Assembly: GCF_014207745.1 (NCBI RefSeq)
Contig: NZ_JACHJB010000002.1
Coordinates: forward strand, 1,860,001-1,924,000
Direction: 5' to 3'
From: Nonomuraea muscovyensis
Lineage (GTDB): Bacteria > Actinomycetota > Actinomycetes > Streptosporangiales > Streptosporangiaceae
DNA length: 64,000 nucleotides
Shown: piece after piece, positions 1 through 64,000 of the stretch
Numbering within the stretch: position 1 is the stretch's first letter
Layout: every line of letters begins with the position of its first letter
Made by a program: the position numbers and the translations under genes
The notes under the pieces: generated by a model
Database searches by the model: none
What the model was told of the DNA's origin: nothing
Seen by the model: only the letters and a program-made list of their open reading frames with translations

Positions 1-314
1 GGATCAGCTCCTCCCGCTCCTGGATGCTCCAGCGGATTCAGGCGACGCGCAGCAGGCGGGTGGCGCGACCGGACCGGCGGCCCGGCACCGGTAGTGCCGA
101 TTATCCGCGTAAAGGCACTTATATACGAGCCACAATGCGCCACTTCAGCGGTCGGACGGCCGGTGACCTCAGTAATCAAATAATCAATAAACCTTCTCCG
201 AGGGGTGCCGAATTCAGCGTTGACTCTGGTCACAGAGCCGGAGAAACCTTGACCCTTTGCCGGGAAAATGCTTAGTTTCTCCTGAAGGTCACCCAGATCA
301 AGACGGGAACGGCC
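1..314. other. Non-coding leader region at window start
   Basis: No convincing coding region is seen. The stretch from about 110 to 300 is less GC-rich than its surroundings and probably carries the promoter of the downstream plus-strand cluster. The first 60 bases could be the edge of a gene outside the window, but nothing identifiable remains. Confidence 0.4.
249..278 (+). promoter_or_regulatory. Candidate sigma-70 promoter for the 315 cluster
   Basis: TTGACC at 249-254 is followed after 17-18 bases by TTAGTT/TAGTTT at 272-278. It lies about 40 bases before the first start codon. The call rests on motif and spacing only. Confidence 0.35.
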
Positions 315-1337
315 ATGGCGCTCACCCGGATATTTCGCCTGCCCGAAAATCGGCTGACAGGCTTCGTGTCACCATCACGCCCGGTCGAAACGAATCTTCG
401 GGAAGGGGTCGCCGCCTTTGGCGAAGGTTATGACCGAGCACTCACCGGTGATGTGGACGTCAGCGACTTGCCACCCCACCCTCACCCCTTCGACGGCGCC
501 GCCACGAGCTGCACCCTGCTGGACACGATCACCCTGAGCAACAGCCGGCGGCTGCGGGCCCTGACGGAGAGGACGGGAGGTGCATACGTCCACCTGATCC
601 ACGCCGGCGCCGGCCCGGCCCGGCTCGTCGCCCGCGGACGGCAGACGATCGCGTGCATGCACCGCGACACCGCCGGCGCGCTCACCCCGACCGAGATCCC
701 CGGACCGCGCAGGCGAGCGCTCGACCGCTACTCCCCCATCTCGGCAGCCTGGGAGGACCGACCTGTGGATCTGCGGATCGCCACGGCACTGCCCGGCTGC
801 GCCGTCGTGAAAGCCGCCAACTGCCGGTCCGCCCGATGGATCGCCACCCACACCCGCTCGCCCACCCTGGTGACCGTCCCCATCGCGGGCGACGACCCCG
901 CCGCCAGGCTGCTCGTCACCACGTTCTGCAAGACGCTGGGCGTCGAAACCGCCGACGCCGGGCCGCCGGCCAACAGCCGGTGCTTCGAAAGCCTCACCGA
1001 GCTGCCGCTGTGCATCGACGCCGGCGCGGTCGGCGTGCGGCTCGTGCCCGCGGCACAGGCGTCCACCACCGGAGAAACCACCGTGAGGAGATCACCATGT
1101 CCATCCCCGTCGCCGGCCGCCGGCAGCTCAACGAGCGGCACCACAGAGCCGCCCTCGGGCTCTTCCTGGTGGTCGTCATCGCCCACTGGGCGGAACACGT
1201 CATGCAGGCGATCCAGATCTACGCGCTCGGCTGGCCGATCCCGGAGGCGCGCGGGGTGCTCGGGCTGGCGTTCCCGTGGCTCGTCACCTCCGAATGGATG
1301 CACTACGGGTACGCCCTCGTCATGCTCGCCGGGCTGA
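315..1337 (+). CDS. Unrecognised protein; coding signal ends near 1085 (possible frameshift)
   Basis: I do not recognise this protein. From 315 to about 1083 the frame has strong GC at third positions and a normal soluble composition, with no signal peptide or membrane segment. No stop occurs in frame until 1337, yet from about 1085 the reading becomes Ser/Arg-rich low-complexity sequence, which is the out-of-frame shadow of the next gene starting at 1097. A TGA at 1084-1086 in another frame would end the protein at about 256 residues and give the usual tight spacing. A one-base indel near the 3' end, or an unusually long overlap, are both possible. It probably forms an operon with the two membrane genes that follow. 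Confidence 0.45.
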   Translation: MALTRIFRLPENRLTGFVSPSRPVETNLREGVAAFGEGYDRALTGDVDVSDLPPHPHPFDGAATSCTLLDTITLSNSRRLRALTERTGGAYVHLIHAGAGPARLVARGRQTIACMHRDTAGALTPTEIPGPRRRALDRYSPISAAWEDRPVDLRIATALPGCAVVKAANCRSARWIATHTRSPTLVTVPIAGDDPAARLLVTTFCKTLGVETADAGPPANSRCFESLTELPLCIDAGAVGVRLVPAAQASTTGETTVRRSPCPSPSPAAGSSTSGTTEPPSGSSWWSSSPTGRNTSCRRSRSTRSAGRSRRRAGCSGWRSRGSSPPNGCTTGTPSSCSPG

Positions 1338-1639
1338 TCATGCTGCGGGCGGGCTTCACCGGTCGCTCCCGGACCTGGTGGAACATCGCGCTCGGGCTCC
1401 AGTTCTGGCACCACGTCGAGCACCTGCTCCTGCTCCTGCAGGCACTGTCCGGCACGAACCTGGCCGGCCGGCCCGTTCCGACCAGCGTCGTGCAGTTGCT
1501 GATCCCCCGTGTCGAGCTGCACCTGTTCTACAACGCCGTGGTCTTCGCGCCGATGGTGGTGGCGATGCTGCTGCACCGCAGGCCGCGCGAGGCCGAACGC
1601 GCCGTCATGCGCTGCGACTGCGCGCTGCGAACCGCATGA
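1097..1639 (+). CDS. Four-TM membrane protein with His/Glu clusters
   Basis: A 180-residue integral membrane protein with about four hydrophobic segments (roughly 19-42, 52-83, 95-118, 140-160). The start is the ATG at 1097 behind a GAGGAG ribosome site. Its notable feature is polar metal-ligand residues inside or beside the membrane spans: H30, E33, H34, E66, H69, H105, H106, E108, H109, E140 and H142. Such spacing recalls membrane di-metal or heme proteins, but I cannot assign a family. Its stop overlaps the next start by four bases (ATGA), so the two are translationally coupled. Confidence 0.7.
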   Translation: MSIPVAGRRQLNERHHRAALGLFLVVVIAHWAEHVMQAIQIYALGWPIPEARGVLGLAFPWLVTSEWMHYGYALVMLAGLIMLRAGFTGRSRTWWNIALGLQFWHHVEHLLLLLQALSGTNLAGRPVPTSVVQLLIPRVELHLFYNAVVFAPMVVAMLLHRRPREAERAVMRCDCALRTA

Positions 1640-2097
1640 GACGGCGGCACCCGTTCCCGCCACTGACCGTCGTCCTGCTGCTCGTCTCCGCTCTCCTGCT
1701 GACCTGGACGTTCCCCGCGATCGGCCCGGCGCTGCGGCTCGCCGGCGGCGACGGCCGGCCCGGGACCTTCACCGCGCGGCGCCTGGACTGCGTTCGGCAC
1801 CCCGGCCACGAAAGCTGCGCCTGGACCGGCGACTTCAGCTCCCATGACGGCGTCGTCCGTCGCACGGGAGTCACCTTCGCCGGCAGCGACCGGGCCACCC
1901 ACCGCGCGGGCGGGCGGACCGGGGCGATCGACGTCGGGCTGCCCAACCGGGTGTACGGGCCGGACGGCTCAACCGAATGGATCTTCACGGCGTTCCTGTT
2001 CCTGGCCGTGCTGGCGCTTCTGGCCTTCGCCATCGCGCCTCTCGCCGGAGCGGCTCACCGGAGACTGATGGCCGGCAGGAGAGTGAAACGAGCATGA
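1636..2097 (+). CDS. Small two-TM membrane protein
   Basis: A 153-residue protein with an N-terminal hydrophobic segment (about 10-30) and a second near 115-140, leaving an external loop of about 85 residues that holds two cysteines in a CVRHPGHESC pattern. The topology suggests both ends in the cytoplasm and a disulfide- or metal-capable loop outside. The start overlaps the stop of the upstream His-rich membrane gene (ATGA), which links the two functionally. No family is recognised. Confidence 0.6.
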   Translation: MRRRHPFPPLTVVLLLVSALLLTWTFPAIGPALRLAGGDGRPGTFTARRLDCVRHPGHESCAWTGDFSSHDGVVRRTGVTFAGSDRATHRAGGRTGAIDVGLPNRVYGPDGSTEWIFTAFLFLAVLALLAFAIAPLAGAAHRRLMAGRRVKRA

Positions 2098-2927
2098 TCG
2101 TGGCGATCACGGACGCCAAGTGGCAGCTGACACGCACCTCACTTGCTGAACGAGCTGCAGATCCACGGCCGGGACATCGCCCGGACGGTGCGGACGCGCT
2201 GGCCGGTGCCTGCGCGAGAGGCCGCCCTGTTCTTCGACCTGTTCCTCTTGAAGCGCTCCCACGGATGAATCCGGGGGATTCCAGCCGTCCCAACCGTGCG
2301 GCCACGCGCATGGTCGCGACGCTGTCGCTTGGCGATTCACCTTCCGGCCCCGCTCCCACGGGTTTCCACGCCCCAGCCCGCACACCCGGTCCGGGCCGCG
2401 CGAACTCCGCCCTCCCGGCGGTGAGGAGATCCTGCCTCGGCCTCCCCCGCGAGCTTGGATATCACTCACATGTTCGACCACGACCCCCCATACCGGCGCC
2501 GGGCGCGCTGCCGCAGCCCGTTCCCGTCAATGCACGCTCACCCCCTGGCGGGCACTCCCGCGCCGGGCCTACCCCCATGGCTGAAGCCAGGGGTCCGCGC
2601 CCGGCATCCTCGATCGGCGTCACCCACTACGGCTACGGCCGGCTGCTCGACGGTCATGGCCCCTGGCCGAAACGGCGTGTCGCCGTGGAGTTCGCCTCCC
2701 CGTACACGGTCACCCGGGCCATAGTGATCGACAACGGCCTGGTGACCGTCGAACGGCCGGGAGAGCCGGCCGATGCCCGCATCCTCTTCGACCCGGTGAC
2801 GCTCAACCTGATGCTGTTCGGCCGGATCAGCAAGGCAAGGGCGGCGCTCACCGGAGACGTCATCGTGCCGGGCCCCCGGCCATGGCTGCTGCCCGCCTTC
2901 TTCCGCATCATGCGGCTGCCGTCCTGA
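2094..2927 (+). pseudogene. Broken SCP2/maleylpyruvate-isomerase-like gene
   Basis: Two parts of one protein family are visible but not joined. At 2140-2268, in frame 1, the residues HLLNELQIHGRDIARTV and following match the middle of mycothiol-dependent maleylpyruvate isomerase/SCP2-type proteins (the typical HGRDIAR signature). It ends at TGA 2266-2268 and is out of frame with the ATG at 2094. From about 2605 to 2927 the C-terminal SCP2-like half follows (FDPVTLNLMLFGR and PGPRPW motifs). Between them lie about 330 bases of unrelated sequence ending in a hairpin. A frameshift near 2130-2140 plus the insertion make a functional product unlikely. The ATG at 2094 overlaps the upstream stop. 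Confidence 0.6.
2269..2600. mobile_element. Inserted sequence with IS200/IS605-like terminal hairpin
   Basis: This block splits the SCP2-like gene and has no coding signal of its own. Its right side carries an imperfect hairpin at 2571-2594, in which ACCCC pairs with GGGGT and TGGCT with AGCCA around a tiny loop. Subterminal palindromes of this form are typical of IS200/IS605-type elements and their non-autonomous derivatives. No transposase is present and no exact boundary could be proved. Confidence 0.35.
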
Positions 2928-3195
2928 CGCCGACTGCCCAAGGGCCGGGTCGCGACCAGGTCACATCACGGTCATCGCCCGATCTCGCGGAATTCGGCGA
3001 GCGCGACGCGATCGAGCGCGTGGAAGTCAGCCACACACGGGTGAACATGCCTCGGCTGCAAGGGGGTGCCACTCCCGCGTCAAGGTCGCGTACGGTGTCC
3101 GTGCGCGACGCCGTCGGGTGTGGTCCAGGCGGGCCTGGACCGTGCCCGGCCGGACCAAGCGCCCGCCGCCCACTGTCGCCGGCCTGCCGCCTCGC

Positions 3196-3201
3196 TAGGG
3201 T
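3196..3201 (+). promoter_or_regulatory. TAGGGT -10 box of a probable leaderless mRNA
   Basis: TAGGGT is separated from the ATG at 3208 by six bases, so transcription would start at or within a base or two of the start codon. The same arrangement recurs at 7761, 11615 and, on the minus strand, 30390. Confidence 0.5.
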
Positions 3202-3207
3202 GAGCGC

Positions 3208-3924
3208 ATGCTCGCACCCATGCCCGGTGACTGGCGGCGCGCGCTCGCCGTCGTCGCCCACCCCGACGACCTGGAGTACGGCTGCGCGGCGGCCGTGGCC
3301 GTGTGGACCGCCGAGGGACGGGAGGTCTCCTACCTGCTCGCCACGCGCGGCGAGGCCGGCATCGACGGCCTGACCCCGGAGAAGGCGGCACCGCTGCGCG
3401 AGTGCGAGCAGCGGGCCGGCGCCGCCGCTGTGGGCGTGTCGAGCGTCGAGTTCCTCGACCACGCGGACGGGGTGGTCGAGTACGGGCCGCGGCTGCGGCG
3501 TGACATCACCGCGGCCATCCGCAGGCACCGGCCGGAGCTGCTGATCACGCTGAACTTCGACGACACCTGGCCCGGCGGCATCGCCTGGAACACACCCGAC
3601 CACCGGGCCGTCGGCAGGGCCACGCTGGACGCGGCGGCCGACGCGGGCAACCGGTGGATCTTCCCCGGCGTCGGCGGCGAGCCGTGGGACGGAGTGCGCT
3701 GGATGGCCGTGGCCGCCACCGCCTCTCCCACCCACGCGGTGGACGTCACCGCGGGGCTGGAGCGGGGGGTGCGCTCGCTGCTGGAGCACCGCGCCTACAT
3801 CGAGGCCCTCACCGACGAGGACCCGCAGGCGTACGCGCGGGCGTTCGTCGAGGACGCGGTGCGCCAGGAGGCGGACCGTTTCGGCGGCCGGCCGGCCGTC
3901 ACCTTCCGCCTCTACACCCGCTGA
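3208..3924 (+). CDS. PIG-L family deacetylase
   Basis: A 238-residue zinc-dependent N-deacetylase of the LmbE/PIG-L family, the group that includes the mycothiol enzymes MshB and Mca. The signature AHPDDLEYG is at residues 16-24 and supplies two zinc ligands and the catalytic aspartate. A downstream PDHRAVG motif fits the third zinc ligand region. There is no signal peptide, so it should be cytosolic. The exact substrate (GlcNAc-inositol, a mycothiol conjugate or an antibiotic precursor) cannot be read from the sequence. The start is supported by the TAGGGT box six bases upstream. Confidence 0.88.
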   Translation: MLAPMPGDWRRALAVVAHPDDLEYGCAAAVAVWTAEGREVSYLLATRGEAGIDGLTPEKAAPLRECEQRAGAAAVGVSSVEFLDHADGVVEYGPRLRRDITAAIRRHRPELLITLNFDDTWPGGIAWNTPDHRAVGRATLDAAADAGNRWIFPGVGGEPWDGVRWMAVAATASPTHAVDVTAGLERGVRSLLEHRAYIEALTDEDPQAYARAFVEDAVRQEADRFGGRPAVTFRLYTR

Positions 3925-4025
3925 CCCACCTCATCGGGCGCGCCTTGCCTGGCACGCCTGCTCAGTCATGTCTGGTCGGACACATCTGGTCAGGCATGTC
4001 TGACAGGCATGTCTGGGTCGGGCGC

Positions 4026-4080
4026 CGCCGCCGGCCCGGTGCGGGCCGGCGGCGCTCACCCCGGGCGGCCTGCCGGGGTG
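4026..4080. terminator. Two hairpins between convergent genes
   Basis: A perfect 13-bp GC stem (4026-4038 with 4042-4054, loop GTG) is followed by a second 8-bp stem (4057-4064 with 4073-4080). They lie between the converging PIG-L and thrS genes. There is no T-run, as is usual in high-GC actinomycetes. Just upstream, CATGTCTG occurs three times within 3967-4016. Confidence 0.65.
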
Positions 4081-4081
4081 G

Positions 4082-6046
4082 TCAGACCTGGATGCGGCGT
4101 TCGACCGCGTCGACGATCTCGGCGACAGCCTCGTCCACCGGCACGCCGTTCTTCTGCTCGCCGCTGCGGTAGCGGAACGACACCGCGCCACCCGCGATGT
4201 CCTCGTCGCCCGCCAGCAGCATGAACGGCACCTTGGCCTTCTGGGCGTTGCGGATCTTCTTCTGCATCCGGTCGTCGGCCGTGTCGACCTCGACCCGGAT
4301 GCCCCGCTCACGCAGCCGCTTGGCGACGTCCTGAAGGTAGGAGGCGTGCGCGTCGGCGATCGGGATGCCGACGACCTGCACCGGGGCCAGCCACGGGGGG
4401 AAGGCGCCCGCGTAGTGCTCGGTGAGCACGCCGAGGAAGCGCTCGATCGAGCCGAACAGCGCCCGGTGGATCATGACGGGCGTCTGGCGGCTGCCGTCGG
4501 CGGCTTGGTACTCGAGCTCGAACCGCTTGGGCTGGTTGAGGTCGAGCTGGATGGTGGACAGCTGCCAGGTGCGGCCGATCGCGTCCTTGGCCTGCACCGA
4601 GATCTTGGGGCCGTAGAAGGCGGCGCCGCCCGGGTCGTCGACCAGCTCCAGCCCCGACTCCTCGGCCGTCTGGCGCAGCGCCGCAGTGGCCTCGTCCCAG
4701 TCGGCCGGGTCGCCGATGAACTTGTCGGAGTCGTCGCGGGTGGACAGCTCCAGGTAGAACTCCGACAGGCCGAAGTCGCGCAGCACGCTGAGCACGAAGG
4801 TGAGCAGGCTCTTGATCTCGCCGACCATCTGCTCGCGCGTGCAGTAGATGTGGGAGTCGTCCTGCGTCATGCCGCGCACCCGCGTCAGGCCGTGGACGAC
4901 ACCCGACTTCTCGTAGCGGTAGACGGAGCCGAACTCGCACAGCCGCAGCGGCAGCTCACGGTAGGACCGCCCGCGCGCCCGGAAGATCAGGTTGTGCATC
5001 GGGCAGTTCATCGGCTTGACGCGGTATTCGACGCCCTCCAGCTCGAAGGGCGGGAACATGTCGTCGGCGTACCACGGCAGGTGACCGGAGGTCTCGAACA
5101 GCGTCGACTTGGTGATGTGCGGGGTGTTGACGAACTCGTAGCCCGCCTCGCCCTGCCGCCTGCGCATGTAGTCTTCCATCTCCTTGCGGATGATCCCGCC
5201 CTTGGGATGGAAGACCGGCAGCCCGCTGCCCAGCTCGGGCGGGAAGCTGAACAGGTCCAGCTCCGCGCCGAGCTTGCGGTGGTCGCGCTTCTCGGCCTCC
5301 TCCAGCAGCTTGAGGTATTCGTCCTGCTTGTCGCGCGACTCCCATGCGGTGCCGTAGATGCGCTGGAGCTGCGGGTTCTTCTCGCTGCCGCGCCAGTAGG
5401 CGCCGCCGGAGCGCATGAGCTTGAACGCCGGGATGGACCGGGTGGACGGCACGTGCGGGCCGCGGCACAGGTCCTTCCAGCGCAGCTCGCCGCTCTTGGG
5501 GTCGAGGTTGTCGTAGATCGTCAGCTCGCCCGCGCCGACCTCGACCGCCTCCTCCGCCGCGGCGCCGCCCTTGAGGCCGATCAGCTCCAGCTTGTACGGC
5601 TCGGCGGCCAGCTCCTCGCGGGCCTGCTCGTCGGTGACGGGCCGGCGGGCGAACAGCTGCCCCTGCTTGACGATCTCGCGCATGCGCTTCTCGACACGCT
5701 TGAGGTCGTCGGGGTGGAACGCCTGGGCGACGTCGAAGTCGTAGTAGAAGCCGTTGTCGACGGGCGGGCCGATGCCAAGCTTCGCGTCGGGGAACAGCTC
5801 CTGCACCGCCTGGGCCATGACGTGGGCGGTGGAGTGGCGCACGATCGCGCGACCCTCCTCGCTGGAGACGTCGATCGGCTCGACCACGTCACCGTCGGCG
5901 AGCGGGTGGGCGAGGTCGCACGGCTGGCCGTTGACCCGGGCGGCGATGACGGTGCGGCCGTCGGCCTCGAGCGCGTCACCGGCCGTCGTGCCGGCCGCGA
6001 CCACACGCTCGGCTCCGGCGAGGGTGATGCGTAGCTCGGCTGACAC
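4082..6046 (-). CDS. thrS: Threonine--tRNA ligase
   Basis: A 654-residue class II threonyl-tRNA synthetase of full family length. It has an N-terminal TGS domain (about 1-60), the editing/second additional domain containing [10 protein letters not shown], the catalytic core with motif 2 around [14 protein letters not shown] and motif 3 around [10 protein letters not shown], and a C-terminal anticodon-binding domain. It charges tRNA-Thr in the cytoplasm. The start is GTG at 6046, six bases after a GGGAG ribosome site. No T-box leader is visible in the 87 bases to the upstream gene. Confidence 0.97.
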
Positions 6047-6133
6047 GGTTGCTCCCTGTGGGTCGGTGTGCGGGTGTGGTGGATGTTCCGGCCGGTGGGC
6101 GCCCCGCGGCGCGTTCGCCGGTGAACATCGATG

Positions 6134-6739
6134 CTATCGCGGGTCGAAGCCCAGCCTCGTCAGCCCTTGACGGCTGCCGAGAAAGATGTTCCGGTCGAGC
6201 GGTTTGTGATCGTACTGGTGGATTGTCCACTCGCGCCACGGTCCGGGCGTCACCGGGCGCCCGCGTGGCCGGTCGGGGTCGGCGATCCACAGGGGGTGGT
6301 CGCCGAGCCCGGCGCAGTGGCCGCCGCGGGCGAACGCCGGGAAGGTGTAGATGATCGGCCGGATGCCGGCGTGCCGCTCGACGTGGCTGCACCAGCGGCG
6401 GGCGTGCCGGGCGACCCTCTCGGGACGCAGGCCGTCGTTGGTCTCCAGGTCGAGCGCGACCAGATCGCCGCGGCGCAACCCGCCCGCCTCCTTGAGCACG
6501 CGCAGGAAGTGGTGCGCCTGCTCGGCCGCGTCGCCCTTGGGGCGGGCGAAGTGGTAGGCGCCGCAGACGATCCAGTTCTCCCGCATGCCCTCCCAGTTGC
6601 GGGCGAAGTGCTTGTCGGTGAAGTCGCCGCCCTCGGTCGCCTTGGCGAACGCGAAGGCGACTCCGGCGCGGGCGTGCGCGGCCCAGTCGACCCTGCCTTG
6701 CCAGTTGGACACGTCTATGCCGTTCAGCAAGCGTTTCAC
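6134..6739 (-). CDS. GH25 muramidase-like glycosidase
   Basis: A 201-residue glycoside hydrolase family 25 domain. The first strand GIDVSNWQG (residues 7-15) and the later ALDLET motif carry the acidic residues used by this family to cleave the MurNAc-GlcNAc bond of peptidoglycan. The protein is just the catalytic barrel: no wall-binding repeats and no signal peptide, since the GTG start at 6739 lies only seven codons before the conserved strand. It could therefore be a cytoplasmic, holin-dependent or moonlighting enzyme, or the true N-terminus may be missed. It lies 87 bases upstream of thrS on the same strand. Confidence 0.85.
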   Translation of the reverse strand: MKRLLNGIDVSNWQGRVDWAAHARAGVAFAFAKATEGGDFTDKHFARNWEGMRENWIVCGAYHFARPKGDAAEQAHHFLRVLKEAGGLRRGDLVALDLETNDGLRPERVARHARRWCSHVERHAGIRPIIYTFPAFARGGHCAGLGDHPLWIADPDRPRGRPVTPGPWREWTIHQYDHKPLDRNIFLGSRQGLTRLGFDPR

Positions 6740-6800
6740 CTTGCGGGAGTTTATTCGGATGCCTCCCGATCACGCCCCCGACGCGCCGGGACGTCCCAGG

Positions 6801-7694
6801 TCAGAGCAGGCTCCTGAGAAGGTCGCGGGTGCGTTCGCGGGCGGAGTAGACGGCGGCCCCGAAGTCGGTCACGCCGGCCTCGGCCAGCTCGTCGATCTGC
6901 GCCCGGACGCTCGCCTCGTCGCCGACGATCGCCACGTCGCCGGGTCCCGCCGCGCCCTCCCGGTCGAGCATGGCGCGGTAGGAGGGGAGCTGCCCGTACA
7001 CGGCGAAGATCTGCTCGGCGCGCGCCCGGGCGGCGGCGGGGTCGTCGGTGACGCACACGGGCAGCATGCAGACGATGCGCGGGCGGTCGCGGCCCGCCTC
7101 CTCGGCGGCGGCGGTGATGGCGGGCGCGACGTGCTCGGCGACGGTCTTGGGGCCGGTCATCCAGAGCACGGTGCCGGCGGTCCGGGAGCCGGCGAGCCTG
7201 AGCATGCGCGGGGCGAGGGCGGCGACGAGCACGGGCAGGCCGGCTCCGGGCGTGGTGAGCCGGATGTTGGCCTTGAGCGTCTCGCCCTGGTAGCTGACCT
7301 GCTCGCCGCGGACCGCGGGCAGCAGGATGTCGAGGTACTCGGCCATGTGCCGGGCGGGGCGCTCGAAGCTGTAGCCGTACATGTCCTCGATGACGAGCCG
7401 GTGCGACAGGCCGATGCCGAGCGCCAGCCGGCCGCCGAGTGCGGCGTTGGCCGTCATGGCCTGCTGGGCCAGCACGGCCGGATGGCGCGGGTAGGTGGGC
7501 ACCACGGCGGTGCCGAGCTCGATGCCGGGCGTCGCGTGGCCGGCGACGGCCAGGGCGGTGATCGCGTCGAGGCCGAAGATGTTCGACAGCCAGGCGGAGG
7601 CGAAGCCGTCGGCGTGCGCGGCGGCGATCGCGTCGGCCAGGTCACGCAGCGGCTCGGGGCCGGTGGATTCGTTGAGCGTCAGTCCGATGCGCAT
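6801..7694 (-). CDS. LLM class oxidoreductase, probably F420-dependent
   Basis: A 297-residue luciferase-like TIM-barrel oxidoreductase. The start was set at MRIGLTLNE because this is the conserved first strand of the family; sequence upstream is not family-like. Features include [14 protein letters not shown] and [11 protein letters not shown], characteristic of the actinobacterial F420-dependent subgroup. The physiological substrate is unknown. It is divergent from pgm, with the two starts 79 bases apart. Confidence 0.85.
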
Positions 7695-7760
7695 GAATAC
7701 CGAACTCCATTCTGGTTCGTGTCGGCGCGAGTCTAGCCGAGGCGTCGTTTGCGGCGTTTG

Positions 7761-7766
7761 TAAGGT
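7761..7766 (+). promoter_or_regulatory. TAAGGT -10 box before pgm
   Basis: TAAGGT lies seven bases before the ATG at 7774, predicting a leaderless pgm transcript. Confidence 0.45.
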
Positions 7767-7773
7767 GGATTCC

Positions 7774-9405
<1,632 letters not shown>

Positions 9406-9512
9406 CACCTGCGGAAATTGGGGCTGGAGCGGCTGTTTGGCGTACAAGGTGGCGACATTCTGCGATGATCTGTCGAATCCCCCTGGAGTTTGAGCCTCAC
9501 GGATAGTGACAG

Positions 9513-10751
9513 ATGCCGACATTCGAGGAAATCGCCACTTTCGTCACGGAGAAGCCTGCCGCCACCGCGGTCATCGCGCTGCTCGGCCTGGTCGCGCTCG
9601 GCCTGGCGTTCCTGCTGCTCAGGATCGCCTGGCGGGCCACCTGCTTCCTGTGGCGCCGCTACGTCACCCCCCGCCCGGTCGAGGACGTCCTGACCATCGT
9701 GGCCGCGTCCATCGCGACCGCCGTGTCGGCCCAGGGCATGTGGCTCTTCTCCGGTGACGTGCTCGGCCTGGACGGGCCGCTGCGGCTGCTGTTGTTCGCC
9801 TTCATCGAGGTGGCCATCATCACCTCGGCCGTACGGGCCCGCCGCAACATGCGCGAGAACTTCTCCGCCGGCATCGACGGCATCGCCGTGTGGGCGCTGA
9901 CCTGCCTGACGGCGGTCCTGTCGAGCATGGACGCGCGCAGCCTGCCCGAGGCGGTCTTCCGGCTGGCGGCCCCGCTGGTCGCCGCCTGGCTGTGGGAGCG
10001 CGGCATGGCCATCGAACGGCACCGCATCCGCGGCACCGGCCGCATCAACTGGCGGCTCACCCCCGAGCGGCTGCTGGTCCGGGTGGGCCTGGCCGAGGTC
10101 AGCGACCGCACCGCGAGCGAGGTCGACGCGCACCGCCGGCTGACCCGCGTGGCCCTGGCCGCCAAGAAGGCCAAGGCGCTGCGCGAGCAGGGCGCGCCGG
10201 AGCGCAAGGTCCGCGCCGCGCTGGCCAGACTGGACAAGGCCATGGACCAGGCCGTCGAGCACACCGGCCTGGCCGTCGACCCGGCCCGCCAGGAGGCGCT
10301 GCTCGCGCAGATCGCCGCGCTGTACAACACCTCCGCGCTCATCGACGCCGACCCGCGCGTGCCGTGGGAGCCGAACGCCGACCACCGCCCCGTCCCGGCG
10401 CGCCCCCAGTTGCCGCCCGCGCTGGCCGAGCTGGTCGAGGAGGAGGACGAGGACGTCGAGGTGCTCGACACCACCCCGCAGGTCGTCGACACGGCCCAGC
10501 GGGCGGCGCTGATGCGGGCCGCCCGCGCCTACTGGGACCGGCAGATCGCCAAGGGCATCGTGCCGCGCACCGTCGACATCGCCCAGGAGATCGGCATCTC
10601 GCTGGCCACGGCGCGCCAGTATCGTGCCCTGTGGAAGCTGGAGCCCGAGGCGCACGCGCTCATCGAGGCCCTGTTCCAGCAGCACGGCATCGTCGACACG
10701 GGAGCATTCCCGGCCATCGACGCCGACGGGCGGGTGCTGACCAAGTCCTAG
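9513..10751 (+). CDS. DUF2637-type membrane protein with C-terminal HTH
   Basis: A 412-residue protein with four to five hydrophobic segments in the first 165 residues, then a long basic and charged cytoplasmic region. A very acidic stretch (EEEDEDVEV) falls near residue 312, and a C-terminal helix-turn-helix-like element (VDIAQEIGISLATARQYRAL) at about 350-370. This layout matches DUF2637/SpdB-like proteins that accompany actinomycete plasmid and integrative-element transfer genes, but homologues are also chromosomal. No integrase, relaxase or TraB is nearby, so a conjugation role here is unproven. The DUF2786 gene follows after 20 bases, probably in one operon. Confidence 0.65.
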   Translation: MPTFEEIATFVTEKPAATAVIALLGLVALGLAFLLLRIAWRATCFLWRRYVTPRPVEDVLTIVAASIATAVSAQGMWLFSGDVLGLDGPLRLLLFAFIEVAIITSAVRARRNMRENFSAGIDGIAVWALTCLTAVLSSMDARSLPEAVFRLAAPLVAAWLWERGMAIERHRIRGTGRINWRLTPERLLVRVGLAEVSDRTASEVDAHRRLTRVALAAKKAKALREQGAPERKVRAALARLDKAMDQAVEHTGLAVDPARQEALLAQIAALYNTSALIDADPRVPWEPNADHRPVPARPQLPPALAELVEEEDEDVEVLDTTPQVVDTAQRAALMRAARAYWDRQIAKGIVPRTVDIAQEIGISLATARQYRALWKLEPEAHALIEALFQQHGIVDTGAFPAIDADGRVLTKS

Positions 10752-10771
10752 GCGCGGGCGGAGGGCCGTAG

Positions 10772-11482
10772 GTGAGGGAGCGCACACTCGAACGGGTCAG
10801 GAAGCTGCTGGCCAAGGCCGAGCGCACCGACAACGAGCACGAGCGCGCCACGTTCATGGCGGCGGCGTCGGCGCTGATGGCCAAGCACGGCATCGACTCC
10901 CTCGCCCCGGCCGGTCCGCGCCAGGCACCCGGCGACCGGATCGTGACGCTGCCGCCGCCGTGGGCGCGGGAGAAGGCCCGCCTGGTGAGCCTGGTCGCGC
11001 AGGCGCTGCGCTGCCGCCCGCTGCTGCTCGGGCACGGCGACGGCGGGCAGCGGGTGCACGTCTTCGGGTTCGCCGCCGATCTCGAACGTGCCGACGTGCT
11101 GGCCACCTCCCTGCTGCTGCAGATGGCCTCGGGGCTGGCGCGGGTGCGTCCGCCGGAGGCGGGCGGCGGGGCGGCGCGGGCCTACCGGCGCTCGTGGCTG
11201 CTCGGGTTCACCGACGAGGTGTACCGGCTGCTGCGCGAGGCCGAGCGGCTGGCCGAGGAGCGGGCCGACGCCGAGGCTCCCGCGACGGGCACCGCGCTCG
11301 TCCTGGCCGACCGGCGGGCGGAGGTGGAGCGGGCGGTGGCGGCCCGCTACCCGCGCATCCGGCTCAGCGTGCCGCGGACCAGCGGCACCGGTTACCACGA
11401 CGGCGCCGAGGCCGGACGGCGCGCCGACCTCGGCCGCACCGGCGTCCCCGACCGGCCCGCCCCCGAACTGGCACCCCGCTAG
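10772..11482 (+). CDS. DUF2786 domain protein
   Basis: A 236-residue soluble protein whose first 45 residues (RVRKLLAKAERTDNEHE, then AASALMAKHGI) are the DUF2786 helical signature. The middle contains a region around SWLLGFTDEVYRLLREAERLA that is often attached to this domain. The function is unknown; the domain occurs frequently in phage and mobile-element proteins. GTG start at 10772, 20 bases after the DUF2637-type gene, so co-transcription is likely. Confidence 0.75.
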   Translation: MRERTLERVRKLLAKAERTDNEHERATFMAAASALMAKHGIDSLAPAGPRQAPGDRIVTLPPPWAREKARLVSLVAQALRCRPLLLGHGDGGQRVHVFGFAADLERADVLATSLLLQMASGLARVRPPEAGGGAARAYRRSWLLGFTDEVYRLLREAERLAEERADAEAPATGTALVLADRRAEVERAVAARYPRIRLSVPRTSGTGYHDGAEAGRRADLGRTGVPDRPAPELAPR

Positions 11483-11507
11483 TCCCCACCGGCCCGGCCG
11501 CACGGCC

Positions 11508-11615
11508 GGGGGCCGCAGACTCTGGGGGCCGCGTGTCTGGCGGGCCGCACGGTTGGGGGCCGCACGGTTGGGGGCCGCACGACTGGGGGCCGCACGGTTG
11601 GGGGGCCGCATGTCT
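11508..11615. repeat. About seven 15-bp tandem repeats (GGGGGCCGCACGGTT)
   Basis: Consecutive copies begin near 11508, 11524, 11542, 11555, 11570, 11585 and 11600. The middle ones are nearly identical and the outer ones diverged (CAGACT, GTGTCT, CATGTCT variants). The array fills the gap between the DUF2786 and HD genes and runs directly into the -10 box of the HD gene. It is not translated in a sensible frame. Confidence 0.8.
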
Positions 11616-11620
11616 AGGGT
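11615..11620 (+). promoter_or_regulatory. TAGGGT -10 box of a probable leaderless mRNA
   Basis: TAGGGT abuts the last copy of the 15-bp array and lies six bases before the ATG at 11627. Confidence 0.5.
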
Positions 11621-11626
11621 GGCGGC

Positions 11627-12253
11627 ATGCAGACACGCTGGCTCGCCCTGGCGGGCCGCTCCCCCGCCGCCGCGGCCCTGGGCGCGGAGCTGGTCGCCCG
11701 CTGGTCGGAGCCGCACCGCCGCTACCACACGCTGGACCATCTGGCCGCCGTGCTCGCGGCGATCGACCGGCTGGAGGCCGAGGCGGCCGACCCGGTGGCG
11801 GTGCGGCTGGCGGCGTGGTTCCACGACGCCGTCTACGACGGGAGGCCGGGCTGGGACGAGGAGCGCAGCGCGTGGCTGGCACTCGCCCGGCTGCCGCGCT
11901 GCGGGGTGCCCGCCGCGCGGGTCGCCGCGGTGGCCCGGCTGGTACGGCTGACGGCCGCGCACGACCGGCTGGCCCCCGGCGACGCCGACGGGGCCGTGCT
12001 GTGCGACGCCGACCTGTCGGTGCTGGGCGGCGACGGGTACGGCGACTACGCGGCCCGGGTCCGCGAGGAGTACGCGCACGTGCCCGGCGACCTGTTCCGC
12101 CAGGGCAGGGCGGGGGTGCTGCGGCGGCTGCTGGCCACGCCGCGGCTCTACCGGACCCCGCGGGCGTACGAGCTGTGGGAGACGCGGGCGCGGGCGAACA
12201 TGAGCGCCGAGCTGGCCGCCCTCACCGCGGCCGCCCCGCCTCCCACTGGCTGA
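11627..12253 (+). CDS. HD-superfamily metal-dependent phosphohydrolase
   Basis: A 208-residue protein of the predicted HD phosphohydrolase group. RRYHTLDHL near residue 30 and the HD pair in WFHDAVYD near residue 66 supply metal ligands, and a later CDADLSVLG provides a further aspartate. Members act on phosphate esters or nucleotides, but the substrate is not known. It converges on the DUF4031 gene across a shared hairpin terminator. Confidence 0.85.
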   Translation: MQTRWLALAGRSPAAAALGAELVARWSEPHRRYHTLDHLAAVLAAIDRLEAEAADPVAVRLAAWFHDAVYDGRPGWDEERSAWLALARLPRCGVPAARVAAVARLVRLTAAHDRLAPGDADGAVLCDADLSVLGGDGYGDYAARVREEYAHVPGDLFRQGRAGVLRRLLATPRLYRTPRAYELWETRARANMSAELAALTAAAPPPTG

Positions 12254-12273
12254 CGCCCCGTCCGGCGGCCACG

Positions 12274-12302
12274 GGTGGCCCGGGAAAGCAACCCGGGCCG
12301 CC
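12274..12302. terminator. Bidirectional hairpin terminator
   Basis: GGCCCGGG (12277-12284) pairs with CCCGGGCC (12292-12299) around the loop AAAGCAA, with outer base pairs extending the stem. It lies between the convergent HD and DUF4031 genes. Confidence 0.7.
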
Positions 12303-12305
12303 GGG

Positions 12306-12569
12306 TCAGCGGCGTTTGCGGTGCCGGAGGCCGGCGGCGATGAGGCGGTGCAGCAGCTCGCGCGAGCTGACCGCCTGCGCCCCCAGCGAGACGGCCAGGG
12401 CGTGCACGGTCTCCGGCACGTCGTAGTGGTCGCGGTCGAACGCCCGCCCCGGCACGCCGAGCAGCCCGGCGAAGGAGTGCAGCTCGTCCAGGGAGTGGTC
12501 GCTGACCAGATGCGACCACATGAGGCCGCGCGGGCCGGGCCACTGCGGGGGGTCGATGAGCACCGTCAC
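12306..12569 (-). CDS. DUF4031 domain protein
   Basis: An 87-residue protein with the DUF4031 pattern: an N-terminal VLIDPPQW strand, a W-SHLVSD motif, DELHSFA near residue 30, and a DHYDVPE region. Homologues are usually about 80-100 residues and have no known function. The GTG start at 12569 overlaps the stop of the upstream HAD gene (GTGA), so it is translated as the last gene of the P450-HAD-DUF4031 operon. Confidence 0.75.
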   Translation of the reverse strand: MTVLIDPPQWPGPRGLMWSHLVSDHSLDELHSFAGLLGVPGRAFDRDHYDVPETVHALAVSLGAQAVSSRELLHRLIAAGLRHRKRR

Positions 12570-13357
12570 GGGCTCCAGGGTAGGACCCTGCCGCGCACCT
12601 CCAGCTCGCCGAGGTCGGCCACCACCACGTCGGCGCCACGTTCGCGCAGCTCGTCGCCACGGCCGTCGCCGCCGACGGCGAGGCCGGCGCCGGGCGCCCG
12701 GACCGGCCGGTCGACGCCGACGACCAGGCCGAAGCCGCCCTTGCGGCCCGCCTCGATCCCGGGCAGCGCGGCGTCGATCACCGCCGACCTGGCGGCGGGG
12801 ACGGCCAGCCGGCGCGCGGCCTCCAGGAACAGGGCGGGGTCGGGTCTGCCGGGCAGGTTCATCAGGGCCGCGTCGCCGCCGTCGACCACCAGGTCGAACA
12901 GGTGCAGGACGCCCGCCGACGCGACGAGCTTGCGGCCGTGCAGGCTGGCCGAGACGGCCGCGGTGCGGGCGCCCCGGTGGCGCAGCTCGTGCAGCAGTGC
13001 CACGGTCGACGGGAACGCGGCCACGCCGTACTTGTCCACCTGCGCGACGAACAGGCGGTCCTTGGCCAGGCCCAGCCCGTGGACGGTGGGCGAGCCCGGC
13101 TCGTCGTCGGGCGCGCCCTCGGGCAGCTCGATGCCGCGTGAGGCGAGGAAGGTGCGGACGCCGTCGAGTCGCGGCCGCCCCTCCACGTGGCACAGGTAGT
13201 CGGCCTCGATGTCGAAGGGCGCCGAGCGGCCGCGCAGGAACACGTCGAAGACGTGCTTCCAGGCGGCCGCGTGGCCGCGGGCGGTGTCGGTGACCACGCC
13301 GTCGGTGTCGAACACGACGGCGCTGATCGTGGTCAGGTCGATGACGGGTGCGTTCAC
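12566..13357 (-). CDS. HAD hydrolase, beta-phosphoglucomutase-like
   Basis: A 263-residue HAD-superfamily protein with the nucleophile motif VVFDTDGVVTDT (residues 13-24), a helical cap, a motif II serine region (AAVSASLHGRK) and a C-terminal acidic motif (VIDAALPGIEAGRKGGFGLVVGV). This resembles the beta-phosphoglucomutase/trehalose-phosphatase-like branch. In motif III the usual ED pair reads DAALPGI, so an acidic residue is replaced. The GTG start at 13357 lies 19 bases after the P450 stop and inside a 16-base palindrome. The substrate is not known. Confidence 0.8.
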   Translation of the reverse strand: MNAPVIDLTTISAVVFDTDGVVTDTARGHAAAWKHVFDVFLRGRSAPFDIEADYLCHVEGRPRLDGVRTFLASRGIELPEGAPDDEPGSPTVHGLGLAKDRLFVAQVDKYGVAAFPSTVALLHELRHRGARTAAVSASLHGRKLVASAGVLHLFDLVVDGGDAALMNLPGRPDPALFLEAARRLAVPAARSAVIDAALPGIEAGRKGGFGLVVGVDRPVRAPGAGLAVGGDGRGDELRERGADVVVADLGELEVRGRVLPWSP

Positions 13358-13367
13358 ACCTGTGAAC
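13352..13367. promoter_or_regulatory. Palindrome over the HAD start codon
   Basis: GTTCACA and TGTGAAC flank a CC centre, giving 7-bp perfect arms that include the GTG start. It could be a protein-binding operator or a small hairpin that limits translation of the HAD-DUF4031 pair relative to P450. Confidence 0.4.
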
Positions 13368-13376
13368 GTAACCCCA

Positions 13377-14546
13377 TCACCACGCGACGGGTAGCTTCTC
13401 CACGCCGTAGACGATGGCGAGCTTCCTGAACGGCACCTCACCCGCGACGCGCAGGCCGGGGAAGCGGCGCAGCAGCGCCGGGAAGGCGATGCGCATCTCC
13501 ATCTGGGCCAGCGGCGCGCCGATGCAGCGGTGGATGCCGTGGCCGAAGGCCAGGTGGGAGCCGGCCGTGTCGCGGTAGGGCTTGACCTCGTTCATGTCGC
13601 CGCCGAGGTTGGGGTCGCGGTTGGCGGCGGCGAGCGAGCAGAGCACCATCTCGCCCTTCTTGATCAGCCGGCCGTGCATCTCCAGGTCCTCGCGGGCGAA
13701 GCGGGGGAAGGCCACCTGCACGACCGACATGTAGCGCAGCAGCTCCTCGACGACCTGCACCACGTGGCCGTCGACCTCGCGCACCTTGGCGGCCTGCTCG
13801 GGGTTCTCGAGCAGCCACAGCGTGCCGAGGGCGAGCATGCTGGTGCTGGTGTCGTGGCCGCCGGTGAGCATGCCGTCGGCCATGCTGGCCAGTGTGCGGT
13901 CGTCGAGCTCGTCGCCGTGCTCGCGCAGGAGGTGCCCGAGCAGGCCCTCCCCCGGGTCGAGCCGTTCGCGGGCGACGAGCTCGGTGAGGTAGGTCATGGC
14001 GTCGTTGATGGCCTGCAGCGACGCCTCGGGCCCGGCGGTGAAGTCGAAGCGGTCGGTGCTCATCTTGAGGAAGCCGGCCCGCTCCTCGTACGGCACGCCG
14101 AGCAGCTCGCAGACGACGAGCGACGGGATGGGCAGCGCGAAGGACTCCACCAGGTCGGCCGGTGAGCCCTGGGCCTCCATCTTGTCGAGGTGCTCCTCGA
14201 CCATGGCCTCGATGCGCGGCTCCAGCCTGCGCAGCCGGCGCATGGTGAACTCGGGCGTCAGGTACTTGCGCAGCCGGGTGTGCTCGGGCGGGTCGCGGAA
14301 GCCCAGCCCGCCCGGGTCCTCCTGGGTGGAGCCGAGGCCGATCACGTTGCCGAAGTCGTTGCTGAAACGATCATGGTCGCCGAGTACGGTCCGCACGTCG
14401 TTGTAGCGCGTCACCAGGTAGACCGTCTGCCCCCCGGGGATCTCCATGGGGAAGACCGGCTGCTCGGTCTGGATGCGGGCCAGCTCCACCACCGGGTCGA
14501 AGCCCTCGCGCATGAACTGGACTAGGGGGAACTCTGAGTCTGACAT
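13377..14546 (-). CDS. Cytochrome P450
   Basis: A 389-residue soluble bacterial class I P450. The I-helix oxygen motif is GGHDTS, the K-helix EXXR is EELLR, and the heme-binding loop is FGHGIHRCIGAP with the axial cysteine. The start MSDSEFPLV at 14546 follows an AGGACGG ribosome site. It oxidises a small substrate using separate ferredoxin and reductase, neither of which is in the window. It heads the P450-HAD-DUF4031 operon and is divergent from the S33 peptidase. Confidence 0.95.
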   Translation of the reverse strand: MSDSEFPLVQFMREGFDPVVELARIQTEQPVFPMEIPGGQTVYLVTRYNDVRTVLGDHDRFSNDFGNVIGLGSTQEDPGGLGFRDPPEHTRLRKYLTPEFTMRRLRRLEPRIEAMVEEHLDKMEAQGSPADLVESFALPIPSLVVCELLGVPYEERAGFLKMSTDRFDFTAGPEASLQAINDAMTYLTELVARERLDPGEGLLGHLLREHGDELDDRTLASMADGMLTGGHDTSTSMLALGTLWLLENPEQAAKVREVDGHVVQVVEELLRYMSVVQVAFPRFAREDLEMHGRLIKKGEMVLCSLAAANRDPNLGGDMNEVKPYRDTAGSHLAFGHGIHRCIGAPLAQMEMRIAFPALLRRFPGLRVAGEVPFRKLAIVYGVEKLPVAW

Positions 14547-14661
14547 CGTAATCCGTCCTGCTGGGATGCTCGGGGATGAATCCCCCACCGATCGTCCCAT
14601 CTCCGTAGGCCGGTCTTCATCAGACCTCTGGCCGACATTCGCCTCGTACCTGAGGACCCCT

Positions 14662-14691
14662 TGGCAGCACGACGGCCGCCCTCCTAGAGTG
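14662..14691 (+). promoter_or_regulatory. Candidate promoter for the S33 peptidase
   Basis: TTGGCA (14662-14667), an 18-base spacer and TAGAGT (14686-14691) lie about 44 bases before the GTG start at 14735. Confidence 0.5.
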
Positions 14692-14734
14692 CCTGTGCAA
14701 TGGCACATTTTACTGAGGGCTTGGAGGCCGCCGG

Positions 14735-16018
14735 GTGATCACCGCGAGCTACACGATCCCGGGCATGCGGGTACGCGACCACGTCGAGGAGGTGCCGCTC
14801 GACTGGTCCCGTCCCGGCGGCGAGACGATCACCTTGTTCGCCCGCGAACTGGTCGATCCCGTACGCGACCGGGAGGACCTGCCCTGCCTGCTCTACCTGC
14901 AGGGCGGCCCGGGCGGCAAGGGGCCGCGGCCGGTCGGCACGGCCGGCTGGCTCGGCCAGGCGTTGCGCACCCACCGGGTGGTCCTGCTGGACCAGCGCGG
15001 CACCGGCCGCAGCTCCCGCCTCGACGGGCGGCGGATGGCGACGCTCGGCGCGCGGGCGGGCGCCGAGCTGCTGGCGCTGTTCCGCGCCGACTCGATCGTG
15101 GCCGACGCCGAGCACCTGCGCCGCACGGTCTTCGGCGGGCGGCGCTGGGCGACGCTGGGGCAGAGCTTCGGCGGGTTCATCACGCTGACGTACCTGTCGC
15201 GGGCGCCGGAGGGGCTCAGCGCGTGCTACGTCACGGGCGGCCTGCCCACGCTGCAGCCGGACGCGGCGGAGGTCTACCGGCGGACGTACCCGCGGGTCGA
15301 GGCGAAGAACGCGGCGTTCTACCGCCGCTACCCGCACCACGCGCAGACCGTCACCCGGCTGGCCGACCGGCTGGCCGAGGGCGACGTCCTGCTGCCGGAC
15401 GGCGACCCGCTGACCGTGCGGCGGCTGCAGACGCTGGGCATCGACTTCGGCATGAAGCCCGGCTACGAGCGCATGCACTGGCTGCTCGACGAGGCGCTGG
15501 ACGGCGGTCAGGTCACCGAGACGTTCCTGCACCAGGTGCTGGCCCGTACCTCCTACGCCGACAACCCGCTCTTCGCCGCGCTGCAGGAGAGCATCTACGG
15601 CTCCGGGCCCGGCGCCACCGGATGGGCGGCCGAGCGGGAGCGCGCCCGGCATCCGCGCTTCGCCGAGACGGCCCGGCCGCTGCTGTTCACCGGGGAGATG
15701 ATGTATCCCTGGATGTTCGAGGAGATCCGCGCGCTGCGCCCCTTCCGTGCGGCCGTGGAGCTGCTCGCCGAGCGCGACGACTGGCCCCCGCTGTACGACC
15801 CGCGGCGGCTGGCCGGCAACGAGGTGCCGCTGGCGGCCGCCGTCTACTTCGACGACATGTACGTCGACTCGGGCCTGCAACTCGACACGGCGGCCCGGGT
15901 CGGCAACGCCCAGGCGTGGGTGACCAACGAGTACGAGCACGACGGCGTCGGCGAGGAGCGCGTCTTCGCCCGGCTGACCGAGCTGATCCGCGACGTCGGC
16001 GGCGGCCTCCAGGACTGA
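14735..16018 (+). CDS. Alpha/beta-hydrolase, S33 proline-iminopeptidase-like
   Basis: A 427-residue alpha/beta-hydrolase resembling prolyl aminopeptidases. The oxyanion-hole motif GGPGG is near residue 57, DQRGTGRS follows, and the nucleophile elbow is GQSFGG near residue 145. It should release N-terminal proline or hydrolyse small amides or esters in the cytoplasm. The GTG start at 14735 has GGAGG eight bases upstream. It is monocistronic, with its own promoter. Confidence 0.85.
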   Translation: MITASYTIPGMRVRDHVEEVPLDWSRPGGETITLFARELVDPVRDREDLPCLLYLQGGPGGKGPRPVGTAGWLGQALRTHRVVLLDQRGTGRSSRLDGRRMATLGARAGAELLALFRADSIVADAEHLRRTVFGGRRWATLGQSFGGFITLTYLSRAPEGLSACYVTGGLPTLQPDAAEVYRRTYPRVEAKNAAFYRRYPHHAQTVTRLADRLAEGDVLLPDGDPLTVRRLQTLGIDFGMKPGYERMHWLLDEALDGGQVTETFLHQVLARTSYADNPLFAALQESIYGSGPGATGWAAERERARHPRFAETARPLLFTGEMMYPWMFEEIRALRPFRAAVELLAERDDWPPLYDPRRLAGNEVPLAAAVYFDDMYVDSGLQLDTAARVGNAQAWVTNEYEHDGVGEERVFARLTELIRDVGGGLQD

Positions 16019-16126
16019 CGCGGCGCACGAGGCTGCGGGCGCTCCCCAGGCGGGACGGCTCCGGGCGGGGGCTTCCCGGGTGAGGTCTCGCGGCCGGGAC
16101 GGAGTCCACCCGGCGCGCGCCGCGAT

Positions 16127-18529
16127 CTACGCCTCGGCGGGGACGCCCGGCGCGGCGGTGGCGTTGACGGCAGCCGCGGTCTCTCTGTGGATCGTGTACG
16201 CCCGGCCGGCGGCGGCGTCCCAGGTGAGCGTGTCGCCGTCGCGGCGCGCCCCGACCTGGAGTCCCCGGTCGTCGAGGATCCGGTGGCGGCCCGCGATGAG
16301 GGACGACCGGAGCCGGAGAGGGCCACTCCTGCCGGGGCGGACGGTGACGGTGTCGGGGGCGCCGTCCTTCCAGGTGGCGTCCACGGTGACGTCGCCGCGT
16401 GCGCGCAGCCCGGACACCGAGCCGGTGCGCCACGCGCCGGGCAGGGCGGGCAGCACGTGGATGGCGTCGTGCCGGCTCTGCAGCAGCATCTCGGCGATGC
16501 CGGAGGTGGCGCCGAAGTTGCCGTCGATCTGGAACGGCGGATGGGTGTCCCACAGGTTGTCCAGGGTGGAACCCTTGAGCTGCTCGGCGAGCATCCGGTG
16601 GGCGCGGTCGCCGTCCAGCAGCCGCGCCCAGAAGTTCATCTTCCAGGCCTTGGACCAGCCGGTCCGGCCGTCGCCGCGCGCGGTCAGCGAGACCGTGGCC
16701 GCCTCGGCGTGCGGGCTGCCGGCCGCGATCTGGTCGCCGGGGTGCAGGGCGTACAGGTGGGAGGCGTGCCGGTGGGTGTCGGTGCGGGAGTCCCAGTCGC
16801 TCTTCCACTCCTGGAGCTGGCCCCAGGAGCCGACGCGCAGTCCCGGGTCCAGGCGCTCCAGCGCGGCCCTCGTCTCGGCCTGGAAGTCCTGGTCCACGTC
16901 CAGCCGCTCGGCCGCCGCCAGGGCGTGGGCGAGCACCTCGCGGACGATCTGCTGCGACATCGACGCGCCGGCCGAGAAGTCACCGTGCTCCGGCGAGTAG
17001 CTGGGCGAGACGACGAGCTTGCCGTCGCGCGGGTCGGTGTGCAGGAAGTCCAGCCAGAACTCGGCGGCGCCCTTGATCACCGGGTAGGCGGTGTCACGTA
17101 GATACCTCTCGTCGCCGGTGAAGCGGTAGCTGTCGTACAGGTGCCGGGTGGCCCACGCGGCGGCCTCGGGGAACCAGAACGCCGTGGCCCAGTCGTGCAC
17201 GCCGGTGAAACCGAACGGATTGGTCTCGTTGTTGACGACCCAGCCCCTCGCCCCGAACATCTCCCGCGCCGTCCGGGCGCCGGGGGCGACGAGAGCCGAG
17301 ATGTAACGGTCGTAGGGCACGGCGGTCTCGGCCAGGTTCGTCTGGTGCGCCGGCCAGTAGTTCATCTGCAGATTGATGTTGACGTGGTAGTCGGCCGACC
17401 ACGGCGGGCTGGTCGAGTCGTTCCACACCCCCTGCAGATTCGCCGGCAGCAGGTCGTTCTCCCGGGACGAGGCGATCAACAGGTAGCGGCCGTAGGCGAA
17501 GAACAGCGCCTCCAACGCCCGATCATCAGCGGCGGACCCACCGGTGTAGTCCCTGCGGAGCCGGTCGGTCGGCACCGCGGGAACGCCCTGACCGAGGTCC
17601 AGCCGCACCCGGTCGAACAACCGGCGATAGTCCGCCAGGTGCACGGCCTTCAGGTCGTCGTAGCTCCTGGCGGATGCGGCGTCCACCGCGGCGGTGACCT
17701 CGGCGTGCGGATCCTCGCCCCGATACGCGGGGTGGGCATCGGCGTAGTCGGTACCGGCCGACAACACCAGCACCGCACTGTCGGCGCCACGGACCGTCAC
17801 CCTGTCGCCGTCGTCGGTGCGGGTGCCGCCGTGGGCGATGACCTGCACCTGCGCCTCGAACCGCATCCCGTTGTCCGACAGCGCGCCGCGAATGGTCAAC
17901 CGGCCGTCGGCCGCGGTGACCGTCTTGTCGTCACGCGGCGAGCTGTGGCGCAACGTGAAGGACACCGTGCCCGGCCGGTCCGCCGAGATGCGGCCGACGA
18001 TCACGTTGCCGGGGTTGCTGGCGAAGTACTCGCGCGAGTGGGCGACACCGTCGGCGCTGTAGCCGACCCGCGCCACGGCCTCCCGCAAGCTGAGCTCACG
18101 CCGGTATCCGGAAGGGGCCTGCGGCGCGCCGGCCTGGTCGAGGTGCAGGTCGAGGTGCAGGTCGCCGAACGTCTGGTACGCCCCGAACCCGCTCTTGGGC
18201 AGGCCCAGCCGGGCCGCCACCGCCTCCGGCGCCATCCTGCCATCCCGATCGATCCGTTCGCGGACCTCCTCGACGGCCCCCGGCCGCGGCCGTCTCCAGT
18301 TGCCGAAGTCGTAGCCGGGCGAACCGGGCCCGCCGGTCCACAGCGTCTTCTCGTTGAACTGGATCCGCTCGGAGGCGACCCCGCCGAACACCTTGGCGCC
18401 GAGGGGCCCGTTGCCGATGGGCAGGGCCTGGGTCTCCCAGTCGGTGGCCGGCCGGTCGTACCAGAGCGTGAGGTCGTCGGGTCCGGGGGCGGCGGACGCG
18501 TGCCCGTGGACGCTCGTGGCGGGTCGCAA
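16127..18529 (-). CDS. Glycoside hydrolase family 95 (alpha-L-fucosidase/galactosidase type)
   Basis: About 800 residues with GH95 architecture: an N-terminal beta domain starting LWYDRPATDW and ALPIGNG, then an (alpha/alpha)6 barrel holding NLQGVWN, NINLQMNYWPA, HDWATAFWF and HRHASHLYALHPGDQ, and a C-terminal beta domain. These enzymes invert alpha-1,2-L-fucosyl or related alpha-L-galactosyl bonds of plant and host glycans. I chose the TTG at 18529, which has a GGAGG site seven bases upstream; the longer ATG reading from 18589 starts inside the promoter. With either start no signal peptide is seen, so the enzyme looks intracellular and would need imported oligosaccharides. Confidence 0.88.
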   Translation of the reverse strand: MRPATSVHGHASAAPGPDDLTLWYDRPATDWETQALPIGNGPLGAKVFGGVASERIQFNEKTLWTGGPGSPGYDFGNWRRPRPGAVEEVRERIDRDGRMAPEAVAARLGLPKSGFGAYQTFGDLHLDLHLDQAGAPQAPSGYRRELSLREAVARVGYSADGVAHSREYFASNPGNVIVGRISADRPGTVSFTLRHSSPRDDKTVTAADGRLTIRGALSDNGMRFEAQVQVIAHGGTRTDDGDRVTVRGADSAVLVLSAGTDYADAHPAYRGEDPHAEVTAAVDAASARSYDDLKAVHLADYRRLFDRVRLDLGQGVPAVPTDRLRRDYTGGSAADDRALEALFFAYGRYLLIASSRENDLLPANLQGVWNDSTSPPWSADYHVNINLQMNYWPAHQTNLAETAVPYDRYISALVAPGARTAREMFGARGWVVNNETNPFGFTGVHDWATAFWFPEAAAWATRHLYDSYRFTGDERYLRDTAYPVIKGAAEFWLDFLHTDPRDGKLVVSPSYSPEHGDFSAGASMSQQIVREVLAHALAAAERLDVDQDFQAETRAALERLDPGLRVGSWGQLQEWKSDWDSRTDTHRHASHLYALHPGDQIAAGSPHAEAATVSLTARGDGRTGWSKAWKMNFWARLLDGDRAHRMLAEQLKGSTLDNLWDTHPPFQIDGNFGATSGIAEMLLQSRHDAIHVLPALPGAWRTGSVSGLRARGDVTVDATWKDGAPDTVTVRPGRSGPLRLRSSLIAGRHRILDDRGLQVGARRDGDTLTWDAAAGRAYTIHRETAAAVNATAAPGVPAEA

Positions 18530-18565
18530 ACGGATTCCTCCGATCACCGAGGGATGTGATCCAAG

Positions 18566-18594
18566 GACATAGCACCCAAATCCCCACATAACAA
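18566..18594 (-). promoter_or_regulatory. Promoter of the GH95 gene
   Basis: On the minus strand TTGTTA (18594-18589), a 17-base spacer and TATGTC (18571-18566) give a good sigma-70 promoter. It predicts transcription from near 18558, just upstream of the TTG start at 18529. Confidence 0.55.
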
Positions 18595-18638
18595 GAGAGC
18601 CATCCGATGTCTATTGCTCGGCAGGGGACCGGGCGTCG

Positions 18639-18851
18639 TCAGGCCACGGGGCACATGGCGGCCAGCGCGTCGTCCATGGCGGCGCGGGGCGTCTCGGTCG
18701 CCAGCTCGCGGAGCTGGTCGGCGAAGGCGACGGCCTGCTCGGGCGTGAGCCGCGGCTCGGGACCGACGTAGAACACGACGATCTCGCCGAGCGGCGACCG
18801 GATGGCGGTGAACGGAAGAGGCGGGGAGATGACCATGATGGGCATCATCAT
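18639..18851 (-). CDS. Small hypothetical protein
   Basis: A roughly 70-residue protein with the coding frame well supported in its C-terminal 60 residues (PLGEIVVFYVGPEPRL, then a helix rich in Ala, Asp and Glu). The start ATG at 18851 follows a GGTGGGG site; an ATG at 18836 is an alternative. I do not recognise it. It might modify or regulate a neighbour but stands alone between GH95 and the tRNA. Confidence 0.55.
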   Translation of the reverse strand: MMMPIMVISPPLPFTAIRSPLGEIVVFYVGPEPRLTPEQAVAFADQLRELATETPRAAMDDALAAMCPVA

Positions 18852-19093
18852 GCCGTGCCCCACCGACAAAATCCCGCGGTTTTCACTGCTCGCCCCTCGC
18901 GTCACACCAGGACGCCGCCATCACGCCCACCGATGCGCCGTCCGGAGTCGATGCCGACCGGCTCCGGCGCCGCGCTCGACGTCCACGCCGGCGGGCAAGC
19001 CTTCGGCCCCTGGCCCAGCGGCCCCTTCAGCGACGCTCCCGCGCCGTCCGGGAAGATCATGTTGTCCCCGGATTCTCCCCGAACGATCAGAAA

Positions 19094-19121
19094 GGCCGCC
19101 TCCCCGGAGAGGGAGACGGCC
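19094..19121 (-). terminator. Terminator of tRNA-Val
   Basis: On the minus strand GGCCGTCTCCC pairs with a GGGGAGGCGGCC arm and is followed by TTTCT. It begins 12 bases after the tRNA 3' end. Confidence 0.7.
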
Positions 19122-19132
19122 TCTGAGCTGTG

Positions 19133-19204
19133 TGGGCGATACTGGGATCGAACCAGTGACCTCTTCGGTGTGAACGAAGCGCTCTCCCGCTGAGCTAATC
19201 GCCC
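19133..19204 (-). tRNA. tRNA-Val (CAC)
   Basis: A 72-base cloverleaf without encoded CCA. Acceptor GGGCGAT pairs with ATCGCCC, the D-arm is AGCTCAGCGGGAGAGC, the anticodon stem is CTTCG/CGAAG with loop TTCACAC (anticodon CAC), and the T-arm has GGTTCGATCC. A TATGGT box at 19244-19239 on the minus strand is a candidate -10. Confidence 0.95.
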
Positions 19205-19636
19205 GCCCTGTGCGGCCCCTGGCGGTGCCGACGGGAAAACCATACCGCACTCTGGCACCTACTGGCGAAGCGAGCGGCGTCGAGGGAAGGATTCGGGGGA
19301 ATGGATGTGGTTGCCCGTCGGCATGACGGGTCGGTGGCATACCATCGTCGTGTTCCGGAAGGGCCCCGATCGTGATCCTTTCTCCAGAAACGTTCATGGC
19401 GGCTCCCCCGGGACCGGCTCCGGAACACGCAAAACCCTCGCAAATACGACCCAAATGATCCCCGTTTGACCAGATAGATGCCCGAATGTCCAGCTGTGAT
19501 GTGTGTTACAGAAGGCCCCGAGGGCGGAATCTTTCCTACAGGTTTCTTCGTTCCGCGTCATAGCTCAGGACGAAGTCCGTACCGAGCAGCGAAAGCCCCG
19601 AAGAGGGGACCTACGAACGAAAAGGTTTGGCTGACG
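19205..19636. other. Intergenic region between tRNA-Val and ssgB
   Basis: No gene is supported. The right half (about 19440-19560) is AT-richer than average and should hold the ssgB promoter, with a leader of about 100 bases that includes a small CCCGAAGAGGGG hairpin before the start. The left edge holds the tRNA-Val promoter. No sigma-H type consensus could be placed with confidence. Confidence 0.5.
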
Positions 19637-20053
19637 ATGAACAGCACCACCGTCTCCGCCGAGCTTGGCCTTCGGCTTGTGGTCCCCGACCGTACGACCG
19701 TCCCCCTGCTCGCCGGACTGAGTTACACGGCCGACGACCCCTACGCCATCCGCATGGCCTTCCACGTGGGCAACGACGAGCCGGTCGAGTGGATCTTCGC
19801 CCGTGAGCTGCTGACCGTGGGGATCGTGCGGCGCGTCGGCGACGGCGACGTGCAGGTGTGGCCGGCCCGCGCCGACGGCGAGCGCACGCTGCACATCAGC
19901 CTGACGTCCCCGTTCGGTCAGGCGTTGTTCGAGGTCCCGCTGGCCCCGCTCACCGAGTTCCTGCACCGGACCTACGAGAAGGTCCCCGCCGGGCGGGAGA
20001 CCGATTTCATGGACCTCGACGCCGAGCTGACCAACATGCTCTGGCCGTCCTGA
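19637..20053 (+). CDS. ssgB: SsgB-like sporulation/cell-division protein
   Basis: A 138-residue SsgA-like protein, the same length as SsgB. Recognisable parts are the N-terminal LGLRLVVPDRTTVPLLAGLSY, DPYAIRMAFH, VEWIFARELL and the C-terminal TEFLHRTYEKVP blocks. SsgB localises FtsZ to future septum sites during sporulation division in actinomycetes. The ATG at 19637 starts the conserved N-terminus. It is monocistronic with a long leader, which fits developmental control. Confidence 0.93.
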   Translation: MNSTTVSAELGLRLVVPDRTTVPLLAGLSYTADDPYAIRMAFHVGNDEPVEWIFARELLTVGIVRRVGDGDVQVWPARADGERTLHISLTSPFGQALFEVPLAPLTEFLHRTYEKVPAGRETDFMDLDAELTNMLWPS

Positions 20054-20060
20054 CGGCTGT

Positions 20061-20711
20061 TCAGGCCGCGATCCTCTCCAGCGCCCGGCGCATCCTGGCG
20101 ATCTCGATGCTCTGCCCCGCGTAGACGTCGCGGGCCATGCGGCGCATCGCCTGGTCGCGGCCGGCGGTGAGCTGTTCCTGAGCCATTCGCAACGCGCCCT
20201 CGTGATGCCTGATCATGAGCGTCAGGAAGCGCCGGTCGAACGCCGTGTCCCGCGCGGTGCGCAGCGCGTTCATCTCCTCCAGCGTGGCCATCCCGTAGCC
20301 GGCGGGGCCGTGGTCGTGACCGGCGGGCACCGGGCGCCCCACGGACGACAGCCAGGACGACATCAGCGAGATCTCGGGCCGCTGTGCCAGCGCGATCTGC
20401 TCGGCGAACCGTCTGATCACCGGCGTGGTCGTGCGCTGGGCGACCAGGCCGGTCATCTCCAGGGCCTGGCGGTGGTGCGGGATCATGCCCTCGGCGAAGC
20501 GGACGTCGGCCGCCGCGGGCTCCGGTGACGGCTGCCCGATGCGCTCGCCGGGCGTCGCCGTACGGGCCGGAGTGCCGGGCCCGTCGGGGACGATCACCGG
20601 GTTGTCGCCGGTGATCGCGGCCGGCTCGCCAGCCTTCTCGGAGCAGCCGGCCAGCACGAAAATCGCCGCAACTGTGACAAAGAGCGTGCACGGCCGGGAT
20701 CGTACTGGCAT
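20061..20711 (-). CDS. DUF305 lipoprotein
   Basis: A 216-residue lipoprotein: N-terminal signal MPVRSRPCTLF onward with lipobox LAGC (Cys23), then a DUF305 ferritin-like helical domain. The domain carries two repeated signatures, MIPHHRQALEM near residue 76 and MIRHHEGALRMA in the second half, each with an HH pair. DUF305 proteins bind metals, copper in the studied cases, or act outside the membrane with metal resistance genes. It is divergent from the LVIVD lipoprotein gene with 38 bases between starts, suggesting shared control. Confidence 0.88.
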   Translation of the reverse strand: MPVRSRPCTLFVTVAAIFVLAGCSEKAGEPAAITGDNPVIVPDGPGTPARTATPGERIGQPSPEPAAADVRFAEGMIPHHRQALEMTGLVAQRTTTPVIRRFAEQIALAQRPEISLMSSWLSSVGRPVPAGHDHGPAGYGMATLEEMNALRTARDTAFDRRFLTLMIRHHEGALRMAQEQLTAGRDQAMRRMARDVYAGQSIEIARMRRALERIAA

Positions 20712-20749
20712 AGCTTCCATACTGAGCCCACGAGAAGAGAGGTGCGCGC

Positions 20750-22126
20750 GTGATCTCTGCCATGGTACGGGGGGCGGTGTTGTGCGCGGCCCTCCTGCTG
20801 GTGTCCGCGTGCGGAGGCGGCGCGGACCCGGCGACCTCGCCGCCACAGGCGGCCGGGACACCGAGCGGCACGGCCGCCTCCGATGCCGCCAGCCCCGCCG
20901 GGGACGTGAAGACCAGCGAGAACGTCAGGCTCGTCACCAACGTGCCCCGGGCGGCCCCGCTCAACGGCGAGAACGACTGGAACACCGACCTGGCGTTCCA
21001 GGGCGACTACGCGTTCGTGGGCAACTTCGGCGGGTTCTCGATCTACGACATCAGCGACCCGACCGCGCCGAAGACGGTCAGCCAGGTGTCCTGCCCCGCC
21101 CAGCAGAACGACGTCTCCGTCCACGGCGACCTGCTGATCCTGTCGATCGACGAGCCGCGCAGCGACGAGAAGTGCTCCTCGACCGCCGGCCGGCGCGCCT
21201 GGGAGGGGCTGCGCATCTTCGACATCAGCGACAAGAAGAGCCCGAAGTTCGTCTCCGCGGTGCGGACCGACTGCGGCTCGCACACCCACACCATGGTGCC
21301 CAAGGGCGACACCCTGTACGTGTACGTCTCCTCGCCCGGCCCCGAGCCCGACTCGGCGACGTGCCCGCCCCCGCACCAGGTCATCCAGGTCGTCGAGATC
21401 CCGGTGCGGGACCCCGAGTCCGCCAAGCTGGTCGCCAGGCCGGACATCTTCCCCGACCGGCAGAAGGACACCGGCGGCTGCCACGACGTCACCGCCTACC
21501 CGGAGAAGAATCTCGCGGCCGCGGCCTGCTTCGGCGACGGCGTGCTGCTCGACATCACCGACCCGGTCAAGCCCAAGGTCCTGCAGCAGATCCGCGACGA
21601 GGAGAACTTCCAGATCTGGCACTCGGCGACGTTCAACAACGACGCCACGAAGGTCGTCTTCGGCGACGAGTTGGGCGGCGGCATGATGCCGACCTGCAAC
21701 AGCCAGACGCCCGCCACCAAGGGCGCCAACGCGATCTACGACATCGTGGACGGCAAGCTGGAGCGCCGCGGCTACTTCAAGATCTCCCGTGAGCAGGAGC
21801 AGAGCGAGAACTGCGTCGCCCACAACGGCTCCCTGATCCCGGTCAAGGGCAAGGACATCATGGTTCAGGCGTGGTACCAGGGCGGGGTTTCGGTCTGGGA
21901 CTTCACCGACTCGTCGGCGCCGAAGGAGATCGGCTACTTCGAGCGCGGGCCGTTCGAGCGGGAGGGCATCGCCGGGTCCTGGTCGGCGTACTACTACAAC
22001 GGCTACATCTACTCCAGCGACATCCAGAAGGGGCTGGACGTCATCGCCATCGACGACCCGCTGACGGATCCCGCCGAGCAGGTCGAGATGGCCGACTTCA
22101 ACGTGCAGACGCAGCGGGCCTACTGA
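20750..22126 (+). CDS. LVIVD-repeat beta-propeller lipoprotein
   Basis: A 458-residue exported protein with lipobox VSAC (Cys21). Repeated blades contain phrases such as GGFSIYDISDP, EGLRIFDISDKK, DGVLLDITDPVKP and GVSVWDFTDSS, the mark of LVIVD propellers. Eight or so cysteines beyond the lipobox could form disulfides outside the cell. The function is unknown; it probably binds a ligand or partner at the cell surface. GTG start behind GAGAGG. It shares a 38-base divergent promoter region with the DUF305 lipoprotein. Confidence 0.85.
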   Translation: MISAMVRGAVLCAALLLVSACGGGADPATSPPQAAGTPSGTAASDAASPAGDVKTSENVRLVTNVPRAAPLNGENDWNTDLAFQGDYAFVGNFGGFSIYDISDPTAPKTVSQVSCPAQQNDVSVHGDLLILSIDEPRSDEKCSSTAGRRAWEGLRIFDISDKKSPKFVSAVRTDCGSHTHTMVPKGDTLYVYVSSPGPEPDSATCPPPHQVIQVVEIPVRDPESAKLVARPDIFPDRQKDTGGCHDVTAYPEKNLAAAACFGDGVLLDITDPVKPKVLQQIRDEENFQIWHSATFNNDATKVVFGDELGGGMMPTCNSQTPATKGANAIYDIVDGKLERRGYFKISREQEQSENCVAHNGSLIPVKGKDIMVQAWYQGGVSVWDFTDSSAPKEIGYFERGPFEREGIAGSWSAYYYNGYIYSSDIQKGLDVIAIDDPLTDPAEQVEMADFNVQTQRAY

Positions 22127-22136
22127 GGGCGGCCCG

Positions 22137-23942
22137 CTACCGGGGTGCGGAGATCGTGCCGTCGCGCCAGCCCCGGTAGCGGGTCTGCCAGGTGGAGGTC
22201 AGCACGGTGCCCTCGATGGGGTACTTCCAGTTCAGCAGGAACATCGTCGGCCGGTCGTCGGCGTCGAGCTCCGTCTTCCAGGTGAGCGTCGTCCGGTCGA
22301 GCTCCTGCTCCGTCCACCCGCCCGCGATCCTCATGAGGGTGTCGCGCATCTGCAGGTGGCTCGCCGTGGCCCGCAGCGCGCCGCTGTAGGTGCGCTTCGA
22401 GCGGCGCGGCACCTGCGTCAGCGCGATGAGCTCGGTGAGCGTCGCCACCGACGCCATGAGGGTGATCAGCTCGGCGTGGCTGAGGAGGTCCTCCGCGCCC
22501 TTGCCGACCTTCTTGCCGCCCTGGTAGTTGCCGGAGTCCTCGCCCCACTGGATGACGGTGATCTCGCCCTGCCGGCCGCTGATGTCCGGGGCGGTGATGG
22601 ACAGCTCGAAGTTCACGGCCGAGTCGGCCGAGGGTGCGCTCGGGTCGTAGGCGAGCCGTCCGGTGGCGTCGGCGTAGAAGGCGCTCTGGTCGAGGCCGCC
22701 CCGGTAGACGAGGTCGGCCATCGGCGTGGCGGCGAGCGCGCTCTGGATCGCCGACATGAGCGCCAGCCGCTCGGCGGCGGGGGGTGACGTCCCGGTGTCC
22801 GGCGACCGGCTCGCGGCCGGCTCGCCGGTGGCGGGCACCCCCGTGGCGGGCGGTCCGGTGGTGCCGGCGTGCGGGGAGGGGCCGCTCCGGCCGGTCGGTG
22901 CGCGCTGGGCCGACCGCCAGAGCAGACCGCCGCCCGCAGCCGTCACCGCGAGCGCCGCCGCGGCGCCGCCGATCAGCACGCGCCTGCGGGACACGGGCCG
23001 CGTCGCGGGCCCCTCCGGCGGCCCCGCGACCCCCGCAACGGCGGCCGGGCCCGGCGCGCCGACCGGCCGCCCTCGCGCCGGCCGCCCCTCGCCGCCCGGC
23101 ATTCCCTCGCCGCCCGGCATTCTCTCTGCGGCCGACATTCCCTGGACGGCCGACCGCCCTCCGCCGGCCGACCGGTCCTCGCCGAGCAGGTCGAGCAGCA
23201 CGTCGCGGGCGGACGGCCGGGCCGCCGGGTCCTTGGCCAGGCACCGCGCGACCACGCCGCGCAGCGGCCCGGGCACCCCGCCGAGGTCGGGCTCCGCGTG
23301 GATGATCCGGTGGATCACCGCCCCGATCGTGTCGCCGCCGAACGCGGTCCGCCCGGTCGCGGCGAACACCATGGTCGAGCCCCAGGCGAACACGTCGGCC
23401 GGCGCGCCGGCCGGGCCGTCGCCGAACTGCTCGGGCGCCATGTAGGCCGGTGTGCCCGCCAGGCCGCTCCTGGTGGTGACGTCGGCGAGCCGGGCGATCC
23501 CGAAGTCGATGACGCGGGGGCCGTCCGGCCCCATCAGCACGTTGCCGGGTTTGAGGTCGCGGTGCACCACCCCGGCCCGGTGGATGGCGGTCAGCGCGGT
23601 CGCCGTGCCGATGGCCAGCCGCGTCAGCGCCGCTCCGCCCAGCGGCGCGACGGCCGCCAGTGGCGGGCCGTCGATGAACTCGCTGACCACGTACGGCGGG
23701 TCGTGGTCGAGGTCGGCGGCGATCATCCGGGCGGTGCAGAACTCGTCGACCTGGCGGGCCGCGGCCAGCTCACGTTCGAAGGAACGGTCGAGGGCGCCCG
23801 TCATGACCTTGATGGCGACCCGCTCGCCGGCGGGTGTCACACCCAGGTAGACGACTCCTTGGCCGCCCTCGCCGAGCCTGCCGACGACCCGGTGGACACC
23901 TAACCGCTCCGGGTCTCCCTTCCGGAGCACGCCAGTGGCCAA
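22137..23942 (-). CDS. Membrane-anchored Ser/Thr protein kinase
   Basis: A 601-residue Hanks-type kinase of the PknB group. The catalytic domain (about 14-270) has the glycine loop GEGGQGVVY (24-32), Lys45 in VAIK, HRDLKPGN at 127-134 and DFG at 146-148. A low-complexity linker with GMPGGEGMPGGEG repeats, one membrane segment near 318-340 and an external domain of about 200 residues follow. The sensor part is not a PASTA domain and I do not recognise it. The start is TTG at 23942 behind GAGG; a GTG four codons on is possible. It converges on the LVIVD gene with 10 bases between stops. Confidence 0.92.
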   Translation of the reverse strand: MATGVLRKGDPERLGVHRVVGRLGEGGQGVVYLGVTPAGERVAIKVMTGALDRSFERELAAARQVDEFCTARMIAADLDHDPPYVVSEFIDGPPLAAVAPLGGAALTRLAIGTATALTAIHRAGVVHRDLKPGNVLMGPDGPRVIDFGIARLADVTTRSGLAGTPAYMAPEQFGDGPAGAPADVFAWGSTMVFAATGRTAFGGDTIGAVIHRIIHAEPDLGGVPGPLRGVVARCLAKDPAARPSARDVLLDLLGEDRSAGGGRSAVQGMSAAERMPGGEGMPGGEGRPARGRPVGAPGPAAVAGVAGPPEGPATRPVSRRRVLIGGAAAALAVTAAGGGLLWRSAQRAPTGRSGPSPHAGTTGPPATGVPATGEPAASRSPDTGTSPPAAERLALMSAIQSALAATPMADLVYRGGLDQSAFYADATGRLAYDPSAPSADSAVNFELSITAPDISGRQGEITVIQWGEDSGNYQGGKKVGKGAEDLLSHAELITLMASVATLTELIALTQVPRRSKRTYSGALRATASHLQMRDTLMRIAGGWTEQELDRTTLTWKTELDADDRPTMFLLNWKYPIEGTVLTSTWQTRYRGWRDGTISAPR

Positions 23943-23988
23943 CCCGACCTCACCTCACACGAAGAGTACGGAAAATCCGGCAGCGGGC

Positions 23989-24819
23989 TCAGGGGTCGAG
24001 GTCGGCGGCCGAACGCTCGGCGAAGACGCGCATCGCCTCGGTCGTGACGGGGCCGGGCGCGACCGGGAGTTCGCGGTCGTCGACGAGCCGGATCGGCTGG
24101 ACGTCGCGGGTGGTGGAGGTGAGGAACGCCTCCTCGGCGTCGTACAGCGCCGACAGGGGCACGTCGGCCTCCTCGCCGCCACACCACTCCAGCACCAGCG
24201 CCCGCGTGACGCCGGCCAGGCAGCCGGACGCCAGCGTCGGCGTGAGCAGCCGCCCGTCGCGCACGATGAACACGTTGGAGCCGGTGCCCTCGCACAGGTC
24301 GCCGGCGACGTTGCCGAAGACGGCCTCGCCGCCGCCGCGCGCCTTGGCGTAGGCGAGGGCCTTGGCGTTGTCGCCGTAGGAGGTGCTCTTGACGCCGGCC
24401 AGCGCGCCGCGCTCGTTGCGCGGCCAGGGGACGACGGTGACGTTCGCGGTGGCGGGGAACGGCTTCTGCTCGTCCACGATCACGACGGAGGTGGTGCCCT
24501 GGTCGCCGCGGTCGGAGCCGAGCGGGCCCGGGCCGCTGGTGTAGGTGATGCGGATGCGGCCGAGCGCCCAGCCCGGCGCCGCGGCCAGCAGCTTCTCGAC
24601 GCCCTCGGCGATGGCCTCGACGTCCGGCGCGGCCAGGTCCATGCGCTGCGCGGAGAGCGTGAGCCGGTCGAGGTGGCGGGTGAGGGCGAACGGGCGGCCG
24701 TGCACGATCTTCACGGTCTCGAACACGCCGTCGCCGACCATCAGTCCGTGGTCGAACACCGAGACCACGGCCTGCCGGGGGTCGAACAGCTCCCCGTTGA
24801 CCCAGACAGGGATGTTCAT
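23989..24819 (-). CDS. pabC: Aminodeoxychorismate lyase, class IV aminotransferase
   Basis: A 276-residue fold-type IV PLP enzyme. VFDHGLMVGDGVFETVKI near residues 21-38, the PLP-lysine region around GVKSTSYGDNAKAL (about 143-156) and EGTGSNVF are diagnostic. It follows pabB directly (TGA abuts ATG), which supports 4-amino-4-deoxychorismate lyase, yielding p-aminobenzoate for folate, over branched-chain aminotransferase. A D-amino-acid or branched-chain activity cannot be fully excluded. Confidence 0.87.
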   Translation of the reverse strand: MNIPVWVNGELFDPRQAVVSVFDHGLMVGDGVFETVKIVHGRPFALTRHLDRLTLSAQRMDLAAPDVEAIAEGVEKLLAAAPGWALGRIRITYTSGPGPLGSDRGDQGTTSVVIVDEQKPFPATANVTVVPWPRNERGALAGVKSTSYGDNAKALAYAKARGGGEAVFGNVAGDLCEGTGSNVFIVRDGRLLTPTLASGCLAGVTRALVLEWCGGEEADVPLSALYDAEEAFLTSTTRDVQPIRLVDDRELPVAPGPVTTEAMRVFAERSAADLDP

Positions 24820-25830
24820 TCAGATGCCTCCTGTGGATGCCAGTGAGATGAGCCTGGACGCCTTCAGCTCGGTCTCGAGCCACTCACGACGGGGATCGCT
24901 GCCCCACGTGATGCCCGCTCCCGTGCCGAACCGGATCTCCTCGGCGGAGATCCAGAATGTACGGATGCCCACGGCCAGCGCCGCCCTGCGACGGTCGGCG
25001 TCGACCCAGCCCACAGCCCCACAGTAGGGCCCCCGGGGCTCGGGTTCGAGTTCGTTGATGATGCGCAGCGCCGACGATTTGGGGGCACCCGTCACCGAAC
25101 CGGGAGGGAACGTCGCCGCGAACAGCTCCGCCCAGCCGGCCCCGGGCAACAGCCTGGCACGCACGGTGGACACCAGGTGCACCAGGCCGGGGTGCTCCTC
25201 GACGACGCACAGGGCGGGCACCTCGACGGAGCCGACCTCGGCGACCCGGCCCAGGTCGTTGCGGACCAGGTCGACGATCATGACGTTCTCGGCGTAGTCC
25301 TTGTCCAGCAGGTCGGCGGCGGTGACACCGGTGCCCTTGATGGGCCGGGACTCGATCACGTCGCCGTCGCGCGACAGGTAGAGCTCGGGGGAGGCCGACA
25401 CCACGCTCAGCCCGGGGACATGGATGACGGCGGCGTAGGGGGCGGGGTTGCCCTCGGCCAGGCGGGCGGCCAGGGCGAGCGGGTCGGCGTCGGGCGGCAC
25501 GGGCGCCGACAGCACCCGGCACAGGTTGGCCTGGTAGACGTCGCCCTGCTCGATGGAGGCGCGGATGGCCCGCACGCCCCGCTCGTAGGCGGGCCGGTCG
25601 AGGGAGCTGCGCCACTCGTGCGGGCGGGGGCCGTGCCACGTCCCGCGCGGGGCGGGCAGCGGCGCCGGCCGTACGTGCTCGAAGCGGGCGCACGTCACCT
25701 TGCCCTCGAAGTCGACGACCACGGCCCACCAGCCCTCGCCGTCGAGGGCGGACAGGTCGGTGGTGAGGTCGCGCAGGCCCGTGGCGAGAAGCCGGCCTAC
25801 GTGGGCGAAACCGTCGTGCACGTCTGCCAT
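24820..25830 (-). CDS. pabB: Aminodeoxychorismate synthase component I
   Basis: A 336-residue chorismate-utilising enzyme. IKGTG, ENVMIVDLVRNDLGRV and the C-terminal FPPGSVTGAPK and GAVGW motifs match PabB. It converts chorismate and ammonia to 4-amino-4-deoxychorismate. The glutaminase subunit PabA is not in the window. The start MADVHDGF at 25830 lies inside the last 34 bases of the upstream LysR gene, and the stop touches the pabC start, so the three genes form one transcript. Confidence 0.9.
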   Translation of the reverse strand: MADVHDGFAHVGRLLATGLRDLTTDLSALDGEGWWAVVVDFEGKVTCARFEHVRPAPLPAPRGTWHGPRPHEWRSSLDRPAYERGVRAIRASIEQGDVYQANLCRVLSAPVPPDADPLALAARLAEGNPAPYAAVIHVPGLSVVSASPELYLSRDGDVIESRPIKGTGVTAADLLDKDYAENVMIVDLVRNDLGRVAEVGSVEVPALCVVEEHPGLVHLVSTVRARLLPGAGWAELFAATFPPGSVTGAPKSSALRIINELEPEPRGPYCGAVGWVDADRRRAALAVGIRTFWISAEEIRFGTGAGITWGSDPRREWLETELKASRLISLASTGGI

Positions 25831-26714
25831 TCTCCCAGCAGCCGGACGAGCTCCAGCGCGGCGGGCAGCCGAACCTGGGGCAGGGCGGCGTACACGGTGC
25901 GGGCGGGCGCCGTCCCGTGCAGCGGACGCAGCACCACTCCGGCGGGCACGGCCCGCGCCGCCAGCTCGGGCACCAGCGTCACCCCGAGCCCGGCGGCCAC
26001 GAAACCGAACTTGCCCGTCCACTCCGCCACCCGCAGCCCGCCGCGCGGCGTGAAACCGGCGGCGGCGCAGGCGGCGGCCAGCAGCGTCGGCTGCCCGCGC
26101 GGCGCGGCCTCGATCCAGGTCTCCCCCGCCAGGTCGCGCAGCCGCACACGCTCCTCGCCGGCCAGCCGGTGGGCGGCGGGCAGCGCCACCAGCAGCCGGT
26201 CCTCGCGCAGCCGGACCAGGTGGCCCGCCTCGGCGGGCAGCCCGGCCGGGTAGTCGCTGATCACGGCGACGTCCAGCGCGCCGGCGCCGAGCCGTTCCAT
26301 CAGCCGGCCGGTCAGCCCCTCGACGAGCCGCAGCTCGACCTCCGGCCGCGCCGCCGCGAACCTGCTGAGCGCGCCCGGAACCAGGTCGACGTTCGCGGTG
26401 GCGAACGCGCCGACCCGCAGCGTGCCGCCGCTGCCGCGGTGGATGGCGGCCAGTTCCTCCCCGGCGCGGTCGAGGCGGTCGAGCACGGCGACGGCGTGCC
26501 GGTGCAGCGCCAGCCCGGCGGGTGTCAGCCGCACTCCGCGGGCCAGCCGCTCGAAGAGCGGGCCTCCGGCGGCGCGCTCCAGCGCGGCGACGCGCCGGGA
26601 GACGGCCGACTGGGTGTAGCCGAGCAGCTCGGCGGCGGCGGTGAACGAGCCGCTCATGGCCACCTCGTCGAGGAGGCGGAGGGCACCGGTGTCGAAGTCA
26701 TGCGTGTTGGTCAT
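25797..26714 (-). CDS. LysR-type transcriptional regulator
   Basis: About 305 residues: an N-terminal winged HTH (GSFTAAAELLGYTQSAVSRR, about 20-39) and a LysR effector-binding domain. It is divergent from the dehydrogenase-Rid fusion with 57 bases between starts, the classical arrangement for a LysR regulator and its target. It also overlaps pabB downstream. An alternative ATG lies nine bases earlier. The effector is unknown. Confidence 0.9.
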   Translation of the reverse strand: MTNTHDFDTGALRLLDEVAMSGSFTAAAELLGYTQSAVSRRVAALERAAGGPLFERLARGVRLTPAGLALHRHAVAVLDRLDRAGEELAAIHRGSGGTLRVGAFATANVDLVPGALSRFAAARPEVELRLVEGLTGRLMERLGAGALDVAVISDYPAGLPAEAGHLVRLREDRLLVALPAAHRLAGEERVRLRDLAGETWIEAAPRGQPTLLAAACAAAGFTPRGGLRVAEWTGKFGFVAAGLGVTLVPELAARAVPAGVVLRPLHGTAPARTVYAALPQVRLPAALELVRLLGEWQTCTTVSPT

Positions 26715-26771
26715 GGCTGGCATGCAATCTAGTCGTTGGTGGAATCTCTCGGGGTGGGCTTCACTGCTCAC

Positions 26772-27971
26772 ATGACGACTTATCAGGGAAAAATTGCATT
26801 TCTCGGACAGGGCCGCATGGGTGTCCCCATGGCGCGGCGGCTGCGGGAGGCCGGGCACCGGGTGACGGTGTGGCGGCGCGGCACGGACGTGCCGGTGGCC
26901 GAGGCGGTCGCCGGGGCCGACCTCGTGATCACCATGCTGCGCGACCCGGCGGCGGTGCGCGAGGTGCTGGCGGCGGCGCTGCCCGGGCTGCGTGCCGGGG
27001 CGACTGTGGTGGAGATGTCCACCGTCGGCCCGGAGGCGGTGCGCGAGCTGCGCGCCTCGCTGCCCGGTTCCGTCGGGCTGGTGGACGCTCCCGTGCTGGG
27101 CAGCGTGGGGCCGGCGGCCGACGGCACGCTCACCGTCCTGGCGGGCGGCCTGTCCGGCCCGGGCGTGGACGGGGCGGGGTGCCGGGCGGTGCTGGAGGTG
27201 TTCGGCACGGTACGCGAGGCGGGTCCGCTGGGCGCCGGCGCGGCGCTCAAGCTCGCCGTCATGAGCGCGCTCGTCCCGGCCCAGGTGCTGCTCGCCGAGA
27301 CGTTCGCGTACGGCGAGGCGCACGGCGTGCCGCGCGGAGCACTGGCGGACGTGCTGGCGGCGACCCCGCTGGGCGGACTCGCCGAGCGGCTGCGCACCCC
27401 CGCCGGGCAGACCCGGTACGCGCTCGGCCTGGCGGCCAAGGACCTGTCCCTCGCCGCGTGGGAGGGCGCCTCGCTGGCCACGGCGGCCAGGAGGCGCCTG
27501 CAGGAGGCGGAGGCGGCGGGCCTCGGCGACCACGACCTGACGGCGATCGCCGCCCACCTGTCCGCCGCGCCGCCGGTGCCCCGCCGCAGGGCCGTGCCGC
27601 TGAACCCGCCGGCCGTGCCCGCCACCAACGGCATGTACTCGCACGCGGTGCGGGCCGGCGACACCCTGTACGTCTCCGGGCAGGTGGCCCTCGGCGAGGG
27701 AGGCGCCGTGGTGGGCGAGGGCGACATGACGGCCCAGGCCGAGCACGTCTTCCGGAGCCTGTCGCACATCCTCGCCGACCAGGGCGCCGGGTTCGGGGAC
27801 ATCACGTTCATCAGGACGTACCTGACCGACATGGACAGGCGGGCCGAGTACGGCGCGGTACGCCGCAAGTACATCACCGGCACGCCGCCGGCCAGCACCA
27901 CCGTGGAGGTGCCGCGGCTGTTCGTGCCGGGGCTGCTGCTGGAGGTCGACCTCGTCGTCGCCCTGCCCTGA
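26772..27971 (+). CDS. Beta-hydroxyacid dehydrogenase-Rid domain fusion
   Basis: A 399-residue two-domain protein. Residues 1-270 are an NAD(P)-binding 6-phosphogluconate/3-hydroxyisobutyrate dehydrogenase-like fold (IAFLGQGRMGVPMARRL; VVEMSTVGPEAV; catalytic-lysine region GAALKLAVM). The Asn that normally follows the lysine by four is Met here. Residues 275-399 are a RidA/YjgF domain (NGMYSHAVRAGDTLYVSGQV; TFIRTYLTD). In canonical RidA an arginine follows PA in the last motif; here S375 replaces it (PASTTVEV), so imine deaminase activity is doubtful. The fusion suggests handling of an enamine/imine or carbonyl intermediate. Regulation by the divergent LysR is likely. Confidence 0.85.
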   Translation: MTTYQGKIAFLGQGRMGVPMARRLREAGHRVTVWRRGTDVPVAEAVAGADLVITMLRDPAAVREVLAAALPGLRAGATVVEMSTVGPEAVRELRASLPGSVGLVDAPVLGSVGPAADGTLTVLAGGLSGPGVDGAGCRAVLEVFGTVREAGPLGAGAALKLAVMSALVPAQVLLAETFAYGEAHGVPRGALADVLAATPLGGLAERLRTPAGQTRYALGLAAKDLSLAAWEGASLATAARRRLQEAEAAGLGDHDLTAIAAHLSAAPPVPRRRAVPLNPPAVPATNGMYSHAVRAGDTLYVSGQVALGEGGAVVGEGDMTAQAEHVFRSLSHILADQGAGFGDITFIRTYLTDMDRRAEYGAVRRKYITGTPPASTTVEVPRLFVPGLLLEVDLVVALP

Positions 27972-28020
27972 CCGTGCCCGCCAACCGTGCCCGCCGACCG
28001 TGCCCGCCGACCGTGCCGGA
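27971..28020. repeat. 13-bp tandem repeats (ACCGTGCCCGCCG), nearly four copies
   Basis: Copies start at 27971, 27984, 27997 and 28010 (the last partial), beginning at the stop codon of the dehydrogenase-Rid fusion gene. GC-rich repeated triplets (GGACGGCGGCGGG) continue to about 28105. Nothing else is seen in this gap before the convergent hutH. Confidence 0.7.
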
Positions 28021-28103
28021 CGCCCGGTCCACTGGCGGGGTCCGGCGCCCCGGTCCGCTGACGGGGGCCGGGCAGGACGGCGGCGGGGCAGGACGGCGGC
28101 GGG

Positions 28104-29654
28104 TCAGGCGAGCGGGCCGGTGACGGACTCCACGGCCGCCACCACGGAGCCGTCCGCCACCAGGCGGACCGCCGACTCGATCTCCGGCGCCAGGAAGCGG
28201 TCGGGACCGGGCCCCGGCACCGTCTCGCGCAGTGCCCGCACCACGGCGGCCGTGGCCGGCGCCGGGGCGAGCGGCGCGCGCAGGTCGATCGCGCGGGCGG
28301 CGGTGAGCACCTCGACGGCGAGCACGCGGGTGAGCCCGTCGACGGACCTGCGCAGCTTGCGCGCCGCCGACCAGCCCATCGAGACGTGGTCCTCCTGCAT
28401 GGCGGAGCTGGGGATCGAGTCGACGCTCGCGGGCACGGCCAGGCGCTTCAGCTCGGAGACGACGGCCGCCTGGGTGTACTGGGCGATCATGTGGCCGGAG
28501 TCGACGCCCGGGTCGTCGGCCAGGAACGCGGGCAGGCCGTGGTTGCGCGCCACGTCGAGGAACCGGTCGGTGCGGCGCTCCGACATCGAGGCCAGGTCGG
28601 CGGCCACGATCGCGAGGAAGTCCAGCACGTACGCGACGGGAGCGCCGTGGAAGTTGCCGTTGGACTCGACGCGGCCGTCGGCCAGCACGGCCGGGTTGTC
28701 GACGGCGCTGGCCAGCTCCCAGGAGGCGACGTTGGCGGCGTGGGCGATCGTGTCGCGGGCCGCACCGGCCACCTGGGGGGCGCAGCGCAGGGAGTAGGCG
28801 TCCTGAACGCGGGTGCAGGAGCCGGGGTCGCGGTGGCTGTCCATGATCCCGGAGCCGGCCAGGATCCTCGTCATATTGGCGGCGGCGAGGGCCTGGCCCG
28901 GCTGCGGGCGCAGGGCCTGCAGTTCGGGGGCGAAGACGCGGTCGGTGCCCAGGAGCGCCTCGACGCTCATCGCGGCGCTGATGTCGGCGGTCCGGACGAG
29001 CCTGGTCAGGTCGTCGATGGCGAGGATCAGCATGCCGAGCATGCCGTCGGTGCCGTTGATCAGCGCCAGTCCCTCCTTGGCGGCCAGCTCGACGGGCTCG
29101 ACGCCCGCCTGCTTGAGCGCCTCGGCGGCCGAGGTGAGCTCGCCCGACGCGTCGCGGACGACGCCCTCGCCCATGAGGGTGAGCGCGACGTGCGCCAGCG
29201 GTGCGAGGTCGCCGGAGCAGCCGAGACTGCCGTACTCGTGCACAACGGGCGTGATCCCCGCGCTGATGAGCGCCGCGAGGGTCTTGGCGGTGGTCGGCCG
29301 GATGCCGGTGTGGCCGGTGGCGAGCGTGTGCAGGCGCAGCAGCATGAGGGCGCGCACCACCTCCGTCTCCACCTCCGGGCCGCTGCCCGCCGCGTGGGAG
29401 CGGACCAGGGAACGCTGGAGCTGGGCGCGCAGCGCCGGGTCGATGTGCCGGGTGGCGAGCGCGCCGAACCCGGTGGAGACGCCGTAGGCGGGTGTGGGGC
29501 TCTCGGCCAGCTCGTCCACCCGCTGCCGGGCTGCCGAGATCGCCGCGACGGCGTCGTCGGTGAGCTGTACGGGGGCGCCGTGGCGGGCCACCCGGATGAC
29601 GTCGTCGAAGGTCAGGGGCTCTGGGCCGACGTTCACGACTCCGTTGTCGCGCAT
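28104..29654 (-). CDS. hutH: Histidine ammonia-lyase
   Basis: A 516-residue aromatic amino acid lyase that deaminates L-histidine to urocanate, the first step of histidine catabolism. The MIO prosthetic group forms from C146-S147-G148 in GSLGCSGDLAPLAH; actinomycete enzymes use this CSG form in place of ASG. YGVSTGFG near residue 57 carries the catalytic tyrosine. No other hut genes are in the window. An ArsR regulator lies 14 bases upstream on the same strand and may be co-transcribed. Confidence 0.95.
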   Translation of the reverse strand: MRDNGVVNVGPEPLTFDDVIRVARHGAPVQLTDDAVAAISAARQRVDELAESPTPAYGVSTGFGALATRHIDPALRAQLQRSLVRSHAAGSGPEVETEVVRALMLLRLHTLATGHTGIRPTTAKTLAALISAGITPVVHEYGSLGCSGDLAPLAHVALTLMGEGVVRDASGELTSAAEALKQAGVEPVELAAKEGLALINGTDGMLGMLILAIDDLTRLVRTADISAAMSVEALLGTDRVFAPELQALRPQPGQALAAANMTRILAGSGIMDSHRDPGSCTRVQDAYSLRCAPQVAGAARDTIAHAANVASWELASAVDNPAVLADGRVESNGNFHGAPVAYVLDFLAIVAADLASMSERRTDRFLDVARNHGLPAFLADDPGVDSGHMIAQYTQAAVVSELKRLAVPASVDSIPSSAMQEDHVSMGWSAARKLRRSVDGLTRVLAVEVLTAARAIDLRAPLAPAPATAAVVRALRETVPGPGPDRFLAPEIESAVRLVADGSVVAAVESVTGPLA

Positions 29655-29668
29655 GGTGCTCTCTCTCG

Positions 29669-30382
29669 CTAAGTAACCGGCGTATGCGATGTTAGCTCCT
29701 TACCGGAGAACAGTGCGGCCAGCCCTCCCCTGCCCTCGTCGGTCAGGGTCACCGTCCTGGGCACCGGACCTCTGGCGTACCAGCCGAGGTCGAACAGCGC
29801 GCTGGTCACGGCCGCGCCGAGCGCCCCGCCGAGGTGGGCCCTGCGCTCGGTCCAGTCGAGGCACTCGGGGGCGAAGCGCCGCCTGGCGCGCCGTGCCGCC
29901 GCCACGTCCACGCCGAGGCGGGCGAACAGCCGCTCCCCCGCGGGCGTGACCACCTCCCCGTCGAGGTGGCCGCCCTCGCGGAGGCTGTCCAGCAGGCCGA
30001 CGCCGGCCCGCCCGGCCAGGTGGTCGTAGCAGGTGCGGGCCTCCTCCAGCAGCCGGGCCTGCCGTGACTGGCGCAGCGACCGCACGGGCGGGCGGGCGCC
30101 GACCCTGGCCAGCACCTCCAGCACCTCGGCCACCTCGTGCCCGGCGAGCCGGTAGTAGCGGTGCCGGCCCTGCCGTACGACGTCGACGAGCCCCCCGTCG
30201 AGCAGGCGGGACAGGTGGGCGCTGGCGGTGGCGGCGCTGACCCCGGCCAGCCGGGCGAGCTCGCCCGCGGCGAGAGCCCGGCCGCCGAGCAGGGACGTCA
30301 GGATCGCCGCCCTGGTGGGGTCGGCGATGAGCGCCGCCACGGGGGCGATGTCGGCGTCGCGTGCGACGTGCTCGGCTGCCAT
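29669..30382 (-). CDS. ArsR-family transcriptional regulator
   Basis: A 237-residue regulator with an N-terminal winged HTH (LARLAGVSAATASAHLSRL, then GRHRYYRL wing) and a C-terminal domain of about 130 residues common in actinobacterial ArsR-like proteins. No cysteine metal motif of the CXC type is seen in the recognition helix, so metal sensing is unlikely. The start ATG at 30382 is preceded by TAGGGT seven bases upstream. It lies 14 bases upstream of hutH, making hutH a candidate target. Confidence 0.85.
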   Translation of the reverse strand: MAAEHVARDADIAPVAALIADPTRAAILTSLLGGRALAAGELARLAGVSAATASAHLSRLLDGGLVDVVRQGRHRYYRLAGHEVAEVLEVLARVGARPPVRSLRQSRQARLLEEARTCYDHLAGRAGVGLLDSLREGGHLDGEVVTPAGERLFARLGVDVAAARRARRRFAPECLDWTERRAHLGGALGAAVTSALFDLGWYARGPVPRTVTLTDEGRGGLAALFSGKELTSHTPVT

Positions 30383-30389
30383 GCCCCCG

Positions 30390-30395
30390 ACCCTA
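30390..30395 (-). promoter_or_regulatory. TAGGGT -10 box of a probable leaderless mRNA
   Basis: On the minus strand TAGGGT precedes the ATG at 30382 by seven bases. Confidence 0.45.
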
Positions 30396-30533
30396 ACGCG
30401 CGGACATTTCGGGCCGCGTCGAAGCGTCCCGCCATCCTGGGCTCCGGGAGGCCGGACGCGGCGCATCGGGCGGGAGGCCCGGACGGCCACCCGGCATCAC
30501 CTGGCACACCCGAGGAGGCCCGCGACCTCCGGT

Positions 30534-30562
30534 TTGGGGACTCGGCCAGGATTCGCTAGAGT
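30534..30562 (+). promoter_or_regulatory. Promoter of the tRNA cluster
   Basis: TTGGGG (30534-30539), a 17-base spacer and TAGAGT (30557-30562) lie 30 bases before the first tRNA. Confidence 0.5.
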
Positions 30563-30592
30563 TCTCTCGTCACCGCATCACGCGGCGGCGAC

Positions 30593-30664
30593 GCGGAAGT
30601 GGCTCAGTGGTAGAGCATCACCTTGCCAAGGTGAGGGTCGCGGGTTCGAATCCCGTCTTCCGCT
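30593..30664 (+). tRNA. tRNA-Gly (GCC)
   Basis: Acceptor GCGGAAG pairs with CTTCCGC. The anticodon stem is TCACC/GGTGA with loop TTGCCAA (anticodon GCC), and the T-arm has GGTTCGAATCC. No encoded CCA. Confidence 0.95.
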
Positions 30665-30679
30665 CGGAGCTTCCGGCTC

Positions 30680-30750
30680 GGTGGAGTGGCCGAGAGGCGA
30701 GGCAGCGGCCTGCAAAGCCGTCTACACGGGTTCGAATCCCGTCTCCACCT
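30680..30750 (+). tRNA. tRNA-Cys (GCA)
   Basis: Acceptor GGTGGAG pairs with CTCCACC. The anticodon loop CTGCAAA gives GCA, and the T-loop is TTCGAAT. Second gene of the Gly-Cys-Val cluster. Confidence 0.95.
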
Positions 30751-30756
30751 CGGCGA

Positions 30757-30828
30757 GGACGATTAGCTCAGCGGGAGAGCGCTTCCCTGACACGGAAGAG
30801 GTCACTGGTTCAATCCCAGTATCGTCCA
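30757..30828 (+). tRNA. tRNA-Val (GAC)
   Basis: Acceptor GGACGAT pairs with ATCGTCC. The anticodon stem is CTTCC/GGAAG with loop CTGACAC (anticodon GAC). Outside acceptor and anticodon it is nearly identical to tRNA-Val(CAC) at 19133. Confidence 0.95.
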
Positions 30829-30834
30829 CCACAC

Positions 30835-30864
30835 GAAGGGCCCCGGTTCACACCGGGGCCCTTC
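30835..30864 (+). terminator. Terminator of the tRNA cluster
   Basis: GAAGGGCCCCGG pairs perfectly with CCGGGGCCCTTC around the loop TTCACA, seven bases after the last tRNA. Confidence 0.85.
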
Positions 30865-30962
30865 GGCGTTCCCGGGCGAGCGATAACCATTGGAATTCCG
30901 TCGGTGCCGGATGCTAGAAAACAGTTTCGATATCACCGGTCCGACCTTCAGGGAGCCCGCCC

Positions 30963-32885
30963 GTGACCGCCAGCAGTTCGGAGTTCTCCGTAGCCGGGCC
31001 GCGCCACAATCGGCGGGGCCCGGTGCGCTGGCTCTGGTCGCACCTGCGCCGCCATCCGCTGCAGCTGCTCGGCTTCCTCGGCGGGTCGGTGGTCATGGTG
31101 GTGCTCAACGCCATGGTGACCGACCTGACCGGCGCCGCGTTCGACGCCGTCCTCGGCCGGCGCGGCGACGCCGCCTCGGCGCTGGGGCTGGTGGCCCTCG
31201 CGCTGCTGGCCATCGTGCTGGCCCGCGGCGTCTTCGACCTGGTCGCCCGGTTGTCGAGCGAGGTCCTGGCCAAGCGGCTGGAGCGCGACGCGCGTGACGA
31301 GCTCTACGTGAGCCTGCTGGGCAAGAGCCAGACCTTCCACAACCGCCAGCGGGTCGGCGACCTGATGGCCCGGGCCGCCAACGACATCCGGCAGCTGTCC
31401 ATCATGATCACTCCAGGGCTCGACCTGATCGTCGACTCCGGGCTCACCGGGCTGGTGCCGCTGTTCTTCATCGGCGCGATAGACCCGCGGCTGCTGCTGG
31501 TGCCGGGCGTGTTCGCGGTCGTGTTCGCGGTCGCCCTGTGGCGCTACATGCGCCGGCTCAACCCGGTGGCGACCCGGATGCGCGAGGAGTTCGGCGACCT
31601 CAACGCGGGTCTCAGCCAGGCCGTGCGCGGCATCGAAGTGATCAAGGTGACCGCGCAGGAGGGGCAGGAGCGGCTGCGGTTCCGCTCGCTGGCGCGCCGC
31701 TACCGTGACTCCTTCGTCCGCAACGGCCTGGTCCAGGCCCGCTACCTGCCCACGCTGCTGTTCGCCGTCACGATGGCGGCGGCGCTGTGGCACGGCCTCC
31801 ACCTGCACGGCACGGGCGCGATCACGCTGGGCGAGCTCGTCTCGTTCATGGGCCTGATGGGCATGCTGGGGTTCCCCACGCAGATGTCCATCTTCACGTT
31901 CTCGCTGGTGCAGATCGGTCTCGTGTCCGCGCGCCGGATCCTCGCCCTCATGACGTCCGACAGCGAGCTGGAGCAGCGGCCCGACGGCCACGCCGCCCCG
32001 ATCAAGGGCGAGATCGTCTTCGACGACGTCACGTTCGGCTACGAGGACGGCGAGCCGGTCATGCGCAACGTGTCGTTCACCGTGCGGCCCGGCGAGACCG
32101 TCGCGATCGTCGGCGAGACGGGGTCCGGCAAGAGCACGCTGACCAAGCTGGTCCCCCGCATCTACGACGTCACCTCGGGCCGGATCCTGGTCGACGGCGT
32201 CGACGTGCGCGAGTGGCGGCTCGACTCGCTGCGTTCGCAGATCTCCACGATCGAGCAGGACATCGTGCTGTTCTCCCGCTCGGTGTCGGAGAACATCGCC
32301 TTCAGCCTCGGCCAGCGGGCCGACCACGAGGCCGTGGTCCGGGCGGCCGAGGACGCGCAGGCGGCCGAGTTCATCGCCGAGCTGGGCGACGGCTACGACA
32401 CGATCATCGGTGAGCGGGGCGTCACCCTGTCGGGCGGGCAGCGCCAACGGCTGGCCATCGCGCGGGCGCTGCTGACCGACCCGGCGATCCTCGTGCTCGA
32501 CGACTCGACCAGCGCCATCGACTCGGCCACCGAAGACCTCATCCAGCAGGCGATCGGCCGCATCCTCGACGGGCGCACCACCTTGCTGATCACCCATCGG
32601 CTGTCGCAGATCAGGTGGGCGGACAAGGTGCTGCTGCTGCGGCGCGGCGAGCTGGTCGACTGCGGCACGCACGACGAACTGCTCACGCGCAGCCCCCTCT
32701 ACCGGCGGATCTTCGCCCACTACGACGAGGTGGACCTCGACCGCGAGCCCCCTGGCAACGGCGGCGAGCAGGCGGCGGGCGACGGTTCGGGAGACGGGGG
32801 CTCCGGCGGAGCCGGGGCCGGGGATGACGGCAGGGTGACGGCCGCGACGAGCGGGCGCTCGGGCGAGCAGGGAGGGGTGGCCTGA
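30963..32885 (+). CDS. ABC exporter half-transporter, degenerate-site subunit
   Basis: A 640-residue half-transporter: six-helix exporter membrane domain (about 30-310) and an ATPase domain with Walker A GETGSGKST near residue 383, signature LSGGQ and H-loop ITHR. The residue after Walker B is Asp (LVLDDSTSAID), not the catalytic Glu, so its own ATP site should be weakly hydrolytic. The C-terminal 45 residues are Gly/Asp-rich and probably disordered. GTG start behind GGGAG. Its stop shares a base with the next start (TGATG), so the two form a heterodimeric exporter of unknown substrate. Confidence 0.92.
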   Translation: MTASSSEFSVAGPRHNRRGPVRWLWSHLRRHPLQLLGFLGGSVVMVVLNAMVTDLTGAAFDAVLGRRGDAASALGLVALALLAIVLARGVFDLVARLSSEVLAKRLERDARDELYVSLLGKSQTFHNRQRVGDLMARAANDIRQLSIMITPGLDLIVDSGLTGLVPLFFIGAIDPRLLLVPGVFAVVFAVALWRYMRRLNPVATRMREEFGDLNAGLSQAVRGIEVIKVTAQEGQERLRFRSLARRYRDSFVRNGLVQARYLPTLLFAVTMAAALWHGLHLHGTGAITLGELVSFMGLMGMLGFPTQMSIFTFSLVQIGLVSARRILALMTSDSELEQRPDGHAAPIKGEIVFDDVTFGYEDGEPVMRNVSFTVRPGETVAIVGETGSGKSTLTKLVPRIYDVTSGRILVDGVDVREWRLDSLRSQISTIEQDIVLFSRSVSENIAFSLGQRADHEAVVRAAEDAQAAEFIAELGDGYDTIIGERGVTLSGGQRQRLAIARALLTDPAILVLDDSTSAIDSATEDLIQQAIGRILDGRTTLLITHRLSQIRWADKVLLLRRGELVDCGTHDELLTRSPLYRRIFAHYDEVDLDREPPGNGGEQAAGDGSGDGGSGGAGAGDDGRVTAATSGRSGEQGGVA

Positions 32886-34708
32886 TGGGCTTCATCATGG
32901 ACGGCCTCGACGCCGAGGACTACGACCGCACCTACAACGACCGCGACCTGCTGCGCCGGATCCTGTCCTACTTCCGGCCCAGGCTCCGCGCGATGACCCT
33001 GGTCGCCGTCATGATCGTGCTGGGCTCGCTCAGCCAGGCCGCCATGCCGTTCCTGGCGAGCGAGGCGGTCGACGCCATCCAGTACGGCACGATCGGCGAC
33101 GTGGGCTGGCAGATCACGCTGGGGCTGCTGCTGGCCGGGGCGCTCGGGTGGGGGTTCAACTTCGTCCGCCAGTGGCAGAGCGCGCGCGTCACCGGTGACG
33201 TCGTGCTGCGGCTCCGGGAGGACGCGTTCGACGCGGTCCTGGATCGGGACCTGTCGTTCTACGACGAGACGCCGTCCGGCAAGATCGTCAGTCGGGTGAC
33301 GTCCGACACCGACGACTTCGCCACGGTGTCCACGCTGACGATGGACCTGATCAGCCAGGTGCTGATGGTGGGCCTCGTGACGATGCTGCTGTTCCTGCGC
33401 AACGTCGAGCTGGCCCTGCTGACCCTGCTCATGGTGCCCGTCATCATGGGCATCGCGCTGCTGTTCCGGCGGGTCGCCCGCACCAGCACCCGCAGGGCGC
33501 AGCGCTCGCTCGGCCGGGTCAACGCCAACCTGCAGGAGACCATGGGCGGCATCACGGTGGCCAAGAACTTCCGCCAGGAGCGGCAGGTCTACGACGAGTT
33601 CCGGCCGATCAACCAGCAGAGCTACCGGGTGACGCTCGGGCAGGGGTTCGTCTTCTCCTCCATCTTCCCCGTGCTCTTCCTGGTGGCGGGGCTCGCGACG
33701 GTCGCTCTAGTGCAGTTCGGCGGCACCCGGGTGCTCGGCGGGAGCCTGTCGGCCGGCGACTGGTACCTCTTCCTGCAGGGTGTGGCGTTGTTCTGGTTCC
33801 CGCTGACGTCCATCGCCGCGTTCTGGTCGCAGTTCCAGCAGGGGCTGTCGGCGTCCGAGCGGGTGTTCGCCCTCATCGACGCCCCGCCACGGGTGGTGCA
33901 GACCGACCCGCAGCCGGTGGGCAGGCTGGCGGGGCGCATCGAGTTCCGGCAGGTGACGTTCGGCTACGTCCCGGGCAGCCCTGTGCTGCGCGACTTCGAC
34001 CTGCTCATCGAGGCCGGGGAGACCGTGGCGCTGGTCGGCCACACCGGTGCCGGCAAGTCGACGCTCAGCAAGCTGATCACCCGGTTCTACGAGTTCCAGG
34101 AAGGGCGGCTGCTCGTCGACGGCCGTGACATCCGCACCCTCGACCTGGGCGGCTTCCGCCGCCAGATCGGCGCGGTGCCGCAGGTGCCGTTCCTGTTCAG
34201 CGGCACGGTCGCCGACAACATCCGTTACCCGCGCCCGGAGGCGAGCGACGAGGAGGTGCTGGCCGCCGCGGCGGCCGTCGGCGGCGGCGACTGGGTCGAC
34301 GCCCTGCCCCACGGCCTGCGCACCGACGTGGGCGAGCACGGCCGCGCCCTGTCCATGGGGCAACGCCAGCTCGTGGCGCTGGCCCGCCTGCTCATCCAGG
34401 ACCCGGCGATCGTGGTGCTGGACGAGGCCACCGCCAGCGTCGACCCGCTGACCGAGGCGCAGATCCAGGAGGGGCTCGACGTGGTGCTGGCGGGCCGCAC
34501 CTCGATCGTCATCGCCCACCGGCTGTCCACGATCGAGCACGTCGACCGGATCATCGTGCTCGACCACGGCCGGGTCGTCGAGGAGGGCGACCATCCCTCG
34601 CTCCTGGCGCGCGGGGGGCGCTACTGCCAGGTGTACAACACCTACTTCCGCCACCAGTCACCGCACTACCGCGCCGGCTCCGGCTTCGTGGCCGTCGGCG
34701 GAGAGTGA
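32885..34708 (+). CDS. ABC exporter half-transporter, canonical-ATPase subunit
   Basis: A 607-residue partner of the preceding gene. It has the six-helix exporter domain, Walker A GHTGAGKST near residue 383, Walker B with catalytic Glu (VVLDEATASVD) and H-loop IAHR. The signature reads LSMGQ in place of LSGGQ. That variant would face the degenerate Walker site of the first subunit, so both defects fall in one composite ATP site, as in known asymmetric heterodimeric exporters. A strong hairpin terminator follows. Confidence 0.92.
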   Translation: MGFIMDGLDAEDYDRTYNDRDLLRRILSYFRPRLRAMTLVAVMIVLGSLSQAAMPFLASEAVDAIQYGTIGDVGWQITLGLLLAGALGWGFNFVRQWQSARVTGDVVLRLREDAFDAVLDRDLSFYDETPSGKIVSRVTSDTDDFATVSTLTMDLISQVLMVGLVTMLLFLRNVELALLTLLMVPVIMGIALLFRRVARTSTRRAQRSLGRVNANLQETMGGITVAKNFRQERQVYDEFRPINQQSYRVTLGQGFVFSSIFPVLFLVAGLATVALVQFGGTRVLGGSLSAGDWYLFLQGVALFWFPLTSIAAFWSQFQQGLSASERVFALIDAPPRVVQTDPQPVGRLAGRIEFRQVTFGYVPGSPVLRDFDLLIEAGETVALVGHTGAGKSTLSKLITRFYEFQEGRLLVDGRDIRTLDLGGFRRQIGAVPQVPFLFSGTVADNIRYPRPEASDEEVLAAAAAVGGGDWVDALPHGLRTDVGEHGRALSMGQRQLVALARLLIQDPAIVVLDEATASVDPLTEAQIQEGLDVVLAGRTSIVIAHRLSTIEHVDRIIVLDHGRVVEEGDHPSLLARGGRYCQVYNTYFRHQSPHYRAGSGFVAVGGE

Positions 34709-34749
34709 TCGCGGTGTGATCGAGGCCCCGGCCCATCGGCGGGCAGCAG

Positions 34750-34779
34750 GCGCCGCCCCGGAGAGGGCCGGGGCGGCGC
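34750..34779 (+). terminator. Terminator of the ABC exporter operon
   Basis: A perfect 12-bp stem, GCGCCGCCCCGG with its complement, around the loop AGAGGG, 42 bases after the second ABC gene. Confidence 0.8.
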
Positions 34780-35325
34780 TCTGCCACGATACGCGGATCC
34801 GCCGCCGCCGACCGCTCACATCGCCCGTCCGGCCACCCCGACTCGACCCACCCACGCCGGTCTCGTCCGACCGTACCGGCCAGGTCCTGCTTTGGGTTCT
34901 GATCTTTGGAGTTCGGGCCGCCTGCCAGGCGGAGGCGCGGCCTGGTAGAGGGCCGGGATTGCGCGTGGAGATCCGGGGGCACTGGCCAGACCGTTCCTTC
35001 CCGTCGGGAAGCGTGGCCCCGTCCGGGGCTCCTGTCAGATGCGGCAGACACACCGGGGAGACTCGCCGGTGGGCCGCCTGGGCACCTTGGCCATGCATGC
35101 GGAGCAAGGACTCGCGCGTCGAGCACGACGCGCTCACCGAACACCCCCAGCAGGATCCACTGGCTGGACCAGATGACCGCGCCGACCAGCAGGAGCGCCA
35201 GCAGCGCGGCGCCGGGCTGCCGAGCGACTCCGGCGCCTCCCGGCACGAGTCGCTCGGCCTGTGCCTGCGTTTCCGTAGGAAGTGGCTGACCGCCTGACAT
35301 GCGCGCCCCGCGTACGGGGCACCGG
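34780..35325 (-). pseudogene. Decayed region with a membrane-protein N-terminal remnant
   Basis: No intact gene is supported here. From an ATG at 35300 reading leftwards, about 70 residues look coding, with a clear hydrophobic helix (ALLALLLVGAVIW). The frame then loses coding character near 35080. The rest (about 34800-35080) has mixed codon signal and no recognisable match. It is most simply a truncated or frameshifted gene. Confidence 0.35.
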
Positions 35326-36507
35326 TCAGGGCCGCAGGCGGTCGCTGATCCGGCAGCCGTGGGGCCGCTCGGGGCGTTCGTTCGTCCAGCCGGCCTCCGG
35401 CGTCCGCGCCTCGTATCGCATGACCGTCCCCTTCGCGAGGCCTTCCACGCTCCCGGCGGCGCTGGAGGTTTCGGCGAGGATGGTTCCGGTCCGCGGGTTG
35501 AGGATGGTGGAGTACCGTTCGGCTACGTCGACACCGCCGAAGTCGGCGGTGAATCCCGTGCTCTTGACGAAGGTGACCGCGATGCCCGAGCGCCCCAGCG
35601 GGTCGGTGACGGAGCCGCCCACGGTGGTGGTCGGCAGCGCGGCGAGAAGGCGGAGGGTGGCCGCCCGGACCGAGGGCTTGACCGGCAGGTCCAGCAGCAC
35701 CCAGGCTCCGCGGAGGAACTCCTCGTAACTCTCCTCCCCCTTCCAGTAGGCCCGGAGTCTCTCCCGCAGCTTGACGGCGTCATCGGGCATCGCCGCGAGG
35801 TCGGTGCGCGTGAGTCCTCCCAGCCATCCGCCGCCGAGCCTGCCGCCGGGCACGATCCCCCGCACGTACTCGCATGCCGGAGCGGTCGTGTGCAGTCGTA
35901 GCTGTTTGCAGTACTGCGCGGGGGTGCCGAGCAGGCACACCCGATGGACCGTGCCTGGAGAGCCGGCCGCCCGCCAGATGCGCTCGTCGGCGGGAGTGGC
36001 GGGCCGGATGGACTGCTCCCGGCTCACCACCTGGGTGGGGTCGCCGGGGTCGCGCGGCTGCCAAAGGTCGGTCCGCGTCGAGTGGAGCACGTTGAACTTC
36101 TTGCCGCCCGCCCGGACTCGGATCAGCCCGTTGCTGAGCAGCGACCTGCGCCAGTAGGCTCCGCTGCCGTCCGGTAGCCGTGCGACGCGGTCCGCCAATC
36201 GGAGCAGGGCATCGTTTCCCCTGGCCGGGACGATTACCGGTGCGGGAACAGCGGTCACGTTCACCATCACCGTGACGACGGCCATGACGACGGCGACTGT
36301 GGCCGCGGCCGCCCCCAGTACCCATCCCCAGGCCAGGCGGCGCCGGCCCGACTTGCTCCGCCGCAACCGGAGCCAGGACAGCCGACGGCGCGCGGGCGGC
36401 GTCGCCACGATCTCCGCAAGCAGGTCGTGGACCCCCTGGCTCAGGCGCGGCTCGGCGGAGCCTGCGGCAGGATCGATGGCCGACATCATGCGGTCGATCG
36501 TGCTCAT
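35326..36507 (-). CDS. CU044_5270-type membrane protein, sigma-factor partner
   Basis: A 393-residue protein with a short cytoplasmic N-terminus (about 1-55), one membrane segment (about 60-85) and a large external domain of the CU044_5270 type. These genes regularly follow ECF sigma factors in actinomycetes. The position, the ATGA overlap with the sigma gene and the single-pass topology suggest a sensor or anti-sigma-like role, which is inferred. No zinc anti-sigma motif (HXXXCXXC) is present in the cytoplasmic part. Confidence 0.8.
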   Translation of the reverse strand: MSTIDRMMSAIDPAAGSAEPRLSQGVHDLLAEIVATPPARRRLSWLRLRRSKSGRRRLAWGWVLGAAAATVAVVMAVVTVMVNVTAVPAPVIVPARGNDALLRLADRVARLPDGSGAYWRRSLLSNGLIRVRAGGKKFNVLHSTRTDLWQPRDPGDPTQVVSREQSIRPATPADERIWRAAGSPGTVHRVCLLGTPAQYCKQLRLHTTAPACEYVRGIVPGGRLGGGWLGGLTRTDLAAMPDDAVKLRERLRAYWKGEESYEEFLRGAWVLLDLPVKPSVRAATLRLLAALPTTTVGGSVTDPLGRSGIAVTFVKSTGFTADFGGVDVAERYSTILNPRTGTILAETSSAAGSVEGLAKGTVMRYEARTPEAGWTNERPERPHGCRISDRLRP

Positions 36508-37055
36508 CGGGTCTCTCCCCTCAGGACGGAGGTCATGTGAAACTCGTCTGTTGTCGCGAGCAACCGGGCCAGCCGCTTGCGGGCCCGGTGCAGACGCAGC
36601 CGGACGGCGGTACTGCTGCAACCCAGTACCTGGGCGATCTGCGGGCCGGTCAGCTGCTCCCAGTAGGTCAGCGCGAGTACCTCCCGCTCCGCCGGGGGCA
36701 ACGTGACGAGCGCGGCGTGGACGGCGTCGGCTCGTGGATGAGCGGACGGCGTCCCCCGACCGGCGGCAAGTTCGTCACGCAGCCGCGAGGCCAGCGCGCT
36801 GCGGCGTGACTTTCCACGCCGGTGGTTGGCCAGGACGCGACGGGCCGCGCCGTACAACCACAGCACGGTGGCTTCCCCGGTGGGGACGTCGTCCAGCCGC
36901 CGCCATGCGACGAGAAAGGTCTCCGCAATCACGTCGGCGATGTCGTCGGGCGACTCGGTACGGCGTAGCGCATAGCGATAGATCGCCGGGTAGTGAGTGA
37001 GATAGAGCGCCTCGAAACGATCGCGCGCGCCGGAGGGCACGCGTGGATCCTGCAC
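36504..37055 (-). CDS. ECF RNA polymerase sigma factor
   Basis: A 183-residue ECF sigma factor. Region 2 includes LYLTHYPAIYRYALRRTE and DIADVIAETFLVAWRRLDDVP; region 4 includes LPPAEREVLALTYWEQLTGPQIAQVLGCS with its HTH. It directs a regulon not visible here. The GTG start at 37055 has a GGAG site six bases upstream. It is translationally coupled to the following membrane partner. Confidence 0.93.
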   Translation of the reverse strand: MQDPRVPSGARDRFEALYLTHYPAIYRYALRRTESPDDIADVIAETFLVAWRRLDDVPTGEATVLWLYGAARRVLANHRRGKSRRSALASRLRDELAAGRGTPSAHPRADAVHAALVTLPPAEREVLALTYWEQLTGPQIAQVLGCSSTAVRLRLHRARKRLARLLATTDEFHMTSVLRGETR

Positions 37056-37289
37056 AGGTGTCTCCTAAGCGAAAGGTGCTGGAACACACCAGCAGGTGTC
37101 CGGCACCCTCGCGAAGTGTTTCATCCCCTGGTCGAAGCCTTACACCGGCGGTGGCTCCGGTCCGGCGCGTTGACCGGCCAACGCCGCGCCCACGCAGGTC
37201 CGCGGGCAGGTCGCCCAGGGTTTGGGCGACGGGCACCTGGAACAGGCCCGACCCTGAGCCTGCCAGCAGGCACCACGCACCGATTGGGC

Positions 37290-37560
37290 GGTTCGGCCCG
37301 TACCCGGAGCGACTGCGAAAGCAGTTGCAGGGGGTGATGTGGCGCTTTCGCACCGGCAGCCGATGGCGGGACATGCCCGAGCAGCACGGGGCCTGGCAGA
37401 CGGTGTAGCACCGGTTCCCGCGGTGGGCCGGGCGGGGCGTCTTCCAGGCCCTGACGGACGGCGTTGGTCGCCGAAGCGGCCTCACGCGAAAAGTGGATCT
37501 GAGTCTGATCAGCGTGGACCCCGTCCGACCGCACCGGCCCGTCCCAGCGTCCGGCCGTGC
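37290..37560 (+). pseudogene. IS5-family transposase remnant
   Basis: Residues LQGVMWRFRTGSRWRDMPEQ and then WQTV, a TAG at 37406-37408, and further HRFPRWAGRGVFQALTD followed by VDLSLISVD match the N-terminal half of IS5-type transposases (typical W-R-TG-WRD-P and DLSL-VD blocks). The TAG stands where Tyr is expected. The first catalytic aspartate survives but the rest is missing. It occupies the gap between the sigma factor and the MFS gene; 37056-37289 shows nothing else. Confidence 0.65.
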
Positions 37561-37583
37561 CGGCTCTGGTCTTCCGCGTCGGG

Positions 37584-38762
37584 TCAGCGGGTGGCAACGG
37601 CCGGGACGGTGTCCGGGGCGCGGCGGTGTGGCCACACTGATCCGGCCATCAGGACGACGAGTCCGGCGACGGTGATCCCGGCACCCACCCAGAGCGGCGA
37701 GACGAACCCGTATCCGGCGCCGAGGGCCAGCCCGCCCAGCCAGGCGCCGAGCGCGTTGCCGATGTTGAACGCCGCGATGTTGGCGCCGGAGGCCATCGTG
37801 GGGGCGTCCTGGGCATACCCCATGATCCGCAGTTGCAGTCCGGGGGCGGTGGCCAACCCGACCGCGCCCAGCAGCAGCAACGACACCACGGTCATGACCT
37901 TGCTCTGCGCCGTCAGCGCGAACACCACGAGCACCGCGGCGAGCAGCGCCAGGATCACGATCAGCGAGGTGTTCAGCGCCCGGTCCGCGGCCTTGCCGCC
38001 GGCGAAGTTGCCTGCGAACGTGCCGAGGCCGAACAGCACCAACAGCCAGGGCACCGTGGTGGTGGCGAACCCGCTGACCTCGGTGAGCGTGAACGCGATG
38101 TAGGTGAACGCGCCGAACATGCCGCCGAAGGCCAGCACGGTGACCGCGGCGGAGATCCACACCTGCGGCCTGCGGAACACACCGAGTTCGCCTCGCAGGC
38201 TCGTCTCGGCGGGCGCCGGAGTCGCCGGCACCAGCACCCGGATCCCGGCCAGCGCGACCACGCCGATGACCGTGATCGCCCAGAACGTCGAGCGCCAGCC
38301 GAGTTGCTGGCCGAGCAGCGTGCCCAGCGGAACGCCGAGCACGTTCGCCACGGTCAGCCCGGCGAACATCAGCGCGATGGCGCCCGCGCGCCGGTTCGGC
38401 GCGACCATGTCGGCGGCGACCACCGAGCCCACGCCGAAGAACGCGCCATGGCACAGCGCCGCGACGATCCGGCCCACCATCAGCATCGGGTAGCTCGGCG
38501 CGATCGCGGAGATCAGGTTGCCCGCGATGAACAGCACCATCAGCGCGAGCAGCACCTTCTTGCGGTCGAACCGCGCGATCGCCGCGGTCAGCGCGACGGC
38601 GCCGATCGCCACGCTCAGCGCGTAACCCGAGACCAGGTATCCGGCCACCGGCTCGGTGACCCTGAAGTCGGCCGCCACCTCTGGCAGCAGACCGATGATC
38701 CCGAACTCGGTGAGCCCGATGCCGAAACCCCCCAGTGCCAGGGCGAGAAGCCCGATAGGCAT
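37584..38762 (-). CDS. MFS efflux transporter (AraJ/DHA1-like)
   Basis: A 392-residue transporter with twelve predicted membrane helices. The loop motif RFDRKKVLLALM between helices 2 and 3 and the DHA1-like GLTEFGIIGLLPEVA start fit drug or sugar efflux permeases. The ATG at 38762 has GGAGG seven bases upstream. Upstream lie the related words CCATTG and TGCAATGG in inverted order, a possible operator. No regulator gene remains beside it. The substrate is unknown. Confidence 0.9.
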   Translation of the reverse strand: MPIGLLALALGGFGIGLTEFGIIGLLPEVAADFRVTEPVAGYLVSGYALSVAIGAVALTAAIARFDRKKVLLALMVLFIAGNLISAIAPSYPMLMVGRIVAALCHGAFFGVGSVVAADMVAPNRRAGAIALMFAGLTVANVLGVPLGTLLGQQLGWRSTFWAITVIGVVALAGIRVLVPATPAPAETSLRGELGVFRRPQVWISAAVTVLAFGGMFGAFTYIAFTLTEVSGFATTTVPWLLVLFGLGTFAGNFAGGKAADRALNTSLIVILALLAAVLVVFALTAQSKVMTVVSLLLLGAVGLATAPGLQLRIMGYAQDAPTMASGANIAAFNIGNALGAWLGGLALGAGYGFVSPLWVGAGITVAGLVVLMAGSVWPHRRAPDTVPAVATR

Positions 38763-39065
38763 GTCGAAACCTCCATTGTAGTTGCACCCGCCTTCTAACG
38801 GTGCCTGCAATGGTTGCGCGAGCCGCGACACACCGGGAGTGGCCGGAAAGCCAATATGCGAAAGAATCGGGCCATGTCCGACCTTGAGGGCTCGTCGAGG
38901 CCGGGTGCCTGACGTCGGACACTCGGTCGCGCTCGACATCCCCGACGTGGTCAACACCCGCATCCTGGAACACGCCGCCAGGGTCACCAGGTAACTGGCA
39001 ACCGAGCCCGACCGGCCGTCGCCGGCACGGTCATGCCCTCGTCCAACACGACAGGACACCTAGCC
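38763..39065. other. Upstream region of the MFS gene
   Basis: It holds the MFS promoter. A short plus-strand frame ends at 38994 with a coding-like tail (DIPDVVNTRILEHAARVTR) that may be the remnant of a regulator, but it is too short to call a gene. Confidence 0.35.
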
Positions 39066-39230
39066 CCCGCTCACCTGTGGGCAGGGAGACCGCCGTACGG
39101 GCAGAGACGTGACACTCGCTCCCGCTCATGTGCAGGCAGGGGAGATGACACTGCCCGATCCCCCCACACCTCCGTACGGGCAGAGAGGTCCAGGTCGCCA
39201 CACCCAATCGCCCAGGCGGAGACGAACATC
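39066..39230. repeat. Degenerate ~26-bp interspersed repeats
   Basis: The word GTACGGGCAGAGA or close variants recurs near 39095 and 39173, and in altered form at 39432 (CTACGGGTGGAGA). Related GGCAGGGGAGATGACAC segments lie between. No frame is coding throughout. Confidence 0.5.
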
Positions 39231-39235
39231 TCCCC

Positions 39236-39390
39236 ACTCGCCGCACGGCGCACTCGCCGCACGGCGCACTCCCCACTTGCCGCACTCGCCGCACGGCGCA
39301 CTCGCCCCACGGCGCACTCCCCACTTGCCGCACTCGGCGCGCTCCCCACTCGGCGCACTCGCCGCACGGCGCCTCGCCGCACTCGGCGCA
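39236..39390. repeat. 16-bp tandem repeat array (ACTCGCCGCACGGCGC)
   Basis: About nine to ten units start at 39236 and run without gaps. Units 1, 2 and 4 are identical, and variants ACTCCCCACTTGCCGC (units 3 and 6) are also identical to each other. An 8-bp sub-period is visible. Because 16 is not a multiple of three, no single frame reads the unit constantly, so it is unlikely to be coding. It sits in the 783-bp gap between MFS and the kinase gene. Confidence 0.8.
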
Positions 39391-39545
39391 TGACGAAGAC
39401 ACATATCCCCGTTCGCCGCACCCCCTACGGGTGGAGACGACACCTACCGGACCACCACGCCCGCGTCCGCTCTGGAGGCGCCTGCCGGCTGCCCCGGGCC
39501 GGCCGAGGCGACGCCGCGACGGCGGGAGTACCGGCTTCTCACCGG

Positions 39546-40613
39546 TCAGCGGACGGTGCCGCCCTCTTCCAGGGAGAGGAGCGCGAGTTCGGAACGGTCG
39601 GGCAGGCCGTGCCAGTCGCCTTCGGCGGCGACCGCGAACGCCCCCACGGTCACCCCGCGCCGCAGGCGCTCCCCCAGCGGCAGCCCCTCCAGCAGGCCCG
39701 AGAGGTACCCGGCGACGAAGGCGTCGCCGGCGCCGACCGTGTCGGCGACGGGGACGCGCACAGCGGCGGAGGTGACGCGCGCGGTGTGCGTCCACGCCTC
39801 GGCGCCCGCCGCGCCGTGCTTGACCACCACCTCGCCGACCCCTGCGGCAAGCAGCGGGGCCACCCGGGCACCCACCTCGGAGAAGGTCTCCTCGCCGGTA
39901 CGCTCCCACGCGAGGCCATTCGCGGGCGGCCCTTCCGCCTCGGGCTGCGAGGCGAGGTCGCCCGACGTCACGAGGGGAAGCTCGTCCGGCGTCACGAGGG
40001 GAAGGTCGCCCGGCGTCACGAGGGGAAGCTCGTCCGCCGAGGCGACCAGGACGTCGACGTACGGGAGCAGCCGGGTCAGGGTCCGTGACGCGGTCGCCGG
40101 GTCCCAGAGCCTGGCCCGGTAGTTGACGTCCAGGCAGACGCGTACGCCCAGCTCACGGGCCTGCCGCACGGCGCGCGTCACCGCTGCGGCCGGATCGGGG
40201 CCGAGGGCGGGTGTGATGCCGGTGACGTGCAGGATCCTCGGCACGTCGGCCAGGGCCGCCGCCACGTCCGCAGGAGCGAGCCGCGACCCTGCCGAGCCGG
40301 CACGGTAGTAGTGGACCCGGGTGACGGCGGCGACCCTGCGCTCCTGGATGAGCAGCCCTGTGGGGTGGGCGGGGTCGGTTCGGGTGGTGGACACGTCCAC
40401 GCCTTCGGCGCGGAGGGTGCGAAGGACGAGCAGGCCGAGTTCGTCGTCGCCAACCACGCCGGTCCAGCGGACGGTGTGACCCAGCCGGGCGAGGCCGATC
40501 GCCACGTTAGCCTCGGCGCCCGCCACGGACAGCTCCAGGTGTCCGCCCAGGCGCAGCGGCCCTGGCCCGTGGAGGGAGGCCATCGCCTCGCCGAACGTCA
40601 GGACGTCGATCAT
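39546..40613 (-). CDS. PfkB sugar kinase, probable 2-keto-3-deoxygalactonate/gluconate kinase
   Basis: A 355-residue ribokinase/PfkB-family kinase. It has the N-terminal GEAMASLHGP and GAEANVAIGLARLG motifs typical of KDG kinases and the catalytic DTVGAGDAFVAG anion hole with base Asp. With the adjacent aldolase and dgoD it should phosphorylate 2-keto-3-deoxygalactonate at C6. An unusual loop repeats an eight-residue unit (DELPLVTP/GDLPLVTP/DELPLVTS) encoded by three 24-bp repeats at 39968-40039. The start at 40613 was chosen because MIDVLTFGEAM is the family N-terminus. Confidence 0.88.
   Translation of the reverse strand: MIDVLTFGEAMASLHGPGPLRLGGHLELSVAGAEANVAIGLARLGHTVRWTGVVGDDELGLLVLRTLRAEGVDVSTTRTDPAHPTGLLIQERRVAAVTRVHYYRAGSAGSRLAPADVAAALADVPRILHVTGITPALGPDPAAAVTRAVRQARELGVRVCLDVNYRARLWDPATASRTLTRLLPYVDVLVASADELPLVTPGDLPLVTPDELPLVTSGDLASQPEAEGPPANGLAWERTGEETFSEVGARVAPLLAAGVGEVVVKHGAAGAEAWTHTARVTSAAVRVPVADTVGAGDAFVAGYLSGLLEGLPLGERLRRGVTVGAFAVAAEGDWHGLPDRSELALLSLEEGGTVR
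39968..40039. repeat. Three 24-bp in-frame repeats within the kinase gene
   Basis: Units of 24 bp, each starting TCACGAGGGGAAG on the plus strand (39968, 39992, 40016), encode tandem octapeptides. Only a few positions differ among the three. Confidence 0.85.
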
Positions 40614-40743
40614 GGAGCGGTCACCTGGCCGGTCGCGGTCCACGGATCACGGTCGGGCGTTTCGCCGGGTTCGTCCGCATGTCTGGAACGTTCGGCGGGG
40701 ATCGTGGGTCGCGGGCCGCCGGCCGGGCCCGCCTTTTCGGTGG

Positions 40744-41367
40744 TCATCCTGCGTCCAGTTCGCGACGGAAGCGGCGGGCCCGGGTGCGCAGGGCCGCGAG
40801 GTCACCGCCGTGGGGCGCGTCGCCCGTCAGCGGGGAACCGACGCCCACCGCCACCGAGCCCGCGTCGAGGTAGGCCCGCACCTGGTCCGCCGCGACGCCG
40901 CCGACCGGCACCAGCGGCACCGTGGGGAACGGGTCACGCAGCGCTGCCAGATAGGGCGGCCCGCCAAGGGAGGCCGGGAACACCTTCACCGCCGCGGCGC
41001 CCGCCTGCGCGGCGTTCCACAGCTCGGTCGGGGTCAGCGCGCCGATCAGGGCGGGCACGCCGCGGGACACCGCCCGCGTCGCCCCCTCGCTCAGCGCGGG
41101 CGTCACCACGAACGACGCGCCGGCCGCCACCGCGTCGTCCGCGTCGGCGGCGGTCAGGACGGTCCCGGCGCCGAGGACGACGTCGGAGCCCAGCTCCGCG
41201 TGGATCCCGGCGATGACGGCGAGCGCGTCGGCGCCGCTCAGCGACACCTCCAGCACGTCGATCCCCTCCTCCACGAGCACGTGCGCGGTGCGCATCGCCG
41301 CTTCGGGGTCACGCCCGCGCACGATGGCCAGCAGCCGCCTGCCGCCGAGCACTCCGAGCAAGTCCAT
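40744..41367 (-). CDS. KDPG/KDPGal aldolase
   Basis: A 207-residue class I aldolase of the Eda/DgoA family. The Schiff-base lysine is in VKVFPAS and the catalytic glutamate in DVLEVSLSG; VVLGAGTVLTAAD supplies the phosphate/carboxylate loop. It cleaves 2-keto-3-deoxy-6-phospho-galactonate (or -gluconate) to pyruvate and glyceraldehyde 3-phosphate. It precedes the kinase by 130 bases. The IS4-type element ends 22 bases upstream of its ATG, so its native promoter or operon link to dgoD is cut. Confidence 0.92.
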   Translation of the reverse strand: MDLLGVLGGRRLLAIVRGRDPEAAMRTAHVLVEEGIDVLEVSLSGADALAVIAGIHAELGSDVVLGAGTVLTAADADDAVAAGASFVVTPALSEGATRAVSRGVPALIGALTPTELWNAAQAGAAAVKVFPASLGGPPYLAALRDPFPTVPLVPVGGVAADQVRAYLDAGSVAVGVGSPLTGDAPHGGDLAALRTRARRFRRELDAG

Positions 41368-41389
41368 GATCGCTACCTCGCCTCAACCT

Positions 41390-42934
41390 CAACACCGTTG
41401 CGTTTACCGGCGCCGACGGGATGCAAGTCCATGGTCCATGATCTGGATCTGGACTTCGAGGGTGTAGGTCTGTGCTTGCTGGGGGTGCTTTCCCGCGTTC
41501 GGTCCGTACTTGCTGGTCGGGTTCTTGCGGCTGCGGGCCTTGACACGCTGGCGGCGTTCGGCGGGCAACAGGTCGTTCAGGACGGCTCGGCCGATCGCGC
41601 CCACGAGAGCCACCGGCTCCGGCGGGAGGATGCCGGTGGCGGTGGTGACCTGGTCTCGGGCCGTCTGGAGGAGGATGGTGAAGCTGATCCGCTCCATGAC
41701 CAGACCCGGCCGGGAGGCCGCCGCGTCGGCGGCGGTGCGAATGAGGGCCTGGTAAACCGTCAGTAGCGCGTAAACCTCCTGGTCCAGGCCCGCAACGCTG
41801 CGCGAGCGCAGGACGCGGCCGTCGAGCATGGCCACCTTGATCGAGAAGTAGGTGGTCTCCACTTGCCACCTGCGGTGATAGAGGGCGACCAGTTCACCGG
41901 CGGGGTAGCGCTCGTGATCGACCAGGCTGGTGACCAGGCGCCACGGCTCACGCCGCGTGGTGCCGTCGGCGAGGGTGACAGTGATCCACGCCTCGATAAC
42001 GCGGACGGGCAGCGCCCGGTAGCCCTCGCTGGCCCGGTAGACGCCGCACAGGCGGGCCAGGTAGGAGCCGTCGGGCAGGCGGCGCTGGATGGCCGGGCGG
42101 CGCCGGGCGGAGGAGCGCACCAGGAACTGCGCGCCTGTCGCGCCTACCTGGCGCAGGAACTCCACCGCGTCGAAACCGGCGTCCGCCAACAGCAGCATCG
42201 AGCGGTCCAAGCAGCCCAGCAAGCGCTGTGCGTAGGGTACTTCGCCTTGGTTCTCGGGGCCGAAACAGGCCGCGAGCACGGCCCGGGTCCCACACTCGAC
42301 CACGACCAGCAGGCGCACCAGCGGGTAGCCGAACTCCAGCACGTCCCCGGATCGCTTCGGGTAGCGCCAGGTGACCTGTTCGTCGTCGGGGGCGTGCAGG
42401 TGGGTGCCGTCCAGCGCCACCGTGCGCAGTCCCCGGTAGAACGAGCCTGCCTGGCTAGGGCCGGCTACCGGCCCGGCGAGGATCTCGAACAGGCGGCGCA
42501 GCGGGGCCGCGCCGACCCGGCGTCGCGCTCGCGCGAGCGAGGAGGCGGCCGGGCACACCGGCGCGAGCTGGCCCAGAGCGGCGGTGAGCTTGCCCCAGGT
42601 CGCCCGGTAGGAGCAGTGTCCGAACAGGGCCAGGGCGAGGGTGAAGTAGACCACTACCCGGGCGGGCAGCAGCCGTAACCGCTTCTCCCGTGCCCCGGTC
42701 TCCTCCAGCACCGCATCCACCAGCGTGAAGTCGACGATCTGGGTCAGCTCGCCCAGATGTCCGGGCGCGTGGACGCCCGCGGCTGTCTCGATCGTGCGGG
42801 TGATGGCAGACTTCTCCTGCAACGGGACCCCTGGTTCTTGATCATCTTGCTCGACACAAGTGATCTACCAGAGGTCCCGTTCGTCGTGATCACCGGCTTG
42901 ACGAACCGTCGGCCGAACAAACGCAACGGTGTTG
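41390..42934. mobile_element. Complete IS4-family insertion sequence with 10-bp target duplication
   Basis: The element is 1,545 bp with perfect 16-bp terminal inverted repeats CAACACCGTTGCGTTT (41390-41405 and complement at 42919-42934), extending imperfectly to about 27 bp. GCCTCAACCT is directly duplicated at 41380-41389 and 42935-42944. One transposase fills it. An unmutated duplication and intact ends show a recent, possibly still mobile insertion. Confidence 0.95.
41404..42822 (-). CDS. IS4-family transposase
   Basis: A 472-residue DDE transposase. The first catalytic Asp is in VALDGTHLH (about residue 139), the second in LLLADAGFDAVEF, and the glutamate is in YHRRWQVETTYFSIK, which carries the Y-R-E-K signature that defines the IS4 family. 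The TTG start at 42822 lies behind an AGGGG site; a later start is possible. The gene is uninterrupted and fills the element. Confidence 0.93.
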   Translation of the reverse strand: MQEKSAITRTIETAAGVHAPGHLGELTQIVDFTLVDAVLEETGAREKRLRLLPARVVVYFTLALALFGHCSYRATWGKLTAALGQLAPVCPAASSLARARRRVGAAPLRRLFEILAGPVAGPSQAGSFYRGLRTVALDGTHLHAPDDEQVTWRYPKRSGDVLEFGYPLVRLLVVVECGTRAVLAACFGPENQGEVPYAQRLLGCLDRSMLLLADAGFDAVEFLRQVGATGAQFLVRSSARRRPAIQRRLPDGSYLARLCGVYRASEGYRALPVRVIEAWITVTLADGTTRREPWRLVTSLVDHERYPAGELVALYHRRWQVETTYFSIKVAMLDGRVLRSRSVAGLDQEVYALLTVYQALIRTAADAAASRPGLVMERISFTILLQTARDQVTTATGILPPEPVALVGAIGRAVLNDLLPAERRQRVKARSRKNPTSKYGPNAGKHPQQAQTYTLEVQIQIMDHGLASRRRR

Positions 42935-43015
42935 GCCTCAACCTCTGCCGGGGACAGGATCGTTCCTCTCCCATCGGTTCGTTCGCCGCCCGACCGCCGG
43001 TCCGGCCGGGCCCGC

Positions 43016-43045
43016 GCCCACGCCCACGCCCACGCCCACGCCCAC
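43016..43045. repeat. Hexanucleotide repeat (GCCCAC)x5
   Basis: Five exact GCCCAC units lie in the gap between the IS element and dgoD. Nothing else is seen in 42945-43137 beyond GC-rich sequence. Confidence 0.8.
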
Positions 43046-43137
43046 AGGGTCACCCGGCCGCCCGCCATGTGGCTCGTCCGACGGCTGGGCGTGTCGACCG
43101 TCCCCCTGGTGGTCGGGTCCGTCGGCTGCGGGCGGGG

Positions 43138-44283
43138 TCACCATTCGGCCATGGAGCCGTCCTCGTGGCGCCACACCGGATTGCGCCAGGCGTGCGGGTG
43201 GCGGTCGGCCCGCCGTACGGCCTGCTCGTCGACCTCGACGCCGAGGCCCGGTGCGGAGGTGCGGTGGGCGTGGCCGGCGGCGAAGGTGAACGGGGCGGGG
43301 TCGATCACGTAGTCGAGGAACCCGGTGTCGCCGTTGTAGTGGATGCCGATGCTCTGTTCCTGGATGAGGAAGTTGGGTGTGGCGAAGCCGACCTGCAGGC
43401 TGGCGGCCAGGGCGATGGGGCCGAGCGGGCAGTGCGGGGCGAGTTGCACGTCGAACGTCTCCGCCAGCGAGGCGATGCGCCGCACCTCGGAGATGCCGCC
43501 CGCGTGGGACAGGTCGGGCTGGGCCACGGCGAGGCCGGAGGTCAGCGCGGGCAGGAAGTCGCCGCGGGAGTAGAGGCGTTCGCCGAGCGCGATCGGCACC
43601 TCCGTCGCGGCGGTCAGGTCGGCGAGCCGGTGCAGGTAGCCGGGGGCCAGCGGCTCCTCCACGAACAGGGGATGCAGCCCCGCGACCGCCGCCACGATCC
43701 GCCTGGCGTCGGCCACGCTCGCCCGTCCGTGCAGGTCGATCGCGAAGTCGCGGCCGGGCCCGAGGACGGACCTGGCGACCTCCGCACGGGTGGCCGCCGC
43801 CGCCAGGTCGGAGGCGGTGAGCGAGCGCGGCAGCAGGCCGGAGCCGTTCATCTTGATCGCGGTGAACCCGGCCTCGACCTGCTTCTCGATCTCCTCGCGC
43901 AGCTCGCCTGGGTCGTCGCCGCCGACCCAGGCGTAGACCCGGATCCTGTCGCGTACCGGACCGCCGAGCAGCTCGTGCACGGGGGCGCCATAGTGTTTGC
44001 CGGCGATGTCCCACAGGGCCTGGTCCAGTCCGGCGACGGCGCTCGACAGGACGGGGCCGCCCCGGTAGAACCCGCCCTTGGTGAGCACCTGCCAGTGGTC
44101 TTCGATGCGCAGGGCGTCCTGGCCGACCAGGTACTCGGACAGGACCTCGACGGCGGTGCGGACGACCTCGGCCCGGCCCTCGACGACGGGTTCGCCCCAG
44201 CCGACCACGCCGTCGTCGGTCTCCACGCGGCAGAACAGCCACCGCGGCGGGACCAGGAACGTCTCGATCCTGGCGATCTTCAA
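43138..44283 (-). CDS. dgoD: D-galactonate dehydratase
   Basis: A 381-residue enolase-superfamily enzyme converting D-galactonate to 2-keto-3-deoxygalactonate. Motifs match DgoD closely along its length: PPRWLF at the N-terminus, GGFYRGGP, DLHGR with catalytic His, FVEEP and LGERL metal ligands, QPDLSHAGGI, LAPHCPLGPIALA, QEQSIGIHYN, and the very C-terminal WRHEDGS-AEW. The start is TTG at 44283 with GGGAG upstream. It follows the DgoR-like regulator by 43 bases and was presumably joined to the aldolase before the IS insertion. Confidence 0.96.
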   Translation of the reverse strand: MKIARIETFLVPPRWLFCRVETDDGVVGWGEPVVEGRAEVVRTAVEVLSEYLVGQDALRIEDHWQVLTKGGFYRGGPVLSSAVAGLDQALWDIAGKHYGAPVHELLGGPVRDRIRVYAWVGGDDPGELREEIEKQVEAGFTAIKMNGSGLLPRSLTASDLAAAATRAEVARSVLGPGRDFAIDLHGRASVADARRIVAAVAGLHPLFVEEPLAPGYLHRLADLTAATEVPIALGERLYSRGDFLPALTSGLAVAQPDLSHAGGISEVRRIASLAETFDVQLAPHCPLGPIALAASLQVGFATPNFLIQEQSIGIHYNGDTGFLDYVIDPAPFTFAAGHAHRTSAPGLGVEVDEQAVRRADRHPHAWRNPVWRHEDGSMAEW

Positions 44284-44326
44284 AGGAGTTCTCCCAGGTC
44301 CCGCACCGCGGCCTCCCCGTGGGGCG

Positions 44327-45007
44327 TCACAGCAGCTCCTCCACGTCGTGCCAGGCCTTGGCCAGGAGCTCGCGCATCGCCGACTCGGCGGCGGAGGCGT
44401 CGCCCCGGGTGATGGCCTCCAGCACCGCCAGGTGGCTGGGCACCGGGTCGTCGCTGCCGCTGGAGGCGTGCACGAGCCGGTCGCGGCCGGCCAGCCCCGC
44501 CCCCATGACGACGTCCATCCGGACGAGCAGCTCGTTGCCGCCCGCCGCCAGCAGGGCGCGGTGGAAGTCGAGGTCGGCCGCGACCGGGTCGCCGCCCTGC
44601 CTCATCCGGTCGAGCGCGCGCCGCAGGTCGTCGAGTTGCCCCGGGGTGCGGCGCAACGCGGCCAGCCGGGCGACCGACGGCTCCACGATGGACCTCAGCT
44701 CGTGCAGGTCGCGCAGGAATCCGGGGTCGGGGTGGCCGGCGAACTTCCACCGGATGACGTCGCCGTCGAGGAGGTTCCAGTCGGCGCGGGCGCGCACGTG
44801 GGTGCCGAGCTTGGGCCGGGCCTCGATGAGGCCCTTGGCGGTCAGCACCTTCATCGCCTCGCGCAGCGCGGTGGAGCTGACGCCGAGCCGGTCTTGAAGG
44901 GCGACGACGTCGAGGGGGTCGCCCTCTTCGTACTCGCCACCGAAGATCATCGCGGCGATCGCCTCGACCGTCTGCCCGTGGAGGCCGCGTCCGCTGTAGG
45001 CCGCCAT
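44327..45007 (-). CDS. FadR-subfamily GntR regulator, DgoR-like
   Basis: A 226-residue regulator: N-terminal winged HTH (DVVALQDRLGVSSTALREAMKVLTAKGLIEARPKLGTHV) and an FCD ligand-binding domain. The linker DWNLLDGDVIRW resembles that of DgoR, the galactonate-responsive repressor of the dgo genes. Its ATG shares a base with the SDR stop (TGATG). The palindrome in the promoter of the operon at 50941-50965 is a candidate site. Galactonate as effector is inferred from context. Confidence 0.87.
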   Translation of the reverse strand: MAAYSGRGLHGQTVEAIAAMIFGGEYEEGDPLDVVALQDRLGVSSTALREAMKVLTAKGLIEARPKLGTHVRARADWNLLDGDVIRWKFAGHPDPGFLRDLHELRSIVEPSVARLAALRRTPGQLDDLRRALDRMRQGGDPVAADLDFHRALLAAGGNELLVRMDVVMGAGLAGRDRLVHASSGSDDPVPSHLAVLEAITRGDASAAESAMRELLAKAWHDVEELL

Positions 45008-45759
45008 CACGCCGAGTCCTTCACGACGCTCCAGCCGCCGTCGACCACGAGGCAGGCGCCGGTGACGTACGCCGCCTCCCCGGAGGCCAGGAACGCGATG
45101 GCCGAGGCCACCTCGTCCGGGGTGCCGAACCGGTCGAGCACGGTCGCCCGGACACTGCCGGCCCGGCTCTCCTCGTCGACCCGGTCCCAGGCCGGCGTCA
45201 TGATCGGGCCGGGGACGACGCAGTTGACGCGTACGGCGGGACCGTACTCGACGGCGAGTTGCCGGGTGAGTGCGGTCAGCCCGCCCTTGGCCGCCGCGTA
45301 GGCGGGGTGGCCGGGCAGGCCCACCAGGGCGTGGACCGACGAGGTGACCACCATGGCGCCCCCCGTCGCGGCGAGGGCGGGCAGCAGCTTGCGGGCGGCC
45401 AGGAACGTGGCGGTGAGGCCGACGCCGAGCTGCCGGTTCCACGACTCGAGCGTGGTCTCGTGGGCGGGCGCCACCTCCACGAAGGCGGCGTTGCTGACGA
45501 TCACGTCGGCAGGCCCCCAGGCGGCCACGCGGTCCCAGGTCTCCTCGGCCGAGACGTCGCCCTGGAGGTGGTCGATGCGCGGCGCGGGACGGACGGAGCG
45601 GGGCTCAGGTCCTTCGCCGGTGACGTCGGGTCCCGCAGGGGCGAGGTCGACGGTCAGGACGGTGGCGCCCTCGGCGGCCAGGCGGTGGGCCGTGGCCGCG
45701 CCGATGCCCGACGCGCCGCCCGTCACGACGGCGCGCCGGCCGGCGAAGCGGCCGCTCAC
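45007..45759 (-). CDS. SDR dehydrogenase, probable D-galactose 1-dehydrogenase
   Basis: A 250-residue classical short-chain dehydrogenase: Gly-rich GGASGIG, NAA, the active-site Ser in TSSVHALVG, YAAAK and PGPIMTP. In this operon it sits between beta-galactosidase and galactonate dehydratase, so oxidation of D-galactose to the galactonolactone is the expected role; the sequence itself shows only the SDR class. No separate lactonase is seen. The GTG start overlaps the GH42 stop (GTGA) and the stop overlaps the regulator start. Confidence 0.85.
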   Translation of the reverse strand: MSGRFAGRRAVVTGGASGIGAATAHRLAAEGATVLTVDLAPAGPDVTGEGPEPRSVRPAPRIDHLQGDVSAEETWDRVAAWGPADVIVSNAAFVEVAPAHETTLESWNRQLGVGLTATFLAARKLLPALAATGGAMVVTSSVHALVGLPGHPAYAAAKGGLTALTRQLAVEYGPAVRVNCVVPGPIMTPAWDRVDEESRAGSVRATVLDRFGTPDEVASAIAFLASGEAAYVTGACLVVDGGWSVVKDSA

Positions 45760-47759
45760 GCGCCCTCCCCGACGGGCGGCACCGCACCGCTCTGGAGCGA
45801 CGGGGCTGCCGCAGCGCCGCTCGCGGGGTCGCGGTCGAGGCGCAGGACCGCGACGTCGCGTGGCGCGAGGTCGGTGCCGGCCGCGTGGACGGCGTGGTCG
45901 TTGTGGTTGAGCAGGAACAGGTGCCGGCCACGGCGTACGGCCTCCACACCGGCGGGCAGGCCCGCCACGACGGGGGCGACGCCCGCCAGCCGGAGGGTGT
46001 CGGCGACGAGGTCGCGCATGGAGTGCTCGTCGGGGCGGGTGCCGAGATAGGTGGCGGTGCCCGCGCCGAAGGCGTGCCTGGTCACCGCGGGCAGGCCCGG
46101 CAGCGGCCCGCCCGTGTAGGCGGCCAGCACCTCGGCGCCCTCGGGCACGATGTGGTCGGCCCACAGGTCGGCGCCGCCGCCGGAGCTGAGCCCGGCCCGC
46201 TCGCCGTCGCTGAGCGGCCAGAACTCCTCCACCCGCAGCCCGAGCAGCTCGCGGAAGGCGCCCGGGTAGCCGCCCAGCCGGATGCGGTCGCACTCGTCGG
46301 CGATGCCGCTGAAGAACGACATGAGCAGGTGGCCGCCGCCTTCGACGTAGCGCCGCAGGCCGTCGGCGGCCGCGTCGGTGCACAGATAGAGGTTGGGCAC
46401 GACGACCAGCTTGTACGCCGACAGGTCGGCCTCGGGCGGCACCACGTCGACGGTCACGTTGGCGTGCCAGAGCGGCGCGTAGTGGGCGCGCACCCGCTCG
46501 GGGATCTTCAGCTCGCCCGGCCGGGCGTCCAGCTCCAGCGCCCACCAGTTGGCGTAGTCGTGGACGATGGCCACGTCGGCGGGCACCCGGCCGCCTGCCA
46601 CGTCGGACAGGGAGGACAGCTCGGCGCCGAGGGCGGCCGCCTCGCGGAAGATCCGGTTGTCGGCGCCGCCGTGGGAGACGACGGCCGAGTGGAACTTCTC
46701 CGCCCCGCCGGCCGAGGCCCGCCACTGGAAGTACATGACCGCGTCGGCGCCGCGTGCCACGGCCTGGTGGCTCCACAGCCGGTTGAGGCCGGTGCGCTTG
46801 GGGCGGTTGGGCGGGCAGTAGCTGATGGCGCTGGTGGCGGTCTCCATCATCATGTAGGGCCGGCCGCCGCCGAGCGAGCGCATCTGGTCGTGGAAGAAGG
46901 CGGCGTCGATGTGGGCCGTGGGGTCCTTCGGCTCGGGATAGATGTCGAGCGCCACGATGTCGAAGTCGGCGGCCCAGGAGGCGTAGTCGGCGACCGGCTC
47001 CCACATGCCCATGATGTTGGTGGTGATGGGCACGCCGGGGGTGAGCTCCTGCAGCACGGCGCGTTCGGCGCGGTAGCAGGCCAGCAGCGCGTCGGAGCTG
47101 AAGCGGCGGAAGTCGAGGTCCTGGGCGGGGTTGCGCAGGGTGGGTGCGGTGCGCGGTGGCAGCACGTCGGCCCAGTCGGTGACACGCTGGCTCCAGAACG
47201 TGGTGGACCAGGCGGCGTTGAGCCCGTCGAGGTCGCCGTAGCGGTCGCGCAGCCAGGCGCGGAAGTCGTCGGCGGAGACGTCGCAGTAGCACTCCTGGAT
47301 GTGGCAGCCGTACTCGTTGCCGACGTGCCACAGCTTCAGCGCCGGGTGGGTGCCGTAGCGCTTGGCCATCTGGACGGCCAGGCCCACGGCCGCCTCGCGG
47401 TAGACCGGCGAGCTGGGGCAGTAGTGCTGGCGCGAGCCGGGCGACAGGCGCACGCCGTCATGGTTGACCGGCAGGGTCTCGGGGTGCAGGCGTGACAGCC
47501 ACGACGGCGGGGAGGCGGTGCCGGTGGCCAGGGAGACGTCGATGCCGGCCGCAGCGAGCAGGTCCATGACCTCGTCGAGCCAGCCGAAGTCGTAGCGGCC
47601 CGGCTCCTGCTCGACGGTGGCCCAGGAGAAGATGCCCAGCGTGACGATGGTGACCCCGGCCTCGCGCATGAGGCGGATGTCGTCGCGCCAGACCTCGGGC
47701 GACCACTGCTCGGGGTTGTAGTCGGCGCCGAAGCCGAGCCGGTTGCTCAGGAAATTCAT
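45756..47759 (-). CDS. GH42 beta-galactosidase
   Basis: A 667-residue GH42 enzyme with the three usual domains: catalytic TIM barrel (about 1-390), trimerisation domain (about 390-600) and a small beta domain. The general acid is E149 in WHVGNEYGC and the nucleophile E306 in MMMETATS; the N-terminal GADYNPEQW strand is typical. It has no signal peptide, so it hydrolyses imported beta-galactosides in the cytoplasm, such as pectic galactan oligomers. It overlaps the upstream permease and the downstream SDR by four bases each. Confidence 0.95.
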   Translation of the reverse strand: MNFLSNRLGFGADYNPEQWSPEVWRDDIRLMREAGVTIVTLGIFSWATVEQEPGRYDFGWLDEVMDLLAAAGIDVSLATGTASPPSWLSRLHPETLPVNHDGVRLSPGSRQHYCPSSPVYREAAVGLAVQMAKRYGTHPALKLWHVGNEYGCHIQECYCDVSADDFRAWLRDRYGDLDGLNAAWSTTFWSQRVTDWADVLPPRTAPTLRNPAQDLDFRRFSSDALLACYRAERAVLQELTPGVPITTNIMGMWEPVADYASWAADFDIVALDIYPEPKDPTAHIDAAFFHDQMRSLGGGRPYMMMETATSAISYCPPNRPKRTGLNRLWSHQAVARGADAVMYFQWRASAGGAEKFHSAVVSHGGADNRIFREAAALGAELSSLSDVAGGRVPADVAIVHDYANWWALELDARPGELKIPERVRAHYAPLWHANVTVDVVPPEADLSAYKLVVVPNLYLCTDAAADGLRRYVEGGGHLLMSFFSGIADECDRIRLGGYPGAFRELLGLRVEEFWPLSDGERAGLSSGGGADLWADHIVPEGAEVLAAYTGGPLPGLPAVTRHAFGAGTATYLGTRPDEHSMRDLVADTLRLAGVAPVVAGLPAGVEAVRRGRHLFLLNHNDHAVHAAGTDLAPRDVAVLRLDRDPASGAAAAPSLQSGAVPPVGEGA

Positions 47760-48598
47760 CCCTTAACGCTCCCTGCGGTGAGCCCCGCTCGCCAGAAGCG
47801 CTGGAGCGAGGCCATGGTGAGGACGAGGAGAAGTGCGGACACCGCCGCGCCCGTGACCGTCAGCTCGAAGAAGGCGGGATCACGGAACGTCTGGGAGTTC
47901 CACAGCGCCAGGCCGAGCGTGACGGGGTACAGCTGTTGGTCCGACAGCATGACCAGGGGCAGGAAGTAATTGTTCCAGATGCCGATGAACTGGAACAAAA
48001 AGATCGTCACCAGTGCCGGACTCATGATCTTCAGGGCGATGCGGAAGAAGATGCGGTACTCCCCCGCGCCGTCGAGCCGGGCCGACTCCAGCAGCGCGTC
48101 GGGGATGGCGGCGTGGGCCTGGATCCGGGCGAGGTAGACGCCGAACGGACTGACCATGCTGGGCAGCAGCACCGACCAGAACGTGCCGGTCATGCCCACC
48201 TCGCTGAAGATCAGATAGGTGGGCAGGGCGAGCACCGTGGACGGCACGAGCACCCCGGCCAGCACGAGGTTGAACAGCGCCTCCCGGCCGCGGAAGGGGT
48301 ATTTCGCCATCGCGTAGCCCGCTCCCGCCGACAGGAGGGTGGCCACCAGCGCGCCGAGCCCCGCGTACAGGAAGCTGTTGAGGATCCAGCGGCCGAACAG
48401 GCCGTCGCCGGTGCCGAACAGGCGGTCGAGGTTGGCGCCGAGCTGCGGGTCGGGCGACCACAGGCCGAACGTGCCGAACAGGTCGGCGGTGCTCTTGGTG
48501 GCGGCGATGACCACCCAGACGACCGGCAGCAGGAAGTAGCCGGCCGCCGCGAACAGCAGCGCGAGCACCACGACCGTGGCCGGGCGGATCCGTGTCAC
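47756..48598 (-). CDS. Carbohydrate ABC permease (MalG-like)
   Basis: A 280-residue inner-membrane permease with six helices and the EAA-type loop (ESARLDGAGEYRIFFRIALKI). It pairs with the upstream permease to form the channel of a family-1 sugar importer. The GTG start at 48598 overlaps the upstream permease stop (GTGA) and its stop overlaps the GH42 start (ATGA). The ATPase is not encoded here, so a shared MsiK-type subunit is likely. Confidence 0.92.
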   Translation of the reverse strand: MTRIRPATVVVLALLFAAAGYFLLPVVWVVIAATKSTADLFGTFGLWSPDPQLGANLDRLFGTGDGLFGRWILNSFLYAGLGALVATLLSAGAGYAMAKYPFRGREALFNLVLAGVLVPSTVLALPTYLIFSEVGMTGTFWSVLLPSMVSPFGVYLARIQAHAAIPDALLESARLDGAGEYRIFFRIALKIMSPALVTIFLFQFIGIWNNYFLPLVMLSDQQLYPVTLGLALWNSQTFRDPAFFELTVTGAAVSALLLVLTMASLQRFWRAGLTAGSVKG

Positions 48599-49545
48599 CA
48601 CGCCCTGTTCCCCTTCCGGTTGACCAGCCGGAGGAAGCCGAACGAGATCACGAACGCCATGACCGCGATGAGCGTGGCCTCCGCCGAGGCGAGATGGATG
48701 TTGGCCTGACCGAACGCCTGGTTGTAGGCCGCCAGGTTGGGGGTGTAGTCGCTGTTGACGGCCGTGGTGAGCGGCTTGAGGATGAGCGGCTCGACGAACA
48801 GCTGCAGCGTGCCGATGAGCGTGAAGACCGTGATGAGGATCAGCGGCGCCCGCACCAGCGGGATCTTGACGTGCCAGGCGATGCGCGTCTCGCTCGCCCC
48901 GTCGACCCGGGCGGCCTCGTACAGCTCCTGCGGGATGGCCTGCAGCCCGGCGATGAGCACCAGCATGTTGTAGCCGGCGAACTGCCAGGTGGAGATGTTG
49001 GCGATGGACAGCAGGATCGTGTCGGGGCCGAGGAAGTCGTGGGGCAGCCCGGCCGCCGCCAGCACGTCGATGAGCGGGCTGGTCTGCGGCACGTAGAGGA
49101 ACCCCCACAGCAGCGAGGCGATCACGCCGGGCACGCCGTACGGCAGGAAGAACGACACCCGGAAGAACGCCCGGAAGCGGGCCCGCGCCGAGTCGAGCAG
49201 GAGCGCCAGCGCCAGGGCGCAGGCCACCATGGTCGGCACCTCGATGAGGCTGAACAGCAGCACCCGGCCGATGCTCGCCAGGAAGGCGCCGTCGGTCAGC
49301 GCGGTGACGTAGTTGCCGAGCCCGGCGAACTCCAGCACCGGCTCGGTCAGGCCGAGGCCGCTGCTGGTGAGCCGGAAGAAGCTCTGGTGGATCGCGTAGC
49401 CGATCGGCGCGAGGAAGAACAGCGCGAAGGCCACGAAGAACGGCGCGACGAAGACCGCCACGTGCGCCCGGCGACGCGGGGGGCGCCGCGGGGCCACGCC
49501 CGCCCTGGCCGGTGTCGTCGGTGTCCGCTGCAGCACCCCCGCCAC
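48595..49545 (-). CDS. Carbohydrate ABC permease (MalF-like)
   Basis: A 316-residue permease with six helices and the EAA loop (YEAARVDGASETRIAWHVKIP). The N-terminal 30 residues are basic and cytoplasmic. The start is GTG at 49545, six bases after a GGGAGG site formed by the 3' end of the binding-protein gene. It is the second gene of the importer-galactosidase operon. Confidence 0.92.
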   Translation of the reverse strand: MAGVLQRTPTTPARAGVAPRRPPRRRAHVAVFVAPFFVAFALFFLAPIGYAIHQSFFRLTSSGLGLTEPVLEFAGLGNYVTALTDGAFLASIGRVLLFSLIEVPTMVACALALALLLDSARARFRAFFRVSFFLPYGVPGVIASLLWGFLYVPQTSPLIDVLAAAGLPHDFLGPDTILLSIANISTWQFAGYNMLVLIAGLQAIPQELYEAARVDGASETRIAWHVKIPLVRAPLILITVFTLIGTLQLFVEPLILKPLTTAVNSDYTPNLAAYNQAFGQANIHLASAEATLIAVMAFVISFGFLRLVNRKGNRAW

Positions 49546-49547
49546 CG

Positions 49548-50888
49548 TCAGCCTCCCGTCACGACGTTGAGGCCCTTGGCCCTGAGCTGCTCCACCATGG
49601 CCTGCTGGGTCTTGACGAAGGCGTCGGTGAGCGTGCCCTGACCCTGGACGGCGGCCTTGGCGTTGTCGGTGAGCGAGGCGTAGAGGGCGTCGCTCACGGG
49701 GGGCCAGCGCCAGTCCATGGTCACGGCCGCGTCGGACTCCTTGAAGACGTCCCAGATGTTCTGGCCGCCGTAGAAGGGGAAGACGGTGTCGTCCTTCTGG
49801 AGGTTGGTGATCTGGCTGGTGTCCTTGATGGACGGCCAGCCGTAGCCCGCCGACAGCAGCGTGTTGACGCTCCGGGGGTCGCTGTTGAGCCAGACGGCGA
49901 ACTCGGTGGCCGCCGCGGGGTTGTCGGTGCCCTTGAGGATGGCCGAGGCCGAGCCGCCGGCCCAGCTCGCCGAGGTGAACGTCGTGGCGCCGGCCCACTG
50001 CGGCATCGGCGCGACGGCCCACTTGCCCGAGGTGTCGGGGGCGTTGCCGCGGATGATCGCATCGCCCCAGGAGCCGCCGATCCAGCCCACGATGCCGCCG
50101 GTCTGCAGGTCCTTGTACCAGGCGTTGGACAGGTCGGCCTCGGTCTTGAGCAGCTTGTCGTCCAGCATCTTCTGCCAGAAGGCCGCCATCCGGCGGGTGT
50201 CGGGGTTGTCGATCGTCACCTTCCAGGCGTCGCCCTCGGTGCTGAACCACTGCCGGCCCGCCTGCTGCGCCAGCGAGATCATCCACGGCGCCTGGTTGGC
50301 CGCGAAGGTCGAGATGTAGGCGTCCTTGTCCTTCTGGCGGATGGTGGCGGCGGCCGCGGCGAAGTCGTCCCACGTCTTGGGCGCCTCGATGCCCCACTTG
50401 TCGAACAGGTCCTTGCGGTAGTAGAAGCCCATCGGGCCGCTGGCCTGCGGGATCGCGTAGACCTTGCCGCCGAAGACGCCGGTCTGCCACTGCCAGTCGA
50501 CGAACGTGGCCGCGTCGTCGCGGGCGTGCTCGGTCACGTCCTCGAGGGCCCCGTTGACGAGGAACGACGGCAGGGAGTCGTAGCCGACCTGGGCCACGTC
50601 GGGCGCGTTGCCGGCCTTGACCGCGGCCAGCATCTTGGCGTAGCCGCCGTCGGGGCCGGGGGTGATGGTCTCCAGCTTGACCTTGATGCCGGGGTGGGCG
50701 GCGTTGAACTGGTCGACGGCCTTCTGGATGTCGGGCACCCACGACCAGAACGTGAGCTCGACCGGCTGGGCCGGGTCACCGCCCGCCGCGGGACTCGCCT
50801 GCCCGCCGCCCCCGCCGCACGCCGCGGCGAGGCCGATCGCGGTGGCGGCGGCCACCATCCTGACCACCCGGGGAAGCTTGGATCCCAT
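49548..50888 (-). CDS. Sugar-binding lipoprotein of the ABC importer
   Basis: A 446-residue extracellular solute-binding protein (family 1). Signal peptide with lipobox LAAAC (Cys24), then a two-lobed binding fold with many aromatic residues in the cleft (WSWVPD, WQWQ, WIGGSWGD, MDWRWPP). It should capture galactosides or galacto-oligosaccharides for import; specificity is inferred from the operon. It is the first gene of the operon, behind a promoter with an inverted repeat. Confidence 0.92.
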   Translation of the reverse strand: MGSKLPRVVRMVAAATAIGLAAACGGGGGQASPAAGGDPAQPVELTFWSWVPDIQKAVDQFNAAHPGIKVKLETITPGPDGGYAKMLAAVKAGNAPDVAQVGYDSLPSFLVNGALEDVTEHARDDAATFVDWQWQTGVFGGKVYAIPQASGPMGFYYRKDLFDKWGIEAPKTWDDFAAAAATIRQKDKDAYISTFAANQAPWMISLAQQAGRQWFSTEGDAWKVTIDNPDTRRMAAFWQKMLDDKLLKTEADLSNAWYKDLQTGGIVGWIGGSWGDAIIRGNAPDTSGKWAVAPMPQWAGATTFTSASWAGGSASAILKGTDNPAAATEFAVWLNSDPRSVNTLLSAGYGWPSIKDTSQITNLQKDDTVFPFYGGQNIWDVFKESDAAVTMDWRWPPVSDALYASLTDNAKAAVQGQGTLTDAFVKTQQAMVEQLRAKGLNVVTGG

Positions 50889-50939
50889 GCTGACTCCCTT
50901 CCAACGGAACGCACGACCTCGCGTTCCGGCTGGTGAGAG

Positions 50940-50968
50940 ACATTATTGGTATTTTATTAATAATGCAA
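50940..50968 (-). promoter_or_regulatory. Promoter with overlapping inverted repeat of the galactoside/dgo operon
   Basis: On the minus strand TTGCAT (50968-50963), a 17-base spacer and TAATGT (50945-50940) form a promoter. The spacer and boxes are covered by the AT-rich inverted repeat CATTATT (50941-50947) and AATAATG (50959-50965). A repressor there would block polymerase directly; the DgoR-like protein is the natural candidate. Confidence 0.6.
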
Positions 50969-51128
50969 TGGCGTTACCGAGGTGTTTCCGAGCGGGCACC
51001 TCAGGGGCGCTCCCGGGTGGGTGCTCCAGGAGCGCGACACACCGATTGGGCCTCCTGGCGATTCAAGATCGCGTTTACGCTGACGACAGCCCCCGTTCAT
51101 CTCCATGAACGTCCCCGAGGAGCAGCCC

Positions 51129-52616
51129 ATGACCGCGCCCGACCGACGATCCTTCCTCGGCGGCACCCTCGCGGCCGGCCTGGCGAGCGGCCTGGCCGTG
51201 CAGACGCTGGGCCGGCACGCCGCCTGGGCCGAGGCCGGCCGCAGGCCGTCCCGGCCGGGCGAGGCGGGATACGGCGCGCTGCGCCGGGTCGCGTCACGCA
51301 ACACCGGCGAGGAGCTGCTGGCGCTGCCGGCCGGCTTCTCCTACACCGTGCTCGGCCGCACCGGCACGCCCATGTCCGACGGGGTGCCGACGCCCATCGC
51401 GCACGACGGCATGGCCGCCTTTCCCGGCACCCGCCGCCACACCGTCCGGCTCGTCCGCAACCACGAGGTGCGCACCGGGCCCGGCTCGCCCGTCGGCCGC
51501 GTGCACGTGCCCGGCTCGGCCCGCTACGACGAGCTGGGCGTCGGCGGCACCACCACGCTGGAGGTCGACCCGCGCAGCGGCGAGGTGGTGCGGCACTTCG
51601 TCAGCCTCAACGGCACGATCGTCAACTGCGCCGGCGGCATGATGCTGCACCGGCGCGGCTGGCTGACCTGCGAGGAGACCACGGCCGGGCCGGCCCGGGG
51701 CTGGCAGCGCAAGCACGGCTACGTCTTCGAGGTGCCGCTGCGCGGCCCCGAGCCGGGCAGGCCGGCCGCGTCCATGCCGCTCACCGCGATGGGCCGCTTC
51801 TCGCACGAGGCCGTCGCCGTCGATCCGCGCACGGGTTACGTGTACGAGACCGAGGACGACGCGGGCCGGCCCGACGGCTTCTACCGGTTCCGCCCCCGCG
51901 ACCCGCTCGACCTGTCGGCCGGCGGCGTCCTGGAGATGCTCAAGGTCAGGGGCGTCGACGGCTACGACTGCCGCGAGGGCCAGACGACGGGCGCGCGGCT
52001 GCCGGTGGAGTGGGTCACGATCGACGACCCCGACCCCGACCTGGAGGGCGGCGCCCCCACGTGCGCCCAGCAGGGCCTGGCCAAGGGCGCGGCGAAGTTC
52101 AACCGCCTGGAGGGCTGCTGGTACGGCGACGGCGGCGTGTTCTTCAACTCGACCAGCGGCGGCGACGCCAAGAACGGCGACGCGCCGGGCGCCGACGGCT
52201 ACCTGGAGGGTTATGGCCAGGTCTGGCGCTACGTCCCCGGCCGCCGTGACGGGGGCACGCTGGTGCTGGTGTACGAGTCACCGGGGCGCAAGCAGCTCGA
52301 CTCGCCCGACAACCTCACGTTCACGCCGCGGGGCGGCATCGTGCTGTGCGAGGACGACGCGGGCTCGGCCGACGCCGACCCGCATCCGCTGGCCCCGGGG
52401 CTGGTCAACGTCAACCGCCTGATCGGGCTCGACCCGCGGCGCGGCGAACCTTTCGAGTTCGCGGTGAACATCGCCGACGACAGCGAGTTCGCCGGCGCCT
52501 GTTTCAGCCCCGACGGCGCCACGCTGTTCGTCAACCAGCTCGGCTCGACCGCCGCGCTCGACCCGCCCGGCCGGACGTACGCCATCCGCGGCCCGTGGGG
52601 GCGGGGGCCGCTGTAG
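51129..52616 (+). CDS. PhoX/DUF839-type Tat-exported phosphatase
   Basis: A 495-residue protein with a Tat signal (DRRSFLGG at residues 5-12, then a hydrophobic stretch to AWA). The mature part has PhoX-family features: LVRNHEV, GGTTTLEVDP, CAGGMM..WLTCEE, ETEDDAG, RLEGCWYGDGGVFFNSTSGG and a DNLTFTP block. Characterised members are calcium/iron alkaline phosphatases folded in the cytoplasm and sent out by Tat. The ATG at 51129 was chosen for its GGAG site and twin-arginine position. Confidence 0.88.
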   Translation: MTAPDRRSFLGGTLAAGLASGLAVQTLGRHAAWAEAGRRPSRPGEAGYGALRRVASRNTGEELLALPAGFSYTVLGRTGTPMSDGVPTPIAHDGMAAFPGTRRHTVRLVRNHEVRTGPGSPVGRVHVPGSARYDELGVGGTTTLEVDPRSGEVVRHFVSLNGTIVNCAGGMMLHRRGWLTCEETTAGPARGWQRKHGYVFEVPLRGPEPGRPAASMPLTAMGRFSHEAVAVDPRTGYVYETEDDAGRPDGFYRFRPRDPLDLSAGGVLEMLKVRGVDGYDCREGQTTGARLPVEWVTIDDPDPDLEGGAPTCAQQGLAKGAAKFNRLEGCWYGDGGVFFNSTSGGDAKNGDAPGADGYLEGYGQVWRYVPGRRDGGTLVLVYESPGRKQLDSPDNLTFTPRGGIVLCEDDAGSADADPHPLAPGLVNVNRLIGLDPRRGEPFEFAVNIADDSEFAGACFSPDGATLFVNQLGSTAALDPPGRTYAIRGPWGRGPL

Positions 52617-52740
52617 GGCGTGCCACCCTAAAGATTTACCTTTGCGAAAGCCCAGGTGGAGGCCCGACAAGCAACGCTTAAACCAGACAAATCGCCCAAA
52701 ACAGTCAAACGGGCATCAATTTTCCGGCAGGCTGTGACCC

Positions 52741-53682
52741 ATGCATGACCGGAAAGCTCCCCTGCTGCTCTGCGCCGGCGCCCTCGCGCTGGTCGCGGGC
52801 GTCGCGGCGCCTGCCCATGCCCAGACCGCGCCGCCGCAGACCTCCTCTGCACACGCCACAGCACACGCCGCCGTGCCCGCCTCCGTGCCCGCCTCCGTGC
52901 CCGCCTCCCGGGCCGTGGCCGCTGACCCGCCCACCGTGTACGGGAAGGCGGCCATCCTGGTCGACGCCGAGACCGGCGCCGTCCGGTTCGGCGAGGCCAC
53001 CAACCGGCGCATGCCGATCGCGAGCCTCACCAAGACCATGACCGCCTACCTCGTGCTCAAGTCCGCCAAGCCGGGCGACCTGGTGGAGGTCAGGCCCGAG
53101 GACACGCGCTACGCCAGGGAAGGCGGCGGCACCACCGCCTACCTGCGCGCCGGCGACCGGCTCCCGGTCAAGGACATGCTGTACGCCCTGATGCTGCCCT
53201 CCGGCGCCGACGCCGCCCACGCGCTGGCCCGCACCTACGGCCCAGGGGTCGGCGGATTCGTGGCCAGGATGAACGCCACGGCCAAGCAGCTCGGCATGAA
53301 CGACACGTACTACGTCAACGCCGACGGCCTGCCGATGCCGGGCAGCGACGGCTACTCGACCGCCAAGGACCAGGCGGTGCTCGGCGTGCAGGCGCTGCGC
53401 GACCCGCTGCTGCGCCAGGTGGCGAGCACGCGCCGCCACACGGCCGCCAGGACGGCCACGCACCGCTCCTACACCTGGGCCAACACCAACAGGCTGCTCG
53501 GCAGCCCGGGCGCGGTCGGCCTGAAGACGGGGTTCACCCGCGCGGCCGGGTTCAGCCTGGCGTTCGCGGGCGAGCGCAACGGCCGGCTGCTGGTGGGCGT
53601 GCTGCTCGGCGAGTCGGTCTCCAGCCGCCGCTTCGACACCGCCCGCGCGCTCCTGGACTGGGGCGGCAGGGTCAAGGTCTGA
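52741..53682 (+). CDS. D-alanyl-D-alanine carboxypeptidase
   Basis: A 313-residue S11 penicillin-binding enzyme that trims the terminal D-Ala of peptidoglycan stem peptides outside the membrane. Signal peptide 1-27, a low-complexity linker (VPASVPAS repeats), SLTK at 95-98 with the nucleophile Ser95, and KTGFT near the C-terminus. The second motif is S154-G-A rather than S-x-N, close to the SGC variant known from the Streptomyces K15 enzyme. No C-terminal membrane helix is present, so it may be secreted. The 124-base upstream gap is AT-richer and probably holds its promoter. Confidence 0.92.
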   Translation: MHDRKAPLLLCAGALALVAGVAAPAHAQTAPPQTSSAHATAHAAVPASVPASVPASRAVAADPPTVYGKAAILVDAETGAVRFGEATNRRMPIASLTKTMTAYLVLKSAKPGDLVEVRPEDTRYAREGGGTTAYLRAGDRLPVKDMLYALMLPSGADAAHALARTYGPGVGGFVARMNATAKQLGMNDTYYVNADGLPMPGSDGYSTAKDQAVLGVQALRDPLLRQVASTRRHTAARTATHRSYTWANTNRLLGSPGAVGLKTGFTRAAGFSLAFAGERNGRLLVGVLLGESVSSRRFDTARALLDWGGRVKV

Positions 53683-53831
53683 CCGCCCCGGAGATCGCCT
53701 GACCGGCGCCGCCCGTCGGCGCCGGAAGGCCCCGGAAGGCGCCGGAAGGCGTGGCGGACCTGCCGGGCCGCCGAGGGGAGCGCCTGGCGGGCCGATCGTG
53801 AGTAGCATGCGGGCCAGGAACGGAGCCTGAC

Positions 53832-54503
53832 ATGCGAGTGATCATCTTTGGCGCCACCGGCATGGTCGGGCAGGGCGTGCTGCGGGAGTGCCTGCTCGAC
53901 GACCGGGTCGAGCGGGTGCTCACGGTCGGCCGGTCGCCCACCGGCCGGGCACATCCCAAGCTGCGCGAGATCGCCCACGCCGACCTGCTCGACCTGTCAC
54001 CGATCGAGGACGAGCTGGCCGGCCACGACGCCTGCTTCTTCTGCCTCGGCGTCTCCTCGGCCGGAATGAGCGAGCGGGAGTACCGGCGGGTCACCTACGA
54101 CATCACGCTGGCGGCGGGCACCACCCTGGCCCGGCTCAGCCCCGGCTCGACGTTCGTGTACGTCTCGGGGATGGGCACCGACGCGCAGGGCCGGGCGATG
54201 TGGGCCAGGGTCAAGGGCGCCACCGAGAACGCGCTGCTGGCGCTGCCGCTGCGGACCTGCCTGTTCCGGCCCGGCTACATCCAGCCGGTCCACGGGGTCA
54301 CCTCACGGACCCGGTGGTACCGGCTGGCGTACGTGGTGACGGTGCCGTTCTACCCCGTGCTGCGCCGGCTCCTGCCGGGGGCGGTGACCACGACCGAGCG
54401 CATCGGCCAGGCCATGATCGCGGTCGCCGAGCGCGGGGCGCCGGAGCGGGTGCTCGGCCCGGCCGCCATCAACGCCCTCGCCGAGGGGTCGGTGCACCCC
54501 TGA
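53832..54503 (+). CDS. NAD(P)-binding atypical SDR/epimerase-like protein
   Basis: A 223-residue Rossmann protein: MRVIIFGATGMVGQGVL, then CFFCLGVSSAG and FVYVSGMGTD, features of atypical SDRs (HTATIP2/NAD-epimerase-like) found in many bacteria. No classical YxxxK is evident, so catalysis is uncertain. It stands alone downstream of the carboxypeptidase, with repeated CCGGAAGGC words in the preceding gap. Confidence 0.82.
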   Translation: MRVIIFGATGMVGQGVLRECLLDDRVERVLTVGRSPTGRAHPKLREIAHADLLDLSPIEDELAGHDACFFCLGVSSAGMSEREYRRVTYDITLAAGTTLARLSPGSTFVYVSGMGTDAQGRAMWARVKGATENALLALPLRTCLFRPGYIQPVHGVTSRTRWYRLAYVVTVPFYPVLRRLLPGAVTTTERIGQAMIAVAERGAPERVLGPAAINALAEGSVHP

Positions 54504-54619
54504 GTCGAGCCCCTGAGACGCCTCGCCGAGACACACCCCCGAAGGACGCGGCGGAGGCGGAGTCCCGCGCGGCGCCGGATTGTGGAATAAAAGGGAGCGG
54601 ATCCACGCTGGAGTGGCTG

Positions 54620-54631
54620 TTCAACTTTCAA
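54620..54631. promoter_or_regulatory. Direct-repeat operator candidate TTGAAAGTTGAA
   Basis: On the minus strand TTGAA occurs twice, seven bases apart, 22 bases before the LLM start. It is a candidate repressor site for the LLM/FMN-reductase pair. Confidence 0.3.
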
Positions 54632-54653
54632 TAGTCAGGGATGGTGACCAAAG

Positions 54654-55733
54654 GTGCAGTTCGGAATCTTCAGCGTCGGGGACGTGACCACCGACCCCAC
54701 CACGGGCCGGACTCCCAGCGAGGGCGAGCGCATCAAGGCCATGGTGACGATCGCGCTCAAGGCCGAGGAGGTCGGGCTCGACGTGTTCGCGACCGGCGAG
54801 CACCACAACCCGCCGTTCGTCCCCTCCTCCCCCACCACCCTGCTCGGCTACATCGCCGCCCGGACCGAGCGGCTCATCCTGTCCACGGCCACCACGCTGA
54901 TCACGACCAACGACCCGGTCAAGATCGCCGAGGACTACGCCATGCTGCAGCACCTGGCCGACGGCCGGGTGGACCTCATCCTGGGCCGGGGCAACACCGG
55001 GCCCGTCTACCCGTGGTTCGGGCAGGACATCCGGCAGGGCATCCCGCTCGCCATCGAGAACTACGCGCTGCTGCACAAGCTGTGGCGCGAGGACGTCGTC
55101 GACTGGGAGGGCCGCTTCCGCACACCGCTGCAGGGCTTCACCTCGACGCCGCGCCCGCTCGACGGGGTGCCGCCGTTCGTCTGGCACGGCTCCATCCGCA
55201 GCCCGGAGATCGCCGAGCAGGCCGCCTACTACGGTGACGGATTCTTCGCCAACAACATCTTCTGGCCGAAGGAGCACTTCATCCGGCTGATCACCCTCTA
55301 CCGGCAGAGGTACGCGCACTACGGGCACGGCACGCCCGAGCAGGCCGTCGTGGGCCTGGGCGGCCAGGTGTTCATGCGCAAGAACTCCCAGGACGCCGTC
55401 CGCGAGTTCCGCCCGTACTTCGACAACGCCCCCGTCTACGGCCACGGCCCCTCCCTGGAGGACTTCATGGCCGAGACGCCGCTCACGGTCGGCAGCCCGC
55501 AGCAGGTGATCGACCGGACGCTGGCCTTCCGCGAGCACTTCGGCGACTACCAGCGCCAGCTGTTCCTCATGGATCACGCCGGGCTGCCGTTGAAGACGGT
55601 GCTGGAGCAGCTCGACATCCTGGGCGAGGAGGTCGTGCCGGTGCTGCGCCGGGAGTTCGCCAAGAACCGTCCCGCCGGCGTGCCGGGCGCGCCCACCCAC
55701 GCCACGCGCGCGGCGGAGCCCTCCGCCGCCTGA
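54654..55733 (+). CDS. LLM flavin-dependent oxidoreductase (CE1758-like)
   Basis: A 359-residue luciferase-like monooxygenase. The N-terminal QFGIFSVGDV, TGEHHNPPFV, DGRVDLILGRGN and HGSIRSPEIAEQAAYYGDGFF motifs match the group whose gene is paired with an FMN reductase. It probably uses reduced FMN from the next gene, in a two-component system of unknown substrate. GTG start. The FMN reductase follows after 59 bases. Confidence 0.9.
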   Translation: MQFGIFSVGDVTTDPTTGRTPSEGERIKAMVTIALKAEEVGLDVFATGEHHNPPFVPSSPTTLLGYIAARTERLILSTATTLITTNDPVKIAEDYAMLQHLADGRVDLILGRGNTGPVYPWFGQDIRQGIPLAIENYALLHKLWREDVVDWEGRFRTPLQGFTSTPRPLDGVPPFVWHGSIRSPEIAEQAAYYGDGFFANNIFWPKEHFIRLITLYRQRYAHYGHGTPEQAVVGLGGQVFMRKNSQDAVREFRPYFDNAPVYGHGPSLEDFMAETPLTVGSPQQVIDRTLAFREHFGDYQRQLFLMDHAGLPLKTVLEQLDILGEEVVPVLRREFAKNRPAGVPGAPTHATRAAEPSAA

Positions 55734-55792
55734 GACCGCCACCCGGGACCGCGATGCGGGACCGCACCCCGAGACCGAAGAGGAGATCATCC

Positions 55793-56434
55793 ATGAAGCT
55801 CGTCGCCGTGTCGGCGGGGCTCAGCCAGCCGTCCTCCACCCGCCTGCTCGCCGACCGTCTCGCCCAGGCCACCCGCGCGCGCCTGGACGAGACTCCGGCC
55901 GCCGGCGCGCCCGCCGAGGTGCGGGTGATCGAGCTGCGCGACCTCGCCACCGACATCGCCAACGCCCTGGTGACCGGGTTCCCCAACGCCAGGCTGCGCG
56001 AGGCGGTCGAGGCCGTCACCGGCGCCGACGGCCTCATCGCGGTCACCCCGGTGTTCACCGCCTCCTACAGCGGCCTGTTCAAGTCGTTCGTGGACGTCCT
56101 CGACCCGGACGCGCTGGCGGGCACCCCGGTGCTGGTCGCCGCCACGGGCGGCACGGCCCGGCACTCGCTGGTGCTGGAGCACGCGATGCGCCCGCTGTTC
56201 GCCTACCTGCGGGCCGTGGTGGCGCCGACGGCCGTGTACGCGGCGTCGGAGGACTGGGGCGGCGGCGGTGACGCGTTCACCGAGGGCCTCGCCGAGCGGA
56301 TCGGGCGCGCGGGCGGAGAGCTGGCGGACCTCATGACGGGCCGGGCCGCCACCCGCCCCCGCCCGGCCGCGTCCGGCGACGAGGTGGAGGCGGTCGTGCC
56401 GTTCGAGGAGCAATTGGCCGCGCTCCGGCCGTGA
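55793..56434 (+). CDS. NAD(P)H-dependent FMN reductase (CE1759-like)
   Basis: A 213-residue flavodoxin-fold reductase with the N-terminal VSAGLSQPSSTRLL flavin loop and the PVFTASYSGLFKSFVDVLDP substrate loop. It supplies reduced FMN to the adjacent LLM enzyme. The ATG at 55793 follows a GAGGAG site; sequence further upstream is not family-like. Confidence 0.9.
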   Translation: MKLVAVSAGLSQPSSTRLLADRLAQATRARLDETPAAGAPAEVRVIELRDLATDIANALVTGFPNARLREAVEAVTGADGLIAVTPVFTASYSGLFKSFVDVLDPDALAGTPVLVAATGGTARHSLVLEHAMRPLFAYLRAVVAPTAVYAASEDWGGGGDAFTEGLAERIGRAGGELADLMTGRAATRPRPAASGDEVEAVVPFEEQLAALRP

Positions 56435-56479
56435 CCGGGTTTTGTCGGATTCGCCCCCGGCGCCCCGTTCGGACGAGTA

Positions 56480-56510
56480 CCGTTCGTTAGGAAAGCTTCC
56501 TAACGAACGG
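56480..56510. promoter_or_regulatory. Perfect 31-bp palindrome upstream of chitosanase
   Basis: Two perfect 14-bp arms (left arm CCGTTCGTTAGGAA, right arm its complement) flank an AGC centre and end seven bases before the chitosanase ATG. Position and perfect symmetry indicate a repressor operator. Streptomyces chitosanase genes are known to be controlled through a palindrome near the start by a ROK-type repressor; whether this is that site is inferred. Confidence 0.7.
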
Positions 56511-56517
56511 ACCACTC

Positions 56518-57294
56518 ATGTCGTTGACGGCCCTCGCGTCCTCCGCCCTCGCCCTCACGCTGTCCTTAACGGGCCAGGCGCCCGCCGATCTCACCGATCC
56601 ACACAAGAAGGACATCGCCATGCGGCTGGTGTCGAGCGCGGAGAACTCCTCGCTCGACTGGAAGGCGCAGTACGGCTACATCGAGGACATCAAGGACGAC
56701 CGCGGGTACACGGCCGGCATCATCGGGTTCTGCTCCGGGACGGGCGACATGCTCGAACTCGTCGAACTGTACACCGCACGCAAACCGGGCAACGTGCTGG
56801 CCAGGTACCTGCCCGCGCTCCGCAAGGTCAACGGCACGGCCTCCCACAAGGGCCTCGACCCCCACTTCACCCGCGACTGGAAGACGGCGGCCAAGGACCC
56901 GGTCTTCCAGCGGGCCCAGAACGACGAGCGCGACCGCGTCTACTTCAACCCAGCGGTCGAGCAGGCCAAGAAGGACGGGCTGCGGGCGCTGGGGCAGTTC
57001 GCCTACTACGACGCCATGGTCATGCACGGGCCCGGCGGCGACCGGCTGAGCTTCGGCGGCATCCGCAAGTCGGCCCTCGCCAAGGCCAGGCCCCCGGCGC
57101 AGGGCGGGAACGAGACCACGTACCTCAACGCGTTCCTCGACGCCCGCAAGGCGGCCATGAAGGCGGAGGAGGCGCACGAGGACACCAGCCGCGTGGACAC
57201 CGCGCAGCGGGTCTTCCTCAAGAAGGGCAACCTCGACCTCGATCCGCCGCTGACCTGGAAGGTGTACGGCGACAGCTACACCATCAAGAAGTGA
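56518..57294 (+). CDS. csn: GH46 chitosanase
   Basis: A 258-residue secreted endo-chitosanase. A short signal peptide (about 1-23, ending GQAPA) is followed by a GH46 domain very close to the Streptomyces N174 type. The catalytic pair is E42 in SSAENSS and D60 in EDIKDDRGY, with the 18-residue spacing of that enzyme. It hydrolyses beta-1,4-glucosamine chains of chitosan from fungal walls. The start lies seven bases after a large palindrome and has no clear ribosome site. Its 3' end overlaps the convergent DUF4132 gene by 11 bases. Confidence 0.95.
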   Translation: MSLTALASSALALTLSLTGQAPADLTDPHKKDIAMRLVSSAENSSLDWKAQYGYIEDIKDDRGYTAGIIGFCSGTGDMLELVELYTARKPGNVLARYLPALRKVNGTASHKGLDPHFTRDWKTAAKDPVFQRAQNDERDRVYFNPAVEQAKKDGLRALGQFAYYDAMVMHGPGGDRLSFGGIRKSALAKARPPAQGGNETTYLNAFLDARKAAMKAEEAHEDTSRVDTAQRVFLKKGNLDLDPPLTWKVYGDSYTIKK

Positions 57295-59569
57295 CCGGCG
57301 TCTCCGGAGGAACGATCTGCCGCCGGATCGACGCGTCGGCGATCGAGGCGTCGGCCGCGAGCAGGAACGCCTTGCTGAGGATGAGGGCCAGCAGGCCGTC
57401 CTCCTCGAACGGCAGGAAGAGGCCACGCCTCGGCCGCCGCGCGGGCACGACGCACAGGTGGACGTCGCCGGGGTCCATGAGGACGCTCGCGGTGCCGAGG
57501 TGGATCCGGTAGGTGCGCAGGTCGCCGCGGACCACCAGGTGGCGGGGGGTGAGCTCGCACCGCCCGGCGATGGCGGTGCGGGGCAGGAGCCGCGCCAGCG
57601 CGTCGGCGCGCGTCACGGCCGACGGCGCCAGCTCGCCGCAGGCCGCCTCGCGCCAGTAGGCCGCGTGCCGGTCTCCGGCGCGCCGGAGACCGTCGGGGTC
57701 GGCCGCGATGGAGGCGACCGCCACGAACAGGTCCACGTCGCGCATCGCCTCGCTGAACACCCGCGGCGGCACCTCGGCCAGGCCGCTCTCCCGCCACCTG
57801 GCGCCGTGGCGGCGGTCGAAGCGCACCTCGCCGGTCACGGCCAGGTCGTCCCCACCCACCGCCTCGTAGCCGAACCGGGCCCGCCACGCTCCGTCGGCCA
57901 GCTCCTTCTTCGCCTCGGCCGCGCCGCCGTCGTGGAAGGGGTCAAGCCATCCGGGCCGCCAGCCGCGTCCCTTGGCCAGCGCGTAGACACGCCGCTGGTC
58001 GACGATGTGGCCGGCGAAGCGGATGGAGGCGACCCCGGCCTCCTCCTCGGCCGGGGTGAGGTGGTAGACCTCGCGAAAGGCCTGCTTGACCGGCTGGCGC
58101 AGGCGCCGCCCGGTCACCGTCTCGCGCCAGGCTGCCACCTCCTCCGGCCGGGCACGGCCGGGATGCCACAGCCGCACCGTGCCCCGGCCGGGGTCGGCGG
58201 GGTCCCCGGGGAGGAACGTGGCGCCGTCCCCGGCCTGCCAGACGAGGCCTCTCGTCACCGCGCCGGTGATCGGGTGGTCGCGGTAGTGGCGCGCCCACTC
58301 CTCGTACGGCCAGGCGCGCTCGACGGCGAACAGCGCCTCGACGCGGGCCCGCTCGGCCGCCAGCGTCCGCCGGACCTCCTTGGCGACGGCCCTGACGTGG
58401 GAAGCGTCGCCGGGCAGCCTGGTGCGGCCGGCACCCGTGCCCGCGGTCAGCCGCACGGCGGCCGGATCGCGCACCGCCAGCGTCACGGTCCGCTCCCCGA
58501 GCTCCCAGGTGCGGGTGCCGTCGTTGGCCAGGCCGTGGCGGGGCACGTTGCGCTCGACGAGCTGGGCGGCGGTGACGCCCGCACCCGCGGCGGCGACGGC
58601 CAGCGCCGTGTCGACCTGCTTGAGCAGCGCCCCGGACGTGATCGTCCGCCGCAGGCGGTGCAGCGCCTCGACGGCGCCGGTCCCCGCACAGACGGCGAGC
58701 GCGTTGAGCGCGCTGCCCGCCAGCCGCCACACGAGCATGTCGCCGGCCGCCCGCTCGGCGAGCCGCGCCAGCGCCGCGACGATCGAGCCGCCACCTGCCG
58801 CCGGGTCGCCACCACCGGTCGCGAGGTCACCACCGGTCTCCAGGTCGCCACCACCGGTCGCAAGGTCACCACCGGTCTCCAGGTCGCCACCACCGGCCGC
58901 GGGCTCTCCGCCGCCTGCCGCGCGGGCGTCATCGCGGTGGCGTGCCTCCCGGGCTGTGGCGCCGTCGCTCAGGGCCGCCGCCCAGACCAGGCCGCGGGCC
59001 AGGTCGGAGTCGGCCTCCGAGACGAAGACCCGGAAGGCGAAGCCGGAGCCGATCGACTCCGAGGCGGTGACGAGCGCGTCGAAGGCGAACCGGGCCGCCC
59101 GCCGCGCCTCGTCCGGCGCGAGGAGGTCGAGGCAGCGGGAGCGCCAGGTCTTCGACGGCCGCGGCCCGCCCACCGTGGTCAGGTGACGCATCAGCTCCAC
59201 CACCTCCGGAGCCGGCGCGTCGCCCAGGTGGGCGCGGACGGCCGCGGCCCAGCCGCCCGGCCCGAGCGGCAGCTTCAGCGGCCGCGGATGGACCTCGGCG
59301 AACCGCCGCAGCAGCCGCCGTCGCTCGTCCGGATCGACCTGACTCTCCTCCACGGCCCCGGCCAGCCGCTCGACCGCCGGCCACAGCGCGAGCCGGTCGT
59401 CCGGCCCGAGCCGCAGCGCCAGGTCGGCGAGGTGAGCCAGCCAGCGCTCCTCGCGCCAGTGGAGGTCACTCTCGGCCGCGCCGGTGACCAGCTCCGTCAG
59501 CTCGGTGAGGTCCGGGTGCTCGGCGCGGAGCACCCGGGCGCGCAGCGCGCGCTTGTCCGCGTCGTCCAC
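57284..59569 (-). CDS. DUF4132 domain protein
   Basis: A 761-residue protein whose C-terminal half carries the DUF4132 signature: WRETVTGRRLRQPVKQAFREVYHLTPAEE, FAGHIVDQ, ALAKGRGW and, later, FSEAMRDVDLFVAVASI. DUF4132 proteins are of unknown function and are sometimes linked to MolR/WGR proteins. The middle (about 215-255) is a Gly/Asp/Thr spacer built from two 39-bp repeats encoding GGGDLETGGDLAT. GTG start at 59569. No operon partner is evident. Confidence 0.82.
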   Translation of the reverse strand: MDDADKRALRARVLRAEHPDLTELTELVTGAAESDLHWREERWLAHLADLALRLGPDDRLALWPAVERLAGAVEESQVDPDERRRLLRRFAEVHPRPLKLPLGPGGWAAAVRAHLGDAPAPEVVELMRHLTTVGGPRPSKTWRSRCLDLLAPDEARRAARFAFDALVTASESIGSGFAFRVFVSEADSDLARGLVWAAALSDGATAREARHRDDARAAGGGEPAAGGGDLETGGDLATGGGDLETGGDLATGGGDPAAGGGSIVAALARLAERAAGDMLVWRLAGSALNALAVCAGTGAVEALHRLRRTITSGALLKQVDTALAVAAAGAGVTAAQLVERNVPRHGLANDGTRTWELGERTVTLAVRDPAAVRLTAGTGAGRTRLPGDASHVRAVAKEVRRTLAAERARVEALFAVERAWPYEEWARHYRDHPITGAVTRGLVWQAGDGATFLPGDPADPGRGTVRLWHPGRARPEEVAAWRETVTGRRLRQPVKQAFREVYHLTPAEEEAGVASIRFAGHIVDQRRVYALAKGRGWRPGWLDPFHDGGAAEAKKELADGAWRARFGYEAVGGDDLAVTGEVRFDRRHGARWRESGLAEVPPRVFSEAMRDVDLFVAVASIAADPDGLRRAGDRHAAYWREAACGELAPSAVTRADALARLLPRTAIAGRCELTPRHLVVRGDLRTYRIHLGTASVLMDPGDVHLCVVPARRPRRGLFLPFEEDGLLALILSKAFLLAADASIADASIRRQIVPPETPVTS
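58805..58882. repeat. Two 39-bp in-frame repeats in the DUF4132 gene
   Basis: Adjacent copies (58805-58843 and 58844-58882) differ at about one base and encode a 13-residue Gly-rich unit. A partial third copy follows. Confidence 0.8.
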
Positions 59570-59642
59570 GGTGCCGGATCATGCCGTACCGCACCGACAA
59601 GATCGCCGCTCGTGCGGCACGGCATCGGCACCGCGGGGGCGG

Positions 59643-61697
59643 CTAGCGGAGGAAGGCGGCGGCCACGCCGGCGTCCACCGGGATGTGCAGGCCGGTCGTG
59701 TGCGACAGCTCGCCGCCCGTGAGGGCGAACACCGCGGCCGCCACGTGCTCCGGCAGCACCTCGCGCTTGAGCAGCGTGCGCTGGGCGTAGAACTCGCCGA
59801 GCCGCTCCTCCTCGACCCCGTACACCGCCGCGCGGTTGGCGCCCCAGCCGGAGGCGAAGATGCCGGAGCCGCGCACCACGCCGTCGGGGTTGATGCCGTT
59901 GACGCGGATGCCGTGGCCGCCCAGCTCGGCCGCGAGCAGCCGCACCTGGTGGGCCTGGTCGGCCTTGGCGGCGCCGTAGGCGACGTTGTTGGGGCCGGCG
60001 AAGACGGCGTTCTTGGAGGAGATGTAGACGATGTCGCCGCCCATCGCCTGGTCGATCAGCACGCGCGCGCTCTCGCGCGAGACGAGGAACGAGCCGCGGG
60101 CCATCACGTCGTGCTGCAGGTCCCAGTCGGCGAGCGTGGTCTCCAGCAGGGAGCGCGACAGCGACAGGCCGGCGTTGTTGACCACCAGGTCGACGCCGCC
60201 GAAGGCGAGGACCGCCTGCCGTACGGCCTCGGCGACCTGTTCCTCGGAGGTGACGTCCACCTCGGCGGCGATCGCGACGTCCGCGGCCCGCAGCGCCTTG
60301 GCGCCGAGCTCGGCGGCGACCTTGCCGGCGGCGGCGACGTCGCGGTCGGCGACGACCACGCAGGCTCCCTCGGCGGCCAGCTTGCGGGCGGTGGCCGCGC
60401 CGATGCCGGAGCCGCCGCCGGTGATCAGGGCGACGCGCCCGGCCAGCGGCTTGGGCGCGGGCAGGCGCCGCAGCTTGGCCTCCTCCAACTCCCAGTACTC
60501 GATGCGGAACTTCTCCGACTCCGCGATCGGCTGGTAGCTGGACAGCGCCTCGGCGCCGCGCATCACGTTGACGGCGTTGACGTAGAACTCGCCGGCCACC
60601 CGCGCGGTCTGCTTGTCCTTGCCGAAGCTGAACATGCCGACGCCGGGCACCAGCACGATCGCCGGGTCCGCGCCGCGCATCGGCGGCGAGTCGGGCGTGG
60701 CGTGCCGGTCGTAGTAGGCGGCGTACTCCTCGCGGTAGCGGGCGTGCAGCTCCCGCAGCCGGGCCACGGCCTCCTCCAGCGGCGCGTTCGGAGCCAGGTC
60801 CAGCACGAGCGGGGCGACCTTGGTGCGCAGGAAGTGGTCCGGGCAGGACGTGCCGAGCGCGGCCAGGCGGGGGTGCTCGGCGCGGGCGAGGAAGTCGAGG
60901 ACCTCCGGCGAGTCGGTGTAGTGGCCGACCTGGCGGACGTCGGTGCTCGCCAGGCCGCGGACCACCGGGAACAGCTCGGCTGCGCGGCGGCGGCGGGCCT
61001 CCTCGGGCAGCGGCTCGTGGATCACGGGGCCGAACGGGTCGGACCGGCCGTGCTCGGCGATGTACCGCTCGGCGGTGCGGATGATCTCCAGGGAGTTGGC
61101 CCGGCACTCCTCGCTGGTGGCGCCCCAGGCGGTGATGCCGTGGCCGCCCAGGATGCAGCCGACGGCCTGGGGGTTGGCCGCCTTGATGGCGGAGATGTCG
61201 AGGCCGAGCTGGAAGCCGGGGCGCCGCCAGGGCACCCACACGACCCGGTCGCCGAAGATCCGCTCGGTCAGCGCGGGGCCGTCGGCCGCGGTGGCGATGG
61301 CGATGCCGGAGTCGGGGTGGAGGTGGTCGACGTGGGCGGCGTCCACGAGGCCGTGCATGGCGGTGTCGATGGACGGCGCGGCGCCGCCCTTGCCGTGCAG
61401 GCAGTAGTCGAACGCGGCGACCATCTCGTCCTCGCGCTCCTCGCCGGGGTAGACGCCGGTCAGGGCGCGCAGCCGGTCGATGCGGAGCACGGCGAGGCCA
61501 GCGGCGGTGAGCGTGCCGAGGTCGCCGCCGGAGCCCTTCACCCACATCAGCTCGACGTCGTCGCCCGTCACCGGGTCGGTCGCGGCGGCCTTGGCGGAGG
61601 TGTTGCCGCCCGCGTAGTTGGTGTTGCGCGGGTCGGCGCCGAGCGCGTGCGATCGGTCCAGCAGTTCCTGTACGGCCTGCGGTCGTGCGGCTTGCAT
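59643..61697 (-). CDS. rhaD: Bifunctional rhamnulose-1-phosphate aldolase/short-chain dehydrogenase
   Basis: A 684-residue two-domain enzyme. Residues 1 to about 400 are a class II aldolase (NTNYAGGNTSAK; a HVDHLHPDS zinc-ligand region; GGHGITAWG). About 430-684 is an SDR (GGGSGIG; NNAG; YISSKNAVF; YGAAK). This fusion cleaves L-rhamnulose 1-phosphate to dihydroxyacetone phosphate and L-lactaldehyde and oxidises lactaldehyde. The ATG at 61697 shares a base with the rhaI stop (TGATG); an in-frame ATG 12 bases earlier is possible. Confidence 0.95.
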   Translation of the reverse strand: MQAARPQAVQELLDRSHALGADPRNTNYAGGNTSAKAAATDPVTGDDVELMWVKGSGGDLGTLTAAGLAVLRIDRLRALTGVYPGEEREDEMVAAFDYCLHGKGGAAPSIDTAMHGLVDAAHVDHLHPDSGIAIATAADGPALTERIFGDRVVWVPWRRPGFQLGLDISAIKAANPQAVGCILGGHGITAWGATSEECRANSLEIIRTAERYIAEHGRSDPFGPVIHEPLPEEARRRRAAELFPVVRGLASTDVRQVGHYTDSPEVLDFLARAEHPRLAALGTSCPDHFLRTKVAPLVLDLAPNAPLEEAVARLRELHARYREEYAAYYDRHATPDSPPMRGADPAIVLVPGVGMFSFGKDKQTARVAGEFYVNAVNVMRGAEALSSYQPIAESEKFRIEYWELEEAKLRRLPAPKPLAGRVALITGGGSGIGAATARKLAAEGACVVVADRDVAAAGKVAAELGAKALRAADVAIAAEVDVTSEEQVAEAVRQAVLAFGGVDLVVNNAGLSLSRSLLETTLADWDLQHDVMARGSFLVSRESARVLIDQAMGGDIVYISSKNAVFAGPNNVAYGAAKADQAHQVRLLAAELGGHGIRVNGINPDGVVRGSGIFASGWGANRAAVYGVEEERLGEFYAQRTLLKREVLPEHVAAAVFALTGGELSHTTGLHIPVDAGVAAAFLR

Positions 61698-62863
61698 CAG
61701 GCTCCCCATCCTGCCTGCGCGCCACCGATCCGCTCGGTGGCGATCTTGTCGAAGTATCCGGACCTGGCGTAGGCGGCCATCGGGTCCGGGTCGAGGCCCA
61801 TCTCCTCGCGCAGCTCGGCGAGCAGCGGGCGCACGTCGGTGTTGTAGGCGTCCATGAACGCGGCGTTCGCGGCGAGCACGTCGCCCGCGCGCTGGGCGGC
61901 GGCCAGCGCCTCGCGGTCCACGAGCAGCGCCTTGGCGGTGGCCTCCTGGACGTTCATCACCGACCGGATCTGGCCGGGGATCTTGGGCTCGATGTTGTGG
62001 CACTGGTCGAGCATGAACGCCGTGTCCTCGGTGTACCCGCCGCCCCTGATCACCTCGTACATGATGCGGAAGAGCTGGAACGGGTCGGCCGCGCCCACCA
62101 TGAGGTCGTCGTCGGCGTAGAAGCGCGAGTTGAAGTCGAACCCGCCGAGCTTGCCCTCGCGCAGCAGGAACGCCACGATGAACTCGATGTTCGTGCCGGG
62201 GGCGTGGTGGCCGGTGTCGACCACGACCTGGGCCTTGGGGCCGAGCTTGAGGCAGTGGGCGTAGGCGGTGCCCCAGTCGGGCACGTCGGTCGTGTAGAAG
62301 GCCGGCTCGAACAGCTTGTACTCCAGCAGGAACCTCTGGTCGTCGCCGAGCCGCTCGTACACGGCGGCCAGCGCCTCGGCCAGCCGGTCCTGCCGGGCGC
62401 GGATGTCGTCCTGGCCCGGGTAGTTGGTGCCGTCGGAGAACCACAGCTTGAGCGTGTCGGACCCGGTCTGGTCCATGATGTCCACGCACTCGATCAGGTG
62501 GGCCAGCGCCTTCTTGCGGACCACCGGGTCGGGGTGGGTGACGCTGCCGAGCATGTAGTCGTCGTCCTGGAAGACGTTGGAGTTGATCGCGCCGATGCGC
62601 ACGCCCTGCTCGGCGGCGTGCCGGGCCAGGTCGGCGTAGTCGTCGACCTTGTCCCACGGGATGTGCAGCGCCACGGTCGGCGCGACGCCCGTGAAGCGGT
62701 GCACCTGGGCGGCGTCGGCCAGTTTCTCGTACGGGTCGCGCGGCACCCCCTTCTGCGCGAACACCTTGAACCTGGTGCCTGAGTTCCCGTAGGCCCAGGA
62801 CGGCGTCTCGATGCGTTGCCGCCGGAGCTCTTCCTTGATCAAGTTCTTCCCCGATTCAGTCAA
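61697..62863 (-). CDS. rhaI: L-rhamnose isomerase
   Basis: A 388-residue RhaI-type isomerase (Pseudomonas stutzeri class, not RhaA) converting L-rhamnose to L-rhamnulose. The conserved ETPSWAYGNSGTRFKVF near residue 19, KLWFSDGTNYPGQDD, LEYKLFEPAFY, VDTGHHAPGTNIEF and GFDFNSRFYADDD blocks hold the metal ligands and catalytic residues. The TTG start at 62863 overlaps the rhaM stop by eight bases; a second TTG seven codons on behind GGGGAAG is an alternative. Confidence 0.95.
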   Translation of the reverse strand: MTESGKNLIKEELRRQRIETPSWAYGNSGTRFKVFAQKGVPRDPYEKLADAAQVHRFTGVAPTVALHIPWDKVDDYADLARHAAEQGVRIGAINSNVFQDDDYMLGSVTHPDPVVRKKALAHLIECVDIMDQTGSDTLKLWFSDGTNYPGQDDIRARQDRLAEALAAVYERLGDDQRFLLEYKLFEPAFYTTDVPDWGTAYAHCLKLGPKAQVVVDTGHHAPGTNIEFIVAFLLREGKLGGFDFNSRFYADDDLMVGAADPFQLFRIMYEVIRGGGYTEDTAFMLDQCHNIEPKIPGQIRSVMNVQEATAKALLVDREALAAAQRAGDVLAANAAFMDAYNTDVRPLLAELREEMGLDPDPMAAYARSGYFDKIATERIGGAQAGWGA

Positions 62864-63167
62864 TGTGGAACACTTCCTCCAGGGTGAGGAACCCCTCGTC
62901 AGGCCGTCCCGCCTCGAAGAAGGGCGCCATCTCGGCCTGCCACCTGTCGTTGACGTCCGTCTGCGCCATCCGCCGCTGGGCGGCCTCGAAGTCGTCGGTC
63001 TCCAGGTAGCCGACGAGCAGGCCGTCCTCGCGCAGGAACAGCGAGTAGTTGCCCCAGCCCGCCTTCCGCAGGGCCTCGATCATGTCGGGCCACACGGCCC
63101 GGTGGCGTTCGCGGTACTCGTCGAGTCGCTCACTGCGCACTTTCAGCAGGAAGCACACGCGTTGCAT
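62856..63167 (-). CDS. rhaM: L-rhamnose mutarotase
   Basis: A 103-residue RhaM/RhaU-type enzyme interconverting L-rhamnose anomers. The catalytic His is in ERHRAVWPDM near residue 20, and the family WGNYSLFL and DRWQAEMAPFFE motifs are present. It is the first gene of the rhaMID operon, with an AAGG site upstream of the ATG at 63167. Confidence 0.93.
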   Translation of the reverse strand: MQRVCFLLKVRSERLDEYRERHRAVWPDMIEALRKAGWGNYSLFLREDGLLVGYLETDDFEAAQRRMAQTDVNDRWQAEMAPFFEAGRPDEGFLTLEEVFHID

Positions 63168-63336
63168 GGCGACCTTCCCTCGCTTCCGGTCACTGGATGA
63201 TCTTCGGTGGTGTGGGGTCCGCGCCGCCGCCGGGAGGGTGGACACCGGCGGGCGTTCGTGGCGAGAGCGGCTCCGAAGGGCTTGCCCGCGTGCGCGAGAG
63301 CGCGTGTGGAGAGTGCACTCATCCGTCCTCCGCGCA

Positions 63337-63350
63337 ACAAACGTTTTAAA
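63337..63350. promoter_or_regulatory. LacI-like operator candidate 1 (AAACGTTTTAAA)
   Basis: AAACGTTT with its CG centre at 63342-63343 lies in the divergent rhaM-rhamnulokinase gap. The word ACGTTTTAA is shared with the second site at 63431. Confidence 0.45.
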
Positions 63351-63422
63351 GGGATGGTCCCGGAATCTAGGGGCTTCGGCCTGCGGGCGTCAATGGGCGC
63401 CTCGGCGATATGGCGGGATCGT

Positions 63423-63440
63423 GATTGATACGTTTTAATC
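63423..63440. promoter_or_regulatory. LacI-like operator candidate 2
   Basis: GATTGATACGTTTTAATC is an 18-base imperfect palindrome (7 of 9 positions) centred on CG, ending five bases before the kinase ATG. Occupancy would block the kinase start region. Confidence 0.5.
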
Positions 63441-63445
63441 GGAGG

Positions 63446-64000
63446 ATGCGATTCACCGCTGTGGACCTGGGCGCTTCGAGCGGGCGGGTGATGACCGCCG
63501 ACATCACGCACGAGAAGGTCGAGCTCACCGAGGCGCACCGCTTCGCCAACCGGCCGGTGCGGGTGTCGGGCACCCTGCACTGGGACGTGCTCGGCCTGTA
63601 CCGGGAGATCCTCGACGGGCTGCGCCGGGCGGGGCCGGCCGAGTCGATCGGCATCGACTCCTGGGCCGTGGACTACGGGCTGCTCGACGGCGACGGCAGG
63701 CTGATCGGCAACCCCGTGCACTACCGCGACGGCCGCACCGCCGGGCTCACCGAGCGGGTGGACCCGTACGGGGTGACCGGGCTGCAGTTCCTGCCGTTCA
63801 ACACCGTCAACCAGCTCCGCTGCGACGGCCGCGACGGGCTGCTCGACCGGGCCGCCACGATGCTGCTGATCCCCGACCTGCTCGCGTACTGGCTGACCGG
63901 CGACATCGGGGCCGAGCGCACCAACGCCTCGACGACCGGCCTGTACGACGTGACGCGCCGCGACTGGGCGTGGGACCTCGTCGACCGGCTCGGCCTGCCC
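63446..64000 (+). CDS. rhaB: Rhamnulokinase (partial, runs off window)
   Basis: The first 185 residues of a FGGY-family kinase: TAVDLGASSGRVM phosphate-binding loop, LHWDVLGLYREIL, GIDSWAVDYGLLD, NPVHYRDGRT, and QFLPFNTVNQL followed by IPDLLAYWLTG and ERTNASTTGLYD. These are RhaB-type motifs; with rhaMID opposite, phosphorylation of L-rhamnulose is expected. The GGAGG sequence directly touches the ATG at 63446 with no spacer, and TTTAAT lies six bases upstream, so this too may be a leaderless start. The C-terminal part is outside the window. Confidence 0.92.
   Translation, partial: MRFTAVDLGASSGRVMTADITHEKVELTEAHRFANRPVRVSGTLHWDVLGLYREILDGLRRAGPAESIGIDSWAVDYGLLDGDGRLIGNPVHYRDGRTAGLTERVDPYGVTGLQFLPFNTVNQLRCDGRDGLLDRAATMLLIPDLLAYWLTGDIGAERTNASTTGLYDVTRRDWAWDLVDRLGLP

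Follow-up and report, generated by a model that had tools for sequence, protein, structure and literature searches.

A beta-hydroxyacid dehydrogenase fused to a Rid domain with serine in place of the catalytic arginine, and the LysR unit around it, in Nonomuraea muscovyensis and relatives

Why should a beta-hydroxyacid dehydrogenase (bHAD) be joined to a Rid domain in which the arginine that defines imine deamination is a serine? The question is posed by an open reading frame of Nonomuraea muscovyensis, whose genome measures 9.23 Mb, within the 64,000 nucleotides analysed here (the window). The original prediction, made from the letters alone, took the product for an imine reductase-like enzyme whose Rid domain binds rather than deaminates, possibly under the control of an amino-chorismate or aromatic amine signal. 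Here we consider the two active sites, the regulator, the distribution of the genes and the explanations that these leave standing.

Two domains and their active sites

The coding sequence (26772..27971, + strand; ORF calling, Pfam and an alignment of 39 fused proteins, the window's included) begins with an ATG at 26772, closes with a stop codon ending at 27971 and encodes 399 residues. Residues 1-266 (26772..27569, +) form the bHAD domain, with Rossmann and helical parts, as judged from Pfam, the structural model and fold comparison, and residues 283-397 (27618..27962, +) form the Rid domain according to Pfam and PDB alignments. Pfam places NAD_binding_2 at 7-126 (E 2.7e-22), NAD_binding_11 at 154-261 (E 1.1e-4, under the curated cut-off) and Ribonuc_L-PSP (PF01042) at 283-397 (E 7.7e-25, 87.7 bits against a cut-off of 27.3); the bHAD and Rid models of NCBIfam also matched, all below their cut-offs. 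An AlphaFold single-chain model made from the 39-row alignment reached a mean pLDDT of 90.8 and a pTM of 0.67, with a low-confidence stretch at about 261-290. The closest relative among named records is that of Nonomuraea indica, at 90% identity. That a bHAD domain and a RidA-like domain share one reading frame is confirmed by Pfam and by the 39 fused proteins.

For the dehydrogenase, residues were counted in those 39 fusions and in a broader comparison of 101 rows, of which 43 are fused, 19 lie close to a separate Rid gene and 39 do not. The catalytic lysine, Lys160 (codon 27249..27251, +), is present in 39/39 fusions and 101/101 rows, as is the K223-D224 pair of motif 4, and the Rossmann NAD(P) domain with its GxGxMG is recognised by NAD_binding_2 and by fold. 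The published bHAD motif 3, GXXGXGXXXKXXXN/Q (PMC3642240), carries Asn or Gln at K+4; the fusion has the lysine and, at K+4, Met164 (27261..27263, +), which corresponds to Asn175 of bHADs and to position 191 of imine reductases, or IREDs (alignment; PMC7540600, PMC3642240). Motif 2, DAPVSGG, reads DAPVLGS in the window, with Leu109 (27096..27098, +) in the place of Ser122 (alignment; motif from PMC3642240). According to the same source, Lys171 and Asn175 sit by the carboxylate of the substrate, and Ser122 is discussed as well; since the positions now held by Met164 and Leu109 are ones that reports or docking put at the bHAD substrate, the dehydrogenase may not take small beta-oxo acids.

The anticipated exchange of the family asparagine for methionine after the lysine was therefore found, at K+4, with the restriction that only 33 of the 39 fusions have Met there (N in 5, I in 1); residue 109 is L in 33, S in 5 and V in 1. 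A nonpolar K+4 residue (M or I) occurs in 56/68 rows of the unit's dehydrogenase clade and 0/33 of the remaining rows, and five Streptomyces dehydrogenases (L053-L057) have Asn. On these alignments Met164 is lineage-specific and not fixed, and as a hallmark of the fusion it was rejected, Asn standing there in 5/39. We had also considered that both sites had lost their grip on a carboxylate, which would indicate a substrate without one; this idea is weakened because the fusions L083-L087 keep Ser109 and Asn164 alongside a Ser-type Rid, and because Leu109 is common among dehydrogenases outside the clade as well.

Fold comparison, considered over the best 50 entries, gave as top match the gamma-hydroxybutyrate dehydrogenase 3pdu (Z 31.6, rmsd 1.8, 258 aligned, 34% identity), with N-PAC, 3pef and glyoxylate reductases within one Z unit of it; imine reductases appear at Z about 22 over 194-197 residues, as against Z about 31 over about 260 for bHADs. 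With the short-chain bHADs 3pdu and 3pef the fusion has in common the fold, the lysine, Thr84 and the KD motif; it differs from this group by Met for Asn at K+4, Leu for Ser in motif 2 and the C-terminal Rid domain, and in the window's genus by a shortened segment after beta2. IREDs are reported to carry nonpolar Leu or Met at standard position 191 (K+4) and to use Asp, Tyr or Glu as the imine-reducing proton donor (PMC7540600). The fusion shares the nonpolar position, through Met164, and differs in its lysine donor and in a fold match of only about 195 residues. On the strength of Lys160 and the fold we class the dehydrogenase as a bHAD, whose pocket is less polar in the window's lineage, and not as an IRED, an assignment rejected despite the IREDs among the fold matches. 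Of the 'imine reductase-like' label, then, the nonpolar residue stands, whereas the donor is still lysine and the bHADs are the stronger structural matches.

The serine of the Rid domain, Ser375 (AGC, 27894..27896, +), occupies the place of the RidA catalytic Arg105 in PDB alignments and in all 39 fusions. The alignment around it has no gaps (PPASTTVEV against PPARVTVEV and the like), and the serine's column holds Arg in 5/5 alignments listed, of 42 PDB sequences matched. An arginine displaced within the same loop was looked for and not found in this ungapped alignment, so the predicted replacement holds, with serine fixed. Tyr289 (27636..27638, +), the equivalent of RidA Tyr17, Glu391 (27942..27944, +), that of Glu120, and Arg364 (27861..27863, +), at RidA position 91, are each likewise present in 39/39 fusions by the Rid alignment. 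The domain thus belongs to the RidA family with its Tyr and Glu and departs from it at position 105; RidA deaminases are trimers whose active site lies between subunits. Rid5 and Rid6 are marked by a variable residue at 105 together with a subfamily footprint. Rid4 and Rid7 are characterised by Trp in place of Arg105 (PMC4433059), which the fusion lacks, having Ser there; it fits instead the Ser-variant RidA proteins, by alignment rather than by CDD subfamily profiles. These make up about 10% of the RidA subfamily, and the part of that paper available gives no function for them, describes Rid-Rid fusions and mentions neither a dehydrogenase fusion nor Arg91 (PMC4433059). An Arg-to-Ala change in RidA nearly abolishes imine hydrolysis (PMC4433059), the arginine is required in the mutated RidA proteins and in RutC, and in Rids that lack it no deaminase activity could reportedly be detected (PMC4433059, PMC8113886).

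Position 91 was followed through 135 Rid domains, 26 in the unit's clade and 109 outside it, of which 12 came by a Ser-type profile and two genes entered twice (L165/L190, L171/L181). Arg105 is absent from 26/26 domains of the clade, and position 91 is R in 26/26. Outside it, where Arg105 is present, residue 91 is Y, F, L or V and never basic (42/42), while R or H stands there in 34/67 rows without Arg105; for the 97 rows found with the general Pfam model, a basic residue at 91 occurs in 0/42 with Arg105 and in 22/55 without (10 R, 12 H). Arg105 changes only about four times on the Rid tree, giving at most four independent 105/91 pairs, and the swap is for this reason a lead and not a test, the Fisher values calculated from these counts being unreliable. 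Rid groups with Asp105/Arg91 and Ala105/His91 sit on separate branches of this set (for example L171, L172, L193). The host genome holds twelve Rid domains, of which Arg105 is kept in 4 by alignment and the fusion alone falls in the Ser/Arg91 clade. In the AlphaFold model positions 84, 88 and 91 share one helix (354-367). By alignment, we take position 84 to be F147 of Arabidopsis RidA. As F147 is reported to line the pocket (PMC4960622), position 91 of the same helix may face the same substrate cleft, and Arg364 is a possible displaced arginine.

Regulator, promoter element and neighbours

A LysR-type regulator of 305 residues (25797..26714, - strand; Pfam and relatives' loci), with HTH_1 and LysR_substrate domains by Pfam, is divergent from the fusion; comparison with its nearest solved relatives (7w06, RipR) gave no usable ligand clue. 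Between the two genes lies a conserved element (26712..26745, core of 25 bp at 26721-26745; weight matrix and alignment of loci), whose first, upstream CAT is the ATG start codon of LysR read on the other strand. The matrix was made from 17 sites including the window's and covers positions 10-34. At 26721 it gives 41.4 bits, whereas the highest score in 20 shuffled versions of the 64-kb window was 14.8. For 17 non-seed loci, some of them close kin of seeds (L053, L055, L078, L080, L082-L087, L123, L157, L159, L161-L164), the best site scored 12.0-42.7 bits, with 16/17 above 14.8 and L086 (12.0) below; 16/17 sites lie no more than 80 bp upstream of the first aligned dehydrogenase or Rid codon, that of L053 lying about 150 bp upstream. 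The element stays upstream in L083-L087, where LysR is elsewhere, and in loci with Rid only; in one of the latter, L157, the Rid ATG occupies the dehydrogenase start position of its relatives. Nine dehydrogenase loci without a LysR match (L058-L060, L074, L077, L081, L118, L120, L131) had no site above 8 bits, and the host genome has one copy at up to 3 mismatches. A box of the form CTAGCGT, CTAACGT or ATAGCGT follows the element, with the start codon 6-10 bases on, in 12/13 loci listed, the window being the exception; if it is a -10 box, the 12 relatives would make leaderless or nearly leaderless transcripts. T-N11-A is the box motif of LysR regulators; one was seen by eye in the Streptomyces-type element and not in the window's. 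The regulator is predicted to act at the 25-bp core.

The flanking genes proved less constant. A pabC-like class IV aminotransferase/lyase (23989..24819, -), a pabB-like gene of uncertain start (24820..25830, -) that we place outside the unit, and a convergent histidine ammonia-lyase, HAL (28104..29654, -), each recognised by Pfam, NCBIfam and relatives' loci, are lineage-specific neighbours, matched beside the unit only in a single subclade of the dehydrogenase tree (45 rows), which belongs to the window's family. The overlap between LysR and pabB on which the original signal was founded is plausible from three start candidates inside LysR (GTG 26022, ATG 25830, GTG 25821; later GTGs at 25722 and 25698 fall outside it), but it is not conserved, with the best pabB match beginning 971 to 2687 bp upstream of the dehydrogenase match across relatives, and with L030 and L050 having a pabC match but no pabB match. 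The aminochorismate or pab link was itself rejected: LysR, element, dehydrogenase and Rid occur without a pabB match in Streptomyces, on one Kitasatospora and one Streptomyces plasmid and in a number of further genera in the window's family, and the single element copy in the host genome speaks against it too. No catabolic gene conserved with the unit was seen in the examined flanks of relatives; the neighbours named by eye from sequence starts, fabF/acpP-like in Streptomyces and LeuCD-like in genus g37, look positional.

Distribution and history

The search across genomes for this architecture and its neighbours established the two-domain protein as real and conserved, and also turned up split, dehydrogenase-only and Rid-only arrangements. 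In a sample of 250 genomes of the family, 93, the window's own included, have a match at E<=1e-40, be it a whole fusion, two pieces or the dehydrogenase only; in 396 genomes of the phylum, among the matches listed, only G421 (genus g70; two genes) besides the window spans the whole model, and its dehydrogenase is identical to that of Streptomyces aureus L054. The fused gene faces a divergent LysR in the window's family and is followed by a convergent downstream LysR in L083-L087. Separate dehydrogenase and Rid genes with divergent LysR are found in Streptomyces (L053-L057), in L067-L073, L075, L088 and L164, and with larger gaps in L076, L079 and L080; 7/10 separate-gene pairs overlap or lie within 20 bp, some Rid positions being those of the first aligned codon. 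LysR and dehydrogenase occur with no Rid match within the examined stretch on a Kitasatospora plasmid (L065), on an S. viridifaciens plasmid (L066) and in L078, L082 and L123, and LysR with a Ser-type Rid and no dehydrogenase match between in L157, L159, L161, L162 and L163, all Streptomyces of genus g70. Among plasmids, one record (Nonomuraea gerenzanensis) carries a near full-length relative of the fusion and two carry LysR-dehydrogenase pairs with no annotated or matched Rid nearby; viral contigs, queried with the Rid domain, yielded no relative.

On a quick dehydrogenase tree with SH-aLRT supports, 68 rows form one group at a modest support of 85. Of these, 61 have a divergent LysR next to them, 5 a convergent one and 2 (L074, L077) none that was found; outside the clade the count is 0/33 rows, with flanks of 1.5 kb for many of them; a Rid lies within the examined stretch in 62/68 rows of the clade as against 1/33 others (L062). 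L067-L073, which are split, branch from among fused forms (supports 82), and the fused and split states require at least three changes, so that the two genes seem to have been both joined and separated. The Ser-type Rids of the unit are one group of 26 rows (support 96) on the Rid tree, where the Rid-only Streptomyces are nested inside Streptomyces loci having both genes (supports 86-94). Because of this nesting these strains apparently lost the dehydrogenase; their genomes hold only distant ones (best 43-47% identity). Since, in these soil actinobacteria, LysR and the element accompany fused, neighbouring, dehydrogenase-only and Rid-only forms, the two proteins probably serve one pathway and are each useful alone, which suggests a pathway for a reactive compound.

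The pair also occurs apart from the regulator. In G108 a Ser-type Rid and a same-clade dehydrogenase belong to a cluster that also contains FkbH, acyl-CoA dehydrogenase, 3-hydroxyacyl-CoA dehydrogenase, a KS-ACP-thioester reductase, an ATP-grasp ligase and, as a sub-cutoff match, a possible methyltransferase; neither a LysR match nor the 25-bp element was found in this cluster, and for that reason we regard the pair as being used outside the LysR unit. Thioester reductases are enzymes of a type that releases aldehydes. A biosynthetic-looking cluster was noticed in L145 at 4066-19644 (also L077), with a luciferase-like monooxygenase, MFS, FkbH, acyl-CoA dehydrogenase, 3-hydroxyacyl-CoA dehydrogenase, KS-ACP-thioester reductase, bHAD, possible methyltransferase, Ser-type Rid and ATP-grasp ligase. 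In a Rokuibacteriota MAG (L062, about 7800-9160) the first part of a bHAD gene overlaps with a Rid gene that encodes Thr at 105, and this is an independent second pairing of an Arg-less Rid with a bHAD, in another phylum, outside Actinomycetota.

A possible deaminase-reductase and its alternatives

The answer that we favour, tentatively and as something possible rather than probable, is a LysR-controlled two-site protein whose Rid domain would hydrolyse an enamine or imine and whose dehydrogenase would reduce the released carbonyl. A compound, or a relative of it, would appear and LysR at the divergent element would switch the unit on; the Rid of Ser375/Arg364 type would split the enamine or imine, which may be a beta-enamino compound, into carbonyl and ammonia, and the bHAD domain, using NAD(P)H and donating a proton from Lys160, would turn the carbonyl into an alcohol before it escapes. 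The architecture, the fixed residues and the constancy of LysR, element and module across layouts are observed, whereas the reaction with its direction, its cofactor and its class of substrate, and likewise induction and binding by LysR, we infer. The whole scheme would be the sequence of RutC then YdfG, from E. coli pyrimidine degradation, within one chain. To our knowledge YdfG is not a bHAD. There, RutC converts 3-aminoacrylate to malonate semialdehyde, after which YdfG uses NADPH (PMC8113886), and the likeness lies in enamine deamination by a Rid followed by NADPH reduction of a carbonyl; the two are, however, separate proteins and RutC has and needs Arg104 (PMC8113886), whereas the fusion is one chain with Ser375. 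Counting against such a deaminase-reductase are the reported inactivity of Arg-less Rids (PMC4433059, PMC8113886), the exchanges at Met164 and Leu109, and the lack of any conserved catabolic gene in the examined stretches. A bolder form, which we think unlikely, is that Rids filed as Arg-less have partly moved their arginine, the helix Arg91 (R364) replacing the strand Arg105 (S375) and re-aiming the cleft at a different enamine, so that the fusion would be a deaminase-reductase for a new substrate class with its own LysR switch.

Several alternatives have to be set beside the favoured scheme. The dehydrogenase might reduce a C=N bond while the Rid binds or isomerises an imine or enamine without hydrolysis, which is also an unlikely account. 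Met164 matches the nonpolar Leu/Met of IRED position 191, and the wild-type glyoxylate reductase of Arabidopsis, itself a bHAD with Lys, reportedly reduces cyclic imines (PMC7540600); N192L/N193L alongside K189D in Ta-bHAD raised imine reduction (PMC7756219), an alternative donor, Asp224, is present with Thr84 in 39/39 fusions, and the same-clade dehydrogenase and Ser-type Rid share a cluster with a thioester reductase. Yet the donor position is lysine in 101/101 rows, wild-type thermophile bHADs did not reduce imine 1 of PMC7756219, the IRED fold matches are the weaker ones, and Asn at K+4 in 5/39 fusions and in L053-L057 means that the IRED-like Met and the Rid partner are not linked. We are just as doubtful that the dehydrogenase works in the oxidative direction, taking a beta-hydroxy amine or amino acid to an aminoketone or enamine that the Rid clears. 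The precedent is the D-phenylserine dehydrogenase of Pseudomonas syringae NK-15, a bHAD for a beta-hydroxy amino acid with Lys177 kept, 2-aminoacetophenone as product and an oppositely directed LysR by its operon (PMC2963168), and L-serine 3-dehydrogenases, bHADs that do likewise, are among the PDB fold matches listed. That operon, unlike the fusion unit, has six ORFs including MFS, SDR-type and IlvD-like ones and, in the part of the paper available, no Rid (PMC2963168); no conserved amino-acid transport or catabolic gene was seen in the examined flanks of the unit, and Rid-only units exist without a dehydrogenase.

These Rid-only units weigh as well on the proposal that the Rid is non-catalytic, an oligomerisation or ligand-sensing module for the dehydrogenase, which we hold to be distinctly unlikely. 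It would account for the absence of the catalytic arginine from everything examined, 39/39 fusions and 26/26 of the Rid clade, but in L157, L159, L161, L162 and L163 a lone Ser-type Rid lies behind the same element in genomes whose only dehydrogenases are the distant ones (43-47%), and Tyr289, Glu391, Ser375 and Arg364 are invariant in fusions. A chance fusion with no joint function is disfavoured and, to us, very improbable. As few as three fused/split changes on the tree are compatible with it, and within the family common descent in any case preserves the gene order round the fusion; against it are the neighbouring-gene forms in distant lineages, the shared element, and the dehydrogenase with Ser-type Rid in an unrelated biosynthetic cluster.

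The component families are known, and RidA proteins with serine at the catalytic arginine position, a feature of the fusion's Rid with its Tyr and Glu kept, are already described (PMC4433059). Our search of the literature, mostly outside subscription journals, found no published description of a dehydrogenase-Rid fusion, of a LysR-Rid unit, or of the module with its element and its Ser/Arg91 Rid. Through fusion, adjacency and a promoter element in common, one group of Ser-type RidA proteins is now linked to a single oxidoreductase and a single regulator, which makes its function testable, and the inducer of the LysR, once found, would point to the substrate class. If active, the fusion would be a ready-made deaminase-reductase chain for enzyme chemistry, and if the arginine has indeed moved, the Ser-type RidA proteins would gain their first function.
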